This document shows, one piece after another, positions 1 to 64,000 of a DNA stretch of 64,000 nucleotides. The stretch spans positions 558,001 to 622,000 of the forward strand of contig JAWHQI010000327.1 of the NCBI GenBank assembly GCA_033032865.1. The letters run 5' to 3'. The notes beneath the pieces were generated by a model. It did no database searches. It had not been told where the DNA came from and saw only the letters and a list, made by a program, of their open reading frames with translations. The stretch comes from Dactylorhiza incarnata (taxonomy: Eukaryota > Streptophyta > Magnoliopsida > Asparagales > Orchidaceae). Numbering within the stretch: position 1 is the stretch's first letter; each line of letters starts with the position of its first letter. The position numbers and the translations under genes were made by a program.

Positions 1-235
1 AGTGAAGGGGTTCCCAGTAGTTGAAGACCTCGTCGCAGTCGTGGATGATGTTGGAGGAAGCACTCATGTGGCGCAGAAGCCCAAGAGCCAGAAATGGAAG
101 CTGCCATCGGAGTCCCTTTTCGCCCTGTCCGTCCTTCTTCTCACCCTTGTCCTCCTTCGAGTACCGATCCGCCTCCGCCGTCGAGTCTGGATCGGGAACC
201 ACCTGCCGGCGATGCCTCGGTAGCGAGAGAGCCAT
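1..235 (-). CDS. ALG9: Alpha-1,2-mannosyltransferase ALG9, first exon (partial)
   Basis: The frame opens at an ATG (complement of 233-235) and stays open for 78 codons to the window edge. Residues 1-40 are polar and charged, as expected of a cytosolic tail. Residues 44-54 (WQLPFLALGLL) look like the start of the first membrane span. Residues 62-77 read NIIHDCDEVFNYWEPL, the hallmark first luminal loop of GT22 dolichyl-phosphate-mannose-dependent mannosyltransferases; the acidic pair in HDCDE is the family's proposed catalytic site. ALG9 adds mannoses to the lipid-linked oligosaccharide in the ER lumen during N-glycan assembly. The family assignment is strong. ALG9 rather than ALG12 is chosen from the HDCDEVFNYWEPL form. 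The rest of the gene lies left of the window. Confidence 0.85.
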   Translation of the reverse strand, partial: MALSLPRHRRQVVPDPDSTAEADRYSKEDKGEKKDGQGEKGLRWQLPFLALGLLRHMSASSNIIHDCDEVFNYWEPLH

Positions 236-301
236 TTGAGTAGCAGTCTCACGATCGTGCTCTCCCGTGAGATCACTGGCTTGTTTGTCCTCTCCTTGCT
301 T

Positions 302-351
302 TGGGCCTTCGGCTTTATTCCTTTGGGCCTTTAGCTTTATCCTTTTGGGCC
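302..351 (-). promoter_or_regulatory. Three site II (TGGGCC) motifs upstream of ALG9
   Basis: TGGGCC occurs at 302-307, 324-329 and 346-351, each inside a similar CTTTTGGGCCT context, 67-116 bp upstream of the ALG9 start codon. Site II elements (TGGGCY) are known TCP-factor sites in promoters of plant housekeeping and growth genes. The spacing of about 22 bp is regular. Their role here is inferred from motif and position only. Confidence 0.5.
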
Positions 352-929
352 TCTTTGGAACGGTGGTGGCGGTGGAAAATCAATGGTAGCTTTAGGGCTG
401 TCCAAAAAACCGTTTTGAAAAAGCTCTGCACTGTGTAGAAAAAATGTCGTTACATTCTGTTCGGAATAACAACTTTTTAATAATAGCTTTTTGACTTAAT
501 TATAATGTGCGTCGTGGCGAAAGATGCGCGCAAGGGAAAAATACGCGTCGTAGTCAAAAATGCGCGTCCGGATAGAAAATGCGCGTCTGGGAGAAAATGC
601 GTGCCCGAGCAGAAAATGTGCGCTCAGACGAAAAATGTGCGCCCGGACCAAAAATGCGCATTCGGGCAGGAAAGTGCGCGCTCGGGGGAAAAATTGCGCC
701 CCAGGCAAAAAAATGCTCCCGTGAGAAAAATGTGTGTCCGAACAAAAAATGCGTGATATGACAAAAAAATATCGTCTAAAAGAATAGACTTTATGAAAAT
801 TATGTTTTATAAAAAGCTCTTTTTAGAATGTAGGGAGTCCCAGCTTTTTGAAAAATCTTCAAAACTCTACTTTCAAAAAAGCTCTTTTGTGCGTGTTGCG
901 CAAATAGACGCTAATAAATCTATGATGGG
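352..929. repeat. Repeat-derived region between the ALG9 promoter and the hAT element
   Basis: A G/C-rich terminal motif (TTTGGAACGGTGGTGGCGG, from 354) is matched in inverted orientation near 3859-3887, on the far side of the hAT insertion. Both may therefore be ends of an older element that the hAT split. Between lies AT-rich DNA with repeated AAAAAGCTCT motifs (about 409 and 810) and a degenerate tandem array at 505-760 built on AAAATGCGC(N)TCCGG-like units of roughly 22-24 bp. Short ORFs through the array are open on both strands simply because the unit lacks stops. Confidence 0.45.
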
Positions 930-1278
930 TAGTCCTGAACAAAAAAAACGGGCCTGACGGGCCGGCCCGAGCCCGGCCCGGTCAAGGCCCGGTCAAGCCC
1001 GGCCCGGTTCAGGCCCGAACCGGGCCGAGCACTTACCCGGGGCCCTTACAGGGCCCCGGTTTGGAGACGTTACCCGGCCCGGTACCTGGCCCGGTCCAGG
1101 CCGGGTAAAGCCCGATAATCGAGCTAGCCCGAGACCGGGCCGGGCAAAGCCCGAACCGGTCTCGGGCTAGGCCCGATTTAGCCTAATGGCTCTTATTAGA
1201 GCCGTTAGGCTCATCACGGCAGCATGGCTGCCATGTGGCAGCCATGCCATGCTGCCATGTGGCAGCCATGCTGCCATG

Positions 1279-1321
1279 AAAGAGCAGCCAACGGCTCTAT
1301 TAGAGCCGTTGGCTGCTCTTT
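1279..1321. repeat. Perfect 20-bp hairpin in the hAT 5' region
   Basis: 1279-1298 and 1302-1321 are exact reverse complements separated by a 3-nt loop. It sits between the GC-rich subterminal array and the TATA box, next to a string of GGCAGCCATG palindromic repeats (1219-1276). It may be a cruciform or a transposase or host factor site; no function is known to me. Confidence 0.8.
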
Positions 1322-1424
1322 ATAATCATATAATATATTATTATATTTTTTTATTTTTTTTAATTAAAAAAAACAAAAAAAATCCTATAAATACCCCCCT
1401 CCCCTCTCTCTTTTCTCACACCCC

Positions 1425-1428
<4 letters not shown>

Positions 1429-1464
<36 letters not shown>
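1429..1464. repeat. (CT)18 microsatellite in the transposase 5' UTR
   Basis: An uninterrupted CT dinucleotide run lies between the TATA box and the transposase ATG at 1476. Pyrimidine stretches in plant 5' leaders are common and often promote transcription start; here it also marks a likely polymorphic site. Confidence 0.9.
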
Positions 1465-1466
<2 letters not shown>

Positions 1467-1475
1467 GCTCTTCCA

Positions 1476-3349
1476 ATGGCGTCATCTTCCACAACTCCAG
1501 CGTCGTCTTCTCAAAGTACGGCTTCGGTGGTGGAGCACAACCGTAGAGCGGGTATTTGGGAGCATTTCGACATGGTCCTAGTCGGCACCGAAAGGAAAGC
1601 GCGCTGCAAGATGTGCTCGAAGTTGCTATCCATCAGCGGCAACTCGACGCTCGTTAGACACCAAAAATCTTGCGAGTCGAAACAAGCTCCTCTCGAGTCA
1701 AGTCAAGCTCAAATTTCTGGAGCAGGACAGATTTGGACGTACGATCAAATGCGACAGCGAGAGATGCAGGCGAAGTTCGTCATCAAACGTGGGCTGCCAT
1801 TCAGCATCTTCGACAATGACGACGGCACAGAGTACATACATGGGGGGCTTCAGCCCAAATACCAAAAGGTTTGTAGAATTACTTTAAGGCGCGACACGAT
1901 TAGGTTATATTTAGAAGCAAAACAAGAATTAATTACGTATTTTGAAAATTTCGAAAGACGTGTGAGTCTAACGAGCGACGTTTGGACGAGTAATTTAAAT
2001 TTAGGATTAACTTATCTTTGCATCACTTGTCATTGGATTGATCCCATTTCGTGGGAGCTAAATAAACGCATAATATGTTTTACGGGTTTTGAATTCCCGC
2101 ACACGGTTATAGCTTTATATAAGGTTATTATGAAATGTGCGCGGGAATTTAAAATTAACGATAAAATACTTAGTTTTTCTCTTGATAACGCCTCCAATAA
2201 TTGCTTCGCAATTGAATTGTTAAAACGAGATTTAAAACCATTTCTCAACGGCGCATTTTTTCATACTAGATGTGTTTGTCACGTCCTAAATTTAGTGGTA
2301 CAGGATAGTTTAAAGGCAATATCACAATATATTAATAAAATTCGCGACATGTTAAAAGCTATTTATTGTACTAAACAACGAACTCAAGATTTTAGAAAAT
2401 TTTGTAAAGCACAAAATCAGAAATATTTGAAACCACAATTAGATATGCCTATTAGATGGAACTCAACCTATAAAATGTTAAAAAGAGCCCTTCTACAAAA
2501 AGATCTTCTAATGGAATATTATAGTTTACTTAATATTGAACACGGTTTAGGTGAAACTGATTGGACCATAATAGAATATTATGTAGATTTACTAAAGTGT
2601 TTTTATAGGGCCACCGTTGCTTTATCTGGAGTGTATTATCCAACGAGCGCATTAGTAATTGAACATTTCGTACATATCACAGAAAGATTTAGTTATTATA
2701 GAAAACACCAAGGTTTAAATCCGCTACTTAACGTAGTAGGCGTAGAAAATTTGATCGACGAAATCAATACTAATCTAACCTTAAATATAAATTATGATAA
2801 AGATGACCCCGTTAGTAGTACAAGTTTTACTAATTTTTTTACGCAAAGTTATAATTACTACAATAACTTATACGGATCACGACCCCACGAAGAAATAATG
2901 CAACCCAAAACGAAGGATGGTCTTAAAAATAAAATTTTAGATTTAGCTTCTATGAAAAAAAGCGCACATCTGGTAGTTTAGATGAATTAGGATTATACAC
3001 AAAAACTCAATTTAGCGATTTTATGAGTTCGGACGAGATCGAAAACTTCGATCTCTTAAATTGGTGGAAAGGTAAAGCTAATACCTATCCTGTTTTGGCC
3101 TGTATGGCCCGTGACTTATTAACTGTCCAAGCTAGTACAGTAGCTTCGGAGTCCGCTTTTTCTCTTAGTGGCAGGGTTTTGAACGAGCGGAGGAGCCGGC
3201 TTAACGAAGATTCGCTAGAGGTTTGCATATGCTACAAGGACTACTTGGACAGTTTAAAGAGGAAGCAACACATAACAGCATTGGAGGATAGCTCAGAGGA
3301 GATAGAAGACGAAATGGACGCGTTGAACTTGAATTTACAGGATGATTAA
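1476..3349 (+). pseudogene. hAT transposase (BED zinc finger, RNase H-like core, hATC), frameshifted
   Basis: The first frame runs 1476-2981 (501 codons). It has a BED finger at about residues 26-66 (WEHFDMV, CKMC, HQKSC), a first catalytic Asp in LTSDVW, a second in SLDNASNN, the CxxH-type RCVCHVLNL and the RWNSTYK motif. The C-terminal dimerisation domain (hATC: FDLLNWW, SESAFSLSGR) is in another frame, 3023-3349. The break is at the A7 run 2955-2961: with one more A the frame continues as SGSLDELGLY into the hATC domain with no other stop. The total length of about 620 residues is normal for RICESLEEPER-type transposases. This copy cannot make a full protein unless ribosomes slip at the A run. 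Confidence 0.9.
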
Positions 3350-3850
3350 ATCCGCAGTCCAATCTAAATGTACTTTTTTTAAAATATGTAAATTTTTTAA
3401 TTAAATTTTATAAGAATCATAGCTTTTATAGGTTTGTATTTTCAATTTTGTATTTTGTACAAATGTACGACTTAAATTTTGTAATATTTTAAATTTTTTG
3501 TTCCAAATTTTCAATATTAATAAATTTTTTGTTCCAAATTTTTCGTTCAAATTGTTCAATATTATTTGTTCAAAATTTCATTATTTATTATTTATAAAAA
3601 TTAAAAAATTAAAATTTAATTAAAAAAAAGAAAAAACCGGGCCGGCCCGGATCGGGCCCGAGACCGGCCCGGTCCTGCACGGCCCGGCCTGAAGGGCCGG
3701 AGCAGGCAACACATTAGTGCTGCCTGCCCGGCCCGGGCCGGCCCGATTCCAGGGGAGGACCGGGCCAGCCCGGCCCGATGCAGGAAAAAGCCCAATCGGG
3801 CCCGGTCCAGGCCGGCCCGATCGGGCTTTATGTTCACGGCTAATGATGGG

Positions 3851-4803
3851 TATAGAACTTTTTCCACCGCCACCACCGTCCCAAACAAACCCAAAGTTGA
3901 AGATCCTTTTAGATTTCACGTTGCATATGTAAAATAATAATAATAATAAATCTGTAAATTAGACCTTGGGTTAATTTTTCTCTCCCCTTTCTATTCCTTA
4001 ACTTTGTTGTAAACAATAAGACATTTTTTGGCTCAGCTATATTAATGAGAAAAATAGTTATGACAAAATTTGAAACTATTCGAAGGAATTGTTTAATAAA
4101 TTAATTTTAATAAAATAGCTATGTAAGAAAATATTATAAAATAATATAATTTAAATATAAATAACATATTGTTTATAAATTAATTATATAATAATATAAA
4201 AATAAACAAAATATATATGCAGGTTTATATCTAATTAATATATAACAATTATATAACTAGTGCAACTAAATTTATATATAATTAATATATAAATTTTTCC
4301 TGGTCCCCACCTGTGGCCGAGGACCCACGACGGGAAAAGGGCTTCATGTAGCCCTTTTTGGCGATGGCTTCCGCCACCGCCAATCCCTAAACTATTTTGT
4401 TTGGTGTGGCTTTTGAGGTTGAAGCGGCATGCAAATCTTAAAAAGCCGCGCCAAACAAAGCTTAATAGTCCGTTTGACACTGTGGTAGCGGTTGCGAATG
4501 TGGTGGTTATGAACTATCGTTCATGAACGGACCCTCATCTAAGGATCTCCATCCACTTTTATGTTAAAAATTAGTATTTTTTCTTGGCGGAGGTCATAGC
4601 CGTTGTCATGTCAAATACATGTTGCATTTTTGTACAAACTCAGCAAAGAAAAAAAAGTCACGCGAAACATACCGTAAGTCATTCATAAATAAGAATTATT
4701 ATGATGTCAGTCAATATGTTATCCTTTTTACGAGTTATTCATATGACTTGTCTGTACGTAGTGTTCATCATTAAATTTTCTCCTTCAAATGTATGCCTAC
4801 ATT
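3851..4803. other. Intergenic, AT-rich, with MITE fragments
   Basis: No gene seen. An imperfect hairpin (4396-4414 with 4441-4460, about 17 of 19 pairs) carries TTTGTTTGGTGTGGC ends typical of plant MITEs. From 4467 the sequence GTCCGTTTGACACTGTGG and then GGTGGTTATGAAC resembles, inverted, the end of the MITE fragment at 25085-25148. These look like scattered ends of one MITE family with CGTTTGGC-type termini. Confidence 0.4.
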
Positions 4804-5272
4804 ATAACTGTTGGGCGTGACCCGCCATCCGGGTTGTTGGATGGGGCAGCCCGGACGCACCATGGTTGGCTCCTGACATTTGTGCAGGGGAACTTCAATG
4901 GTATAGTTTAGTGCAAGGGAGCCGGGTTGGTTCTGGGCATGAGTACATGGGAGTTTCGGGCACGGTTTAGTGCGAGGGAGTTATGAGAACAATTTGACTA
5001 GTCCTGCTTGATAATAATAAAGGAGTTGGTAGTGAATTTCCTAACACTCCAGAGTTTTGGGATAGTTGGTAGGCGCTACTCCCTAATAGTGGTATCAGAG
5101 GCGGGGAGGGTCATGGGTTCGATCCCCCTGGATGGCGTTCCAGGGGGGAGTTTGTTGGGTGTGGCCCGCCATCCAGGTTGTTGGATGGGGCAGCTCGGGT
5201 GCATCATGGTTGGCTCCTGGCATAGGTGCAGGGGAACTCCAAGGGTACGATTTAGTGCAAGGGAGCCGAGTT

Positions 5273-5746
5273 TGTTAGAAATAATAATTATGTGGGTCAT
5301 ATATGTTAATTATGCGCGTTAATGGGGTTGTCATTAACATCGACCCAATTTAAGTGATCTAATTAATTTGGTCGATTACGTTTCATATTGTATGGACGGT
5401 TTAAGTAATGTGTGGATACCGGGTGTTATTTACATTTATATGATGGGCTTAAATGTAAATGACCGTATTAAGGTTCAGTTATAAATAGGTTATGGTCCCC
5501 GGGTCACAAGATATCATCATTATTATTTTTACTCTCATTAGTTCTAGCATCCCATCGCTGGAGAGAGCCTAAGGAGGAAGAGGAGGAGTCGTCTTCTTCG
5601 TCAGGACCTTGTAGACTTGGAAGATCCGTAACCGCAATAATCCATCTACATGGATTCAGGTATGCTTCCGCTCATGTTTTCTCCGTCTCGATGTTTCGAC
5701 TAGAGCGAATCCATCTCCGTCATGGTTTCACGGATTCTCCCTAACA
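5273..5746 (+). repeat. 5' LTR of the copia element
   Basis: 474 bp, TGTTAG...CTAACA. It contains CTATTTATAACTG-type promoter sequence in inverted copies and an ATGGATTCAG/GTATGC motif (5650-5664) that is conserved in all three LTR copies of the locus and looks like a start codon followed by a splice donor. Confidence 0.93.
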
Positions 5747-7537
5747 AGTGGTATCAGAGCGACTCTATGTCGATTCACAGGGATTTTTCGTCGGTTCTCG
5801 GATTTCTTTTCTCTCTTTGGCGGACTTTGGTATTTTTCCACAATTTTTTTCTTCGCTCGGCTTCATCTTCGGATCTAGCGCCGCCACCGATAATCAGTAG
5901 TGAATCACAGTGACCAAAGATCTCATGATCGCCGGAATCCGCTGTGATTGGTGGTCGGTGGTGCCACCGCTGCCCTCTTGATGGCTAAATCATGGCTAGG
6001 ATGGCCGGATCCGGCATATGCCGGCGGTTTCCTACCCCTTTCGGCGGTAGATGATAGTTTTTTTTTTGGCAAGCCCGAATTGGGGCAATTTTCGGAAAGC
6101 CCAATTTAGGCTCGTTTGAAAGATTTCAAAATTTAATTTTGATTTTGGCAATTTTGAATCTGTTACCAAAATTAAAATTATTTTGGGGATCTTTTTAGTG
6201 TAGTTATGGGCCTTATGGCATGACATATTTGATTAACTTATAATAATAATTGTGCCAAAAATACCCAAAATTTGTTACCTAAAGCAGCAAAATATTTGAG
6301 CTATTTTGGCAAAAAATTTTGAGTATTTCATGCAGCCTTATTTCTCATATTTATGTGTTATGTTGAAATATTTCATGCCTTAATTACCTCTTATTCTGGG
6401 TTTTTTTTTGGCAATCCAAATTTATGTCAATTTAAATCAAATTTGGACTGCCTTTTGGAGCCGATTTTCGGCTATCTTTGAATGTTTTATTATTCCTCTT
6501 GTTTCTTATGGGCCATTTATTTTTGGCATGTGTTTTAAGGAATTATATCAATATAAACATATTTTGTTATAAAATAATAATGATATTATTATTTTGGTAA
6601 TAAATATTAAATGATTCCATGATTCTCAATTTAAATCATGGATTATATTAAATTACTAAAATTGAGGATCTAAATATGTAACCCAATTAATTCTTTAACC
6701 CGACTTGAATTTCGTCATTTCGGGCATAATTTGGTGTTAGATCGACGTAAAATTGGTAATCTCTAATTATAAAATAATAATGTAATTATTATTTAGTAAT
6801 TAAATATATTACGCTCGATCTAATTTTGCAAGCAAATTAATTTTAATATTCAGATAAATAATATTTTATTAGGATATTTAAAATATTATTTTCATTAAAA
6901 TTAATGAGGCTCTAATTTTTCGGAAATTACACTCGCGCACTTTTATGCTCGTGCTTACTATGGAATAGTCAAATTTAAAATTTAATCGTCGGGTCAATTT
7001 TATAATCATATACCCCGCTCTGCACCGATTAATTAAAATTTGAACTTTAAAATTAAATTCATTAAATGGTGATTCAGTAATTATTAAATATCTAATTTTG
7101 CCGAATAAATTAATTGAAACGACATCCCGCCAAAGTGGGCTCTCTCGTGTAGATTAATTTAATTTAGCATTATTAAGATTGCAGTGGGTGTGTAATTCAT
7201 GCGAATATTGATCGGCCCAAAGGAAGATTAATATTTGGCTGAATTGTGCGTCCACATGTGGTAATAAATATGTGACGATTATTTTATTCTCCATGTGAGC
7301 AGTATGTCGGTCCAAAGAAAGGCCTACTGTTTGATAGGAATTATCGTCAGTATTTGATTACTACACCAAGAGGATCACTTGGAATCAACATTTCTGTCCA
7401 AAGACTAAATGTCGGTGTTCCGCTAGGTCTCTTGTGATGGGCCCCACCATTATTTAATGAATTTTAATTTGTGCATTGCGATGTGTAATTTATTTTCTGT
7501 GGGTATGCAAATTAATTTATATAATTTTTCTTTTCAG
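5660..7537 (+). other. Predicted leader intron of the copia element, containing the primer site
   Basis: Donor CAG|GTATGC is at 5659/5660 in the LTR; acceptor TTTTTCTTTTCAG| ends at 7537 after a T-rich tract. Joining them puts the LTR codons ATG GAT TCA G in frame with CT CAT AAC TCC, and the frame runs directly into the gag N-terminus ahead of the conserved LNGTNFKDW. The intron is 1878 bp, AT-rich, full of stops and ATGs, and otherwise has no coding content. It is inferred from splice consensus and frame continuity; no transcript was seen. Confidence 0.6.
5749..5760 (+). promoter_or_regulatory. Primer binding site, initiator Met tRNA
   Basis: TGGTATCAGAGC starts two bases after the 5' LTR and is complementary to the 3' end of plant initiator methionine tRNA, the standard copia primer. 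Confidence 0.92.
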
Positions 7538-8327
7538 CTCATAACTCCGTTACAACGATTTCTGCCAACATTAATTCAATTCCGATGCTTAATGGAACTA
7601 ATTTTAAAGACTGGAAAGAAAGCATCATGATCGTGCTCGGTTGTATGGACTTAGATCTTGCGCTTAGGACTGAATCTCCCACACTTCCTTTAGATGATAG
7701 TTCCGCTGAGGTTAACGGAATTATGAAAGGTGGGAGCGTTCAGATCGCATGTGTCTAATGATCATGAAGCGGGGCGTTCCAGAAGCCTTTAGGGGCACTG
7801 ATGACGACACCCCTGCCTTAGAATTCCTTGATACCCTTGAAAAACGTTTTGCACAAAACGATAAGGCGGAGACAAGCACGCTTCTTGCGAAACTTGTTTC
7901 CATGAGGTACAAGGGTAAAGGGAATGTACGTGAGTACATTATGGAATTATCCCTACTTGCTTCAAAACTAAAAGCACTAAAGTTAGAGTTGTCGGAAGAC
8001 CTGCTCGTGCATTTAATTTTGATTTCTCTTCCTGCACAATTCAGTCAATTCAAGGTCAGTTATAACTGCCAAAAGGAGAAATGGTCTCTTAATGAGCTCA
8101 TTTCATATTGTGTGCAAGAGGAGGATAGATTGAAGCAAGAAAGGACGGAAAGTGCTCATATGACAGTGGGTCCCTCTAACAAAGGCCAGAAAAGGAAGAA
8201 AGGAAAGCAAGCTGCAAGTGGACCTCCACAAAGGAAGCCACAAAAGGAACATGATAAAGGTTCCACCTGTTTCTTTTGTCGGGGTGGTGGATATGTGAAG
8301 AAAGACTGTGCCAAATACCACGCCTGA
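7538..8327 (+). pseudogene. Copia gag
   Basis: The N-terminal frame (from 7540) contains LNGTNFKDWKESI, then shifts by one base near 7722-7728 into the frame 7749-8327, which holds the UBN2/gag core (LEFLDTLEKRFAQNDKAET, SLPAQFSQF, CVQEEDRLKQE) and a zinc knuckle CFFCRGGGYVKKDC, where Tyr replaces the expected His. The frame ends at TGA in place of a Trp codon (KYHA-W). Gag forms the virus-like particle. Two inactivating lesions and the altered knuckle mark this as a dead copy. Confidence 0.85.
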
Positions 8328-9327
8328 CGTGCTAAGAAGGGTACACTTCTCACATTAGTTTGTTCTGAAATTAATTTAACTTCTGTACCTAAACACACTT
8401 GGTGGATAGATTCTGGTGCTACTACTCACATAAGTGTGTCTATGCAGGGTTGCCTGAGCTGCCGAAAGCCAAGTGATGGTGAAAGATACATCTTTGTGGG
8501 CGATGGCAAATCAGTTGAAGTTGAAGTTATAGGCACTTTTCGTTTATTATTAGAGACTGGTCATTATCTAGATTTGTTTGAGACTTTTATTGTACCGTCT
8601 TTTAGACGTAATTTGATTTCTATTTCTATATTGGACAAATTTGGTTACCATTGTTCTTTTGGAAATAATAAATTTAGTCTCAATTGAATTCAAATCTTAT
8701 TGGCACTGGTTATTTATCTAATAATGATAACTTATATTTGCTTAATACAATAGCTTTATATAATGAAACAATGCATGTTAATTCAAGAGGTACTAAACGT
8801 AAATTAATTGATCATAATTCTGCCTCTTTATGGCACAAGCGCTTAGGGCACATCTCCAAACAGAGAATTGAGAGACTTGTGTCAGACGGAATTCTTGATT
8901 CCCTTGATTTTACAGACTTTAAGATTTGCATAGACTGTATAAAAGGGAAACAAACGAACATAAGGAAGATAGGTGCCAGTAGAGCTACGGAAGTCTTAGA
9001 ACTGATACACACTGATATTTGTGGACCTTTCCCTACGGCCTCTTGGAATGGTCAACAATATTATATCACGTTCATAGATGATTACTCTCGTTATGGATAC
9101 ATCTATCTTATTCATGAGAAGTCACAGTCACTGGACGTATTTAAAGCCTATAAAGCTGAGGTGGAAAACCAACTCGGCAAACGGATTAAAGCGGTCAGAT
9201 CTGATCGTGGTGGTGAATACTACGGTAGATATGACGGATCAGGAGAACAACGTCCAGGCCCTTTTGCTAAATTCCTAGAGGAGTGCGGTGTTGTCCCTCA
9301 ATACACCATGCCTGGTACCCCTACCAT
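8328..9327 (+). pseudogene. Copia protease and N-terminal integrase, truncated
   Basis: After the gag stop the same frame continues with the protease motif WWIDSGATTHIS (about 8400-8435) and runs to 8687, shifts by one base, and resumes at 8684-9327. The integrase zinc-binding segment HKRLGHISKQRI...CIDCIKGKQ is intact, as are the first two catalytic Asp contexts (HTDICGPF, RSDRGGEY). The frame reaches PQYTMPGTP and then stops matching at 9328, exactly where the inverted duplication begins; the catalytic Glu and everything up to reverse transcriptase are lost. Confidence 0.85.
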
Positions 9328-9752
9328 GAAAAGTAAAATGCATTTTTGCATCGAGATTTGGGCTGACCATGTTGCATGATAGGAGTGGTCCTGGATATTT
9401 TCTCTCCTCCGAACTGAATAGCCTCCCTCCCTAGCAACATCATGTCTTAGAATGAATAAAAAAATGTTATTTATGGGCCAATATGGTACTTTCAATAGTA
9501 TAATAATAATAATAATAATAAACATTTGAGTATGGTTCATATGTTAGACCGCATTATTAAGTAGCTAAGTTCTAATATGTGTTATTGTTAGGGAGTGACG
9601 ACTATCAACTATATCTCAAAATCTCGGAGTGTTGAGAAAGGCGTTACCAACTCCTTTATTATTATCAAGCAGGACCGGTCAATTTGTTATCATGGCTCCC
9701 TCGCACTAAATCGTGCACGAAACTCTCATGTACTCATGCCCGAAGCCAACTC

Positions 9753-10226
9753 TGTTGGGGAGAATCCGTGAAACCATGACGGAGATGGATTCGCTCTAGT
9801 CGAAACTTCGAGACGGAGAAAACATGAGCGGAAGCATACCTGAATCCATGTAGATGGATTATTGCGGTTATGGATCTTCCAAGTCTACAAGGTCCTAACG
9901 AAGAAGACGACTCCTCCTCTTCCTCCTTAGGCTCTCTCCAGCGATGGGATGCTAGAACTAATGAGAGTAAAAATAATAATGATGATACCTTGTGACCCGG
10001 GGACCATAACTTATTTATAACTGAACCTTAATACGGTCATTTACATTTAAGCCCATCATATAAATGTAAATAACACCCGGTATCCACACATTACTTAAAC
10101 CGTCCATACAATATGAAACGTAATCGACCAAATTAATTAGATCACTTAAATTGGGTCGATGTTAATGACAACCCCATTAACGCGCATAATTAACATATAT
10201 GGCCCACATAATTATTATTTCTAACA
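9753..10226 (-). repeat. Inverted copy of the copia 3' LTR
   Basis: 474 bp, matching 12877-13350 in reverse. It shares the variants specific to the 3' LTR (CCCCAACA terminus, GGCCATATATG, AAGGTATC) rather than those of the 5' LTR, so it derives from the 3' LTR. At one site (AAATGACCGTA) it keeps the 5' LTR state, showing that the 3' LTR mutated after duplication. Confidence 0.92.
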
Positions 10227-10624
10227 ATCTCCCACTTGGGCCAACATATGTTAAATTTATAACTGCGCATTATATGGTAACCTTATGAGCTCAAAAATTG
10301 CTGTCATTTCCGAAAACGTTTCTATCCAATCTGGTCCATGATTGTACTAACATAGGATCAAAGAGATCTTTGCTACTATAATCGTAGATAGACCCATCAA
10401 TGGTCACATATGTGTGCACAATCAATGACATAGATCAAGTATGGATGTGTGGCATGAAAATTATATGTAATGTGATCTTGAAATGTCTATTTTCAACTGG
10501 TCCTACTTTAACTTTAGTGAGATCAAAATAATTAAGTTCAGAGTGCAATAATGAATATTTTATTCTGCAGAATAATAATCATAAAATGTCATACAACAAA
10601 TAAGCATCAAAATACAAACTCCCA

Positions 10625-11385
10625 CTAACACAGCATATCCTCTAATAGAATGACACCCATATGAGCAGTGTGCTCGTGAAAGACCTTTGGTGTCAAACCC
10701 TTAGTAAGTGGATCTGCTAACATGAAGTTTGTCCCAATATGCTCTATAGACATATGTCCACTCTGAACTCTCTCTTTAACAACCAGGAACTTAATCTCTA
10801 TGTGCTTAGATTTAGAGCTACTCCTGTTGTTATTGGAATACATCACTGCAGACTTATTGTCACAAAATAACTTGAGTGGTCTTTCAACACATCCAAAATG
10901 TGTAGTCCTGTGACAAAATTTTGCAGTCATATTCCATGATTGGATGCCTCATAACATGCTATGAATTCTGCCGCCATGGTCGAGGAAGCTATGAGTGTCT
11001 GCTTGGCACTTTTCCATGATATAGCTCCTCCAGCCAAAACATATACATAGCCTGAAGTGGATCTCATGCTGTCTTGACATCCAGCAAAGTCTGAATCAGA
11101 ATACCCAATGATCTCCAGCTGATCAGACCTTCTATAAGTGAGCATGAAAGCCTTTGTCCTTTTCAGGTATCGCATGACCCGTTTGGCTGCTTTCCAATGA
11201 TCCATTCCTGGATTACTCAGATATCTGCCTAACATTCCAACTATGAACGCAATATCCGGACGCATACATACTTGAGCATACATGAGACTTCCTACAGCCG
11301 ATGCATAAGGAAGATTTTGCATCTCTAATTCCTCAGCTTTAGTTTTGGGGCATTGATTGAGACAAAATTTGTCTCCCTTAGCCAC
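10625..11385 (-). pseudogene. Inverted duplicate of copia RNase H
   Basis: Two overlapping minus frames (10927-11385 and 10625-10930) encode the RNase H domain: SDSDFAGCQDS, TSGYVYVLAGGAISWKS, STMAAEF, FCDNKSAV and a C-terminal LADPLTKGL. Compared with the right-arm copy, this one keeps Gly in ASAVGSLMYAQ but has a Trp-to-stop change and a one-base loss after ASNHGI. The two arms have decayed independently. Confidence 0.85.
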
Positions 11386-11421
11386 AGGGGTATCTCCTGG
11401 CTTACAATTCTGAATTCTGCC

Positions 11422-11680
11422 GCCATGCTAAGGTTTTCTTCGAGACTGGTAATGCTCGGTTCTTTGAAGATGTTGAGTTTGGAGGGGAAGATATGGTTAG
11501 AGACTTTGTCTTTGAAGAGGAATTTATTTCTCTTCCTACAGTTGTTACTGACAATACTCAGGATTTCATTCCTGATGATATCGCTCCAGTAACAAATCCG
11601 GATCAAGACATTATTGAAGAGCTTCCTCATACAGTTCCAAATGAACAAACTCACCAACCTCAAAGCCTTTGTCCTTTTTA
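11422..11680 (+). pseudogene. Pol linker fragment forming the inverted-repeat spacer
   Basis: The plus-strand frame from 11424 encodes ARFFEDVEFGGED...VRDFVFEEE, the conserved segment between copia integrase and reverse transcriptase, in the orientation of the parent element, ending at 11680. It is flanked on each side by GAATTCTGCC/GGCAGAATTC. The left junction sequence GAATTCTGCCGCCATG is also present at 10962-10977 in the RNase H copy, suggesting template switching at microhomology. Confidence 0.8.
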
Positions 11681-11692
11681 GGCAGAATTCAG

Positions 11693-12478
11693 GATTGTAA
11701 GCCAAGAGATACCCCTGTGGCTAAGGGAGACAAATTTTGTCTCAATCAATGCCCCAAAACTAAAGCTGAGGAATTAGAGATGCAAAATCTTCCTTATGCA
11801 TCGGCTGTATGAAGTCTCATGTATGCTCAAGTATGTACGCGTCCGGATATTGCGTTCATAGTTGGAATGTTAGGCAGATATCTGAGTAATCCAGGAATGG
11901 ATCATTGGAAAGCAGCCAAACGGGTCATGCGATACCTGAAAAGGACAAAGGCTTTCATGCTCACTTATAGAAGGTCTGATCAGCTGGAGATCATTGGGTA
12001 TTCTGATTCAGACTTTGCTGGATGTCAAGACAGCAGGAGATCCACTTCAGGCTATGTATATGTTTTGGCTGGAGGAGCTATATCATGGAAAAGTGCCAAG
12101 CAGACACTCATAGCTTCCTCGACCATGGCGGCAGAATTCATAGCATGTTATGAGGCATCCAATCATGGAATATGGCTGCAAAATTTTGTCACAGGACTAC
12201 GCATTTTGGATGGTGTTGAAAGACCACTCAAGTTATTTTGTGACAATAAGTCTGCAGTGATGTATTCCAATAACAACAGGAGTAGCTTTAAATCTAAGCA
12301 CATAGAGATTAAGTTCCTGGTTGTTAAAGAGAGAGTTCAGAGTGGACATATGTCTATAGAGCATATTGGGACAAACTTCATGTTAGCAGATCCACTTACT
12401 AAGGGTTTGACACCAAAGGTCTTTCACGAGCACACTGCTCATATGGGCGTCATTCTATTAGAGGATATGCTGTGTTAG
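11693..12478 (+). pseudogene. Copia RNase H (native orientation)
   Basis: The frame begins DCKPRDTPVAKGDKFCLNQ and runs to 12478 with one TGA (Gly-to-stop) at about 11811. From 11819 it is open for 219 codons: RPDIAFIVGML, SDSDFAGC, STMAAEFIACYEA, FCDNKSAVMYSNN, LVVKERVQSG, LADPLTKGL. It cleaves the RNA strand of the cDNA hybrid in an active element. Without reverse transcriptase it is non-functional here. Confidence 0.88.
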
Positions 12479-12876
12479 TGGGAGTTTGTATTTTGATGCT
12501 TATTTGTTGTATGACATTTTATGATTATTATTCTGCAGAATAAAATATTCATTATTGCACTCTGAACTTAATTATTTTGATCTCACTAAAGTTAAAGTAG
12601 GACCAGTTGAAAATAGACATGTCAAGATCACATTACATGTAATTTTCATGCCACACATCCATACTTGATCTATGTCATTGATTGTGCACGCATATGTGAC
12701 CATTGATGGGTCTATCTACGATTATAGTAGCAAAGATCTCTTTGATCCTATGTTAGTACAATCATGGACCAGATTGGATAGAAACGTTTTCGGAAATGAC
12801 AGCAATTTTTGAGCTCATAAGGTTACCATATAATGCGCAGTTATAAATTTAACATATGTTGGCCCAAGTGGGAGAT

Positions 12877-13350
12877 TGTTAGAAATAATAATTATGTGGG
12901 CCATATATGTTAATTATGCGCGTTAATGGGGTTGTCATTAACATCGACCCAATTTAAGTGATCTAATTAATTTGGTCGATTACGTTTCATATTGTATGGA
13001 CGGTTTAAGTAATGTGTGGATACCGGGTGTTATTTACATTTATATGATGGGCTTAAATGTAAATGACTGTATTAAGGTTCAGTTATAAATAGGTTATGGT
13101 CCCCGGGTCACAAGGTATCATCATTATTTTTTTTACTCTCATTAGTTCTAGCATCCCATCGCTGGAGAGAGCCTAAGGAGGAAGAGGAGGAGTCGTCTTC
13201 TTCGTCAGGACCTTGTAGACTTGGAAGATCCGTAACCGCAATAATCCATCTACATGGATTCAGGTATGCTTCCGCTCATGTTTTCTCCGTCTCGATGTTT
13301 CGACTAGAGCGAATCCATCTCCGTCATGGTTTCACGGATTCTCCCCAACA
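12877..13350 (+). repeat. 3' LTR of the copia element
   Basis: 474 bp, TGTTAG...CCCCAACA, preceded by the polypurine tract and followed by target duplication GAGTT. Confidence 0.93.
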
Positions 13351-13771
13351 GAGTTGGCTTCGGGCATGAGTACATGAGAGTTTCGTGCACGATTTAGTGT
13401 GAGGGAGCCATGATAACAAATTGACCGGTCCTGCTTGATAATAATAAAGGAGTTGGTAACGCCTTTCTCAACACTCCGAGATTTTGAGATATAGTTGATA
13501 GTCGTCACTCCCTAACAATAACACATATTAGAACTTAGATACTTAACTTAATAATGCGGTCTAACATATGAACCATACTCAAATGTTTATTATTATTATA
13601 CTATTGAAAGTACCATATTGGCCCATAAATAACATTTTTTTATTCATTCTAAGACATGATGTTGCTAGGGAGGGAGGCTATTCAGTTCGGAGGAGAGAAA
13701 ATATCCAGGACCACTCCTATCATGCAACATGGTCAGCCCAAATCTCGATGCAAAAATGCATTTTACTTTTC

Positions 13772-16546
13772 CTGAATCTGACGAGTCCTATTAAAACCCG
13801 AACTTAGATTTGTAAACGGAGCTCAGAACCAAAAACACCTCGCGTTGCTGACCTTTTATGTATGGAGAATATCAAAGCAACATAATATAATATGTTATAA
13901 AAAAGAACATAACATGTACATTGTTGAAGCTATCATAATCTACCGCAAAGTAAGACGAGCTATAATTAATATGTGTCAATAGTACTTGCGAATTATTTTC
14001 AAAGACGTGTATTTTATGAAATCAATCTAATACCCCAAATCAAACTGTTTTTTAAATTGTCTTATGGGTTGACCACACATACAGACAAAAATGTTGAAGT
14101 TAAGACAAACAAAATCATTTATGCGAAAAAACTCAAATCGTCAGTCATTTAACAAATATTATCATTTTTAGCAATAAAAAAATTATTTGAATACAATATT
14201 AGCAAAACAAGTGACCTAATAATCAAAGTTGGTTTGTAGTGCTAGTTAGCTTATTTGAAAATAACAACACAAAATATTATATATTATGTGAGTAAGCACA
14301 CACGAATTTGCATATACATTTAGAGATAAAAATTACAAAGAAAATTATAAAGTGAGAACTAGATGACTAGAAGATTTGGCTCATAATATTTGGATGATCC
14401 CAAATAAGAGAACTATTGTCATTTTATAGGCCTCAAGTTTTTTTTTACTTTTCTTACATCTATGTACAAGACTATTTGATCATCTACAAGGTTCTAGACT
14501 ATTTTACACAACTCTACAAACTTCTATAATTTTGAATAATCATAGATACGCTATATAATTCTGATCTATCTAGAACTTTTTAGAAGACTACAAAGCTCAC
14601 TTGAAATTTTTAGAATTCTCCATCATATTTGAAGCACTTCCATACTATTTTATAATAATCTAGAGTACTCTAGAAAAATACATTTCTAGAAAATTTCAAG
14701 CATTATAGACATTAGCTAATATGAGTTTTTTTCATCGCAATACATCATTCTTCTCCCTGATTCAAAGTATATTGATCAATTATCCATATCCATATGTACA
14801 GTCTTCAACACAAATTAGGTTAAAAAAAGTTCGAAATTAATTAATGCAACAATCATCGTGAAAGCATTTGTCCTTGGTGTCAAACATAGATAGCTTGATC
14901 ACTTTCTTCTTTGATGGTGGGGGTATCACATGTGGGGAAATGTGATCAAGTAGTGTTGACAATGGTATATTATATTATAGTTATCTACATTTTCTACAAC
15001 TCGAAAGACTTGAAAGATGTGTTACTCGTGTATTTCTGCCTTTTACTTCTTTTTTGGCCCACCAACTTCTGTTGTTGACTTGTCTTCAACAACACTATCT
15101 GTTGGATCAGTGCGATTCTATGGCTTATGTTGTTGTAGTGATCGAATGAGGCTTTAATACTCACTTGTAAGACTCTGGTTTCTGGAAAATTAGACCAAAC
15201 TGGAAAATCTTATGTCAAATGCATCCATCTTGACTATGAGAGCATATATATTGTAAGAGTGAATAACACCCCTCATAACTCTGAGTACATAATCAATATG
15301 GATGCAATATAAGGCTAGTTAACATCATTTCACATTTCATTCATCGCGGAAGAATAAATATGCAGCGAAAATCGACATCAACATGAAACAAAGTAAGAGC
15401 ATGACACAACGAATCACAGAGTTCTACAAAAGCAAAGTGCAAAAAGAAAGGCTCAAAGATCCCACAACACAGAGTACATACATAAGTCTAAGTCTATATT
15501 TGATGCCTACAAGTAGAGTCATACCCGGATGAAACATAAATAAGTAAAAAACAACAATTATAGCCTCACATCTACATCCAGGCTGCCTGTAGTGGCAACA
15601 TCCTAGCCAGAAAATATCTACAAGCTCACCCTGCTGCAGCTGATGGTAGGGCTACTCATCATGGTGATAAAAAAAAGTTAGTCTAACAAGACTGATTGAC
15701 TCTCGCCCTCCCCATAAGTCCCTAAATGCTCAAGAAATGGCGGAGTCTAAAACTGCTTACAATAATTGAATATGCATGAGTGTTAGTACAACACTAGCCC
15801 AACTGTAATTAAAGTAAGAGAATAGTACTAACTAATAAACTCAGAGTAAAGCATAGTATCGGATAGTAATATTCCACTAGAGATTATATACATTCATAAT
15901 CATATCATGCATACAAGAGTTCAATGTGTCACACATGACCTTAAGCGTATATTCCAAGCTTATAGGTTCAGCTCCACACATGATTGCCCAATTGAGTCAA
16001 CCTTGGTGTCCGACCATAAGTCAACATAGGTCCAAGTGTCCAATATGTACACTCTAGCTCAAGTGACAAGACTAATAAAAGGAATGTTTCACTTGCCGTA
16101 GCTTTTCTCTCTGTTTTTCTGCCATCAACATCATCCTTCTTTTTTATTCAGTGTGAAGATCCTTATTCTGGGCTTCCCAAATGATTTGAGAATCGGACGT
16201 AGTTTCAATAAAAAGATCGCAGCATAAAAACCACAGTATAAAGAACATAAAACACCAGATTTTTTATTTATTGACAATGGTGTTACAGAAATTTATGCGT
16301 ATTAATTAACCATACACATTACAATATGCACAATCATAATCGATACAAGAGGCTTTATGACGCTCCTGAGCTTCTTCGATTCCTATAAAAATCTTTAACC
16401 ATATCTTTGTCAGCTCTCCAGGGGGAATCCTCTTTGGTGCGCAGGGAGAAGCTCCTGTTTTCTAAAAAAATATGTCCACGATTAGTTAGTCATAAAAATA
16501 TGACTAGGCGAGAAAAATATTTCGTGAAACAGTTATACATGCAAGC
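13772..16546. other. Intergenic, no gene recognised
   Basis: AT-rich sequence without an ORF of note on either strand. A CTAGA/TCTAGAA-rich stretch (about 14480-14700) and unclassified repeat-like DNA (15330-16300) are present, but I could not assign any to a family. Confidence 0.5.
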
Positions 16547-17433
16547 TGTTGGAACCCAGATATCGGTCCAACTGTTCGAGACTTAGGGGTAACCAAAGGC
16601 TACTCGTTTAGTGATCGACCCACGCGAGACAAGGTGATAAGAAGCTAGAGAGCATACAAAACCACTCCAACCTGCTTATAATCAAGACCCGCGTGCTGCA
16701 GCGAGGAGGTCCCGCCACATACCCGAAAGTCTATAGGAACTTCCCCTCCTAAAGCCAATGCTGAGCTTGGCACAAGAGAGGCAGGCAAGGTACTCGCCCA
16801 CCATAGGGGGAGTGATGGTGCCTTCTACTTGTGTCTTGGGGTCCTATTTATAGGCAAATCCAAATGGACTGCGAATAGCTGCTCCCGCCTTCTGAAATGG
16901 GCTGCATATAGCGGCTCCCGCCTTTTGACGGGGTGAAAATCTGTACTCGTCCCAGGTGGGCGAGGTCTTCTGCACTCGCCAGGTGGGGGAGGTCTTCTGC
17001 ACTCGCCCAGGTGGGGGAGGTCTTCTGTACTCGCCTAGGTGGGGGAGGTCTAGGTGGGGGAGATCTTTTGTACTCGCCCAGGTGGGGGAGGTCTTTTGTA
17101 CTCGCCCAGGTGGGGGAGGTCTTCTGTACTCGCCCAGGTGGGGAGGTCTTCTGTACTCGCCCAGGCGGGGGAGGTCTTCTGTACTCGCCCAGGTGGGGGA
17201 GGTCTTATGTACTCACCCAGGTGGGGGAGGTCTTCTGTACTCGCCCAGGTGGGGGAAATCTTCTGTGTTGTCCTCATGCATTTCTGATCTCGATGAATTA
17301 CGGGTTATACACAATCCCCGCTTTTTTCGGGCTCGATACGAGCTCGGAAAAACAATGTAGGACTCGTGGTTCGGAGAGATGGGCACTAGATGACATGCCA
17401 CTCAGTATCCCTCTCAAGCCCTTCGCTAGCTGA
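16547..17433 (-). mobile_element. Tat-lineage gypsy fragment (LTR end and antisense-ORF part), minus orientation
   Basis: TGTTGGAACCCAGATATCGG (from 16547) is the reverse complement of the LTR end at 37710-37762. A TATAAATAGG box in minus orientation (about 16850) and GAGGAGGTCCCGCCA (about 16700) match the same LTR. Near 17310 the plus strand encodes LYTIPAFF, the counterpart of [10 protein letters not shown] encoded on the minus strand at about 36970. The distance from LTR end to this motif is similar in both (about 760 and 790 bp). The LTR is expanded by a 28-bp array. Confidence 0.7.
16944..17275. repeat. 28-bp tandem array
   Basis: About 11-12 copies of a unit GGTCTTCTGTACTCGCCCAG plus GTGGGGGA. 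Since 28 is not a multiple of three and the unit lacks stops, all frames stay open, which explains several overlapping repetitive ORFs that are not genes. Confidence 0.9.
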
Positions 17434-17439
17434 GCAAGT

Positions 17440-18160
17440 TCAACTAAAATAGATGGAGAAGAGTCGACACCCTCCAGGAGGGAGGCTCAACTGAAGGTAG
17501 AGAAGAGTCGTCACCCTCCAGGAGCGAGGCTCAACTGGAGGTGGATAAGAGTCGACACCCTCTAGGAGCGAGGCTCAACTGGAGGTGGGGAAGAGTAGAC
17601 ACCCTCCAGGAGCGAGGCTCAACTGGAGGTAGAGAAGATTTGACACCTTCCAGGCCATTCGCTAGACGAGCGAGTTCAACTGGAGGTGGAGAAGAGATGA
17701 CACCGTCTAGGAGCGAGGCTCATCTAGAGGTAGAGAGAAGTCGACACCTTCCAGGAGAAAGACTCAACTGGAGGTGGGGAAGAGTCGACACCCTCTAGAA
17801 GGGAGGCTCAACTGGAGGTGGAGAAGAGTCCAACCCTCCAGGAGCGAGGCTCAACGGGAGGTGGAGAAGATTAGGCACCCTCCATGAGTGAGGCTCAACT
17901 GGAAGTGGAGAAGAGTTGTCACCCTCCAGGAGCGAGGCTCAACTGGAGGTGGAGAAGATTCGACACCCTCCAGGTCATTCGCTAAACGAGTGAGCTCAAC
18001 TGGAGGTGGAGAAGAATCGACACCCTCCATGAGCGAGGCTCAACTGGAGGTGAAGAAGATTCGACACTCTCCAGGTCATAAGCTAGACGAGCGAGCTCAA
18101 CTAGAGGTGGAGAATAGTCGACACCCTCCATGAGCGAGGCTCAACTGGAGGTGGAGAAGA
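17440..18160. repeat. 44-bp tandem array
   Basis: About 16 degenerate copies of a unit containing GAAGAGTCGACACCCTCCAG, GAGCGAGGCTCAACTGGAGG. Longer variants carry an extra CATTCGCTAGACGAGCGAG insert at regular intervals. It lies in or next to a Tat LTR. Confidence 0.9.
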
Positions 18161-18179
18161 TTTTAACCATTGTAATGAG

Positions 18180-18414
18180 CGGCGGTCTGTCGCCCTCGAA
18201 TTCTCAGTTTTGATTGTAAGAAATAAACATATAGTGGAATTTGGCTGGCACTGCTCCGACCGATTGGTTTTTTACCCATTTCGAGTTTTCCACGTTAAAA
18301 ACGTTCTTGGGTTATGCACTAGTTCTCTCATTGACTGTTTGCTCACTCGGCTCGCTCTCGAGCTAAGGTGGTTCGTTTTGACCGGTCTACCGGAGCGTCG
18401 AGTGACCCGCAACA
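18180..18414 (+). repeat. 3' end of a Tat/Athila-type LTR
   Basis: Shows the order typical of these LTRs: TGTAAGAAATAAACA, TAGTGGAATTTGGC, a TTTCGAGTTTTCCACG block, and a terminus GTGACCCGCAACA. The same order recurs in 22250-22480. Start not determined; it may include the 44-bp array. Confidence 0.6.
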
Positions 18415-18814
18415 TTAATAATTATTAAAACGAGCCCATTTATTTTATAAGTTGAATGAATATAAATAAAATTGCCGCACTACATATGTTCAATGAGTGT
18501 TGCAAACAAAGTTTTTTGAAACATTTTCATCAACTCATTTTCCGCCACCTCGCAGCACTGCAGCTAGGCCTGCGAGCGGTGCTGTTTGGTGTGGTTTGAG
18601 CCCAAACCGAAACTGCGCCGCAAGGGTGCGGTTTTTGACCGACCGAAATTGCACCGCACCGAAACCGTGCAGTGCGGTTTCGATTCGGTGCGGTTAGCGG
18701 TTGGTTTTTTGCGGTGCGGTTTCGGTTTTTCCCTGCTTTTTTATCACATTCATTTTTTATCACATGATCACAAAAAACAATAGTGAAGGTTGTTCTTCTA
18801 ATTTTAGTTGTCTT
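18415..18814. other. AACCG/GCGGTTT-rich hAT-like fragment
   Basis: 18555-18740 is dense in GGTGCGGTTT and AACCGAAAC motifs, characteristic of subterminal regions of non-autonomous plant hAT elements. A diverged copy of the same block is at 23575-23710. No ends or target duplication could be fixed. Confidence 0.4.
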
Positions 18815-19459
18815 CTAATTGTAGTTATATAATACAAATCTCAAATAATAAAAAACAATAAATCTTTTGGGCTTGAGACTCTCAATTTGGATTTTCCTCA
18901 CCAAGTCGTCGTTGGAGAATGACCTTCCAAGTACTTTAGATTGGTTGACGATCTTGATGAACCTTGAGTACATGTAATCCACGTCTTCATCGGCGTCCAT
19001 CCAAAATTTCTCGTTTTCGTATTCCAATTGGAAAAGCTTTGAGTCCTTGACCTATGAAGTACCTTCATGAGTCATTTCCAATAGATTCCAAATATCATAA
19101 ATAGTTTCACAAGCACAAGTTCGATTGAATTCAGTTCCTATCCAAGACACAAAATAAAATATTCATGGCTTTAACATTATTCTTACATCTAGTTTTATCA
19201 CTGTCATCTCATTTATCTTTAGTTTTTTCAATAGTCATATTTCCAACTACAATTATAGGAGTGTAACGATGTTCAATCATAGCCCAGACTTCTATATCTA
19301 AAGTAATTAAGAAATATTGAATCCTAGTTCTCCAATAATTATAGTATGATCCGGTAAATAAAGGTCTACTAATCTCTTGTCACTAATAAAAACCGAGATC
19401 ATGACGCACCATTATTTCCGATTGTGAAATCGTTTTGGAATAACCTTGCTCTGATACCA
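18815..19459 (-). pseudogene. Copia gag relic with primer site, minus strand
   Basis: Reading minus from the primer site (complement of 19448-19459, TGGTATCAGAGC) the decayed gag can be followed: ETIYDIWNLLEMTHEGTS, stop, VKDSKLFQLEYENEKFWMD, MYSRFIKIVNQSKVLGRSFS, DDLVRKI. This is the UBN2 gag domain of a Tork/SIRE-like copia element, with many stops. The upstream LTR is at 19462 and rightward. Confidence 0.75.
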
Positions 19460-19461
19460 AG

Positions 19462-20880
19462 TGTTAGATCGAAAGACGCCCTTAGAGGGGACGAGGTGAA
19501 TAAGAGATTTATGAATTTTAGAATTAAATATAAAATATTGTTGTTAATAAAAAGTTTCGGAATATTTTATAGAAAATTTTTAATTTAATAATTCTGAAAA
19601 TATTATATTGAAGATTTCTTTTAAAAACAAACAAACAATAGAGTTCAATTTATATTCACTACCGCCGACGATAGTAGTTACCGCCGGCGATAGTAGTTAC
19701 TGTCCAACGTTAGCTCTAAAAAAATCTTCTTGAAAACTGTGCAAAACAATTTTTTTTGATTCAATTGCAGGTAATAAAATCTTAATAGAAAGGCAAAGAC
19801 GAAATAAAGACTTTATATCAAAAAGATAATTACAAAATTTTTTGATTCCAATGACGCTTGAAATCGAGGCTTAAAGAAAAATCCTTTTGATTTCTATACC
19901 GAACCTTCTCCTAAGGACTGGTTGACTATAGCCTATCGTACCCAGATAAGACCTCTAGCCTCCCCTAGGTCTAAGCGTAGACCCCGTGACGAATTCCCCT
20001 TATGCCTTGCAATGCCTAGTCGCCAACAATGACGATGAATTTCCTATCGATACAAATGGATAAAAGAGAAATACAATAATAATTAAGAAATAAAAACTCC
20101 CTATAATGAAGAACTCTGAAGGAGATGATGAAGAACCGCCAAAGAAATCATTGAAGTTGATGTGTTCGTTCTTCACGTAGAATGATCGTTTGGAATTCTC
20201 CTTCAAGCTCTTGATCTTCAAAGATGGAGTTGGACGTGCTCTGAAACTTAAGGATGAAGGCTCTAACGAATGGTTGAGTTTTTCCATCCACAAAAGAATA
20301 AGAGGTTCCTTTTCTTTAAATAGAAAACGAGAGCTACCGCCATCGGTAATGATATCGCCGACACTATCATATCATGTAGAAACGTGGCCAAATTCGCGCA
20401 ATCGTAGTAGTCGTGGCAAAACGTGGCAGAATGTGGCAAAACGTGGTCCTACCGCGTCGCAGTACGTATTAACGTGTCGCGTTAGTCGATGTGTGCATGA
20501 CATCTCGTCGACATTCCCTTCACGTCGACATTCCTTCTCATCGACAAGCTACCGCTCGCGGTATCGTTACCGTCGGGTGCTAGCCCTCTTTTCAGAGCAT
20601 CGTCTTCATTCTTCATTCTACACATATGGGTATTATTCCAGTAATTCTTGCACACTATAAACACACGACAAACATGATCAAATACACAATGAGATTTGTT
20701 ATTCTCAAACAAAGAGATGCGGAACGCATTCCAACAACGCTCACGCACGAAAAGGAACGTGTCAAAGCAAAATGCTTCCAAACCATCACGACGCACAAAA
20801 AGGAGAACAACTGTATAATCTCAAAAAACGCCACAAGGGATCCATAACTAAAAAAGCATACCACGACGCTAAACTGCACC
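19462..20880 (-). mobile_element. Copia 5' LTR region, minus orientation (right end unresolved)
   Basis: Starts TGTTAGATCGAAAGACGCCC at 19462, two bases from the primer site, with the AGAGGGGACGAGGTGAAT motif usual at the end of such LTRs. Tandem motifs TAGTAGTTACCGCCG (19665-19705) and AAACGTGGC (20377-20445) lie within or beyond it. I could not find the other LTR terminus, so the extent is a guess. Confidence 0.45.
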
Positions 20881-20970
20881 TACTGCTGCAAAAGCAAAAG
20901 ATCAAACGAAGATACAAAATGCGAATATAGCACGTATACAATCGGACAGAGAAGTCATCCCACAATATCT

Positions 20971-21554
20971 ATGTCAGGGTCGTCGCCCGAGGCGTCGTCT
21001 ACTCCAAGGTCGGAACGCTACGACATCCTCCGCGCCAAGCGAAAGCCCTTGTCAAATCCAAGGCAAAACGCGGCCTCGCGCTCGTCATCCAGCAGTGGAT
21101 CAACCTCAGTGGCCATCATCTACGATCGAGCCTCCTCTGCAATTCGGTCTCGCTCTACTCTGAAGTCAAAGGACTCCTTGTACTCAACAATCGCAGAGGC
21201 TCTCACCGCCTCGACACCATGCTGCGCAGGAATTGTCTGCGCTCTCTCCTCCTTCAGCTGCGCCACCTCAGCCTCCAGTTTGAACATCTCCGCCTCAACC
21301 GACACAACACAGCTAAGGGACTCCGATAGCTTCGCCTTGGTCGCGACAAGCTTCCCTTGAAGCGCCTTATTCTCAGCCCGGGAAACAGCAAGCTCGGACT
21401 CCGATTTGCCCAAGTGATAAATGTTTTTTTCTCTCCTATTCCTAGCAGAAGCTAGGGACTCCTCCAATCTGGTCAGCTTCTCCTGAAGAGATAAAAACTC
21501 GCCCTTCAAGGACACAGTTGCTATCCCACGTACGCAAGATATCACGCAGCTCAT
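20971..21554 (-). pseudogene. Coiled-coil antisense ORF of a Tat-type element, fragment
   Basis: The minus frame 21120-21554 (144 codons) is a heptad-rich coiled coil (LQEKLTRLEESLASARNRRE, LEAEVAQLKEERA) ending VEYKESFDFR. After a stop, another frame gives AAFCLGFDKGFRLARRMS and an acidic tail DDPDIDIV. This matches the C-terminal layout of the 'gypsy type transposon' proteins encoded antisense between pol and the 3' LTR in Tat elements; an LTR of that type follows at 21570-22490. Broken by frameshifts and lacking its N-terminal domain. Confidence 0.6.
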
Positions 21555-21569
21555 TTACCCGGGAAAACA

Positions 21570-22490
21570 AAACACCAATTCAGGATTGCAGGGAAATACA
21601 CTGTCGCGCGGCACGCGCATGGCCACCGCGCAGGTGTGCACGACCGTCGCCTCGCGTCGCACGCGCCTGCACGTGCAAGGCTGCCGCCACGCGCTGCGCG
21701 CTCATCCTCCGTTGTGCATAACACTCACCACGCGCGCCCGCGCGCGACCTTTGCCGGGCGCGCGCGTGTCACCTGTCTTCGATGCTCCGCCGCCACTTTC
21801 ACGCCCGACGAACCACCCGCCGTCGCCGCCTCGCTGGAATCTACCCGAGCCGCCCGCCTTGCCTTGGCTGACAGGGGGCATGTTCGTCATTTTCAAAAAA
21901 TTGGCGATCCATGTGACCGGAATGAAGTAACGATATTCGTCATCTCAAGATCCAGCCAGACGCAATTACCAGCACACATCTTCAGAAAAGCTATAAAAAG
22001 ACCCCTAGACCTTCATTTGAAGGAACACATGCAACCAGAAAGACAAGGGAGAGCTCCAAGATTTTCCGAAGAGCACTTATTACTTCGATCGCTTCTTCGC
22101 TCTGAATCCGCTCTGTTCGTTCTCAAGTCTGATCACTTCCAAAACTCTGAAGAACGCTCCTGCGAACACTGGAGAACGCTCTCGTGGAGGCTTTGAACAC
22201 TTGGATTTTCCCCCCTTTTTCTCTCAAAAAGCTTGTAAATGGAGAGGTGGCCTATCACCCTCGTGAAAATTCAATCTCTTGTAACCACCAAGGAACTAGT
22301 GGAATTCGGCCGACACAGATCCGGCCACGTGATTTTTCACCATTTTCGGATTTTTCACGCTAAACATCTCACTGTCATTGCTGTTGGTTATGTTTTGACT
22401 GTTTGCGCGTTCAGCTCAATCTCAAGCAAAGACGATCCGATTCTCGGAACCGTGAGAAAGTTGAGTGACCGCAAGAAGTATTATTGAAAT
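21570..22490 (+). repeat. Tat-type 3' LTR (approximate)
   Basis: GC-rich first half (CGCGCGGCACGCGCATGG), a TATAAAAAGA box (about 21991-22000), then the LTR-end series TTGTAACCACCAAGG, TAGTGGAATTCGGCCGACAC, TTTCGGATTTTTCACG and GAGTGACCGCAA. It parallels 18180-18414. The ORFs across it are open by composition only. Confidence 0.5.
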
Positions 22491-22805
22491 GAGTCCATGC
22501 ACAATAAAAAAAAATATAATAACAATCTATGCCAGCCACAATAACACATCAATAGATCTAATTCATGTAAGAAATCGACCTGTAGAGCAATATTAACATG
22601 CATAATTTATATAAATTAAATTCAAAAGTTTTGCTTACAAACCGATATATATTTCCTATTAATTTACTCAAATATAATTATACTGGCCGCTGCACATGAT
22701 CTCCCATGCGTGAAAATTAGCTGCGACTATTATTATTGTTCTAATGGCAATAAAAAGGCCTCTGCTCTGCTCAGACTTTCACCGAGAGTATACCGGCAGT
22801 AGTTA
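22491..22805. other. Intergenic, nothing recognised
   Basis: AT-rich sequence up to the MITE at 22806. No ORF or repeat assigned. Confidence 0.5.
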
Positions 22806-23113
22806 AAAGGCACCGTGGTTTTGGCTAGTCGCAATGCAATTTCTACGAGTTATTACGTGTCTTTTAAAAATACGTCTTTACATGCATTTTTATGAAAAGT
22901 GTTCAACACGAAAGTTGTAGATCTCACCGAGATCTACAACTTGTGTGTTGAACACTTTTCCTAAAAATGCACGCACAAGCCGTATTATCGCCCTGATTGA
23001 AACATGAGCGTAACTATAGCGAATTTTTGGAAATACGCCTTGTACAAGTGTATTTTCAAAAAATGCGTATTAACTCGGAAATTGCGGTGCGACTAGCCAA
23101 AACTGCGGTGCCT
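22806..23113. mobile_element. 308-bp foldback MITE with nested hairpin
   Basis: Termini AAAGGCACCGTGGTTTTGGC and, reversed, AGGCACCGCAGTTTTGGC continue pairing for about 50 bp (GGCTAGTCGCA...). A TTA lies just outside each end (22803-22805 and 23114-23116), compatible with a PIF/Harbinger-type target duplication. The centre is a second hairpin: 22895-22959 pairs GTGTTCAACACG..GTTGTAGATCTC with its reverse complement around ACCGA. No coding capacity. Confidence 0.7.
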
Positions 23114-24943
23114 TTAACAATTCCCGGCATATGTTTTAGTTAAGGCAAGAGAAAAATTAAATTTGTGCGGGCATCTTTTCATGAGGGAAACATTTTTCGT
23201 ACAGTACAATGCGCGTACCATCAGAGCCATCGTTTTTTTAGATGCATCAAATCTAAAGTTGTCACTTAAGACCGAAAACCGTAAACCGAATCGAAACCGC
23301 AACGAACCGGACCGAACCGTTTGCAAATTATTTGGGTTCCGATTTAAATTTTGAAACCGTGAACAACATTGGTCCTGATGCAGTTCTTTCATTTTATTAT
23401 CCGGACCAGAACCGGAACCACAATATACAAGTCTCAAGCGGTTTCAAGATTTTTAGAACCGATCTGAACAAGACCGAAGCAGAACCGAAGCGCAACCCGT
23501 TTATTAATATTTTTATATTGTTATTTTTTATAATATATTTATAATATCTATACTTACTATTATGTGTGAAATTGATGTGGTTTGAACCCAAACCACAATT
23601 GCAACAAAAGGTTCAATTTTCGACTGAACAAAACCGCACTGCATCAAAACTGTGCTGTGGTTTGACATTGGTGCGATTTTGAGTCAGTTTTTGCGGTGTA
23701 CTTTCAATTTTTATACAGTCATATAATGTATTTTCAATTTTACTCACATATTTTTCTGAAATATTTTGTTTTAAAAATATAGATATATAACTACTATTTA
23801 ATAGTAATCATGAAAGACAAATCTAATTGTAGCTGATAAATTGATCAAATTGAATTAACTAATATATTTTTCAAACAAAAATTTAATTGTAAAATAAGAT
23901 TTCAAAAACAACAATTCAAAATTATTTACCCTATGTTGAGTCATGATCTTCAATCACATGAACATTGCACGATCGTGATCTATGAATTTTTAAAATCGAT
24001 GCGGTATGTTGTAATTTTGCGATTTTGCGATTCCAGCTTTTAACTTTCAGCCCGACTTACTATATACTATACAAAAAGTACTCCCCTTGGTGTAACGCGA
24101 AATTCCTGCGCCCAGACCTCAGACTTCGAAGTCCCTCTTGCAAAAAAAAACGAACGGATATATTTTTCCCCTCCGATTTTTTATTTTTGATCTCCCTCAT
24201 TCATTAAGCCAAGTTTGATTTTGGTTCTGGTTGGAACTGATTTGAGTGATTAAAACCAGACCGAACCGCAAAGAACCGGACCATACCGTTAGTGACCGTT
24301 TTGGTTTTGGTTCTTGTTGAACCGTAACCGGAAGCGTTAACACAACGGTTCCAAAAATTATGTTGGAACCGGAACCAGAACCGGTCAAACCAAGTAGAGT
24401 TTTGGTTGTAATTTGAAGAACTGTTGCCTTAGTGGTTCGGTACACGATTTTAGTAGAACCAGAACCGAACCGGAACCATGACAGCTCTAATCAAATCATG
24501 TGCACACTCATCTTGATGTGTATTTTGATGGCTCTGATTTCACTCGCACGGTACTGTTCGTGTACGCTAGACGTACCTAAAAATTGTTCCTTCCTGAGAG
24601 GCGAGCTGGAGTGCTCACGCCATGGTTTTTTCAACCTTCGAAAAAACTGACAAAAGTTCGTGATTTTAAAGCAATGCTGGGATCCATGCACTACAGCTCA
24701 TATTATACTGATTGAGGTTGAGCGCTTTTTAGGTGCGAGAGCAAATACAGCCGTATGATCCGTGATTTTAACGATGTTGATTGTTTGCGAAAATATGTCT
24801 GTATTTGTGTAATACAATCGTATTGAAAAATGATCGTATTTTAGATCAATCATGCGCGAAAATTCATGATGGCGAATACTACTGTAGGATTGGGGTTCGC
24901 GCACGGTGATGCAAGGTGCATTACACGCACCAACTTTTTTTTC
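23114..24943. other. Intergenic, AACCG-rich hAT-like fragments
   Basis: 23265-23490 and 24210-24485 are dominated by AACCGAACCGGAACC-type motifs; the second ends in GGAACCATGACAGCTCTA, a plausible hAT terminus (reverse TAGAGCTGTCATGG). 23575-23710 is a diverged copy of 18585-18735. No transposase and no gene seen. Confidence 0.4.
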
Positions 24944-25150
24944 CTGTTTGGCACGGTGTTTTTGCTCCGGTGAGGTTGGACAAAAACGCCACCACCATAG
25001 AATGTATGTTTGGAAGTGATGACCGCCACCAATAAAAGGAAACTAGTTTTGAACATAAAAGTGGATGAAGTTCCATAGATGAGGTCGGATATTCACGAAC
25101 GACGGTTCATAACCACCGTCTTCACTACCGCCGCGCCAAACGGAGCCTGA
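24944..25150. mobile_element. MITE-like element with CGTTTGGC termini
   Basis: Left end CTGTTTGGCACGGTG, right end (reversed) GCTCCGTTTGGCGCGGCGG. The right terminal block, with GTGGTTATGAACCG inside, resembles 4467-4515. Boundaries are approximate. Confidence 0.4.
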
Positions 25151-25215
25151 ATCTCAAAATAGCTTCAACACATAATAATATAAATACGGGAAACTTGCAC
25201 AAAACCCCACTCTTA

Positions 25216-25374
25216 AGCTCCGATTGGGGGGACTTATTTTCACCGGTCAAGCGGTTACGACCGCATGAACCAGACCTTGGACTTATTTTCACCGGTCAAG
25301 CGGTTACGATTAAGGTCCGGTTCATGCAGTCGTAACCGCTTGACCGGTGAAAATAAGTCCCCCCAAACGAAGCC
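25216..25374. mobile_element. 159-bp Tourist-like foldback MITE
   Basis: The arms pair over about 60 bp: AGCTCCGATTGGGGGGACTT on the left against GGCTTCGTTTGGGGGGACTT on the reversed right. TTA sits directly outside both ends (25213-25215, 25375-25377), the PIF/Harbinger signature. The loop holds a third partial copy of the arm (GGACTTATTTTCACCGGTCA, from 25279), so one arm was duplicated in direct orientation. Confidence 0.75.
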
Positions 25375-25515
25375 TTAGTTTAGAGGAGAAGAACAATAAT
25401 TCAAAAACTGTACAAACAAACATAATTTACCTTGCTTTGCAAACAAGAACAACTAATCCAAGGATCTACTTAGCGGGTTGGTTGGACCATTTCAGCCGCC
25501 CACCTCCGGCCACTT

Positions 25516-25610
25516 TAGGCTCGATTCAAAAAAGTCGGATGCAAATCTGATCGTTCTAGGCTCGATTCAAAAAAGTCGAATGCAAATCTGACCGTTCTAG
25601 GCTCGATTCA
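25516..25610. repeat. Tandem repeat downstream of SCAR
   Basis: About two and a half copies of TAGGCTCGATTCAAAAAAGT(CG)GATGCAAATCTGA, unit about 43 bp. It lies 350 bp past the SCAR stop codon, possibly in the 3' flank. Confidence 0.75.
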
Positions 25611-25960
25611 GTCAACACAGACTCACAGTAAGATGTTAGTAGGCTATAAACAATACACACAGATTGTAAGCTGGATTATGCACTAATTACACTGCAGCTT
25701 AATTGTTGTCTTGGGGTTGGCCAAGCTGAACCTAGGCTGAACCGGGCCTAAATCAGCCAGAGCTGGGTCTGAACCGGCCAACTATAAAGGCCATGCTAGT
25801 TGTTTAACAAAACTATTATTCTATTTCATAAAAATATCAGAGTTTTATACAAATGAACCAAATAAACAACTGATCAAAACTATACAGAAAGTAGAAAATG
25901 AGGATATTTACCATTGACAGAATTTTTGGAGCTGCCATCTTCTATAGAAAGGCTAACATG

Positions 25961-26014
25961 CTAGGCACCACTCCATTCATCACTGTCATCAGCCTCATCG
26001 CTGCTTGCACAAGC
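25961..26014 (-). CDS. SCAR3: SCAR last exon: acidic ARP2/3-binding tail
   Basis: Eighteen codons [21 protein letters not shown]; acceptor TGTCAG directly upstream, TAG at 25961-25963. The Trp in an acidic context is the conserved ARP2/3 contact of the A motif. Confidence 0.88.
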   Translation of the reverse strand, partial: ACASSDEADDSDEWSGA

Positions 26015-29000
26015 CTGACATTATTAAAGAATAAACAGAAAATCGCGGCGTGAAAATTTTGATTTATTTAACATAACAAAACTATAAAGCAATCGCGGCG
26101 TGAAAATATGATGTACCTGTCGTATGGCATTAGCCTTCTCCAGTATTGCGGCGACCTTGAAATTAGTGACGTGCTGTGTCTCAAATGGCCTTGACGTTGC
26201 TGTGCGCCTCAGATTAAATGTCTGAGATTTCAAAAAAAAAAAACATAAGAAGAACTAATTTTTATCAACGGGTCAATATATTATTCTAAGTACACTAACA
26301 AAATCTATTTCACACAATAATGTTTTTACAAAACAAAATTTTTAGGGAGTTGGTTTGTAGTCCAAGTATCTGGAGGTATAAATAGGGATCAAAGAATGTA
26401 AAATTTTCATTGAATGGCTAGACCTGCAGATTTTTCTGGGGGTGAAGTGAGACATTTGGAAGAATCTTTGGAGAGAATCTCCCCTCAGGAGTTTTTGTTA
26501 GGGATGCGATCGTGGGGCGCGCGTTTACAAAGAAGAAAGCAGACACAACAAATGGCAGGAAATTACAGATCTAATTATTTTGATGTTTTGATTTATTATT
26601 GTTGGGAATCAAATCAAAGCCGTCCAAGTCATTACTTCTCTTGATGGTCCATCCGCTTAACCACCACCTGTTAACAGAAGAATTAAGTCATGTATTAGCA
26701 GTTCAGGAAGTCGATGGAGGACACCGTCAGGGGGCTGTTCGCGTCCCACATCGGGACTGAAACTCCTCCCCGGGTGGTGGTCGCCTCGCCCACCGAGGCC
26801 GGACAGAGCCAGCGCCCTGGCAAGGAGGGGTTCGCCGAGGATGGGGACCAGCCGCTTCGCGCGCGGGTACTCTTCGCGAGTCCGGCCGAGACCCCCCATC
26901 CCGAAGGCGAATACAACCCAACTCGCCCAACCCGCCTACTCGCACCCGCTAGCCCTTTTTGCGAGTTGGTGCTGACCGCTCCCGTTCCCGTAGGGTTCAC
27001 CGAACCTGCCATGAGTTTCTATGCCGGGAGCGACGACCTCATCAAGCATCTACAATGGTTCGAGGATATGGTCTCCATCAAGCAGATGACAGACGCATTC
27101 AAGTACCGGCTGTTCGCCATAACCTTCCAGGAGAAGGCCCGCGACTGGTTCCACCAGATGCCGGCAGGAAGCATCTATTGCTTCGAGGACCTGCGCATAA
27201 GTTTTCTGTTTCGTTTCTCCACGTCGAAGAAGAGAAAGAAGGGTTCGGAGGACCTTTTTCTCATCAAGCAAAGACCCCAGGAGTTGCTGAGCTCGTACCT
27301 CGATCGCTTCCAAGAGGATGTCCTCCTAGTCCAGGAAGTCCCAGGGCACACCCTGATTTTGGCTTTCAAACTGGGGCTGCAGCCAGGTTTCTTCAAGATG
27401 GAGATCACTCGCGATCCCCCGCTGTCATTTGAAGAGCTTATCAATCGGGCCGCGAGGCAGATCGAAGGAGAGGCTACTAGCCTAGAGTTTGTGGCCAAGC
27501 TGGCCCGACTGGAAGGAGGAGGAGAGGAAGAAGTCGGAGGCAGCAGGAAGGAGGTCAAGAGGAGAGAAGAGCCGAGGAAGCGAGAAGGAAGGGAGTTCCG
27601 GGAGAATAGGGGTCAACGAGACCAGGAGAGGAGGTTCCAGGTCCCGCCAAATCGGCCGGCCTGGAGACCTGCAGGAGGAGGATATCAGGAAAGGCAGGGA
27701 AGAAGATTCTCCCCCGAGCGTCGAGATCGTTGTCATTCCCCCGACCGAAGGCAAGGACAATGGAGACAGAACCAGGCACCGCCCCGGAAGGCGTATGCCA
27801 TCAGGCGGGGACGAGGACGCAGACGGGGAGGAAGACACCGACAGCCTCGAGGTGAGGAAGAGCGTCGGGCGATGCCTTACTGCGATTTCCATCGGGTAGA
27901 GAGCCACGCCACGGCTACGTGTCCGGAGTTCCAGGAGCTAAGGAGAGGAGCGGAGGAGGCCCAGGATGGGCGGCAAGAGAGAGAAGGAGGAGTGCAGAGG
28001 ATCGAAGGAGGAGCCCCCGCCCCAAGGAGGTGCGAGGACCGGGGAGATCTGGGAACTCACGGAGGAATAGGCGTCATCCACGGGGGAGCAGGGTTGGAGT
28101 CAACCCGGAATGGGAGTCTCAACGCCGTGTACCGGAGGAGTGTGGCGTCAGCCGCCCAGGTTTCACCACCAACAGGAGAGATCACGTTTTCTGAGGAGGA
28201 TATGCTGGGCAACGAAAACCCTTTCCACGACGCAGTAGTGATCAAAGCCGCGGTAGAGAACTATACGGTCTCTCGCATCCTGGTGGATAACGGGAGCCCC
28301 GTCAATGTCGTGTTCAAAAAAGCGTTTGATGCCATGAAGGTGGAGAAGAAGAGGGTTATCTCGACGGAAGGGCCGCTCTTTGGATTTGCGGGAGAAATAA
28401 AGGAAGTAGGAGGTGTGGAGTTGGTGGTGACGTTGGGAGGAACCACCAAGTGCTGCAGCTTTGTCATCGTAGACGCCCCCAGCAGTTACAATGCCATCTT
28501 TGGCAGGCCACTCATCAGTGCCTACAAGTGTGTGCCCTCCTCCTACCACCAGTGCCTGAAGTATAACCAGGGAGGTGTGCAGATCAGGATCCGGAGCGAC
28601 CCCAAGGTGGCGAGGCAATGTTACCTTAATGCTGTCAACGTGATCAGCTGGAAGGACGAGGCAGAGGCGGTGGACCTGGTGATGGAAGAAGTGGCAAGGC
28701 TAGAGGCTGCCGTGGGAGTGGAGGAGAAGGAGATCCTATCTGAAGGCGGGAGGCCAGGAAAAGTGAAGATCAGCGGGGAGCTAGAAGAAGAAGATAAGGA
28801 GAAGATTATGTCCTGCATCCAAAGGAATGCAGACATCTTCGCATGGAGCGCAGCCGATATGCCAGACGTCGATGCGGACGTCGCATGCCACCATCTCAAC
28901 TTGGACAAGGGAGTCCCTCCCATCCAACAGAAGAAGAGGGCAACCGCCACCACCCTGGCCGAGCCCATCAGAGAGGAGGTCAGGAAGCTGCTGGAGGTGG

Positions 29001-32000
29001 GGTTTGTGTCGGAGATCCAGTACCCAGGCTGGGTCTCCAATGTTGTAATGGTGAAGAAGGGGGAGGGGAAATGGCGCATGTGTATCGACTTTTCTATCCT
29101 TAATAAAGCTTGCCCCAAGGATTGTTACCCTTTGCCTAGAATCGACGAGCTAGTAGATTCGGCCGTCGGATTCCCTGTCATGAGTTTTTTAGATGCTTTT
29201 TCTGGTTACCATCAGATCCGCATACATCCACCCGACATAAAGCACGTGTCCTTCATTACCAACGACGGATGCTATTGTTATAAAATGATGCCATTCGGAC
29301 TTAAAAATGCAGGAGCAACCTACCAGCGCATGATGGACAGGGTGTTCAAAGAGCAGAAGTGGCGAAACTTGGAAGTCTACGTCGACGATCTAATGGTGAA
29401 AAGCAAGAGCGTCGAGGAGCACCTCCATGACTTGGAGGAGACCTTCGCCACGCTGCGAAAGTATAAGATGAGACTAAATCCGGCCAAGTGCGTGTTCGGG
29501 GCTGGGAAACAAAAGTTCTTGGGACACCTCTTGACTCCGGCCGGAGTAGAACCAAACCCGGACAAGGTAAAGACGATCATGGAGATGGAAGCACCCAGGA
29601 ATGTCAAGGAAGTTCAGCGTCTAACAGGTCGCCTAGCAGGGCTGAGTAGGTTCCTCTCTAGGGCAAGAGAGAAGTGCTCACCTTTCTTCAGAACCCTCCG
29701 AGACAATAAGAAGTTCGAATGGTCGGCAGAATGCCAGGGAGCCTTCGAAAGCTTGAAGCTCCAGTTGGCCCAGGTACCCCTGTTGCAAGGGCCTAGAGAG
29801 GGAGAAGATCTCTTCCTATACGTAGGAGTGGGGTCGAAAGCGGTAAGCTCGGTCTTAGTCCGCGAGGAGGGGAAGCGCCAACTCCCCATTTACTACGTAA
29901 GTCGGGTCCTGCGGAAGGCAGAACTACGATACCCCATCCTGGAAAAATTGGCGTTTGCCTTGATTATCTCGGCGCGGAGACTCCGACCCTACTTTCAGGC
30001 CCATCCGATCAAGGTAGTGACCGACCACCCTCTCCGCAGTGTCCTGGAAGGAGTAGAGCATTCTGGAAGATTGGCGAAATGGTCAGTAGAACTTAGCGAG
30101 TTCGACGTCACCTGCGTGCCCCAACTTGCCATGAAGGCCCAAGCGGTGACAGATTTTCTAGCCGACTACACCGTGGAAGTAGGCGAGGAGGAGGCACCCC
30201 AACGGGTAGCTTGGGAAGTATTCGTGGATGGAGCGTTGGGGAAGAATTCATGTGGATGAGGCATCATCCTGATCAGCCCTCAGGGCACCAGAATAGAGCA
30301 GGCCGTCAGCATTCACTTCCCCGTTACCAACAATCAGGCAGAATACGAGGCCGTAATCGCAGGACTGCACTTAGCCCAGGAGCTAGGAATCCATGACATC
30401 AGAGTCTACTCCGACTCACTGGTGGTCACCTCCCAGATCCGAGGAGAGTTCGAAGCAAGAGAACCGGTACTGCAATGCTACCTGGTAAAAGTCAAAGACT
30501 TGGTGGGCGCCTTCAAGTCTTTCTCCATACAACACGTGCCCAGAGAGGAGAACGTCCGAGCAGATCGACTGGCCAAGTATGCCCCCTTGGTCGGGGGAAC
30601 AACCACCGAATTGTTTCGGCCCTCGATCGAGGAGGGAGAGGTGATGTACATCAACCAGCCCGCTTCGTGGATGGATCCCCTGGTCACCTTCTTGACCACA
30701 GGGTGCTTTCCCTCGGAGGTCCAGGATAAACGTCGGTTCAGGTACAAGTCAGCTTACTATTTATTAAATAACGGGGTACTCTACAGAAAAACTCTATCGG
30801 GCCCCCTCGCAAGGTGTTTGTCCGAGGAGGAGGCCTCTCAAGTCCTGGAAGACATTCACGCAGGAGAATGCGGAAGCCATTCGGGGAGCCGAACCTTGGA
30901 GAAAAGGGTGCTGAGGGCGGGATACTTTTGGCCCACCATAAGAAAGGATGCGGACGAGTTCGCGAAGAGATGCTCGAAATGTCAACTCTATGCTCCGCTC
31001 CAGCTGCAACCAGCCCAGCGCCTCCGATCAATCACTGCCCCATGGCCCTTCGCCATTTGGGGAATGGACCTGGTAGGACCATTCCCTCCGGCAAGTGGAC
31101 AAAGGAAATACCTCCTGGTAATGATCGACTACTTCTCAAAGTGGATGGAAGTTAAGGCCCTGGCCAAGACGACCTCCCAAATAGTAAAGAACTTCATTTG
31201 GGGAGAGGTCATATGTAGACACGGTCTACCCCTCGCCATCGTCACCGACAACGGACCGCAGTTCGCCAGCCTCGAGCTCACAAGCTTCTGCAGCCAGCTT
31301 GGCATCGACCTCCGCTTCGCCTCGGTCCATCATCCAAGGAGCAACGGCCAAGTGGAGGCGGCTAACAAAATCATCGCCAACCTGCTCAAAAAGAAGGTAG
31401 AAAACCTGAAGGGAAACTGGGTAGAACAACTTCCCTCAGTCCTCTGGGCTTTGAGGACTACTCCCACCGCGGCGACCGGCGAAACTTCCTTCAAGCTATC
31501 TCATGGCTCGGAGGCCCTCATCCCGGTGGAGTTCGAGGTCCAAAGTCCCAGGGTGGTGGCAGCGGGCGACGGAGATGAAGGGTGGAGGCTCGAGAACGAG
31601 GAGGGGAAACTGCTCGCCCTAGATTTCGTGGAAGAACTCCGCGACCAGGCCACGATCCGCCAGGAGGAGATCAAGCGGAGGATGACGAGACACTTTGATA
31701 AACATGTTCGGATCAAACAGTTTGACAAGGGCGACCTGGTCCTCAAGAAAGTTGATGCAGCAGGAAGGTCCGCCGCTGTGGGAAAACTCCACCCCAATTG
31801 GGAAGGTCCCTACATAGTTTTCGAGGTGTTGAAAACAGGCGGGTACCGCCTACAGAACGTCGGGGGGGAACTCCTAGGAAACACCTGGAGCGGGGACGAC
31901 TTGAAACGTTTCTATTCATAAGAGCGATCTGATACCTTGTATGTTCCTCTTTACTAGTACATCGAAATAAAGATAATGTTTTTTGTTGCAAATGTGTAGC

Positions 32001-35000
32001 GCTCCGCCATCCGGGCAATGAATACCAAGTCACGAGACCCCACTAAGTCCTCGAGCAGAGTGTTGTCGTAGACCAGGTCGTGATACTGGGCTCCTCCCCT
32101 GCAGGCTGACTACTTGCCCCCTCGAGTGGGTTCTAAGTCCTCGAGCAGAGTGTTGCCGTAGATCAGGTCGTAGCACTGGGCTCCTCCCCTGCAGGCTGGC
32201 TACTTGCCCCCTCGAGTGAGTTCCAAGTCCTCGAGCAGAGTGTTGCCGTAGATCAGGCCGTGGCACTGGGCTCCTCCCCTGCAGGTTGGCTACTTGCCCC
32301 CTCGAGTGAGTTCCAAGTCCTCGAGCAGAGTGTTGTCGTAGATCAGGCCGTGGCACTGGGCTCCTCCCCTGCAGGCTGACTACTTGCCCCCTCGAGTGAG
32401 TTCCAAGTCCTCGAGCAGAGTGTTGCCGTAGATCAGGTCGTGGCACTGGGCTCCTCCCCTGCAGGCTGACTACTTGCCCCCTCGAGTGAGTTATAAGTCC
32501 TTGAGAAGAGTGTTGTCGTAGACCAGGCCGTGGCACTGGGCTCCTCCCCTGCAGGCTGACTACTTGCCCCCTCGATTGAGTTCCAAGTCCTCGAGCAGAG
32601 TGTTGCCGTAGATCAGGACGTGGCACTGGGCTCCTCCCCTGCAGGCTGACTACTTGCCCCCTTGAGTGAGTTCTAAGTCCTCGAGCAGAGTGTTGTCGTA
32701 GACCAGGTCGAGGCACTGGGCTCCTCCCCTGCAGGCTGGCTACTCGCCCCCTCGAGTGAGTTTCGTGCCCTATAGTGCTCCAAAAGCATGTTACGACCTC
32801 AGGAGAAGATGAAAAGGTGGGCGAGGTGAATACCATCAACATCCCGACAAAGCGAGCCCGACACAGCCGCTATCTCGTCGCCTCGCATGACGTCCCAGTG
32901 CGAGTACGGGAGCACTCAGCAACGTGAATCTTACGCCAACCCCTTCACGTCAGTGGCAAGAGAGGGGGGCCGAGGCGCTAGATCTACAAAAGAACCCTCC
33001 TGTACGAATCACAGTAAGGGGCGAGTACATCCTAAGGGCGAGTATAGAAAATGCGTGTGCATGAAAATTAATCCAAGTGATGAACAACATAACCAAAGAA
33101 TAGAATAAGGCGAAATATATCTATGCAAATACGAGGAGAAGGGCGAGTACACCCTAAACAAACATGCAGAGAGAAGTTTATTATTACAGATCAAAAAACT
33201 TTAAACATCCGGGCCCCCTTCTTCTGACCCGCTGGAGGAGCCCTCATCTTGGGCCTCGGTAGGAGCAGGATTCACCACCTCGCGGTATAGCTCGGGAAGA
33301 AGGGTGGCGAGATCGACCTGAGCCCCATCGGCAGTAAGCATGAAGCGGCGCCGGAGACGCTCCCGCACGAACACCGCGGTCGCGATCGCCAGCTTCCGGC
33401 GCGTCTCAGCAACTTGAGCGAGGGTGAATTGGAGGAGGGTTGGCGCGTTCGACGACTCCCCCCGGCTTGGGTGGCGAAGTTCCTCTATTTCAAACTCGGC
33501 TTCGGCAAGGCGATTACCGAGGTAATCGGACTGACGTTGCGAGGCGACGAGCTGCTCCTCCAGTTCGGATATCCGCGTCACTAGCGCCACCGCGGCTTCC
33601 TGAGAAATAAGACATTAGCTAACTTCAAGTTAGGCAAGAAGGACGGAGACGAACCAGGCTGAATACCTCGGGAGGAGGAACCTCCTTGGCCTGGAGCTCG
33701 ACTATCTCCCTGTCTTTCTCAATCATCTTCTCCTCCAACTCCGCGTGGGCGGCGCCCAAGTCGCGGAGCCGCCTGTTCGACTGAATCCCCCGCCACGCGG
33801 TCTGGTGAATCAGCTCGGCTGTCCGGAGGGCGGAGCGACAACTAAGGTTGGCCAACTCGCGGATAGGAACCTCCGCGTCATCTCGCCCGTACAGCCCAAA
33901 GATCAGGTTAAACGCATGATCGCCGACCTCCTCGAAGTCCTCCCAGGAGGGGAGGAGCGAACTCATTGAAATCCGGTTCGACTCGTGATCCCATATCATG
34001 AGGGGGACGGCCCGGGAATCCTTACTTCGCATTCCCAGCCCGTAATGCGGGTGAGTAGAAGGGTCGGGAGGCGGACTCGCCGGAAGCCCCCTGTCCTCCG
34101 CTTTTTTGGCCTCGGCTCGCTTGCCGAGGCGACTTCGGGATTTGCCCGTTCCTTGCCCTTGTCCGACGGCGAGGCCGGCTCGCTGTCCACTGTGACCACC
34201 ACCCCTGCAAGGGACCCCTCCCGGGAAGGCTCACTTGACCGTTGCCGAGAAGCCTCATGAGGGGGTAGGAGGGGGACGACACGCTCTCCTGCATTTAAAC
34301 ACGAGGCAGTTAGTAACCACCCCCACTAGGAACAGATAATCAACATCGCGAGGCGAGTAAGATTTAACCGCTCCCGGGTTAACGAAGGCGAGTTGATCCA
34401 CGCCCTGTCGCAGGAAGACGACGTCCAAGACCTTGTTCTTCAAAGAACAGTAGAGTTCGAGCGCGTCCCCCTTCAGGCGAGGCGGTCGGTACTCTACCTC
34501 CGTCTTCTGGATGGGAGCAAAGGGAATGTTACCGTAGTCGCCTCGCACCAGGACGAATTTGTCGGTCCAATGGTGGACCTTGTTGAAGGTCTCGGCGACC
34601 TTGACGCACACGCTAGTGAAAAATAAGGTGCCGTCGCTGGTCGCCTTCAGGGTCATCACTTTGCGGAAGGCGGAGAGGTTGAACTCTATCTTCTCCCCGC
34701 GGAGGTAGCAGGCATAAGCGACCAGAACGCTGATTGCGTTGGGGTTGGCCTGTGCGGGGATCGTCCCGAAGTACCGGAAGACTTGACGAACTTTAGGCCA
34801 CAAAGGCAGCCTCAACCCCACCTGGAAGTGGGCCAAGGGTATGGCAAGCTCTCCACTATAGAGCGAGTTGAGAAACTCGCCCGGCCCTGGCCGCCTCGCG
34901 GTATAGCCCGGAGGCAAGTATCGCTTCTCGACATCTGCTAACTCTTCGCCGAGGGTCTGCGAGCTGGGAAAGTTGTGCGCCCGGAAATTACGGACGCAGA

Positions 35001-38000
35001 AGGCGCGCCCCTCCTCGGATGGTTCTTTCACCATGGCTGGCTGCGAGTAGGAATAAGAGAATTCGGCGGGGAAGGTTCGAAGAACGGATGCCTGGGAGGG
35101 GTAGGGGAGCATATCCTCCAGCGCAAGAGGACCCCCTATTTATAGATTCTGCCCCCCCCCCCCCCCCCCCCCCCCCGGCCTAACCGCGCGCGAGTAGATC
35201 ACTTAGCGAGGCGAATAGGTTCTAAGTAGTGAGTAAATAAAAATAAAATGCACGTCCGCACGGAAAAGGAGAAGCAACGAACAAAAAGAACGCACAACGC
35301 GAGTACGAAAAGAACATATGTAAACCTGTCAGAAATTCTCGGAGCGCCAAGCGCGAGTACAAACAAAGAAACATAAAACGACGCCTGAGGATTACGAAGA
35401 CCCGTAGGTCGCGAGTTAGACGGCTAGACAGGCTCTCAAAAAATCAAAAATAGGGACTATCCCCGAGGATCTCAACCACGATGCACCGGGCCGCCGCCTC
35501 GACGGCGAGGGAATTGAGGGTGGCGAGCTCTCCAGGCGATGCCTTGAGCCGCACGTAAGTCTTCGTGAGCCCTCTCCAGGATCCCTTCGCTTTGGCGGAT
35601 GTGGTCCTCGCCTCGCCTAATGCGCTCCTCCAAAAGGGAGGCCTCCCCGACGGTGCCCGCCACCTGAGCAAAGCGGTGTAAGTCATCCTCGGCGGCCTTT
35701 TGGCGAGCCTCCACCTCGTATAATCTCGCCTCCGCATCAGTCATCCGGCCAAGTAGGCCCTCTTCACCCTGCAGGTTGTCATGGAACCCCTCCACCTCGG
35801 CGAGGCGGTCACCAAGGTTGACCAATTGGGCATTCACCTCGGCTGGCGGCATAGCCATCAAGGAGTCATGGGCCCGAAGGACAGCCATCAGGCGAGCCCA
35901 CGACTCGTCGTTGAAGGCAGGGGGATCCGCGAGAAACTCCCTCAAGGGAGTGGACGTCGCAGGCGGTGGCGACCCCGGTATCGAATTGGTGGATGGCTAG
36001 ACGGAACGGACCCGTGGCTACCTGGAAGCAAGAAGTCAGGCAAGAATGGTGAAAAACAGAAAGAGAAACAGAGACGGGGTAAGCGAGGCGAGTACCCTCC
36101 AGCGCGTTGTCCTCCTCTTGGAGCCGAGGCGGATCTGTCCGCAACCCCCCGGCAGAGGTGGATAGGCAAAGAATCACACCAGTCCCACCCGACAAGGAGC
36201 CCATCCTCAGAGATTTCCCTCCAGAGGTCGGGCGGACGGGATGGCCACCCCAGACTGAGGCAGCGAGTGTTGCAAGGGAGGAGTCGTAGTCGAGCCAGCT
36301 CGCCCCAAAATTGAAGACGATGTGGTCGCTAAACCCGTTGGGAACGCCGCGGCGGATTGCCCTTGCGAGGAGGGGCGAGTAGAGAGCGTTGCGCATATCA
36401 GGGAGTCAAGGCCTGTTCGACATAATCAGAAGGTAACAGCCGTCTTACCCAATGTCAGGACGGTAGGAGCAGGCGGGAGCAGCGGGCCGCCCGTATGAGT
36501 CGAAGGCATTCTCGCGTCCTCAATCCCACCAGTTGTAACTTCGACCCCACCCTCGTTCTCTCGGAGAGGAAGATCAGCGTGGGGCTCTTCAGGGATCGGC
36601 GAAGCGGTGGACCTCCTAAGCGAGAGGTCGCATCGAGCCGTAGATTCGGGATCGGTAGAGGACTTCTCGCGTAGCTCAGGTTCCGTCCTCTTCCTCTTAT
36701 GTTTCCTCTTTCTAGCGGAGCCCGGAGGGCAAGGCGTCGAGAACTCACCGAGGAGGTCTAGGACCGCGGCCGCCTCAGGTTCGTCGTCTGAGAGAACCCG
36801 GTTGTCAGCTCGAGAAGAGCCCGCTCCAGAAGGCATCTCGGAATGAGGAGATCATGGTACATCCTCATCCTATTTATAGAAGAGGGCCCAGTCAACGCGC
36901 AGGTCCGCCAAATAAGGGTTGAACTTTTCTTTCCGACCTCTCGCGAGCTCGCAAAGAGCGGGGATTGTGTACAACTCATATTCGGCGAGTAGGTAGACGC
37001 CCCCCTGCGAGTCGGCGAGCGGCTCCGGGCGAGTAGACTCAAGGACGGTCCTACCAGCCCAGAGTAGAGCGCGGCGAGTAACCTTCACCCAGCGAGGATC
37101 TCATGTCGGCATGGTCTCGCCCCGACGATAAAACCCCTTCTCGACCGAGGAGAGGCGAGTGGACCAGACCGCGGAGCGAGTTCGCTCCAAGGACCCTTAC
37201 TGCTGGCGAGTAGGACGGAACCTAGTCGCCCTACTCGCCGTCTCAGGTTAGGGGCGAGGCGAGTAGGATCAGCCCGATCTCTCGGTCCTCCCCCACTACC
37301 CGCAGACCAGCGTGGGGTGCGGTTAGTGATGTGAAAAGGCGCGAGGAGCTGTTCGCAGACCATTTTGGTCTGCGTATAGTAATTTGGTTATGGCGGAGGA
37401 AGCTATTCGCAGGCCTTTCGGACCATTTTACCCCTCGAAGAATTTGCCTATAAATAGGACTCATTAAGTCTCAGATTGGCAGAGATCCACCCCCAAGAGA
37501 GAGCCTGTGCTTTCTTCCTGGTGCCATCTGAGACAGGCTCAGCCTCTGGTTTTTGGGAGGGGAAGTCTAGTTAGATTTCCGGGTTAGTGGCGGGACCTCC
37601 TCGCTGCAGCCTTGGGTCCTTTCTCCAAGCATCTACCACCCTTCAGTGAGGGCCGATTCTCAGCTCGAAAATGCTTAGTCCTAGGGATTCGACGAAGAGA
37701 GAAGTAACTCAAGCTACTCCCCAAGTCTCGAACATAGTTGGACCGGTATCCGGGTTCCAACAATCCCAGTTCACAAAAATGTCTGCAAGGGGTGCCAGGA
37801 AGGAAAAGCTAGCCGGCGTCTCTTTCAAAGACATTCGTCTTGGAGGAGCAACCAACCTCTACAACTTCTGCACATGGATCTTTTGGGACCTGCTTCGATG
37901 CCCAACTCAAGGAGGTAAGAAGTATTTTCTGCTAATTGTTGACGACTATACCAGATATAGTAGGATTTTCTTCCTCCAAACAAATCTGAGGCCCTCTCAA

Positions 38001-41000
38001 CATTTCAACAATTTAAAACTTTTATTGAAAAACACCACGGTAAAGAAATTAAAGGAATAAGAAGAGACAGAGGTGGTAAATTCCTGTCCACTGAATTCAA
38101 CTCCTGCTCAGAAAATGGAACTCGAAGACAACTCACCGTGGCCGACACACCCCAGCAAAATGGGGTTGTCGAAAGACGAACAGTTCTAGAAATGGCCCGC
38201 TCTTTACTTCATTCAAAAAATCTCCCAAAATGGTTTTGGGTTGAGGCGTGTAACACATCAATTTACATTCTAAATTGATGTCATACACGCGTCTTAGACA
38301 ATGCTACACAAAATGCTATTTCAAAGAAGACCTGATGTATCTCATTTTACAACCTTTGGATGTCTAGCTTACCCTCACATTCCTTCCGAAAAAAGGGACA
38401 AACTAGACAAGAAGAGTGAAAGATGCATCTTCATTGGATATAACAATGAATCAAAGGGATATAAGCTTTCTCATACTCCCACCTCCAAGGTCACTATTTC
38501 ACGAGATGTTACTTTTGATGAAGAAGCTTCATGGACATGGTTGTCAGAAACAGAGGAGACATCTCCAGGCATGGCGGTTACCACACACATGGTGAAGAAG
38601 CCATCCAAACCGCACCTGCATCAGATTCTGAGCAACTTAGCTCTGATTTGTCCTCTGTCTATTCATCATCGCCACCTCACAAGACCAAATCAATCTATGA
38701 AATTTATGAAAACTGCAGCCTAGCTTTGTTTGCAGGGGCACCTGACTCTTATGAAGAAGTCGCCTCACAAGGCATATAGAGAGATGTCATGAATGAGGAA
38801 CTTCACATGATCGAGAAAAACAAATACCTGGATTCTAGTAGACATACCACCAAACAAAGAAGTTATAGGACTCAAATGGGTCTACAAGACCAAGATGAAC
38901 GACCTAAGGTCATACAACAAAATTTAAAGCTCGACTAGTGGCAAAAGGTTACTCTCAAGTCCCTGGACGTGACTATGATGAAACATATGCACCCGTCGCT
39001 CGAATGGACACAATTCATCTTGTCCTTGCCTTCACCACTCAACATCAGCTATCTGTGTTTCAACTAGACGTAAAATCGGTCTTCCTCAAAGGCCAAATCG
39101 AAGAAGTCTACGTTCATCAACCTCCAGGATATGAGACATAAGAGAGACAAGGTATACAAACTGTTAGCTTTATACGAACTCAAGCAGGCGCCCCGTGCCT
39201 GGAAAGCCAATATAGACGCATACCTATGCCAGCAAGATTTCAGGAGCAATCCCAATGAAGCCTCGTTGTACATCAAAAAAGAAGGAAAAGACGTAATGAT
39301 ACTATGAATCTATGTCAACGACTTAATTATCACCAGTACCTCTTCCACCATGGTAAATCAATTCAAGCAGCATATGAAAGATAAGTATGAAATGACCGAT
39401 CTTGGTCACCTCCAATTTTCTGGGATTTCAAATTCAACATAGTCCTGGGCAGATTTTCATCTCCCATGAACGATATGCAGAAGAAATCCTCAAAAAGGCC
39501 TCTATGAAGTAATGCAATCCCTGTATCACTCCAATCGTTCCAGGCGAGAAACTCTCAAAAGGGGAAGAAGAAGAGGATGAAGATGTAGAGAATTATAGAA
39601 GCATTGTTGGATCGCTGATATATCTGATGAGTACTTGCCCAGATATCGAGTTTGTCGTAAGCATTGTCTCTCGGTTTGTCAGTAAACCAAAGATCAAACA
39701 CCTTATGGCTGTCAAAAGGATCTTGCGATACATTCAAGGCACAAAGAGGTTTGGTCTCCTCTACAAACAAGATCCAAACAACAGCCTTTTGGGCTTCAGT
39801 GACTCAAACTGGGGAGGCTCCATCGATGACCAGAAAAGGACTGGGGGTTATATATTTTGCTCCGACATGAAGCCTGTCTCCTGGACCACCAAAAAGCAAA
39901 AAATTGTGGCCCTCTCCTCGGCAGAAGCCAAATATATGGCTCTATGCTCCACCGTTTGCGAGGTCACATGTCTTAAAAGAGTCAAAGAAGAGATAGAAGA
40001 AGAGACAGAAGAAGAGACAATTCATATCTACTGCGACAACCAATCCACAATTGCTCTCTCAAAGAACCTTGTCTTCCATAACAAGAGCTAACACATAGAG
40101 CTGCGTTACCACTTCGTGAGGGAAAAGGTTGAAGCCAAGGAGGTCATCATTTCCTTCTCCCCTACCGAAGAGCAGCTCACAGACATTCTCACTAAACCGC
40201 TGCCAAGAGCCCGTTTCCTCAGCTTAAGATCGGCCCTCAATATCATAGACGGCTCTGATTTGAGAAGAGATGTTGGGAATCAAATCAAAACCGTCCAAGT
40301 CATTACTCCTCTTGATGGTCCATCAGCTTAACCACCACTTGTTAACAGAAGAATTAAGTCATGTATTAGCATTTAATGTTTTTGTTAGGCTATATAAATC
40401 CCCTCCTGTAACACGTTTTATTATGAATGAAATTCACAAGCTTTCTTCCCATTCTCCGCTCCTCTATTTTTCTTTTATCTTTATGGAAGATTATGTTCCT
40501 TTAATTATCTCCCCGAAGCAATCCAGAGGCCATAGAGAGAAATCTAGGGTTCTCTCCTATCCTATCTTAAATCGTCTAGTGATGAGATCCGTATCTAGGG
40601 TACATAATGGTTTTTCTCTGATGAATTTTTTCTCTTCTTACTTTCCAGCCGACTCTTCCATCTTCTTCCACCTTCATTTTGCCAGTGGTTAAAACTGAGA
40701 TTATGGTCCAATCAGTTTTGTTACAGTTTGTATTTCTTTTGATTGCTTGAATTTTAACCATGTTCTTCTTCTTGATCCTTAATTCTAATCTTTAATTGTA
40801 CTAAATGCCATAAATTTTGCAGATGAATTGATTTATAACTTTTTGATTTGAATAATTAATGGTTTTTGGTAACTAGCACGTGCCATGTGAATTTTGCATG
40901 ATGCATGGTTCTCCCAACAGTATGTGTTATGTAATTGGGGATTCCAAGATAAAGAAGGGGGAAAGGAGAGAAGAGGAGAAGGAAAAGGGAGAGATGAGGA

Positions 41001-44000
41001 GAAGAGAAAACCCCTAGGGTTCTAGTTTCATCATACTTCCAAGATAGTGCAAATGAGAGATACACATGCTTATATAGTGCCTAATTCTAAAGTACGCAAG
41101 GGAAAACAGTAAATAACTCACTGCCCGAAATACACGTGCGGTAATAAAAGAAAATGTTGATGGTTGCGCTGCACCTGTGCACACTACTAGCGAACGCTCA
41201 TCGTCGACTTGGAATCCGTGTCCACGTCGCCTTGGTCCCGACGTCGACTTGCGTCATGTCCTCGCCTTCTCGTCCCTTGCCCTTTTCCATCTTCGTTATA
41301 GCATGTTAGATCATAAGACTCTCTACATCATATTTGGTAGTATAGTTTAAAGACTCTTTGAATGCAAATATGATTCATTAAATTTGGGTATGATAATGAT
41401 AAATCAATGATTTGGACTGTTTGGCTGCAGATTGAAAATTTTGAAATCCTATTTGTAATGAAAGCTATATGATGTCAGACAAACTTTATCTTTACTGCAT
41501 TAACTATAAACTTGCTGCCAAGATCAAGCTATTGCATTCATGATTAATGCTTAGATGAAAGACATGCCATGTAGTTAGGATATATGACAACCTATCAGTA
41601 GGAAAATCAGCTTTTCTCAAGTTCAAAGTCTGACCTCTAAAAAATGTGAATATTGGAGATATACCTTGGTTCTTATTTGATGCAGCAGATCATCCATCTC
41701 TTCAACTCCTTTACCAGTAGCAACTTGACTCTTTGATTCTTCACATGGTTTCAACTTGTGCTGAATGTCCTTCAGGGAGAATTAAACCGCTTGTCAAAAG
41801 AGGAGAAAGCAAAAGGAGGAAAAAGAAGGCAAAATCATTATTTTTTAATGAGCAGTTATCTCGCAAGTTAACGATTGAAACACTGTTTTAAGTTTCTAAA
41901 AACATTTTATATAGAACAAATCATCGGTATTATGCACTGACTATAAATCAAATCCTGATATCACCGTAAGCCGCGGATAGTTTAACATGTTCATAGTGCC
42001 ATCATGCTCATATACTTTCTTAGGCAAAAAAAGACTGAAACTAACCATGTCCCTGATTTGATGAAGCAAATGTTGGCTTCTGTCAAGTTCAAAAGGATTT
42101 GAAGAAAGATTTGTCAGCAGGAGGCTATCCATCTTCTGGTTATCTTGCTGCGAGGATGGATTAAAGTTGGTGGAAAAGAAATCAAATATGACAGTTACCA
42201 TAAATTACAGGATCAAGAAATAAAAGCAAAGCATGTCATCAGATTGAGTAGATACCATTTTCTTGCACTGACCATCTTCCCCAAGGGGTGGTGGCCTTCG
42301 AATAATGTTTTCATTTTCGGCAGGGCCACATAGATTTTGATTCAGAGGGCCTTCAAAACGGTTAACCAGTTGAGAAACATTAGAATAGTTATCTTGTGAT
42401 ATTTCATATGAAGGCCTCAGCAATCTCCAATGTATTGGTGGAAGAGGTGGTGGTGGTGGCAGTTCAGTTGGTATTAGAGTTGCAGCATTCTTGGGACTAC
42501 TTGACATGGAATCATATTTTACATGATTTATTAATGATTCCAAAGAGGGGATACTGGAAATATAACCACCATACTGAAAAGGAACTGTATCATTCCCAGT
42601 ACAAATATCCTTCAATCTGATTTCTTGACCCACATGGTTTATCTGTTCCAATCCACCGTTGCTAGAAATAGATGCTGCTAATGACGAAATTCTTCGTAAA
42701 TCATCCGGCACTTCATTTATTTTACTTACGGAGCATTCATCTGGTTCCCAGATGTCGGAATTTGAATCTGACCGAGGACTGGGTAGATCCTCAGTTGAAT
42801 ATGGATAAGATCTACCGAAAGTGTCATCATCTGATTCAGAACCACCATCTTGTGCAGGAAGAGTGCATCCTGGAAACAACTGGAATGAAGAAAACACATG
42901 TCCATCTATTTCTCGGCTTATACAGCCATCATGTACTCCTACTTTCAGATTAGATTCCCCTTGACCATTCATGGGATAGAATGATATCTTCATATGTTCT
43001 AATGGTGGGGAAGAATTCCCAGAGTGGCGAAAACCGGAATAAATAGACTTCTCCAACACTCCATAATTAGCCTTATTTATGAAACTCTGTTCATCTAAAG
43101 TTCGTGCTGCAAGTTTCTGCTCATAGAATGTTTGTGATGCAACTCCATTCAAACTTTTTTGGTGAACATCAATAAGAGGTTTTCCCTTTGATCGACTATC
43201 ATTATCATTCTGTTCATATCCGCTCACACTTCTAGTATGAGTAACTGATGGTTTTATTTGAAGACCCTCTACATCATTTCTTCGAGTTGGTCCAGGAAAA
43301 CTGGGAGATAAACTCTTTCTATTGTGCAAAGAATCCATGAATGGTGAAGAAACATTAGATGTACTGTACTGTTCAATTTCCATACTACAAGCAGCACTTG
43401 CTGTTTGATGTACTTGACAAATGCGAGCAGTTAATACATTGGGGGATGCACCTTGACTTTCTTCATGCTGACTGAATGTAATGGCTTCAGATTGTTCCTG
43501 AGAATTCTGCTTAGCGCAAAAGCCAACATATTGACAATCGAGCTGTGTTGGGTGTTCCACGGAATTATGTCCTTCAACAACATCTTTCCTACTCAAGAAC
43601 TGATTGTTGTTCAAAATTTTCTGATCCACTAAGCTTAAAGCTTCAGGGGGACCCTCTATGCTGCCAATTGAGTTCAATTGCGGTGATCTCTGGCCATGGG
43701 CCATATTTTCTTTATCTAATTTCATGCTAGTGTTCGAGCTATTAGATTCAGTCCTCTTACCCGCTGAACTTGGGGGACAAATATCTGGAGGTTTTGATGG
43801 TTGAAGTCCGAGAAGGTTGCCATTTGTCCATAATTTTATGGAAGAAATACTTGAAATACTGATCGGAGGCTTAGTTTCAATATTAGGTATTGTTTGTAAT
43901 TTCGCGTCATTAAACCAAGGATGTCGATCCTCATCAATTTCCTGAAAAGCGCTTGTTGTAGACATGCTAGCTTCCTGTGTCGACCGCTTAAGGTCTGGTG

Positions 44001-47000
44001 TCCTAGAAACATCCAAATAGATATCACTTTGCAATATGCACTTGTTCGAAGAATCGAGTGCTAGAGGAACCTCATTGCTAGAATAAGTATACTTTTTAGG
44101 CATCTTTGCAACTCCAGATCCATTTTTTTTATACTCCTTGTTGGAAAAAGTCTGGATGCATTTTGTTTGACACTCAAAATCTGCATCTGCCTCTGCTTCG
44201 AGCGTATTGAGGGCGTCAACGTAACTCTCCACCTCAGTAACTTCCTCAAATTGTTTTTTAACACAAGATGATTTGGGGAAATCTGCAATAATTGGTGAAA
44301 GTTCTGCGTGGTCCAAAGATCCATTTCTACCAGGTTCCTCTACTAAAAGCTTGGAATCTCGAAGAGTGTCATCAGAAAATTTAAGACCTGTAGCCTTCAT
44401 TAATTCAGATTTTTGATCCCATATAACAGAAGGTGTCTGTGAAATACTCTTCCTATGCATGAAATCATATTGGGAATCATCATCCACACCAAATACAGGT
44501 TCATTACTATGAAACTGAGAAGTAGCTTCATGATCCTGATTGATCTGTACATTAGAAACTGATAATCTATCATACTCCAAATCATTAGCCACAACTGAAG
44601 GGTTTGTCTGTGAAACTTGTTCAATACAATTCAACTTGTTCACAGTATTCAAAAGTTGGGGTTCACTCATAACTTCAGGTTTTAATCTCATTCCAGATGC
44701 CGAGGAGTTTTCTGCTGAAAAGCTTTGGTCATCATTACTAAGAGGTGCAAACCTTGCACTACCCGCTAAACTGGTTATTTCAAAGAATATTTGAACCATA
44801 GGGTCAAGTGAGAAGATAGGTATAATGAACACAAGGAAAAATATATACTGAAATTTAGATTTTTTAGGAGCTAGGATAAGAATGAAGATACCTGTTGAAT
44901 TGTGATGTAGATATTGGACTTTGAATTCCTCCATCTTTAACCTGTGAGTATTTTCTCTGGACAGTATATTAAGACTGACATAAGTGCTATCATGAATAGA
45001 AGTGCTATCATGAATAAGGATGCTATCATGAATAAGGATGCTTGGAATAAAATAACCCTGCTCTGATACCATGTGTAGGGAATTGGGAAAAAAACTTTTC
45101 TCATTGATCTTCTAAATGACCTTGTATAATTATAAATAATAAACAATATTTTAATTACTCTCAAATGCATGTGTTTGAGAAAGGTAATTGATCATGTTCA
45201 AAGAATTGCAAATATAAATAAACCAAAAGATGAATTTAAAATAAGAAATAAACTATATTGTTGTTAAAAATTCGGACAAACTCATCAGTGACATGGTGTG
45301 GTTACAATGAAGTGAGTCATCTTAAGCTAGACTCGTAAAAGATGGGTGTTACGCATACACTCTCATGCAAGTGGAACCCCCGGATGGAGATCGCCAACGT
45401 ACGCGTAGGGAAGCCACCGCAACTAATTGGGGCACGCGCATCGAAGCCTCCTTGATTATTCCTTTAACAATTAAATGTGTTAATTAATATTAATTAAATG
45501 CCTTTTAATTAATATTAATTAGACTATAGTATTATTAATTGTATTGTCTCATTTTGTGTGCCCTCCCTCATCTATATAAGAGGGAGGGGTTGGAGTTGTA
45601 AGGTATGCTTGAATGTATGCAAGTTTTTAGGGTTTCTCCCTAAGTTTCATCTTTATCCTTCCTCCTTTCGTCTCGCCTTCCACCGCCGGCCCTCCCCCTT
45701 GCCGGATTCTTCCTCTCTCTCCTTATCTATTCGGTAACAATGGTCCGACCTGCCGCTCCGCCCGCCTTAGCGCCGCCGGCTCAAGGCTCTCCCTCCATGG
45801 CTCCGAACACGCGTCCCCACGCTGCCGACATCCACGCCATGCTCGACCGCCACGATGTCCAGCTCGCCAGATTGCAGACCTCCGTCAACGCCGCCCTCGC
45901 CGGTCAAGCGCTCATTCTCCGCCGCCTCGACGCCCTCACGACCCCACAAGCACCCGCACCCTCAACAGGCACAACCTCTTCGACCCGCAGCGAGCAGCCC
46001 GGCTCATCGTCCCCGTCCTGCGTCGAGCAGCCAGCCCCGCAGCCCCCTTCCAGCGTCGAGCCACAGTTGCCGCCGCCACCGCACCTCCTGCGTCGAGCAG
46101 CAGCCCCAACCGCACCTCCCACACCGCTTCCGCCAACCTCTGCTCCAGCACCACCCCCGGCAGCCAGCTTCACGACAGATTCCGCCCACCGCAACTCCAA
46201 CTCCGACTCCGTCCGCCAGCTCCAGCCCGCGCCGATACCGGCCGCGGCACCAGACAGCCACGCCTACAGCGCAATCGTCCGCCAAATCCAGCACGCCCTC
46301 GTCTGTCGGTTTCTCTCCCGCGTGACTGTGTTTCCCCTCCTTGAGCCACACACCCTTTGTGTTCTTTTCTTTTCACTGGGAACCCGCACCGACCCCTCTC
46401 TCTCCCTCTCATTAGCTGTCACCCTCTCTCCTCTCCCCACATTTCAGTTCCCAATGCCTGCCACTTTCCCCACTACACGCCAGCCCCCACTTTTTCACAT
46501 CCTTTTTTCTTTATTCTCTCCGCATGTCCCATCTCTCTCCCTTTCATTAAATGTCACCTTCTCTCATCACCAACTTTATTTCTCCTCCATTATCTTGTCC
46601 TATCACTTTGTTTGTCCTTTCCTTCTATCTACACTTCCAAACAAAAACACACCAACATTTTTCACTCCTAGCTGTCGCCCCCCTGTCCACACCCATGCAG
46701 CACCCACTTTCACCCTCTATAGCCCACCCACTCTTGTTGTCCCTCTTTCTTCTAACCGCACACCTCTAATACATAAATATTCAGCCCAAATATTAATTTT
46801 TTTACAACCTCTTAATTCTTTCTCCTCGAGGCACACGCCACCGCCACTAGCAATGCACAACTCCTTTCTCGTCAACATCCTTAAAGATCCCGATAAAAGC
46901 ATAACACTCGACCTTGAGGACAAGGTCGATTTTCAAGAGCGGTATAGTGTTATGCATATACTCTCATGCAAGTGGAACCCCCGGATGGAGATCGCCAACG

Positions 47001-50000
47001 TACGCGTAGGGAAGCCGCCGCAACTAATTGGGGCACGCGCATGGAAGCCTCCATGATTATTCCTTTAACAATTAAATGTGTTAATTAATATTAATTAAAT
47101 GCCTTTTAATTAATATTAATTAGACTATAGTATTATTAATTGTATTGTCTTATTTTGTGTGCCCTCCCTCATCTATATAAGAGGGAGGGGTTGGAGTTGT
47201 AAGGTGTTACGCCCGTTACGCCCGGGGCCGAGTCGCGGCTATTTGGGAGACAATACAAGCGTCGGCAACGGCAGGAAGAAGGCGGCAACGGGGCTGAACC
47301 ATCTGGTTCATCCCCCACTCTCTAAATATCGGCTATTGGGGGCTGAACCAAACCGGTTCAGCCCCTATTGGGGCCGGCCAGCCCTCTTTGGCCGGCCCCC
47401 CTTGGTTCCGGGTATAAATAGCCCGGAACCCCCTTTTGGTTGGATTATGCAAGAATATTTTCAGGTAATTCCCTCCTTCTCCTTCAAACCCTAGTTTCTC
47501 TCTATTTCTCTAGATCTCTCTCTCCCTCCCACTTCGTTCCTAACATTTGGTATCAAAGCACTTTCCTTCGCCATGGTTACCACTCGCACGCAAGAAGAGG
47601 CTTCTCGTCTGGAAGCCCTAGAGGAAAACTTCGTTGGGCTATCAGATTCGGTGGAGTCCATCGAGGAGAGTATGAGAACGTCTACACAACGTTTGGAAGA
47701 GCGAATCGAGGCTAGCATGGAAGAGATCAAGGCCCTGTTAGCGCAAAATCTGAAGGGGAAAAGTCCGGCGGCCGCTGAGAATGGCGGATCTACGAACCCG
47801 GCTTCCGAAACCGCCGGATCTCACCCGTCGGCGCCGGTTCTGGCGGTAGCGGCGACGACAGGACCCGATCGGGGACAGACGCACTGGATCGGGATCGGGA
47901 GGCTCTGGCGACTTCGGCGGGGGCCGTGCGGGGGCTGGCGACATCGGAACAGGCAGATACGCCCCTGGCGACTTCGGCGGGGGCCGTGCGGGGGCTGGCG
48001 ACATCGGAACAGGCAGATACGCCCCTGGCGACAGCGGAACGGGCGGATGTGGCCCTGGCGACATCGGAGGGGGCCGTTCCGGCTCGGGCGACATCGGGAC
48101 GGGCCGCTGGGGCCCTGGCGACATCGGGACAGGCCGCTGGGGCCCTGGCGACTTCGGAGGAGGCGGCAGCGCGTGGCGGCGAACTGGGGAGGACCCGATG
48201 GGGCTCGGTCGGCCTCCAGTGCAGGCGGTGGTCCCTCCGGGAGGCATGGGGGGTCTTCTTCCTCACCCCCGGGGATTTGGAGTAGCCGGGGGAATCGGAC
48301 AAGGGGCTCCTGGGATCGCACATCATCCTCCATGGGGACCAATGTATCAACAAGGAAATCCGGGTGCCGGATATGATCAAGGGTGGCGGGGAGCAGGCGC
48401 ACCGCGGGCGTACCTTCCTCCAAAATTAACACGCATGAATTTTCCCTGTTTTAGTGGGGGGGGGGGGGGGGGCGCACTGGAATGGGTACAAAAGGCGAAA
48501 CTTTTCTTTAGCTATCAGGATGTGCCGGAGGGGCAGTGGGTCCAGTTAGCTTCGTTCCATTTGGAGGACGACGCATTTCAGTGGACACAGTGGTTCCTAC
48601 GGGGGCGCGACTTTGTGTCGTGGGCAGAATTTGTGGAGGGCTTTACAGCCCAATTTGGGCCACTTGAGTTCGAGGATTTCGAGGCTCTTTTGCAGAAATT
48701 TCGACAAAAGGGGACTGTGATGGAGTACCGCACCGAGTTCGAGAAGTTGGCCAACCGGGTGCAATGGGGGGAGCGCACGCTGCTCAGCTGTTTTGTGTCG
48801 GGACTCAAGGAGCATCTACGTGATGAGGTGCAGTCGCACATGCCCCGTACACTGAACCACGCCATTACATTGGCACGCATTCAGGAGGAACGGTTCAATA
48901 GACAGAGAGTTCGAGCTGTGGGAAGGCGACCAGCGGCACCAACAGCAGCACGGCGGGATCCGGCAACTGGTAGCAAGCCGACAGTGACACGACTTTCTTG
49001 GAGTGAGCTTGCCGCCAGGAAGGAGAAGGGTCTGTGTTTCAATTGCGACGAGAAGTTCACACCGGGCCATAAGTGTCAGAAAATACAAGTATTCATGTTG
49101 CAAGAGGATGAGGAAGGGGAAACGGTGCCTGAGGAGGAGTCGGACGGGGGGTTAGATTTGAGTGAATTCGGGGTGTCTATACATGCCCTGGAGGGGTGCA
49201 GTCCGCCACTCACCATGAGGCTTACAGGCTGGTTGAATCAAGAGAAGATCACCATTTTGGTGGATAGTGGGAGCACCCACAATTTCATTCACCCTGCGGT
49301 AGCGCGGCGCGTTGGACACATTGTGGATACCGGGCCTGCTTTCCAGGTCATGGTAGCGGATGGCAGCAAATTACAGTGTGAAGGGGTGCTCAAGGGTGTG
49401 GCGCTTCGGATGCAAGGATATACGGGTTACACCGACATATATCTCTTGCCGATCCGGGGTTCTGACATGGTCTTGGGAGTTCATTGGCTACGACAGTTGC
49501 GGCGGGTCACATTTGATTGGGAGCACATGACTATGGAATTCCACCAGGCCGGGAAACAGTTTTGCTTGCGGGGTCTCAAATCATCGCCGATCAAAGAGAT
49601 CTCTCTACGTAGCATGCAGCGGCTGGGAGAGGAAGGCAATATGACGGTAGTACTTATGGCGATTCAGGCATCAACTACGGGCGAGTCGGAGGTACCGATC
49701 CAGTTACGGACTCTTCTTGAAGAGTATGCTGACGTTTTCCAGGAGCTCCGCACACTACCACCCACGAGGTTCCGGGATCATCAGATCCAGCTTAAGGCGG
49801 GGACCGAGCCAATCAATGTTCGACCCTATCGTTACCCGCATGTGCAGAAGGCAGAGATCGAGCGTAGTGTTCGAGAGATGTTGGATGCGGGAATTATCCG
49901 TCCCAGTATTAGTGCATTTTCAGCGCCGATCATTCTAGTGAAAAAGAAGGATGGTTCATGGCGGTTCTGTGTTGATTATCGAGCTCTGAACAGTGTCACG

Positions 50001-53000
50001 GTGAAGGATAAATTCTCAATCCCTCTGGTGGAGGAGTTGTTGGATGAGTTACATGGGGCGTTCGTATTCACCAAGCTGGACTTACGTTCCGGCTATTATC
50101 AGATTCAGATGCGGGAGGAGGACATCCACAAGACAGCCTTCCGGACACATGATGGCCACTACGAGTTTCTAGTCATGGCCAATGGGTTGACCGGTGGGCC
50201 GTCCACTTTTCAGGCAAATATGAATGAGATCTTCCGCAAACTCCTCCGCAAATTTGTGTTGATATTCTTTGATGATATTCTGATCTACAGCGCCAATTGG
50301 GAGGATCATGTGGGCCGTGTTGAGCAGGTCCTCGTCATTCTCCGTCAACACAAACTCTACGCCAAGCGCTCCAAGTGCTCTTTTGGTCAGAAGGAGGTTG
50401 AATATTTGGGACATTTGGTTTCCGGTGATGGCGTCAGAGCCGACCCTCAGAAAATTCAGAGTATGGTTTCATGGCCACGACCACTTACAATTCGAGCACT
50501 ACGGGGATTCCTTGGATTGACTGGGTATTACCGGCGGTTTGTGAAAGATTATGGGAAGATTGCTCGGCCATTGACTCAACTGTTGCAGAAGGACGCCTTC
50601 TCTTGGCAAGGGGAGGCTGAGGAGGCATTTCAGGCGCTCAAGCGGGCTATGACCACCACTCCGGTCCTCGCTTTACCTGATTTCACGAAGGAGTTTGTGC
50701 TCGAGACGGATGCATCGGGTGTGGGCATCGGGGCCGTTTTGATGCAGGAGGGGCGACCGTTGGCCTTCTACAGCAAGGCCCTTGCCCCACGGACATTGGG
50801 GATGTCTACTTATGAGAAGGAACTGTTGGCCATCATCCACGCTGTGGCGCTGTGGCGGCCATACCTGCTTGGCCGACATTTTAAGATACGCACTGACCAT
50901 CAGAGTTTGAAGCATTTCTTGGACCAGCGGGGTGTCTTCGCCCCTTCAACAGAAATGGGTTACTAAGCTCTTGGGTTATGATTATGAGATTACCTATCGG
51001 CAGGGCAAAGAGAACGTGGTAGCAGACGCTCTCTCGCGCCTCCCTGAAGCTACTGTTGCTCACATCACCGGGCCACTTGTTGACTCCTTGGATGAGATAC
51101 AGGACGAAGTTATGCGTACTTCCACGCTACGTCCATTAGTGGAGGCCTTGCAGCGTGGCGAGACCGTGGAAGCCGGTTATCATCTTCAGAATGATCGTCT
51201 TTACCATCAGGGCAGGGTGGTTATTCCTCCAGATTCAGCTTGGAAGACTATCATGATGCATGAGTTTCACTCTTCACCTATGGGCGGGCATGCAGGTGTG
51301 CTTCGTACCCTTCAGAGGGCCAGAGCCAATGTCTTTTGGACCGGAATGCGGCGAGACATACAGGAGTTTGTGCGACAGTGTGAAATCTGCCAACGGCAGA
51401 AGTACGAGACGACTTCTCCAGCTGGACTGCTTGTTCCTTTGGAGATTCCGCAGCAGATTTGGGACACCGTTTTCATGGATTTCATCGACGGATTGCCCAA
51501 GTCTCCGGGTAAATCAGTGATTTTGGTGGTTGTGGACAAACTCTCCAAGTACGGGCATTTCCTAGCTTTGAGTCACCCTTATACTGGCGAGTCGGTAGCC
51601 GCACTTTTTGCTCGGGAGATTATTCGCCTACATGGTCTTCCTCGTGCTGTTATTTCTGATCGGGACCCGACCTTCGTGAGCCATTTTTGGCAGGAGCTGT
51701 TTCGTCTACAGGGGACATGTTTACGCTTCAGCACGGCACACCACCCCCAGTCCGATGGGCAGACGGAGGTTTTAAACCGGGGCCTCGAGACATACTTGCG
51801 CTGCTTTGTGATGGACGAGCCCCGCACATGGCCCGATTGGTTGCACTGGGCAGAGTATTGTTACAACACGTCTTATCATTCGGCCAGCAGGATGACCCCC
51901 TTTGAGATTGTTTACGGCCGTCCTCCGCCGACTCTGAGCAGCTATGAGCCGGGCAGCACGGCTTTGCCCGCCGTTGATCGGGCTCTTCGGGATCGGGATC
52001 GTATGCTAGTGACACTACGCGACAACCTCCTCCTTGCCCAGGACCGTATGAAGCTCCAGGCCGACAAGCATCGCAAGGAGAGGGAATTTGCAGTTGGTGA
52101 TGAAGTCTTTCTCAAGCTCCAACCGTACCGTCAACTGTCTGTAGCTCGCCGATTCAACCAGAAGTTATCTCCTCGCTATTACGGCCCCTTTCGTATTCTC
52201 AGCAGGGTGGGGTCGGTGGCTTACAAGTTGGATCTTCCTACGGGTTCTCGCATTCACCCGACGTTTCATGTCTCATTGCTCAAGCGGAAGGTGGGTGTCA
52301 ATGTGCAGCCAAGTGCTTTTTTGCCTGAGGTCACCGGTGCGGGCGAACTTCGCCAACTTCCTGAGGATGTGTTGCTGCTCAAGTGGAAGCGGCGCGGTGC
52401 GGAGTACCGTCCAGAGCTGTTGGTCAAGTGGAAGAATTTATCGGCGGCACACAATTCTTGGGTTGATTTGCTGGATTTCAAGGAGCTTTATCCCGACTAC
52501 CACCTTGAGGACAAGCTGGTTCTTGATGGGGAAGGGAATGTTACGCCCGTTACGCCCGGGGCAGAGTCGCGACTATTTGGGAGACAATGCAAGCGTCGGC
52601 AACGGCAGGAAGAAGGCGGCAACGGGGATGAACCATCTGGTTCAGCACCCACTCTCTAAATATCGGCTATTGGGGGCTGAACCAAACCGGTTCAGCCCCT
52701 ATTGGGGCCGGCCAGCCCTCTTTGGCCGGCCCCCCTTGGTTCCGGGTATAAATAGCCCGGAACCCCCTTTTGGTTGGATTATGCAAGAATATTTCCAGGT
52801 AATTCCCTCCTTCTTCTCCTTCAAACCCTAGTTTCTCTCTATTTATCTAGATCTCTCTCTCCCTCCCACTTCGTTCCTAACATAAGGTATGCTTGAATGT
52901 ATGCAAGGTTTTAGGGTTGCTCCCTAAGTTTCATCTTTATCCTTCCTCCTTTCGTCTCGCCTTCCACCGCCGGCCCTCCCCCTTGCCAGATTCTTCCTCT

Positions 53001-56000
53001 CTCTCCTTATCTATTCGGTAACAATGGGCTACTACAAGTTCTTTTTCAGTATTTAATGTTGAGATGCAAAGAATATTCTTAGTTATGGTTTAGTTATATC
53101 AGTAGATCAGATTTTGGCGATGGTAAACATAGTCTGTTGTTTGTAAATGTTGCACTTATTATTTAACAGATCAAAATGCCAAGGAGTATTGTTGGATGAA
53201 ACGAAAATGAAATATATTGATAATAGGGCAAATCTCGGAGTTACAAGGCTAATATATAGATGGAAAATACAGACTAATAATTAATATACAACACTCCCCT
53301 TCAAGTTAGGCATGTTATATTCTTCATATCCAACTTGTCAATGAGACCACAAAAAACATTTACACCCAAATCCACGATGAGTATGCCAGCTAATTGTCCT
53401 TCTGACAGAACAAAGGCGGTACAAATAATCCCTCTTTCAATATTCTCCTTGATGAAATGCCCACTCACCTCAATATGTTTGATGTGATCATGTTGAACAA
53501 GACTGTGGGCAATACTAATTGCAGCTTTGTTGCAACAATACAATCTGTAGGAATAAAATCACCTAGGCCAAGATCATATATAAGGGAGCATAACCATACT
53601 CTATCGCATATACCATGTGTCAATGCTCTGAATTAAGCCTCAACACTCGATCGTGAGACCACATGCTGCGTCTTGTGTCTCCAAGTAACTAAATTACCTC
53701 CAATAAATGAGTAATATCATGTGTAGAACACATGTCCTTGACTGATTTAGCCCAACCCGTATCAGGTCGTACCTGTCGTGACCCTATGGGGTGTAGGGGA
53801 CGGACATACCACTATAGGGTCATTGGGCCGCTCATCTTCACTCTCATGACCATATTCACTAGTCATAATAATATCGCTCTCCGCCTGCAACACAAAGTCG
53901 TGATCAGACTCAATCCCATAATCAAGTGAAATATTACTCGTTGCGCACTGAACCTCATCAAGATGGGAGGTATCAAAGTTGGGTGTCGGGCCTCTCGTGC
54001 CAGTGAGAGCACTACTAGACACATTAGTGGCTTGATCTAAACTCCTAGACTCTGTCCTATTGGAGCTCAAGTTCATGCCTTTTAAGTCACTTTTCAGGCG
54101 ATCAATGAGAGCATCCATGTGATCAAATCGATCAAGAAGCAATTGCTGAAATCCGGCATTCAACATCTTTGTTTTTGGATCACTAGGATTATTTATATGC
54201 ATAAAGCTATTCTTAGGATAATGACCTCTATGAAGCTCCTAAGATATAAACATGATCTATACGAACGTGCGGCGATGAATGAGGATGTGTTACGCCCCCG
54301 GACGGATCCGAAGGCGACAACGGGGCTGAACCAACTGGTTCAGCCCCCACTTTCTATTGACGGCCCTCGGGGGGCTGAACCCACCCGGTTCAGCCCCAAT
54401 TGGGGCCGGGGGGCTGCTTCCGATCCCATCTGCGACTCCAGCGCGATCCCGATCCCGATCCCGACGGCTGCTGCTCCAGCGCTTCCAGTCCCCGACTCCA
54501 GTCCGTCGATCCCGACTCCAGTCCGCTGCATCCAGCGTCTCCTTCGAGCGTCTCCTTCCAGACGCCGCCGCCTGCTGTTCCAGACGCTGCCGCCTGCTGT
54601 TCCAGACGCTGCCGCCGCCTGCTCCAGTGCCGCCGCCTGCTGTTCCAGAGGCCGCCGCCTGCTCCAGGGCCACCGCCGCCTGCTCCAGAGGCCGCCGCCT
54701 GCTATTCCAGAGGCCGCCGCCTGCTCCAGGGCCGTCGCCTGCTACTCCAGAGGCCGCCGCCTGAAGCTCCAGCCCTCGACGTCGACTCCTGCGACGTCTC
54801 CAGCGGCCGATTCCGCCTGTTTCGGATCCGCTCGACCCCGACTCCTTCGGATCAGCCCGGCCCCGACTCCAGCGGCTGCCGACAGTCCAGATTTCCGTCA
54901 GCGACCTCTCCAGCGACGTCTCCAGCGGCCGATTCTGCCGGGCGCACAGTTCCGGCTCTTCCGCCGATCCTCTTCCGCGACGATTTCGCCGAGCCTCAAG
55001 GCGTTTGATTCCAGCGGCTTCTTCGACAACGAGCTTCTTCTCCGACTTCTCCTTGAGGAGTACCTCGTCCCATTTCTGCGGAGTCAACCATGGTGACTCG
55101 TTCCCAAGAAAAATCTCATCGGTTGGCCACCCTCGACGAGACTTACACCGGGTTGGCCAACACGGTGGCGGCCCTCGAAGAACAGTTGAAGGCTTCAGAA
55201 AAACGATTGGCAGAAAAGATAGATACGCGCATGGACGAGCTAAAAAGTTTGTTGACTCAGCACATCAAAGGTCAGACTGTGGCGAAAGAAACCAACGCAG
55301 TCCAGATTCTCATTCCGTCTTCAGCATCGGAACACAAAGACTGTGCGGTTCGAGATGGTACCGATCGGGCCTCCATCTTCAATAGGGGACTTGGAATCGA
55401 CGCGTCTGCCATGGTTTCCCCTCCATTCCAGGGGCGCCACGAGGACCGGGAGCACATTTTAGATACAATCGAGTTCAAGGTATCTACCCTGACCTTGCCA
55501 GGAGACTCCGCACCACCCACTATGACTGTTGCAGGGTTGCTCGGCCAACAACCGGTGACCATTATGATTGACAGCAGGAGTACACATAACTTCCTCAACC
55601 CGGCGGTGGCACAGAAGCTTGGGCAAGAGCTCATTAAGGATGCTGCGTCCCAAGTTGTGGTGGCAGGTGGACGCACGTTGCAGTGCGAAGGCAGGCTTCC
55701 GGACGTGAGGGTCAGTGTGCAGGGATACACCGACAAGATGGATGTCTACTTCTTGACCATCCAGGGGTCTGATATGATTCTGGGGACCCAGTGGTTGCGT
55801 CAGCTGGGGAGGGTCACTCTGGATTGGGATGAGTTGACTATGGAGTTTGCGGAGGAAGGGAGGGAGTACTGCCTGAATGGAATCAGAATCTTACCAGTAC
55901 AGGGGCCTTTCTTCGATGCTTGGAGATTGCAAGGAGACGAGCATGACGTAGCTGGGAGGGCGCCGAAGGAAGGGACCGAGCCACCAGATTCCCACCTTGA

Positions 56001-57745
56001 GGACAAGCTGGGTCTTAAAGGGGTAGGGAATGTTACGCCCCCGGACGGATCCGAAGGCGACAACGGGGCTGAACCAACTGGTTCAGCCCCCACTTTCTAT
56101 TGGCGGCCCTCGGGGGGCTAAACCCACCCGGTTCAGCCCCAATTGGGGCCGGCCGGCCCCCTTGGCCGGCCGGCCCCCTTGGCCGGCCGGCCTTGGTCCG
56201 GGTATAAATATACCCGGATCCTCTTGTGGAGGGGTATGCTAGAAATATTATCAGGTATTTTTCTTAGGCTCTCTCAAACCCTAGTTCTCTCCCTCTCGAA
56301 TAGCTCTTCTCCTTCTACGTTCGTAACAAATGTTACGGGCCTCCCTATCAGGTCACCCGCAACAGGGCCGCGGCCCATACACCCTAACCCATCTCCCCTT
56401 TCTATTCCCCAGGGCGGGTTATTGAAGGCTGCTCCTACGGCACCGGGGTTTGAACCCCTGACCTCCCTTGATAAGAAGACTTAACATGCCCCTCATCACC
56501 AACTGAGTCGCGGCTCAGTTGGTGATGAGGGACATGTTAAAGTCTTCTTATCAAGGGAGGTCGGGGGTTCAAACCCCGGTGCCGTAGGAGCAGCCTTCAA
56601 TAACCCGCCCTGGGGAATAGAAAGGGGAGATGGGTTAGGGTGTATGGGCCGCGGCCCTGTTGCGGGTGACCTGATAGGGAGGCCCGTAACAGGATGATCA
56701 ACATAATATTATGAGAATCTCTCCGGAGGAGTTCTATGGGGCCGAGCATATACAAACAATGGTTCCTCAAATAGCGGAGAGGTGTAACGATGACGACCTG
56801 AACGATACTCGGCTCTATCATCATAAAATCATTTTGAACGATCAATATGACTAGCAATGGATAACCTATCGACTATATATGGCATACCACTAAGTAGCAT
56901 AAACGTGGTAGCAAGATAGGTTGTGGAAGTAAACCCAAACAATGCAACCCTAAGTGCGGGGTCGGGGAAAACAACTCATATTTAACCCTAGGATGATGGG
57001 CAAATCACGATCCGGTAGTAAATTACGACTAATAAAGAAGGATAAAACCCACACAGTTAATCAAGTCGCAAGTTTAGATAATTCAATCAAGTAATTAGGT
57101 TCGTGTTTCCTCCACTTGGAGGGTCGTTAAGCAATGCAAATAAACAAATGAATCTTGCAGAGAGTGGGTAATCTCAAGATGACACAATTTCATAGAAGCG
57201 TCGAAATGAAGTTTATTATACTTATATAGTTTGACAAATTTTAAGATGCAAGAACACGTTTAGCAACCATTTGAGAAACAATCAATCCTATGATTATTTT
57301 GATATGCGATGAATCACAAATGACATCTTTTCTAGAAAAACTCTTGATATTATAGTAAAAAAAACATATGCAACAACTTGCTTTAAAAATAGCTCAAACA
57401 TAACAGACCTTGATTTTCTGAAGTTTCTTTTCTTTTTGAATTTGTTGAACCTTTTTTGGTTCTGAAGTCGCCCGTGCCCTCTTAAAGTAAGATGCATCTG
57501 AGTATCTCTTTAAACAAGCTCCAGTTCCACCCTGATCATATCTGATCATAACATAAGACGGCTTAAACAACACGTTTGTACACAACCTGCATTGCACAGA
57601 TGCTTGATCTATCAGTCTTACTTGTCAAGTAGGTACAGGCGTGGTGGGTCCTGACATTCTTCATATAAATCCATCATAAATCGCGGAAAATCACTGTAAG
57701 ATAGGTGAGTATCCGTGATCTTGATATCAGAGCACCAATCAGAAC
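25961..57745 (-). CDS. SCAR3: SCAR3-like protein (WAVE family actin regulator), gene with TE-filled introns, partial
   Basis: SCAR proteins are the WAVE-complex subunit that receives ROP GTPase signals and activates ARP2/3 to nucleate branched actin, shaping trichomes and epidermal cells. Eight exons are visible on the minus strand: 57622-57745, 57409-57541, 44892-44941, 42256-44770, 42046-42147, 41665-41769, 26117-26221, 25961-26014. All junctions are GT-AG and in phase. They cover the end of the Scar homology domain ([25 protein letters not shown]), the long variable region with [12 protein letters not shown], a WH2-type [15 protein letters not shown], the basic [14 protein letters not shown], and the acidic tail DDSDEWSGA. 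About 1060 codons are present. The first two exons are not in view, and an exon expected between 57409 and 44941 was not found. Expression and intactness cannot be judged from sequence. Confidence 0.88.
26117..26221 (-). CDS. SCAR3: SCAR exon: WH2 C-half and basic connector
   Basis: Thirty-five codons starting TFNLRRT and ending [14 protein letters not shown]; acceptor AATCTCAG, donor CAG|GTACAT, phase 0 both sides. It completes the actin-binding WH2 motif begun in the exon at 41665-41769, 15.4 kb away. Confidence 0.92.
26600..26699 (+). repeat. First 100 bp of a copia LTR
   Basis: TGTTGGGAATCAAATCAAA onward matches the start of the LTR at 40271 with a few substitutions, up to TGTATTAGCA, then breaks into Tat gag. 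I infer a deletion running from inside this LTR to inside the Tat gag, removing the copia gag and protease and the Tat 5' LTR. A matching target duplication is not seen (ATTAT left, GTATG after 40919). Confidence 0.8.
26714..31921 (+). pseudogene. Tat gag-pol polyprotein with a single in-frame stop
   Basis: One frame of about 1735 codons, interrupted once by TGA at 30257-30259 (KNSCG-stop-GIILIS). Domains in order: gag ([20 protein letters not shown], residues 120-250); a [14 protein letters not shown] knuckle-like motif; protease [13 protein letters not shown]; reverse transcriptase with [11 protein letters not shown] and YVDDLMVKS; RNase H (TDHPLRSVL); a second archaeal-type RNase H ([30 protein letters not shown]); integrase zinc finger (H-H-CSKCQ) and core with D (GMDLVGPF), D (VTDNGPQF) and E (GQVEAANK). 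The true start is probably lost in the 5' deletion. Suppressing or reverting one codon would leave all catalytic motifs intact, so it died recently. Confidence 0.93.
32036..32766. repeat. 90-bp tandem array downstream of pol
   Basis: About eight copies of a unit with AAGTCCTCGAGCAGAGTGTT, GTAGATCAGGTCGTGGCACT and CTACTTGCCCCCTCGAGTGA. Because 90 is a multiple of three, a 270-codon minus frame stays open with a 30-residue repeat; this is a by-product, not evidence of a protein. Such arrays before the 3' LTR are common in Tat/Ogre elements. Confidence 0.92.
32843..33200. other. Tat 3' untranslated spacer
   Basis: Contains repeated GGGCGAGTACA/GGCGAGTA motifs shared with other parts of this element. 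No ORF of note; possible polyadenylation region for the antisense gene that ends at 33201. Confidence 0.4.
33201..35034 (-). CDS. Antisense gene 1 of the Tat element (gypsy-type transposon protein), spliced
   Basis: Minus strand. Exon 1 (34369-35034; ATG in good context GCCATGG, residues [12 protein letters not shown]) encodes the conserved globular domain: [56 protein letters not shown]. Donor GCG|GTTAAATC and acceptor TTTAAATGCAG define an 80-bp intron (34289-34368). The middle part contains KGKERA and a predicted basic [30 protein letters not shown] follows in another frame (33667-34032), so either a frameshift or an unrecognised intron lies near 34020-34060. A 67-bp intron (33600-33666) then joins KEVPPPE to [18 protein letters not shown] and an acidic C-terminus. 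A TATAAATAG box lies at 35136-35144. Such antisense ORFs are known in Tat elements; function unknown. Confidence 0.65.
35136..35144 (-). promoter_or_regulatory. TATA box for antisense gene 1
   Basis: TATAAATAG on the minus strand, about 100 bp upstream of the preferred ATG at 35034 and 32 bp upstream of an earlier in-frame ATG at 35112. A transcription start about 30 bp downstream favours the second ATG. Confidence 0.55.
35152..35176. repeat. C25 homopolymer
   Basis: Twenty-five consecutive C just upstream of the antisense TATA box. Length is probably uncertain in the assembly. Confidence 0.8.
35472..36836 (-). CDS. Antisense gene 2 of the Tat element, coiled-coil product, probably spliced
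   Basis: Minus strand, starting [12 protein letters not shown] at 36836, downstream of a TATAAATAG box (36870-36878). The first exon holds a basic RKRKHKRKR stretch (nuclear-signal-like) and ends near LTLG|GTAAG (about 36445). The next coding block (about 36080-36396) ends [16 protein letters not shown]; acceptor GCTTCCAG| (about 36022) leads to a segment whose frame continues as [20 protein letters not shown] and a long coiled coil ([49 protein letters not shown]) to 35472. Splice sites were inferred by eye. Layout parallels antisense gene 1 (globular plus coil). I do not recognise a function. Confidence 0.55.
36870..37088 (-). pseudogene. Conserved antisense ORF segment with [10 protein letters not shown]
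   Basis: A 72-codon minus frame with [16 protein letters not shown] and [12 protein letters not shown] counterpart LYTIPAFF exists in the other Tat fragment near 17310, suggesting conserved coding. It may be a 5' exon of antisense gene 2 or a remnant; its stop overlaps the TATAAATAG box. Confidence 0.4.
37105..37762 (+). repeat. 3' LTR of the Tat element (left end approximate)
   Basis: The right end GGTTCCAACA at 37762 is fixed by the jump to copia integrase and by the inverted match at 16547. A TATAAATAGG box is at about 37450. The left end TGTCGGCATGG (37105) is my best guess; without a 5' LTR it cannot be checked here. Confidence 0.6.
37763..40263 (+). pseudogene. Copia pol relic (integrase to RNase H)
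   Basis: Resumes at the CxxC of the integrase zinc finger ([15 protein letters not shown]) and continues with many frameshifts and stops: [26 protein letters not shown], the RT segment [21 protein letters not shown] (38938-39141), then the catalytic site as YVND rather than YVDD (about 39315) behind a stop, and RNase H (39627-40091: [30 protein letters not shown]) and [11 protein letters not shown]. Gag and protease are gone. Confidence 0.85.
40271..40919 (+). repeat. 3' LTR of the host copia element
   Basis: TGTTGGGA...TCCCAACA, 649 bp, preceded by TTTGAGAAGAGA. The first 100 bp match 26600-26699. TATATAAATC (about 40391) may be its TATA box. Confidence 0.75.
41665..41769 (-). CDS. SCAR3: SCAR exon ending in LLHQIRTK
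   Basis: Thirty-five codons DIQHKLKP...[13 protein letters not shown]; acceptor CCCTGAAG, donor AAG|GTATAT; phase 0. N-terminal half of the WH2 actin-binding motif. Confidence 0.88.
42046..42147 (-). CDS. SCAR3: SCAR exon with a second LLHQIR motif
   Basis: Thirty-four codons [13 protein letters not shown]...[11 protein letters not shown]; acceptor CCTCGCAG, donor ATG|GTTAGT; phase 0. The terminal LLHQIR repeats the WH2 helix start found in the next exon. Confidence 0.82.
42256..44770 (-). CDS. SCAR3: SCAR large central exon
   Basis: 2515 bp, open throughout, from [15 protein letters not shown] to GEDGQCKKM; acceptor AAATAACCAG, donor ATG|GTATCT. Typical SCAR landmarks: [63 protein letters not shown] and the polyproline [12 protein letters not shown], the profilin/SH3-type region before the VCA module. 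A larger open frame runs on to 45072, but that extension is intron. Confidence 0.92.
44892..44941 (-). CDS. SCAR3: SCAR 50-bp exon
   Basis: Acceptor ACTCACAG, donor CAG|GTATCT. Read in phase 0 it gives [16 protein letters not shown] and then AG joins T of the next exon (Ser) to continue SLAGSARF. This phase, not the one of the surrounding long frame, makes the splice consistent. Confidence 0.72.
45060..45200 (-). mobile_element. Copia primer site and LTR edge, minus orientation
   Basis: TGGTATCAGAGC (complement of 45060-45071) followed on the minus 5' side by an LTR end ending CCCTACA (45074). Three or four copies of TTATTCATGATAGCA (44982-45045) lie just inside. It abuts the 50-bp SCAR exon by about 120 bp. 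Confidence 0.6.
45740..47056 (+). CDS. Element A internal ORF (gag N-terminus and pol tail remnant)
   Basis: 438 codons beginning right after the 5' LTR. The first 60 residues ([20 protein letters not shown]...LILRRLDAL) resemble a gag N-terminal coil; then come Pro/Ala-rich and pyrimidine-tract-coded stretches of no recognisable domain. Near the end, [15 protein letters not shown] resembles the FHLEDKV tail at the C-terminus of gypsy pol. This looks like an internally deleted element that keeps both ends of the coding region. No enzyme is encoded, so it would need a helper. Confidence 0.55.
   Translation: MVRPAAPPALAPPAQGSPSMAPNTRPHAADIHAMLDRHDVQLARLQTSVNAALAGQALILRRLDALTTPQAPAPSTGTTSSTRSEQPGSSSPSCVEQPAPQPPSSVEPQLPPPPHLLRRAAAPTAPPTPLPPTSAPAPPPAASFTTDSAHRNSNSDSVRQLQPAPIPAAAPDSHAYSAIVRQIQHALVCRFLSRVTVFPLLEPHTLCVLFFSLGTRTDPSLSLSLAVTLSPLPTFQFPMPATFPTTRQPPLFHILFSLFSPHVPSLSLSLNVTFSHHQLYFSSIILSYHFVCPFLLSTLPNKNTPTFFTPSCRPPVHTHAAPTFTLYSPPTLVVPLSSNRTPLIHKYSAQILIFLQPLNSFSSRHTPPPLAMHNSFLVNILKDPDKSITLDLEDKVDFQERYSVMHILSCKWNPRMEIANVRVGKPPQLIGARAWKPP
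47205..52882 (+). mobile_element. Element B: Ty3/gypsy chromovirus, nearly complete
   Basis: 5' LTR 47205-47545 (341 bp) and 3' LTR 52539-52882 (344 bp), TGTTACGCCC...CCTAACA; by eye they differ by about eight substitutions and one 3-bp indel. Target duplication TAAGG at 47200-47204 and 52883-52887. Primer site TTTGGTATCAAAGC follows the 5' LTR. The C-terminal chromodomain-like segment places it among chromoviruses. Confidence 0.95.
47573..52659 (+). pseudogene. Chromovirus gag-pol polyprotein (element B), two frame breaks
   Basis: Starts [20 protein letters not shown] with a coiled coil, passes a tandem [14 protein letters not shown] repeat (47880-48180) where the frame is ambiguous, then is open 48198-50966: gag ([24 protein letters not shown]), knuckle [14 protein letters not shown], protease [13 protein letters not shown] ([20 protein letters not shown]), RNase H ([14 protein letters not shown]). 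One extra G near 50928-50931 shifts the frame; 50932-52659 continues with the integrase finger (H-H-CEICQ), core D (MDFIDGLP), D (ISDRDPTF), E (GQTEVLNR), and a chromodomain-like [17 protein letters not shown]. All catalytic residues are present. A G17 tract (48456-48472) inserts glycines into gag. Confidence 0.92.
53029..53189. other. Short intron stretch between elements
   Basis: Unassigned AT-rich DNA; on the minus strand a fragment reads [12 protein letters not shown] but I do not accept it as the missing SCAR exon. Confidence 0.3.
53190..53560 (-). pseudogene. Copia 3' end: RNase H tail and 104-bp LTR, minus orientation
   Basis: The minus frame 53301-53543 reads [44 protein letters not shown], the C-terminus of copia RNase H, followed by a CTTGAAGGGGAG purine tract and an LTR TGTTGTATATT...TCATCCAACA at 53190-53293. 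Such a short LTR is seen in some small-LTR copia lineages. Confidence 0.78.
53561..54282 (-). other. Unassigned region with a 146-codon minus ORF
   Basis: The ORF 53762-54202 (minus) has a heptad-like start ([20 protein letters not shown]) and an acidic C-terminus. It could be a gag N-terminal coil from another retroelement. I do not recognise it. The rest is AT-rich. Confidence 0.3.
54410..55089 (+). repeat. CCGCCGCCTGCTCCAG repeat tract in element C
   Basis: GC-rich leader built from short CGCCTGCTCCAG/GGCCGC units (54560-54765) and CGACTCC(AG) units. It is open in several frames because of composition. No domain recognised. Confidence 0.6.
55090..56121 (+). CDS. Element C ORF: gag coil, protease, pol tail fusion
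   Basis: 343 codons starting [20 protein letters not shown], a coiled coil as in element B. Next comes the aspartic protease region ([37 protein letters not shown]), where the catalytic DSG reads DSR. After about residue 280 it jumps to [15 protein letters not shown], the very C-terminus of the polyprotein. Zinc knuckle, reverse transcriptase, RNase H and integrase are deleted, yet the frame stays open. The altered active-site Gly makes protease activity doubtful. Confidence 0.8.
   Translation: MVTRSQEKSHRLATLDETYTGLANTVAALEEQLKASEKRLAEKIDTRMDELKSLLTQHIKGQTVAKETNAVQILIPSSASEHKDCAVRDGTDRASIFNRGLGIDASAMVSPPFQGRHEDREHILDTIEFKVSTLTLPGDSAPPTMTVAGLLGQQPVTIMIDSRSTHNFLNPAVAQKLGQELIKDAASQVVVAGGRTLQCEGRLPDVRVSVQGYTDKMDVYFLTIQGSDMILGTQWLRQLGRVTLDWDELTMEFAEEGREYCLNGIRILPVQGPFFDAWRLQGDEHDVAGRAPKEGTEPPDSHLEDKLGLKGVGNVTPPDGSEGDNGAEPTGSAPTFYWRPSGG
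56331..56691. repeat. 361-bp palindrome of two head-to-head SINE-like (Pol III type) units
   Basis: Arms 56331-56507 and 56514-56691 are near-perfect reverse complements around TCGCGG. Each arm, read outward, has an A-box-like GGCTCAGTTGGTGATGAGG, then 50 bp later a B-box GGTTCAAACCC, and ends GCCCGTAACA. The spacing suits internal Pol III promoters directing divergent transcripts. The unit looks tRNA-derived but cannot fold as a normal tRNA. Family unknown to me. Confidence 0.75.
56697..57408. other. SCAR intron sequence, no feature
   Basis: AT-rich; no ORF with a known domain, no repeat recognised. Confidence 0.5.
57409..57541 (-). CDS. SCAR3: SCAR exon: end of Scar homology domain
   Basis: 133 bp; acceptor TTATGATCAG, donor AAG|GTCTGT. 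One base completes Lys, then [22 protein letters not shown] and a Lys/Gln-rich stretch ending LQKIK. Matches the conserved [10 protein letters not shown](S/T)xFK block of plant SCAR N-termini. Confidence 0.88.
57622..57745 (-). CDS. SCAR3: SCAR exon: Scar homology domain, [19 protein letters not shown]
   Basis: 124 bp; acceptor GCTTTCAG, donor ACAA|GTAAGA (phase 2). Encodes [10 protein letters not shown]...[24 protein letters not shown]. This domain binds the rest of the WAVE complex. The preceding exons (start codon, coiled-coil region) are not seen between here and 58790. Confidence 0.88.
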
Positions 57746-58587
57746 CTGAAAGCTGACAACTTGTCATAAGGGAATTGAACTACAAATTATAGAATGATTT
57801 TCAAGCACACAATTAAATTAGTAAAGCTAATTGAAAAATAGATCATATATTTGCATATCTTGTACTTTATGTAGTGAAGAAGACGAAGTTAACCTCAGAT
57901 TATAGCATCATAAGCTAACATTTGTCCTACCATGGCTGATACTTAATCTTTTGCTACTACTACTCTAAGTTAGTATCCACAAAATTCATTTCTTCCAGTG
58001 TAGCTTACTTAAAATAAACGATTAAGCATTAAAAAGTCTCATGTGTGGAAAGCAATCATTTTCAAAAGCACATCTCAACTTCTGAAGAAGGTGTTGCCCA
58101 CTCTCCTCTAATTACCATGAGGTCTTCTTCAACCTGGAATTTACTCACCAAACAACAATGCCTCTTGATTTGAACCAATTGTGTTAGTGTTGGAGATCAT
58201 ACTCTCATTAATTGAATTGATGGACTTGGGACTAAAATAACCAAATATATCAAAAAAAATTTGGTTAACCATCATGGAAAGGTTTAGGGAATCATTCAAA
58301 TACAATTTTCTTATTAAATGACTGAATTTAAGTAGATCATTGTATATGAACTAATAGAAGCATGTTACGCGCAAAAGCTCATAGAACGTTGGTAGCTTCA
58401 CTGGAGGGTGACTAGAGGTAGAGATAACTAAAGAGGATACAACAGAGCCAGAGCCACCGCTGCCTGTGCGGGATGTGCTCGGGAGAAAGAGAGACAGAGC
58501 TACTACAATCACATGCAAGGACAATGAAAGAGAATGAACATTTGCTATCATCATTCAAATATCTCATACCTTTAAGTAGGCCTATAT
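57746..58587. other. SCAR upstream intron or flank, no feature
   Basis: No exon with Scar-domain motifs found on the minus strand. AT-rich sequence and short chance ORFs only. Confidence 0.45.
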
Positions 58588-58865
58588 TGTTAGAAAATCA
58601 AGAAGACGGCAAGGAAGAATGGAAACAAACAGTCACTCTGGAAACTAAACCAAACCATTTCTGCATTTAAATATGCGGAAGTCAAAGAATGTAACCGGTG
58701 GAATGAATGCTAAATTAAAAGCTTGCATCAATTCTCTATGTAAACCTGCAAGTAGAAAATCATGTTAGACTATGCAATTTATATCAAATTCTATGAATGA
58801 ATGATTTGAATTCTCCCTGTTCGTGTTTCCATTCTTCCTTGCTATGTCTTCTTGATTTTCTAACC
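58588..58865. repeat. Inverted pair of copia LTR tails
   Basis: TGTTAGAAAATCAAGAAGAC (58588 on) and, reversed, the block ending at 58865 share about 40 bp with a small gap (GGCAAGGAAGAATGGAAACA). A primer site TGGTATCAGAGC (58867-58878) follows the right copy, so that one is the end of a 5' LTR in plus orientation; the left is the same LTR end inverted. Confidence 0.65.
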
Positions 58866-60090
58866 GTGGTATCAGAGCCTTTCGAGGTTTCTGCATATCA
58901 ATTCTATCAGAAATCATGCATCATCTACCCCCACCATGCCATTTCCCCAAGCTGCTGCCCCATCTTCAATGGGGACATGTATGACTATTGGGCAATCAAA
59001 ATGCAGACCATCTTTGATTCTCAGGATCTTTGGGACGTTGTCGAACAAGGGTCACAACTAGAAGGAAAAGCAAAAGGAGAGACAACAAGAATACCCAAGG
59101 ATGAAGAAATGAAGAATTCCTTGGCACTGTTGATCATCCAACAGTCAGTCACAATGAACATTTTTCCTCGTATAATGGGTGCTAAGACAGCCAAAGATGT
59201 GTGGGATACTCTTAAGGAGGCTTACCAAGACGACAATAAGGTAATCTCGATTCGACGTCAAACTCTAAGACATCAATTTGACTCTATTATGATGAAAGAC
59301 GATGAATCTATATTTGATTATTTGCCGCGGGTTACCACCATAATAAATCAACTAAGCAATTTGGGAGCACCAATTCCTAACCAAGAGGTTGTTCTCAAGG
59401 TCATGAGTCTCCCAAAGGAGTATGATCATATTGTTGCAGCTATTGAAGAGAGCAATGATCTTGAGACTCTCTCCATAGCTGCTCTCATGGGGAAGATTCA
59501 ATCGCATGAAGAAAGGCTCAAGTGAACTATTCCCTCAATGGATCAAGCCTTCCAAATGAAAGTGAAAATTGGCAAACAAAATCAAAGTGAAAAACTTAAA
59601 CCTCCACACAAAAACTTCCAGCAAAAGGGGTTATCGTGGAACCAAAATCCATAATTCATACAAAATGGAAGAATTGCCAGTCCTTCTCTGTTTTGCACGT
59701 TATGCAAGAAAACCAACCACGAAGCCACACAATATTTTCATAAGTGCAAACGCTGTAAAAAGCTTATCCATTTTGATAAAGATTGTTGGATTAAAACCAA
59801 AGATAAGGTAAAATTCACAGAAAATACCAAAGTTGAGGAGGAAAATTATTTCTAACCTGCAACAAGTTCCCTCCTAAAGAAGGAACTGACACTGATTGAA
59901 GGCAAGCTGACATCAGCTGTACCGGAGCTGCAAATTCCTAATCGCCAGTGCGATACCTGTGCAGTCGGCAAGTCTCATCGACTACCCTTCACGACATCAC
60001 AACACCAAAGCAACCAGCCCCTGGTACTGGTCCATATGGATCTCTGGGGACCTGCCTCAACTCGAACTAAAGGGGGGAAGAGATATTTGG
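58797..60090 (+). pseudogene. Copia gag and truncated integrase
   Basis: Gag frame to 59525: FNGDMYDYWAIKMQTIF, DVWDTLKEAYQ, LRHQFDSIMMKDDESIFDYL, LSNLGAPIPNQEVVLKVMSL, SIAALMGKIQSHEERLK (UBN2 family). The knuckle region is decayed. Near 59930-60090, CDTCAVGKSHRLPF and VHMDLWGPAS are the integrase finger end and first catalytic Asp. It is cut at about 60090 by the minus-strand gypsy element. Confidence 0.82.
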
Positions 60091-60092
60091 TA

Positions 60093-63000
60093 TGGACCTT
60101 CGTTTGGGATCTCGTTTGTGGGCGATTAAGAGAGAAGCCGCATAGAGGATCGGCAAGAGCCTTGCGTGATCCCCTCGAACCTATCTCGCCAGGGAAATAA
60201 GAGTGTTGGAGAGGAGATGGAGGAGACGACGAGCGGAAGTGGTGATCGATCCATCGGCTAGGGATTAAGATGGGTGCGTAAATAGAGAGAGATAGGAGAA
60301 AGTTAGAGAGAGGAGAGAATTTGATAATACTTTTCATAAAAACCAAACCAAGCCCCACCCCCAACCTAATAACCGGTTGGACCCAAACATAACCCAAAGT
60401 TCCAAAAACAAATAAAACTGCAAATACATATAAAGATAACAAGGCTAAGCGGTGTGCGCCGTAGTGCGGCGCTTGTACGTGATCCGTGGGTCCGTAACAT
60501 CTTTGCCCGCGTCGACATCAAGCTTGTCCTGGAGTTGTGGGGGCAAGTGTACCAAGGGCTCGGGTGGTGGCACCCCATGAATGGCTTCAGTTGCGATATG
60601 TGGAACACATCGTGAATTCGGGCATCGGCCGGTAGTTGGAGACGGTAAGTCACCTCTCCGACGCGTTGTGAAATTTCAAACGACACGTACAACTTGGGCC
60701 ACAACTTGTTGTATGGACTCCATGCTAGGGTCGGCTGACGGTAAGGGCGGCGTTTAAGCCACACTCAATCCCACAGGGCGAAGAATAGCTCGCGGTGTCC
60801 CAGGTTGTAGGCGGTCTCCATGCGAGTCTGAGCCTGGAGAAGTCGCTTAAGGGCTAAACTAAGGATCCGGTCGCGAGTGGACAACTCAATATCAAGGGTG
60901 GACGAACGAGCGAAGGCACTGACGTATGTGAGGAGACGTGGCGGATCCATGCCGTAGACGAGGCGGAAAGACGTGGTCTGCAAGGCCGAATGGTAGGATG
61001 TGTTGTAACAATACTCCACCCATGGAAGCCACCTTGACCAATCCTTCGAGCGGTCCCCAGTAATACAACGGAGATACATATCGAGCGTACGGTTGACCTC
61101 CTATGTCTACCCGTCCGATTATGGGTGTCATGCCGACGAAAGTGCCAAGTTGGTACCACAAAGCGAATAGCTCCTGCCAGAATAACGACGTGAAAATCTT
61201 GTCCGGTCGGACACAATACTCTCTGGAATGTCATGTAAACGGAACACCTGGTCGAAGAAGATTCGTGCAACCTCATCCCCCGTAATAGGACGGCTCATAG
61301 CAATGAAATGTACGCCCTTGGAAAATTTATCTACCACCGCAAAAATGATTGAACGGTCTCTCGAAGTGGGTAACCCTTCAATGAAATCCATAGATATATC
61401 GGCCCATATCTGTTTGGGGATGGGAAGAGGCTGGAGAATCCTGGCTGGTAGGAGGTGATCGGCCTTGCTGCGCTGACAGACTAGGCAAAGAGCGATGAAG
61501 TCTTGGACACCACCTTTGAGTCCCTTCCAAAAGAACACTGCTCGGATCCGATGAAGGGTCTTGTGAACCCCTTCATGAGTAGCATCGTGGATCCCTGCCA
61601 AGATATCCGAAATCAAAGGAGAAGTGGCCAAAAGATAGAGGCGATCCTTGTATAGAACAAGGTCGTCCCGTATTGCCCAATGTGGGGGCAACCTCCCCTC
61701 CTCAATGCAGTTAATAAGCTCTAGGAGGGTCTGGGTGTCCTGAATCTTTGTCTGCAGGCAGTGGCGAATGGACGAGGTCGGGTGAGAGATGGACAACAAA
61801 GAACCCTCATGATGATCGCGGCGAGAGAGGGCATCGGCGGCCCGGTTCAAGGTGTCCGCCTTGTCCTCCACTCAGAAATCGAAGCACAGAAGTTTTGCTG
61901 ATCCTCCGACGGCTAAAATATGCGATCGGATGGCCTCCCTGCTGGACCACAACACCGCAGCCCTGATCGGAGGAGTTGCACTCCACCTGGAACTCCTGGT
62001 CAAAATCCGGTAGGCGTAGAACAGGAGTCGATAACAAGGTCTGCTGGAGAGCTCGAAAAGCAGACATCGCGGTGTCTCCCCACGCGATGGCTTGCCTCTT
62101 CAATAAGGAAAACAACAGTGTTGACATCATGTTGTACGCCTGGATAAAACGTCGATAATAGCTTGCCAGGATTATAAATTTGCGAAGCTCCCGTTGTGAC
62201 TGAGGAAGGGGTCAATCAGTCACTCTCTGGATCTTGAGGGGGTCGGCGCCCCCATACTGTCAACGACATGGCCCAAGTAGGCGACCCGGTCAGTCCCAAA
62301 AGAGCACTTGGCCCCCTTCAAGAAAAGTCTTTGAGTGCGGACTAGCTGAAAAAACGCTCGGAGGTGGGCCATGTGGGACTCCCACACAGTGATGTAGACC
62401 AAGATATCGTCAAAAGAATAAGGACACAACGACGCAACAAGTCGTGGAATACCTCGTTCATCAGAGTCTGGAAGGTGGATAGGGCTTTAGTGAGTCTGAA
62501 GGGCATCACAAGGAACTCAAAGTGTCCATGATGGGTGCGGAAGGCTATCTTCTCCACATCCTCTGGGCCATGCGCACTTGATGGTACCCGGAGCAAAGGT
62601 CAAACTTGGAGAAATAGCGGGCACTGTACAACTCTTCGAGTAACTCCTCAATGACCGGAATGGGGAACTTGTCCTTCACCGTCCGAGTATTCAGCTCGTG
62701 GTAGTCCACGCAGAATCGACATGTGTCATCCTTCTTGTTGACCAACAAGATCGGAGAAGAGAAAGGGAACACGTGGCAGATGATGCCTTATCGCAACATA
62801 GCGGCGCACTGTCGTTCGATCTTGTCCTTTTGTCGAAAAGGATAGTGGTAAGGACGTACAATAACCGGAGTCGTCTCTGGCAAGAGGCAATGCGATGGTC
62901 CTGGCGCCGCAAGGGAGGAAGTCTCGTTGAGGCAGTGGTAGTGTCACTGTACTCCTGTAGGAGTGCCTCGAGGTCAGAGGGCTCAATCGGGTCAACCCGA

Positions 63001-64000
63001 GAGAGGAAAACCCAGTGATCGGCGGTCGTCGAGCGGCCATGCCACACTGTCTGTTGGGTGGCATTGTCCCAAGTCATCGTCAGTGCATCAAAATCCCACA
63101 TAAGGGGTCCCAAGGTGCGGAGCCAGCGGACTCCTAACACGGCCTCAAAGGGCAATCACAAAGAAATCCACCTGGGAATGATAGCCCTCCACCACAATGG
63201 GTACTATGTGCCAAACTCATGTGTACGACGTGGCCATGCCATTGGCCATTGAAACGCGGATGCTCGGGCGGGATGTCATTGGAAGACAAAGATGATGGGC
63301 GGTGAGGTCGCTAAGGAAATTGTATACTACTAGAGTCCATGAGGGTGACCAGCTGCTGACCCACCACAGAGATCAGTAGCTGTATTGTATCTCCTGAATG
63401 CAGGCCCGTCATAGCATGAATAAAAATCTCGAGGTATGCAGGGTCCTCGTCCTCCAGATCCTCATCAGAGGGGTCCTCTACCTCAAGTCAGAAGAGGCGT
63501 TTGCATTGATGTCCACAACCGAAGGACTCATCACAATTGAAACAGAGGCCCTTGGCCCGGCGGTCCGCCATCTCCTGCGTGGACAGCCGTCGAATGGTGG
63601 ATGGGCGGTCCCCCTCTTTGCCCTTGCCGGCTCCACCGCTAACTGGGGTAGGATAAGGGCCAAAACCCCGAGAGGGCCCTTCGCTAGAACGACGCCCCCA
63701 ATACGGGTGGTCCATCACAAGCGTTTCTCACAAATGCGGGCTAAACTCATGGTCGTCGAGTGGTCCAGAGGCACCTGAACCTCGACATCCAGACAGAGGC
63801 GCTTGTGGAGTCCCGCTGTGAAGAAGGGCACGGGGCACCTGATGTGCTGCTGGGACGGATGGGGCATGGGAAAGGAGCACCTGGAACTGCTCGAGATAGT
63901 CATCAATGGACCCGGTCTGCCTGAGACAGATGAGATCGCCATTAGGATTCCCGCGAAGGGGAGGTCTTAAACGAAGGTTGCACTGAGTCTTAAAATCATC
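60093..64000 (-). mobile_element. Ty3/gypsy element, minus orientation, degenerate, runs off the window
   Basis: Read on the minus strand from 64000: gag end, zinc knuckle CFNCDESFGCGHQC (63488-63718), protease tail VLGVRWLRTLG, RT pieces ([35 protein letters not shown] decayed), RNase H, integrase 61128-61871 (KTLHRIRAVFFWKGLKG, CLVCQRSK, MDFIEGLPTS, IVSDRTRF), 60765-61079 ([14 protein letters not shown]) and a C-terminal FHISQLKPF block (60366-60764). Many frameshifts and stops. Left LTR lies in about 60093-60440 but its ends are not fixed. Confidence 0.85.

Follow-up and report, generated by a model that had tools for sequence, protein, structure and literature searches.

A nested copia retrotransposon of Dactylorhiza incarnata carries a 2.1-kb inverted duplication of its own 3' part, which is real in the assembled sequence and probably is the product of break repair with template switching, resulting in a fold-back locus that could give hairpin RNA if it is transcribed. 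The locus is part of a window of 64,000 nucleotides, i.e., the whole stretch of DNA that was analyzed (contig JAWHQI010000327.1, positions 558,001 to 622,000), and all coordinates given here refer to this window. The original prediction had called it a built-in source of hairpin RNA; the evidence fits better with a scar of DNA repair that may serve as such a source.

Comparison of the window with itself by BLASTN revealed a single large inverted pair, a minus-strand match between positions 9325-11421 (arm 1) and 13774-11681 (arm 2) with 2,103 alignment columns, 98.29% identity, 15 gap columns, and a score of 3,631 bits. A chance origin was ruled out, because the best minus-strand self-match in 50 base shuffles of the 4.45 kb between 9325 and 13774 had a score of 31.9 bits. 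The pairing over the full length of the arms, which had been proposed for 9328-11421 and 11681-13771 around a spacer of 259 bp (11422-11680), is real, and the arms end at 9325 and 13774. An ungapped repeat finder recovered the pair in three pieces, each 99% complementary, because there are indels between the arms. Global alignment of the arms yielded 20 substitutions, 14 of them transitions, together with 15 gap columns. The substitutions are located in the RNase H region (nine), the stretch before the LTR (three), the LTR (six), the TRIM remnant (one), and the flank (one). The longest perfect run between the arms is 377 bp, and mismatch-free pairing is found for 1,577 of the 2,071 24-mers of arm 2; the complementarity is imperfect.

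The arms belong to two nested elements, a copia element that sits inside the right LTR of a TRIM, and matching 5-bp duplications are found for both. Comparison of the ends revealed the target-site duplication ATAAC on both sides of the TRIM (4804-4808 and 13518-13522). Its LTRs of about 280 bp start at 4809 and 5153 and are separated by a non-coding interior of only about 65 bp, and these short LTRs, the very short interior, and the target duplication are the features of a TRIM. The left LTR (4809-5088, plus strand, right end approximate) is followed by the primer-binding-like site TGGTATCAGAG. The right LTR was cut by the copia insertion into a left part (5153-5272), identified by its ends and by a direct repeat (4809-4932/5153-5276, 86%), and a right part (13351-13517, 83% identical to 4926-5086), both on the plus strand. 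The copia target duplication GAGTT forms the last five bases of the left part (5268-5272) and is repeated at 13351-13355. The copia 5' LTR (5273-5746, plus strand) has 474 bp, TG...CA ends, and a TATA-like box TATAAATA at 5480, and it is followed by the primer-binding site TGGTATCAGAGC, which we take to be of the tRNA-iMet type. The 3' LTR (12877-13350, plus strand) is also 474 bp long and has its TATA-like box at 13084. The two TG...CA LTRs, the 5-bp target duplication, and the tRNA-type primer site identify the structure of an LTR retrotransposon of the copia type.

The coding part of this element is degraded. ORFs and Pfam matches for gag, a protease-linked domain, GAG-pre-integrase, and the integrase core (PF14223, PF22936, PF13976, and PF00665) extend from 7716 to 9327 on the plus strand and end where arm 1 starts, and the frames from gag to integrase are interrupted by one stop and one frame change. 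The reverse transcriptase family PF07727 had no match in any of the eight pieces scanned with Pfam, whereas homologues (e.g., P0002, P0005, and P0017) carry it upstream of the part that is matched by the arms. The reverse transcriptase has apparently been lost, an intact series of gag, protease, integrase, reverse transcriptase, and RNase H frames is not present, and the copia copy is a disabled derivative. The spacer is a piece of the linker between integrase and reverse transcriptase in native orientation (plus strand); seven of ten candidate homologues reached 1e-5, and six of these seven contain PF25597, presumably the SH3-like domain behind the copia integrase. Four of the eight pieces, among them those of RNase H, were not given a family name by Pfam, and the RNase H pieces were assigned through their homologues. 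The source name of many of these, "secreted RxLR effector protein 161-like," looks like a misannotation, and we took them as C-terminal parts of copia-type Pol because the same list contains retrovirus-related Pol of transposon TNT 1-94. Scans of the window for tRNAs and Rfam families yielded nothing, and a scan of the 5' LTR for promoters and terminators of the bacterial type was set aside as uninformative for a plant. Elsewhere in the window, an exon of a SCAR gene is located on the minus strand (42208-45111); its best match is a protein of Platanthera guangdongensis (760 of 857 residues, 89%), and four of the eight matching proteins reported come from named orchids.

The composition of the arms reveals which of them is the copy. 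Arm 2 (11681-13774, plus strand) contains, in this order, the connection between reverse transcriptase and RNase H, RNase H, the PPT, the 3' LTR, the TRIM LTR remnant, and the host flank, and it is continuous with both target duplications and, after 13774, with flank that was not duplicated. Arm 1 (9325-11421, minus strand) contains the same features inverted, i.e., host flank, TRIM LTR remnant, a complete antisense copia LTR (9753-10226, with its TATA-like box at 10012-10019 on the minus strand), the PPT region, and RNase H; it ends inside the integrase, and the copia element is interrupted at 9325. The predicted contents of the arms, namely, the RNase H region, a whole LTR, part of a TRIM LTR, and host flank, were thus found again, and the PPT can be added to them. 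The flank extends over 252 bp beyond the TRIM target duplication (13523-13774, BLASTN and global alignment of the arms), where 254 bp had been proposed. Neither of the nested target duplications has been disrupted, and between them arm 2 retains the original order of features; on this evidence arm 2 is the native arm and arm 1 an inverted copy that was added after the TRIM and copia insertions. The three LTRs vary at nine columns: three set the 5' LTR apart from both arm LTRs, four are private to arm 1, and two are private to arm 2. This is the expectation for a 3' LTR that was duplicated after integration and agrees with arm 1 as the copy. Per 474 positions, the 5' LTR differs from the LTR of arm 2 at five and from that of arm 1 at seven, and the two arm LTRs differ at six. 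The substitution rate of grasses is 1.3e-8 per site per year, and on this basis the copia insertion can be roughly dated to 0.4-0.6 million years ago and the duplication to about 0.4 million years ago.

Traces of the process that generated arm 1 are present at both ends of the spacer. An exact patch of 17 bp lies at each junction and matches RNase H sequence within both arms; the patch at the arm 1/spacer junction (11411-11427, plus strand) is identical to 10962-10978 (plus) and 12124-12140 (minus), and that at the spacer/arm 2 junction (11662-11678, plus strand) is identical to 11147-11163 (plus) and 11939-11955 (minus). The chance expectation for a 16-mer match in this 4.45 kb is about 2e-6. 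In Arabidopsis, templated insertions ("fillers") have been described as a hallmark of end joining mediated by polymerase theta (PMC10923293). Like the patches found here, fillers of plant break repair are short pieces that are copied from near the break in either orientation, but those that have been shown are short, whereas the inverted copy of 2.1 kb is far longer and needs extended copying (PMC10923293). Such patches from nearby sequence characterize both spacer junctions, while the outer junction near 9325 yielded no filler. A 12-bp piece is common to the two arms at their inner ends, and part of the junction may therefore predate the inversion. We infer that arm 1 results from the repair of a break, during which the template was switched repeatedly and one long stretch was copied in inverted orientation.

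The sequence of events might have been as follows. The copia element would first have inserted into the TRIM. Later, a double-strand break within pol would have been repaired by error-prone template switching, and the downstream 2.1 kb with RNase H, 3' LTR, TRIM remnant, and flank would have been copied into the break in inverted orientation. The linker piece of 259 bp would have been kept or pasted in at the break, the two short patches would have been copied from RNase H, and the reverse transcriptase would have been lost. The process may have comprised one event or several, and its steps may have followed another order. Transcription from the element's own 5' LTR could then yield a hairpin RNA with a length of about 1.4 kb or more that comprises RNase H, PPT, and U3, and a Dicer-like enzyme could process it into siRNAs against the copia family.

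In silico folding was used to characterize this putative RNA. For a transcript of 9325-13774, 2,078 of the 2,097 bases of arm 1 are predicted to pair with their counterpart, with a minimum free energy of -3,991.9 kcal/mol. However, the LTR of arm 2 is in sense orientation, and an ordinary LTR-to-LTR transcript is therefore expected to stop inside it. When the sequence was cut at 13122, the predicted start of R in the 3' LTR under the assumption that transcription starts about 38 bp after the start of the TATA-like box, 1,435 of the 2,097 bases of arm 1 remained paired (9981-11421, -2,936.5 kcal/mol). Neither the 5' nor the 3' copia LTR contains a canonical AATAAA, so that the 3' end of the predicted transcript is uncertain and this end is a guess; AATAAT is found twice in each of the two LTRs. 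The normal transcript of the element is expected to form a duplex of about 1.44 kb with RNase H, PPT, and U3 and without TRIM or flank, which would become double-stranded only where transcription passes the 3' LTR. The proposal that ordinary read-through yields a long double-stranded RNA is supported as far as the 5' LTR, the inverted arms and the spacer in one transcriptional direction, and the predicted fold are concerned, but the ordinary transcript would give only about 1.44 kb. The same applies to the content of the duplex: RNase H and the U3 of the LTR can be expected, while the TRIM would depend on transcription beyond the 3' LTR.

Both arms have been mutated since the duplication, about as much as the copia LTRs differ from one another. 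Substitutions in RNase H were polarized against 120 homologues, which was possible for six of the nine, three per arm, and not for the other three. For RNase H and LTR together, seven of the twelve polarized changes are located in arm 1 and five in arm 2. The RNase H frame has a separate disabling change in each arm, and it therefore seems that it was still open at the time of duplication. Both arms decay and their divergence is without a sign of constraint, and selection for keeping the arms paired is unsupported; however, a silencing locus of this age need not necessarily display such selection.

The locus is structurally a good candidate for a silencing locus like Mu killer (Muk) of maize, apparently born as a repair scar. 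It could be an active silencer, which is transcribed at present and the hairpin siRNAs of which silence the copia family in trans, and with read-through the TRIM family as well, although we consider this unlikely. Most plant LTR elements are silenced, and the arms diverge as if unconstrained, with their LTRs differing at six of 474 positions compared to five and seven differences to the 5' LTR. In favor of activity, the 5' LTR has both a TATA-like box and a primer site, and the U3 promoter region remains in the predicted duplex even if the transcript is cut at R. The geometry and the scale are as in Muk, where part of MuDR is duplicated and inverted and the transcript forms a perfect 2.4-kb hairpin, from which 26-nt siRNAs are generated (PMC2563033). 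The Muk-like architecture that had been predicted is borne out in structural terms, by an inverted transposon part of kilobase scale with near-complete complementarity (2,103 columns, 98.3%) and by the predicted fold. As described for Muk, part of a transposon derivative was duplicated and inverted with kilobase-long arms, and Muk likewise arose once, when one copy of the family that it could silence was rearranged (PMC2563033). In contrast, Muk is derived from a DNA transposon, and its transcript, siRNAs, and heritable silencing have been demonstrated, whereas the candidate orchid locus is a copia element nested in a TRIM and would have its own LTR as promoter.

Antisense nested copies of the Arabidopsis copia element EVD have been proposed as triggers of the same kind, i.e., as a source of LTR hairpins or of convergent double-stranded RNA (PMC11624286). 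In both cases a single locus combines LTRs in sense and antisense orientation, at a distance of 1.9-2.6 kb for EVD (PMC11624286), but EVD involves the nested insertion of a second element, and the orchid locus a local inverted duplication that took the TRIM and host flank with it. In maize pollen, 28 hairpin siRNA loci have been defined, including Tpd1, which targets a pollen lipase gene; these loci resemble the present one in their long hairpin precursors, one of which has 4,480 bp, and they are expressed, with siRNAs that are mostly 22-nt and strand-biased (PMC11390486). Because of this strand bias, siRNAs from both strands would not be a fair test for a hairpin. In a survey of maize, small RNAs have also been linked with miRNA-like structures in the LTRs of copia elements (PMC10760457). 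As far as shown, the shape that the locus shares with Muk, EVD, and the maize hairpin loci is a likeness in structure only. Among the open-licence papers listed in literature searches, none appeared to report a hairpin that arose from an inverted duplication within an LTR retrotransposon.

Double-stranded RNA might also originate from convergent transcription instead of a hairpin. The LTR of arm 1 is complete (474 bp) and lies on the minus strand; it retains the TATA-like core TATAAATA and could drive transcription leftward into integrase and gag, against the transcript from the 5' LTR. It is therefore an equally good candidate source of double-stranded RNA, and the same alternative has been raised for nested EVD (PMC11624286). 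Hairpin and convergent sources are not mutually exclusive, and convergent transcription in place of a hairpin seems rather improbable. Combining both sources, it is a quite speculative idea that this copia copy is an off switch of its own family, a young element that was turned by one repair error into an LTR-driven hairpin with U3 promoter, RNase H, and TRIM LTR. Upon escape of the 5' LTR, it would generate U3 siRNAs against itself and its relatives, and with read-through against TRIMs, and the antisense RNA from the inverted LTR would add double-stranded RNA of gag and integrase.

An alternative to a repair scar is a false inverted repeat, generated during assembly from chimeric or palindromic long reads or from two haplotypes that were joined head to head. 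The divergence of the arms, about 1%, is below the heterozygosity of 1.8-1.89% that has been reported for Platanthera, the nearest named relative, two species of which were assembled from PacBio subreads with Canu correction and Flye (PMC9023349). However, a palindrome due to a missed adapter has one symmetric turn, whereas the turn found here consists of 259 bp from the element itself, in native orientation, and the two 17-bp patches. In addition, the outer end of the arm meets the integrase at a defined point, no reverse transcriptase was detected in the pieces scanned, and the arms bear private mutations, including different stops. Given a spacer in native orientation, the patches, the mutations private to each arm, and a reverse transcriptase that is apparently lost, an artefact from palindromic reads is unlikely, and an assembly origin as a whole has little probability. 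Template switching of reverse transcriptase can produce complex rearrangements, but a strand-transfer error during reverse transcription, before integration, is hardly conceivable as the origin of the inverted copy and was ruled out, because the TRIM remnant and the host flank of 252 bp that are found in arm 1 are not part of the element and are not expected in its cDNA.

It is unsettled how silencing starts for new families of plant LTR retrotransposons, and one trigger that has been proposed is a rearranged copy that gives rise to a hairpin. A repair scar of the kind described here is a datable and anatomically clear example of how break repair may give birth to a potential hairpin copy. The locus predicts siRNAs with arm-private variants, an edge at the R region of the 3' LTR, and U3 siRNAs. 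Even if it is silent, it represents a clean plant case of a kilobase-long inverted duplication with templated patches.

The window contains a second palindrome at 56331-56691, which has no spacer and which, in a BLASTN comparison of the window with itself, matched itself at 97.8% over 362 aligned columns. A GGTTCAAACCCC-like box, resembling tRNA-derived elements, is present in each of its arms, and therefore the palindrome may be either two SINE-like units arranged head to head or an element of the fold-back type. The same self-comparison also revealed three short palindromes of MITE-like size (1180-1314, 22869-22986, and 25217-25373), with self-complementarity in the range of 81-86%.

Reading frames of a hAT-type transposase are found at 1368-3349. 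Their C-terminal part, at 2933-3346, has a match to PF05699, the hAT dimerisation family, and overlaps a long upstream frame, the two being in different phases. Just downstream of a retrotransposon's long pol frame, a 90-bp unit is repeated eight times in tandem (32045-32762, 93% matching). The sole clear host gene among the window genes examined is a SCAR gene, with an exon on the minus strand at 42205-45111 that has 89% identity to a Platanthera guangdongensis protein.

Homologues of the copia RNase H region (11813-12475) often carry the name "secreted RxLR effector protein 161-like" in publicly available annotations of plants. For these relatives of the copia RNase H, this designation is apparently a propagated misname.
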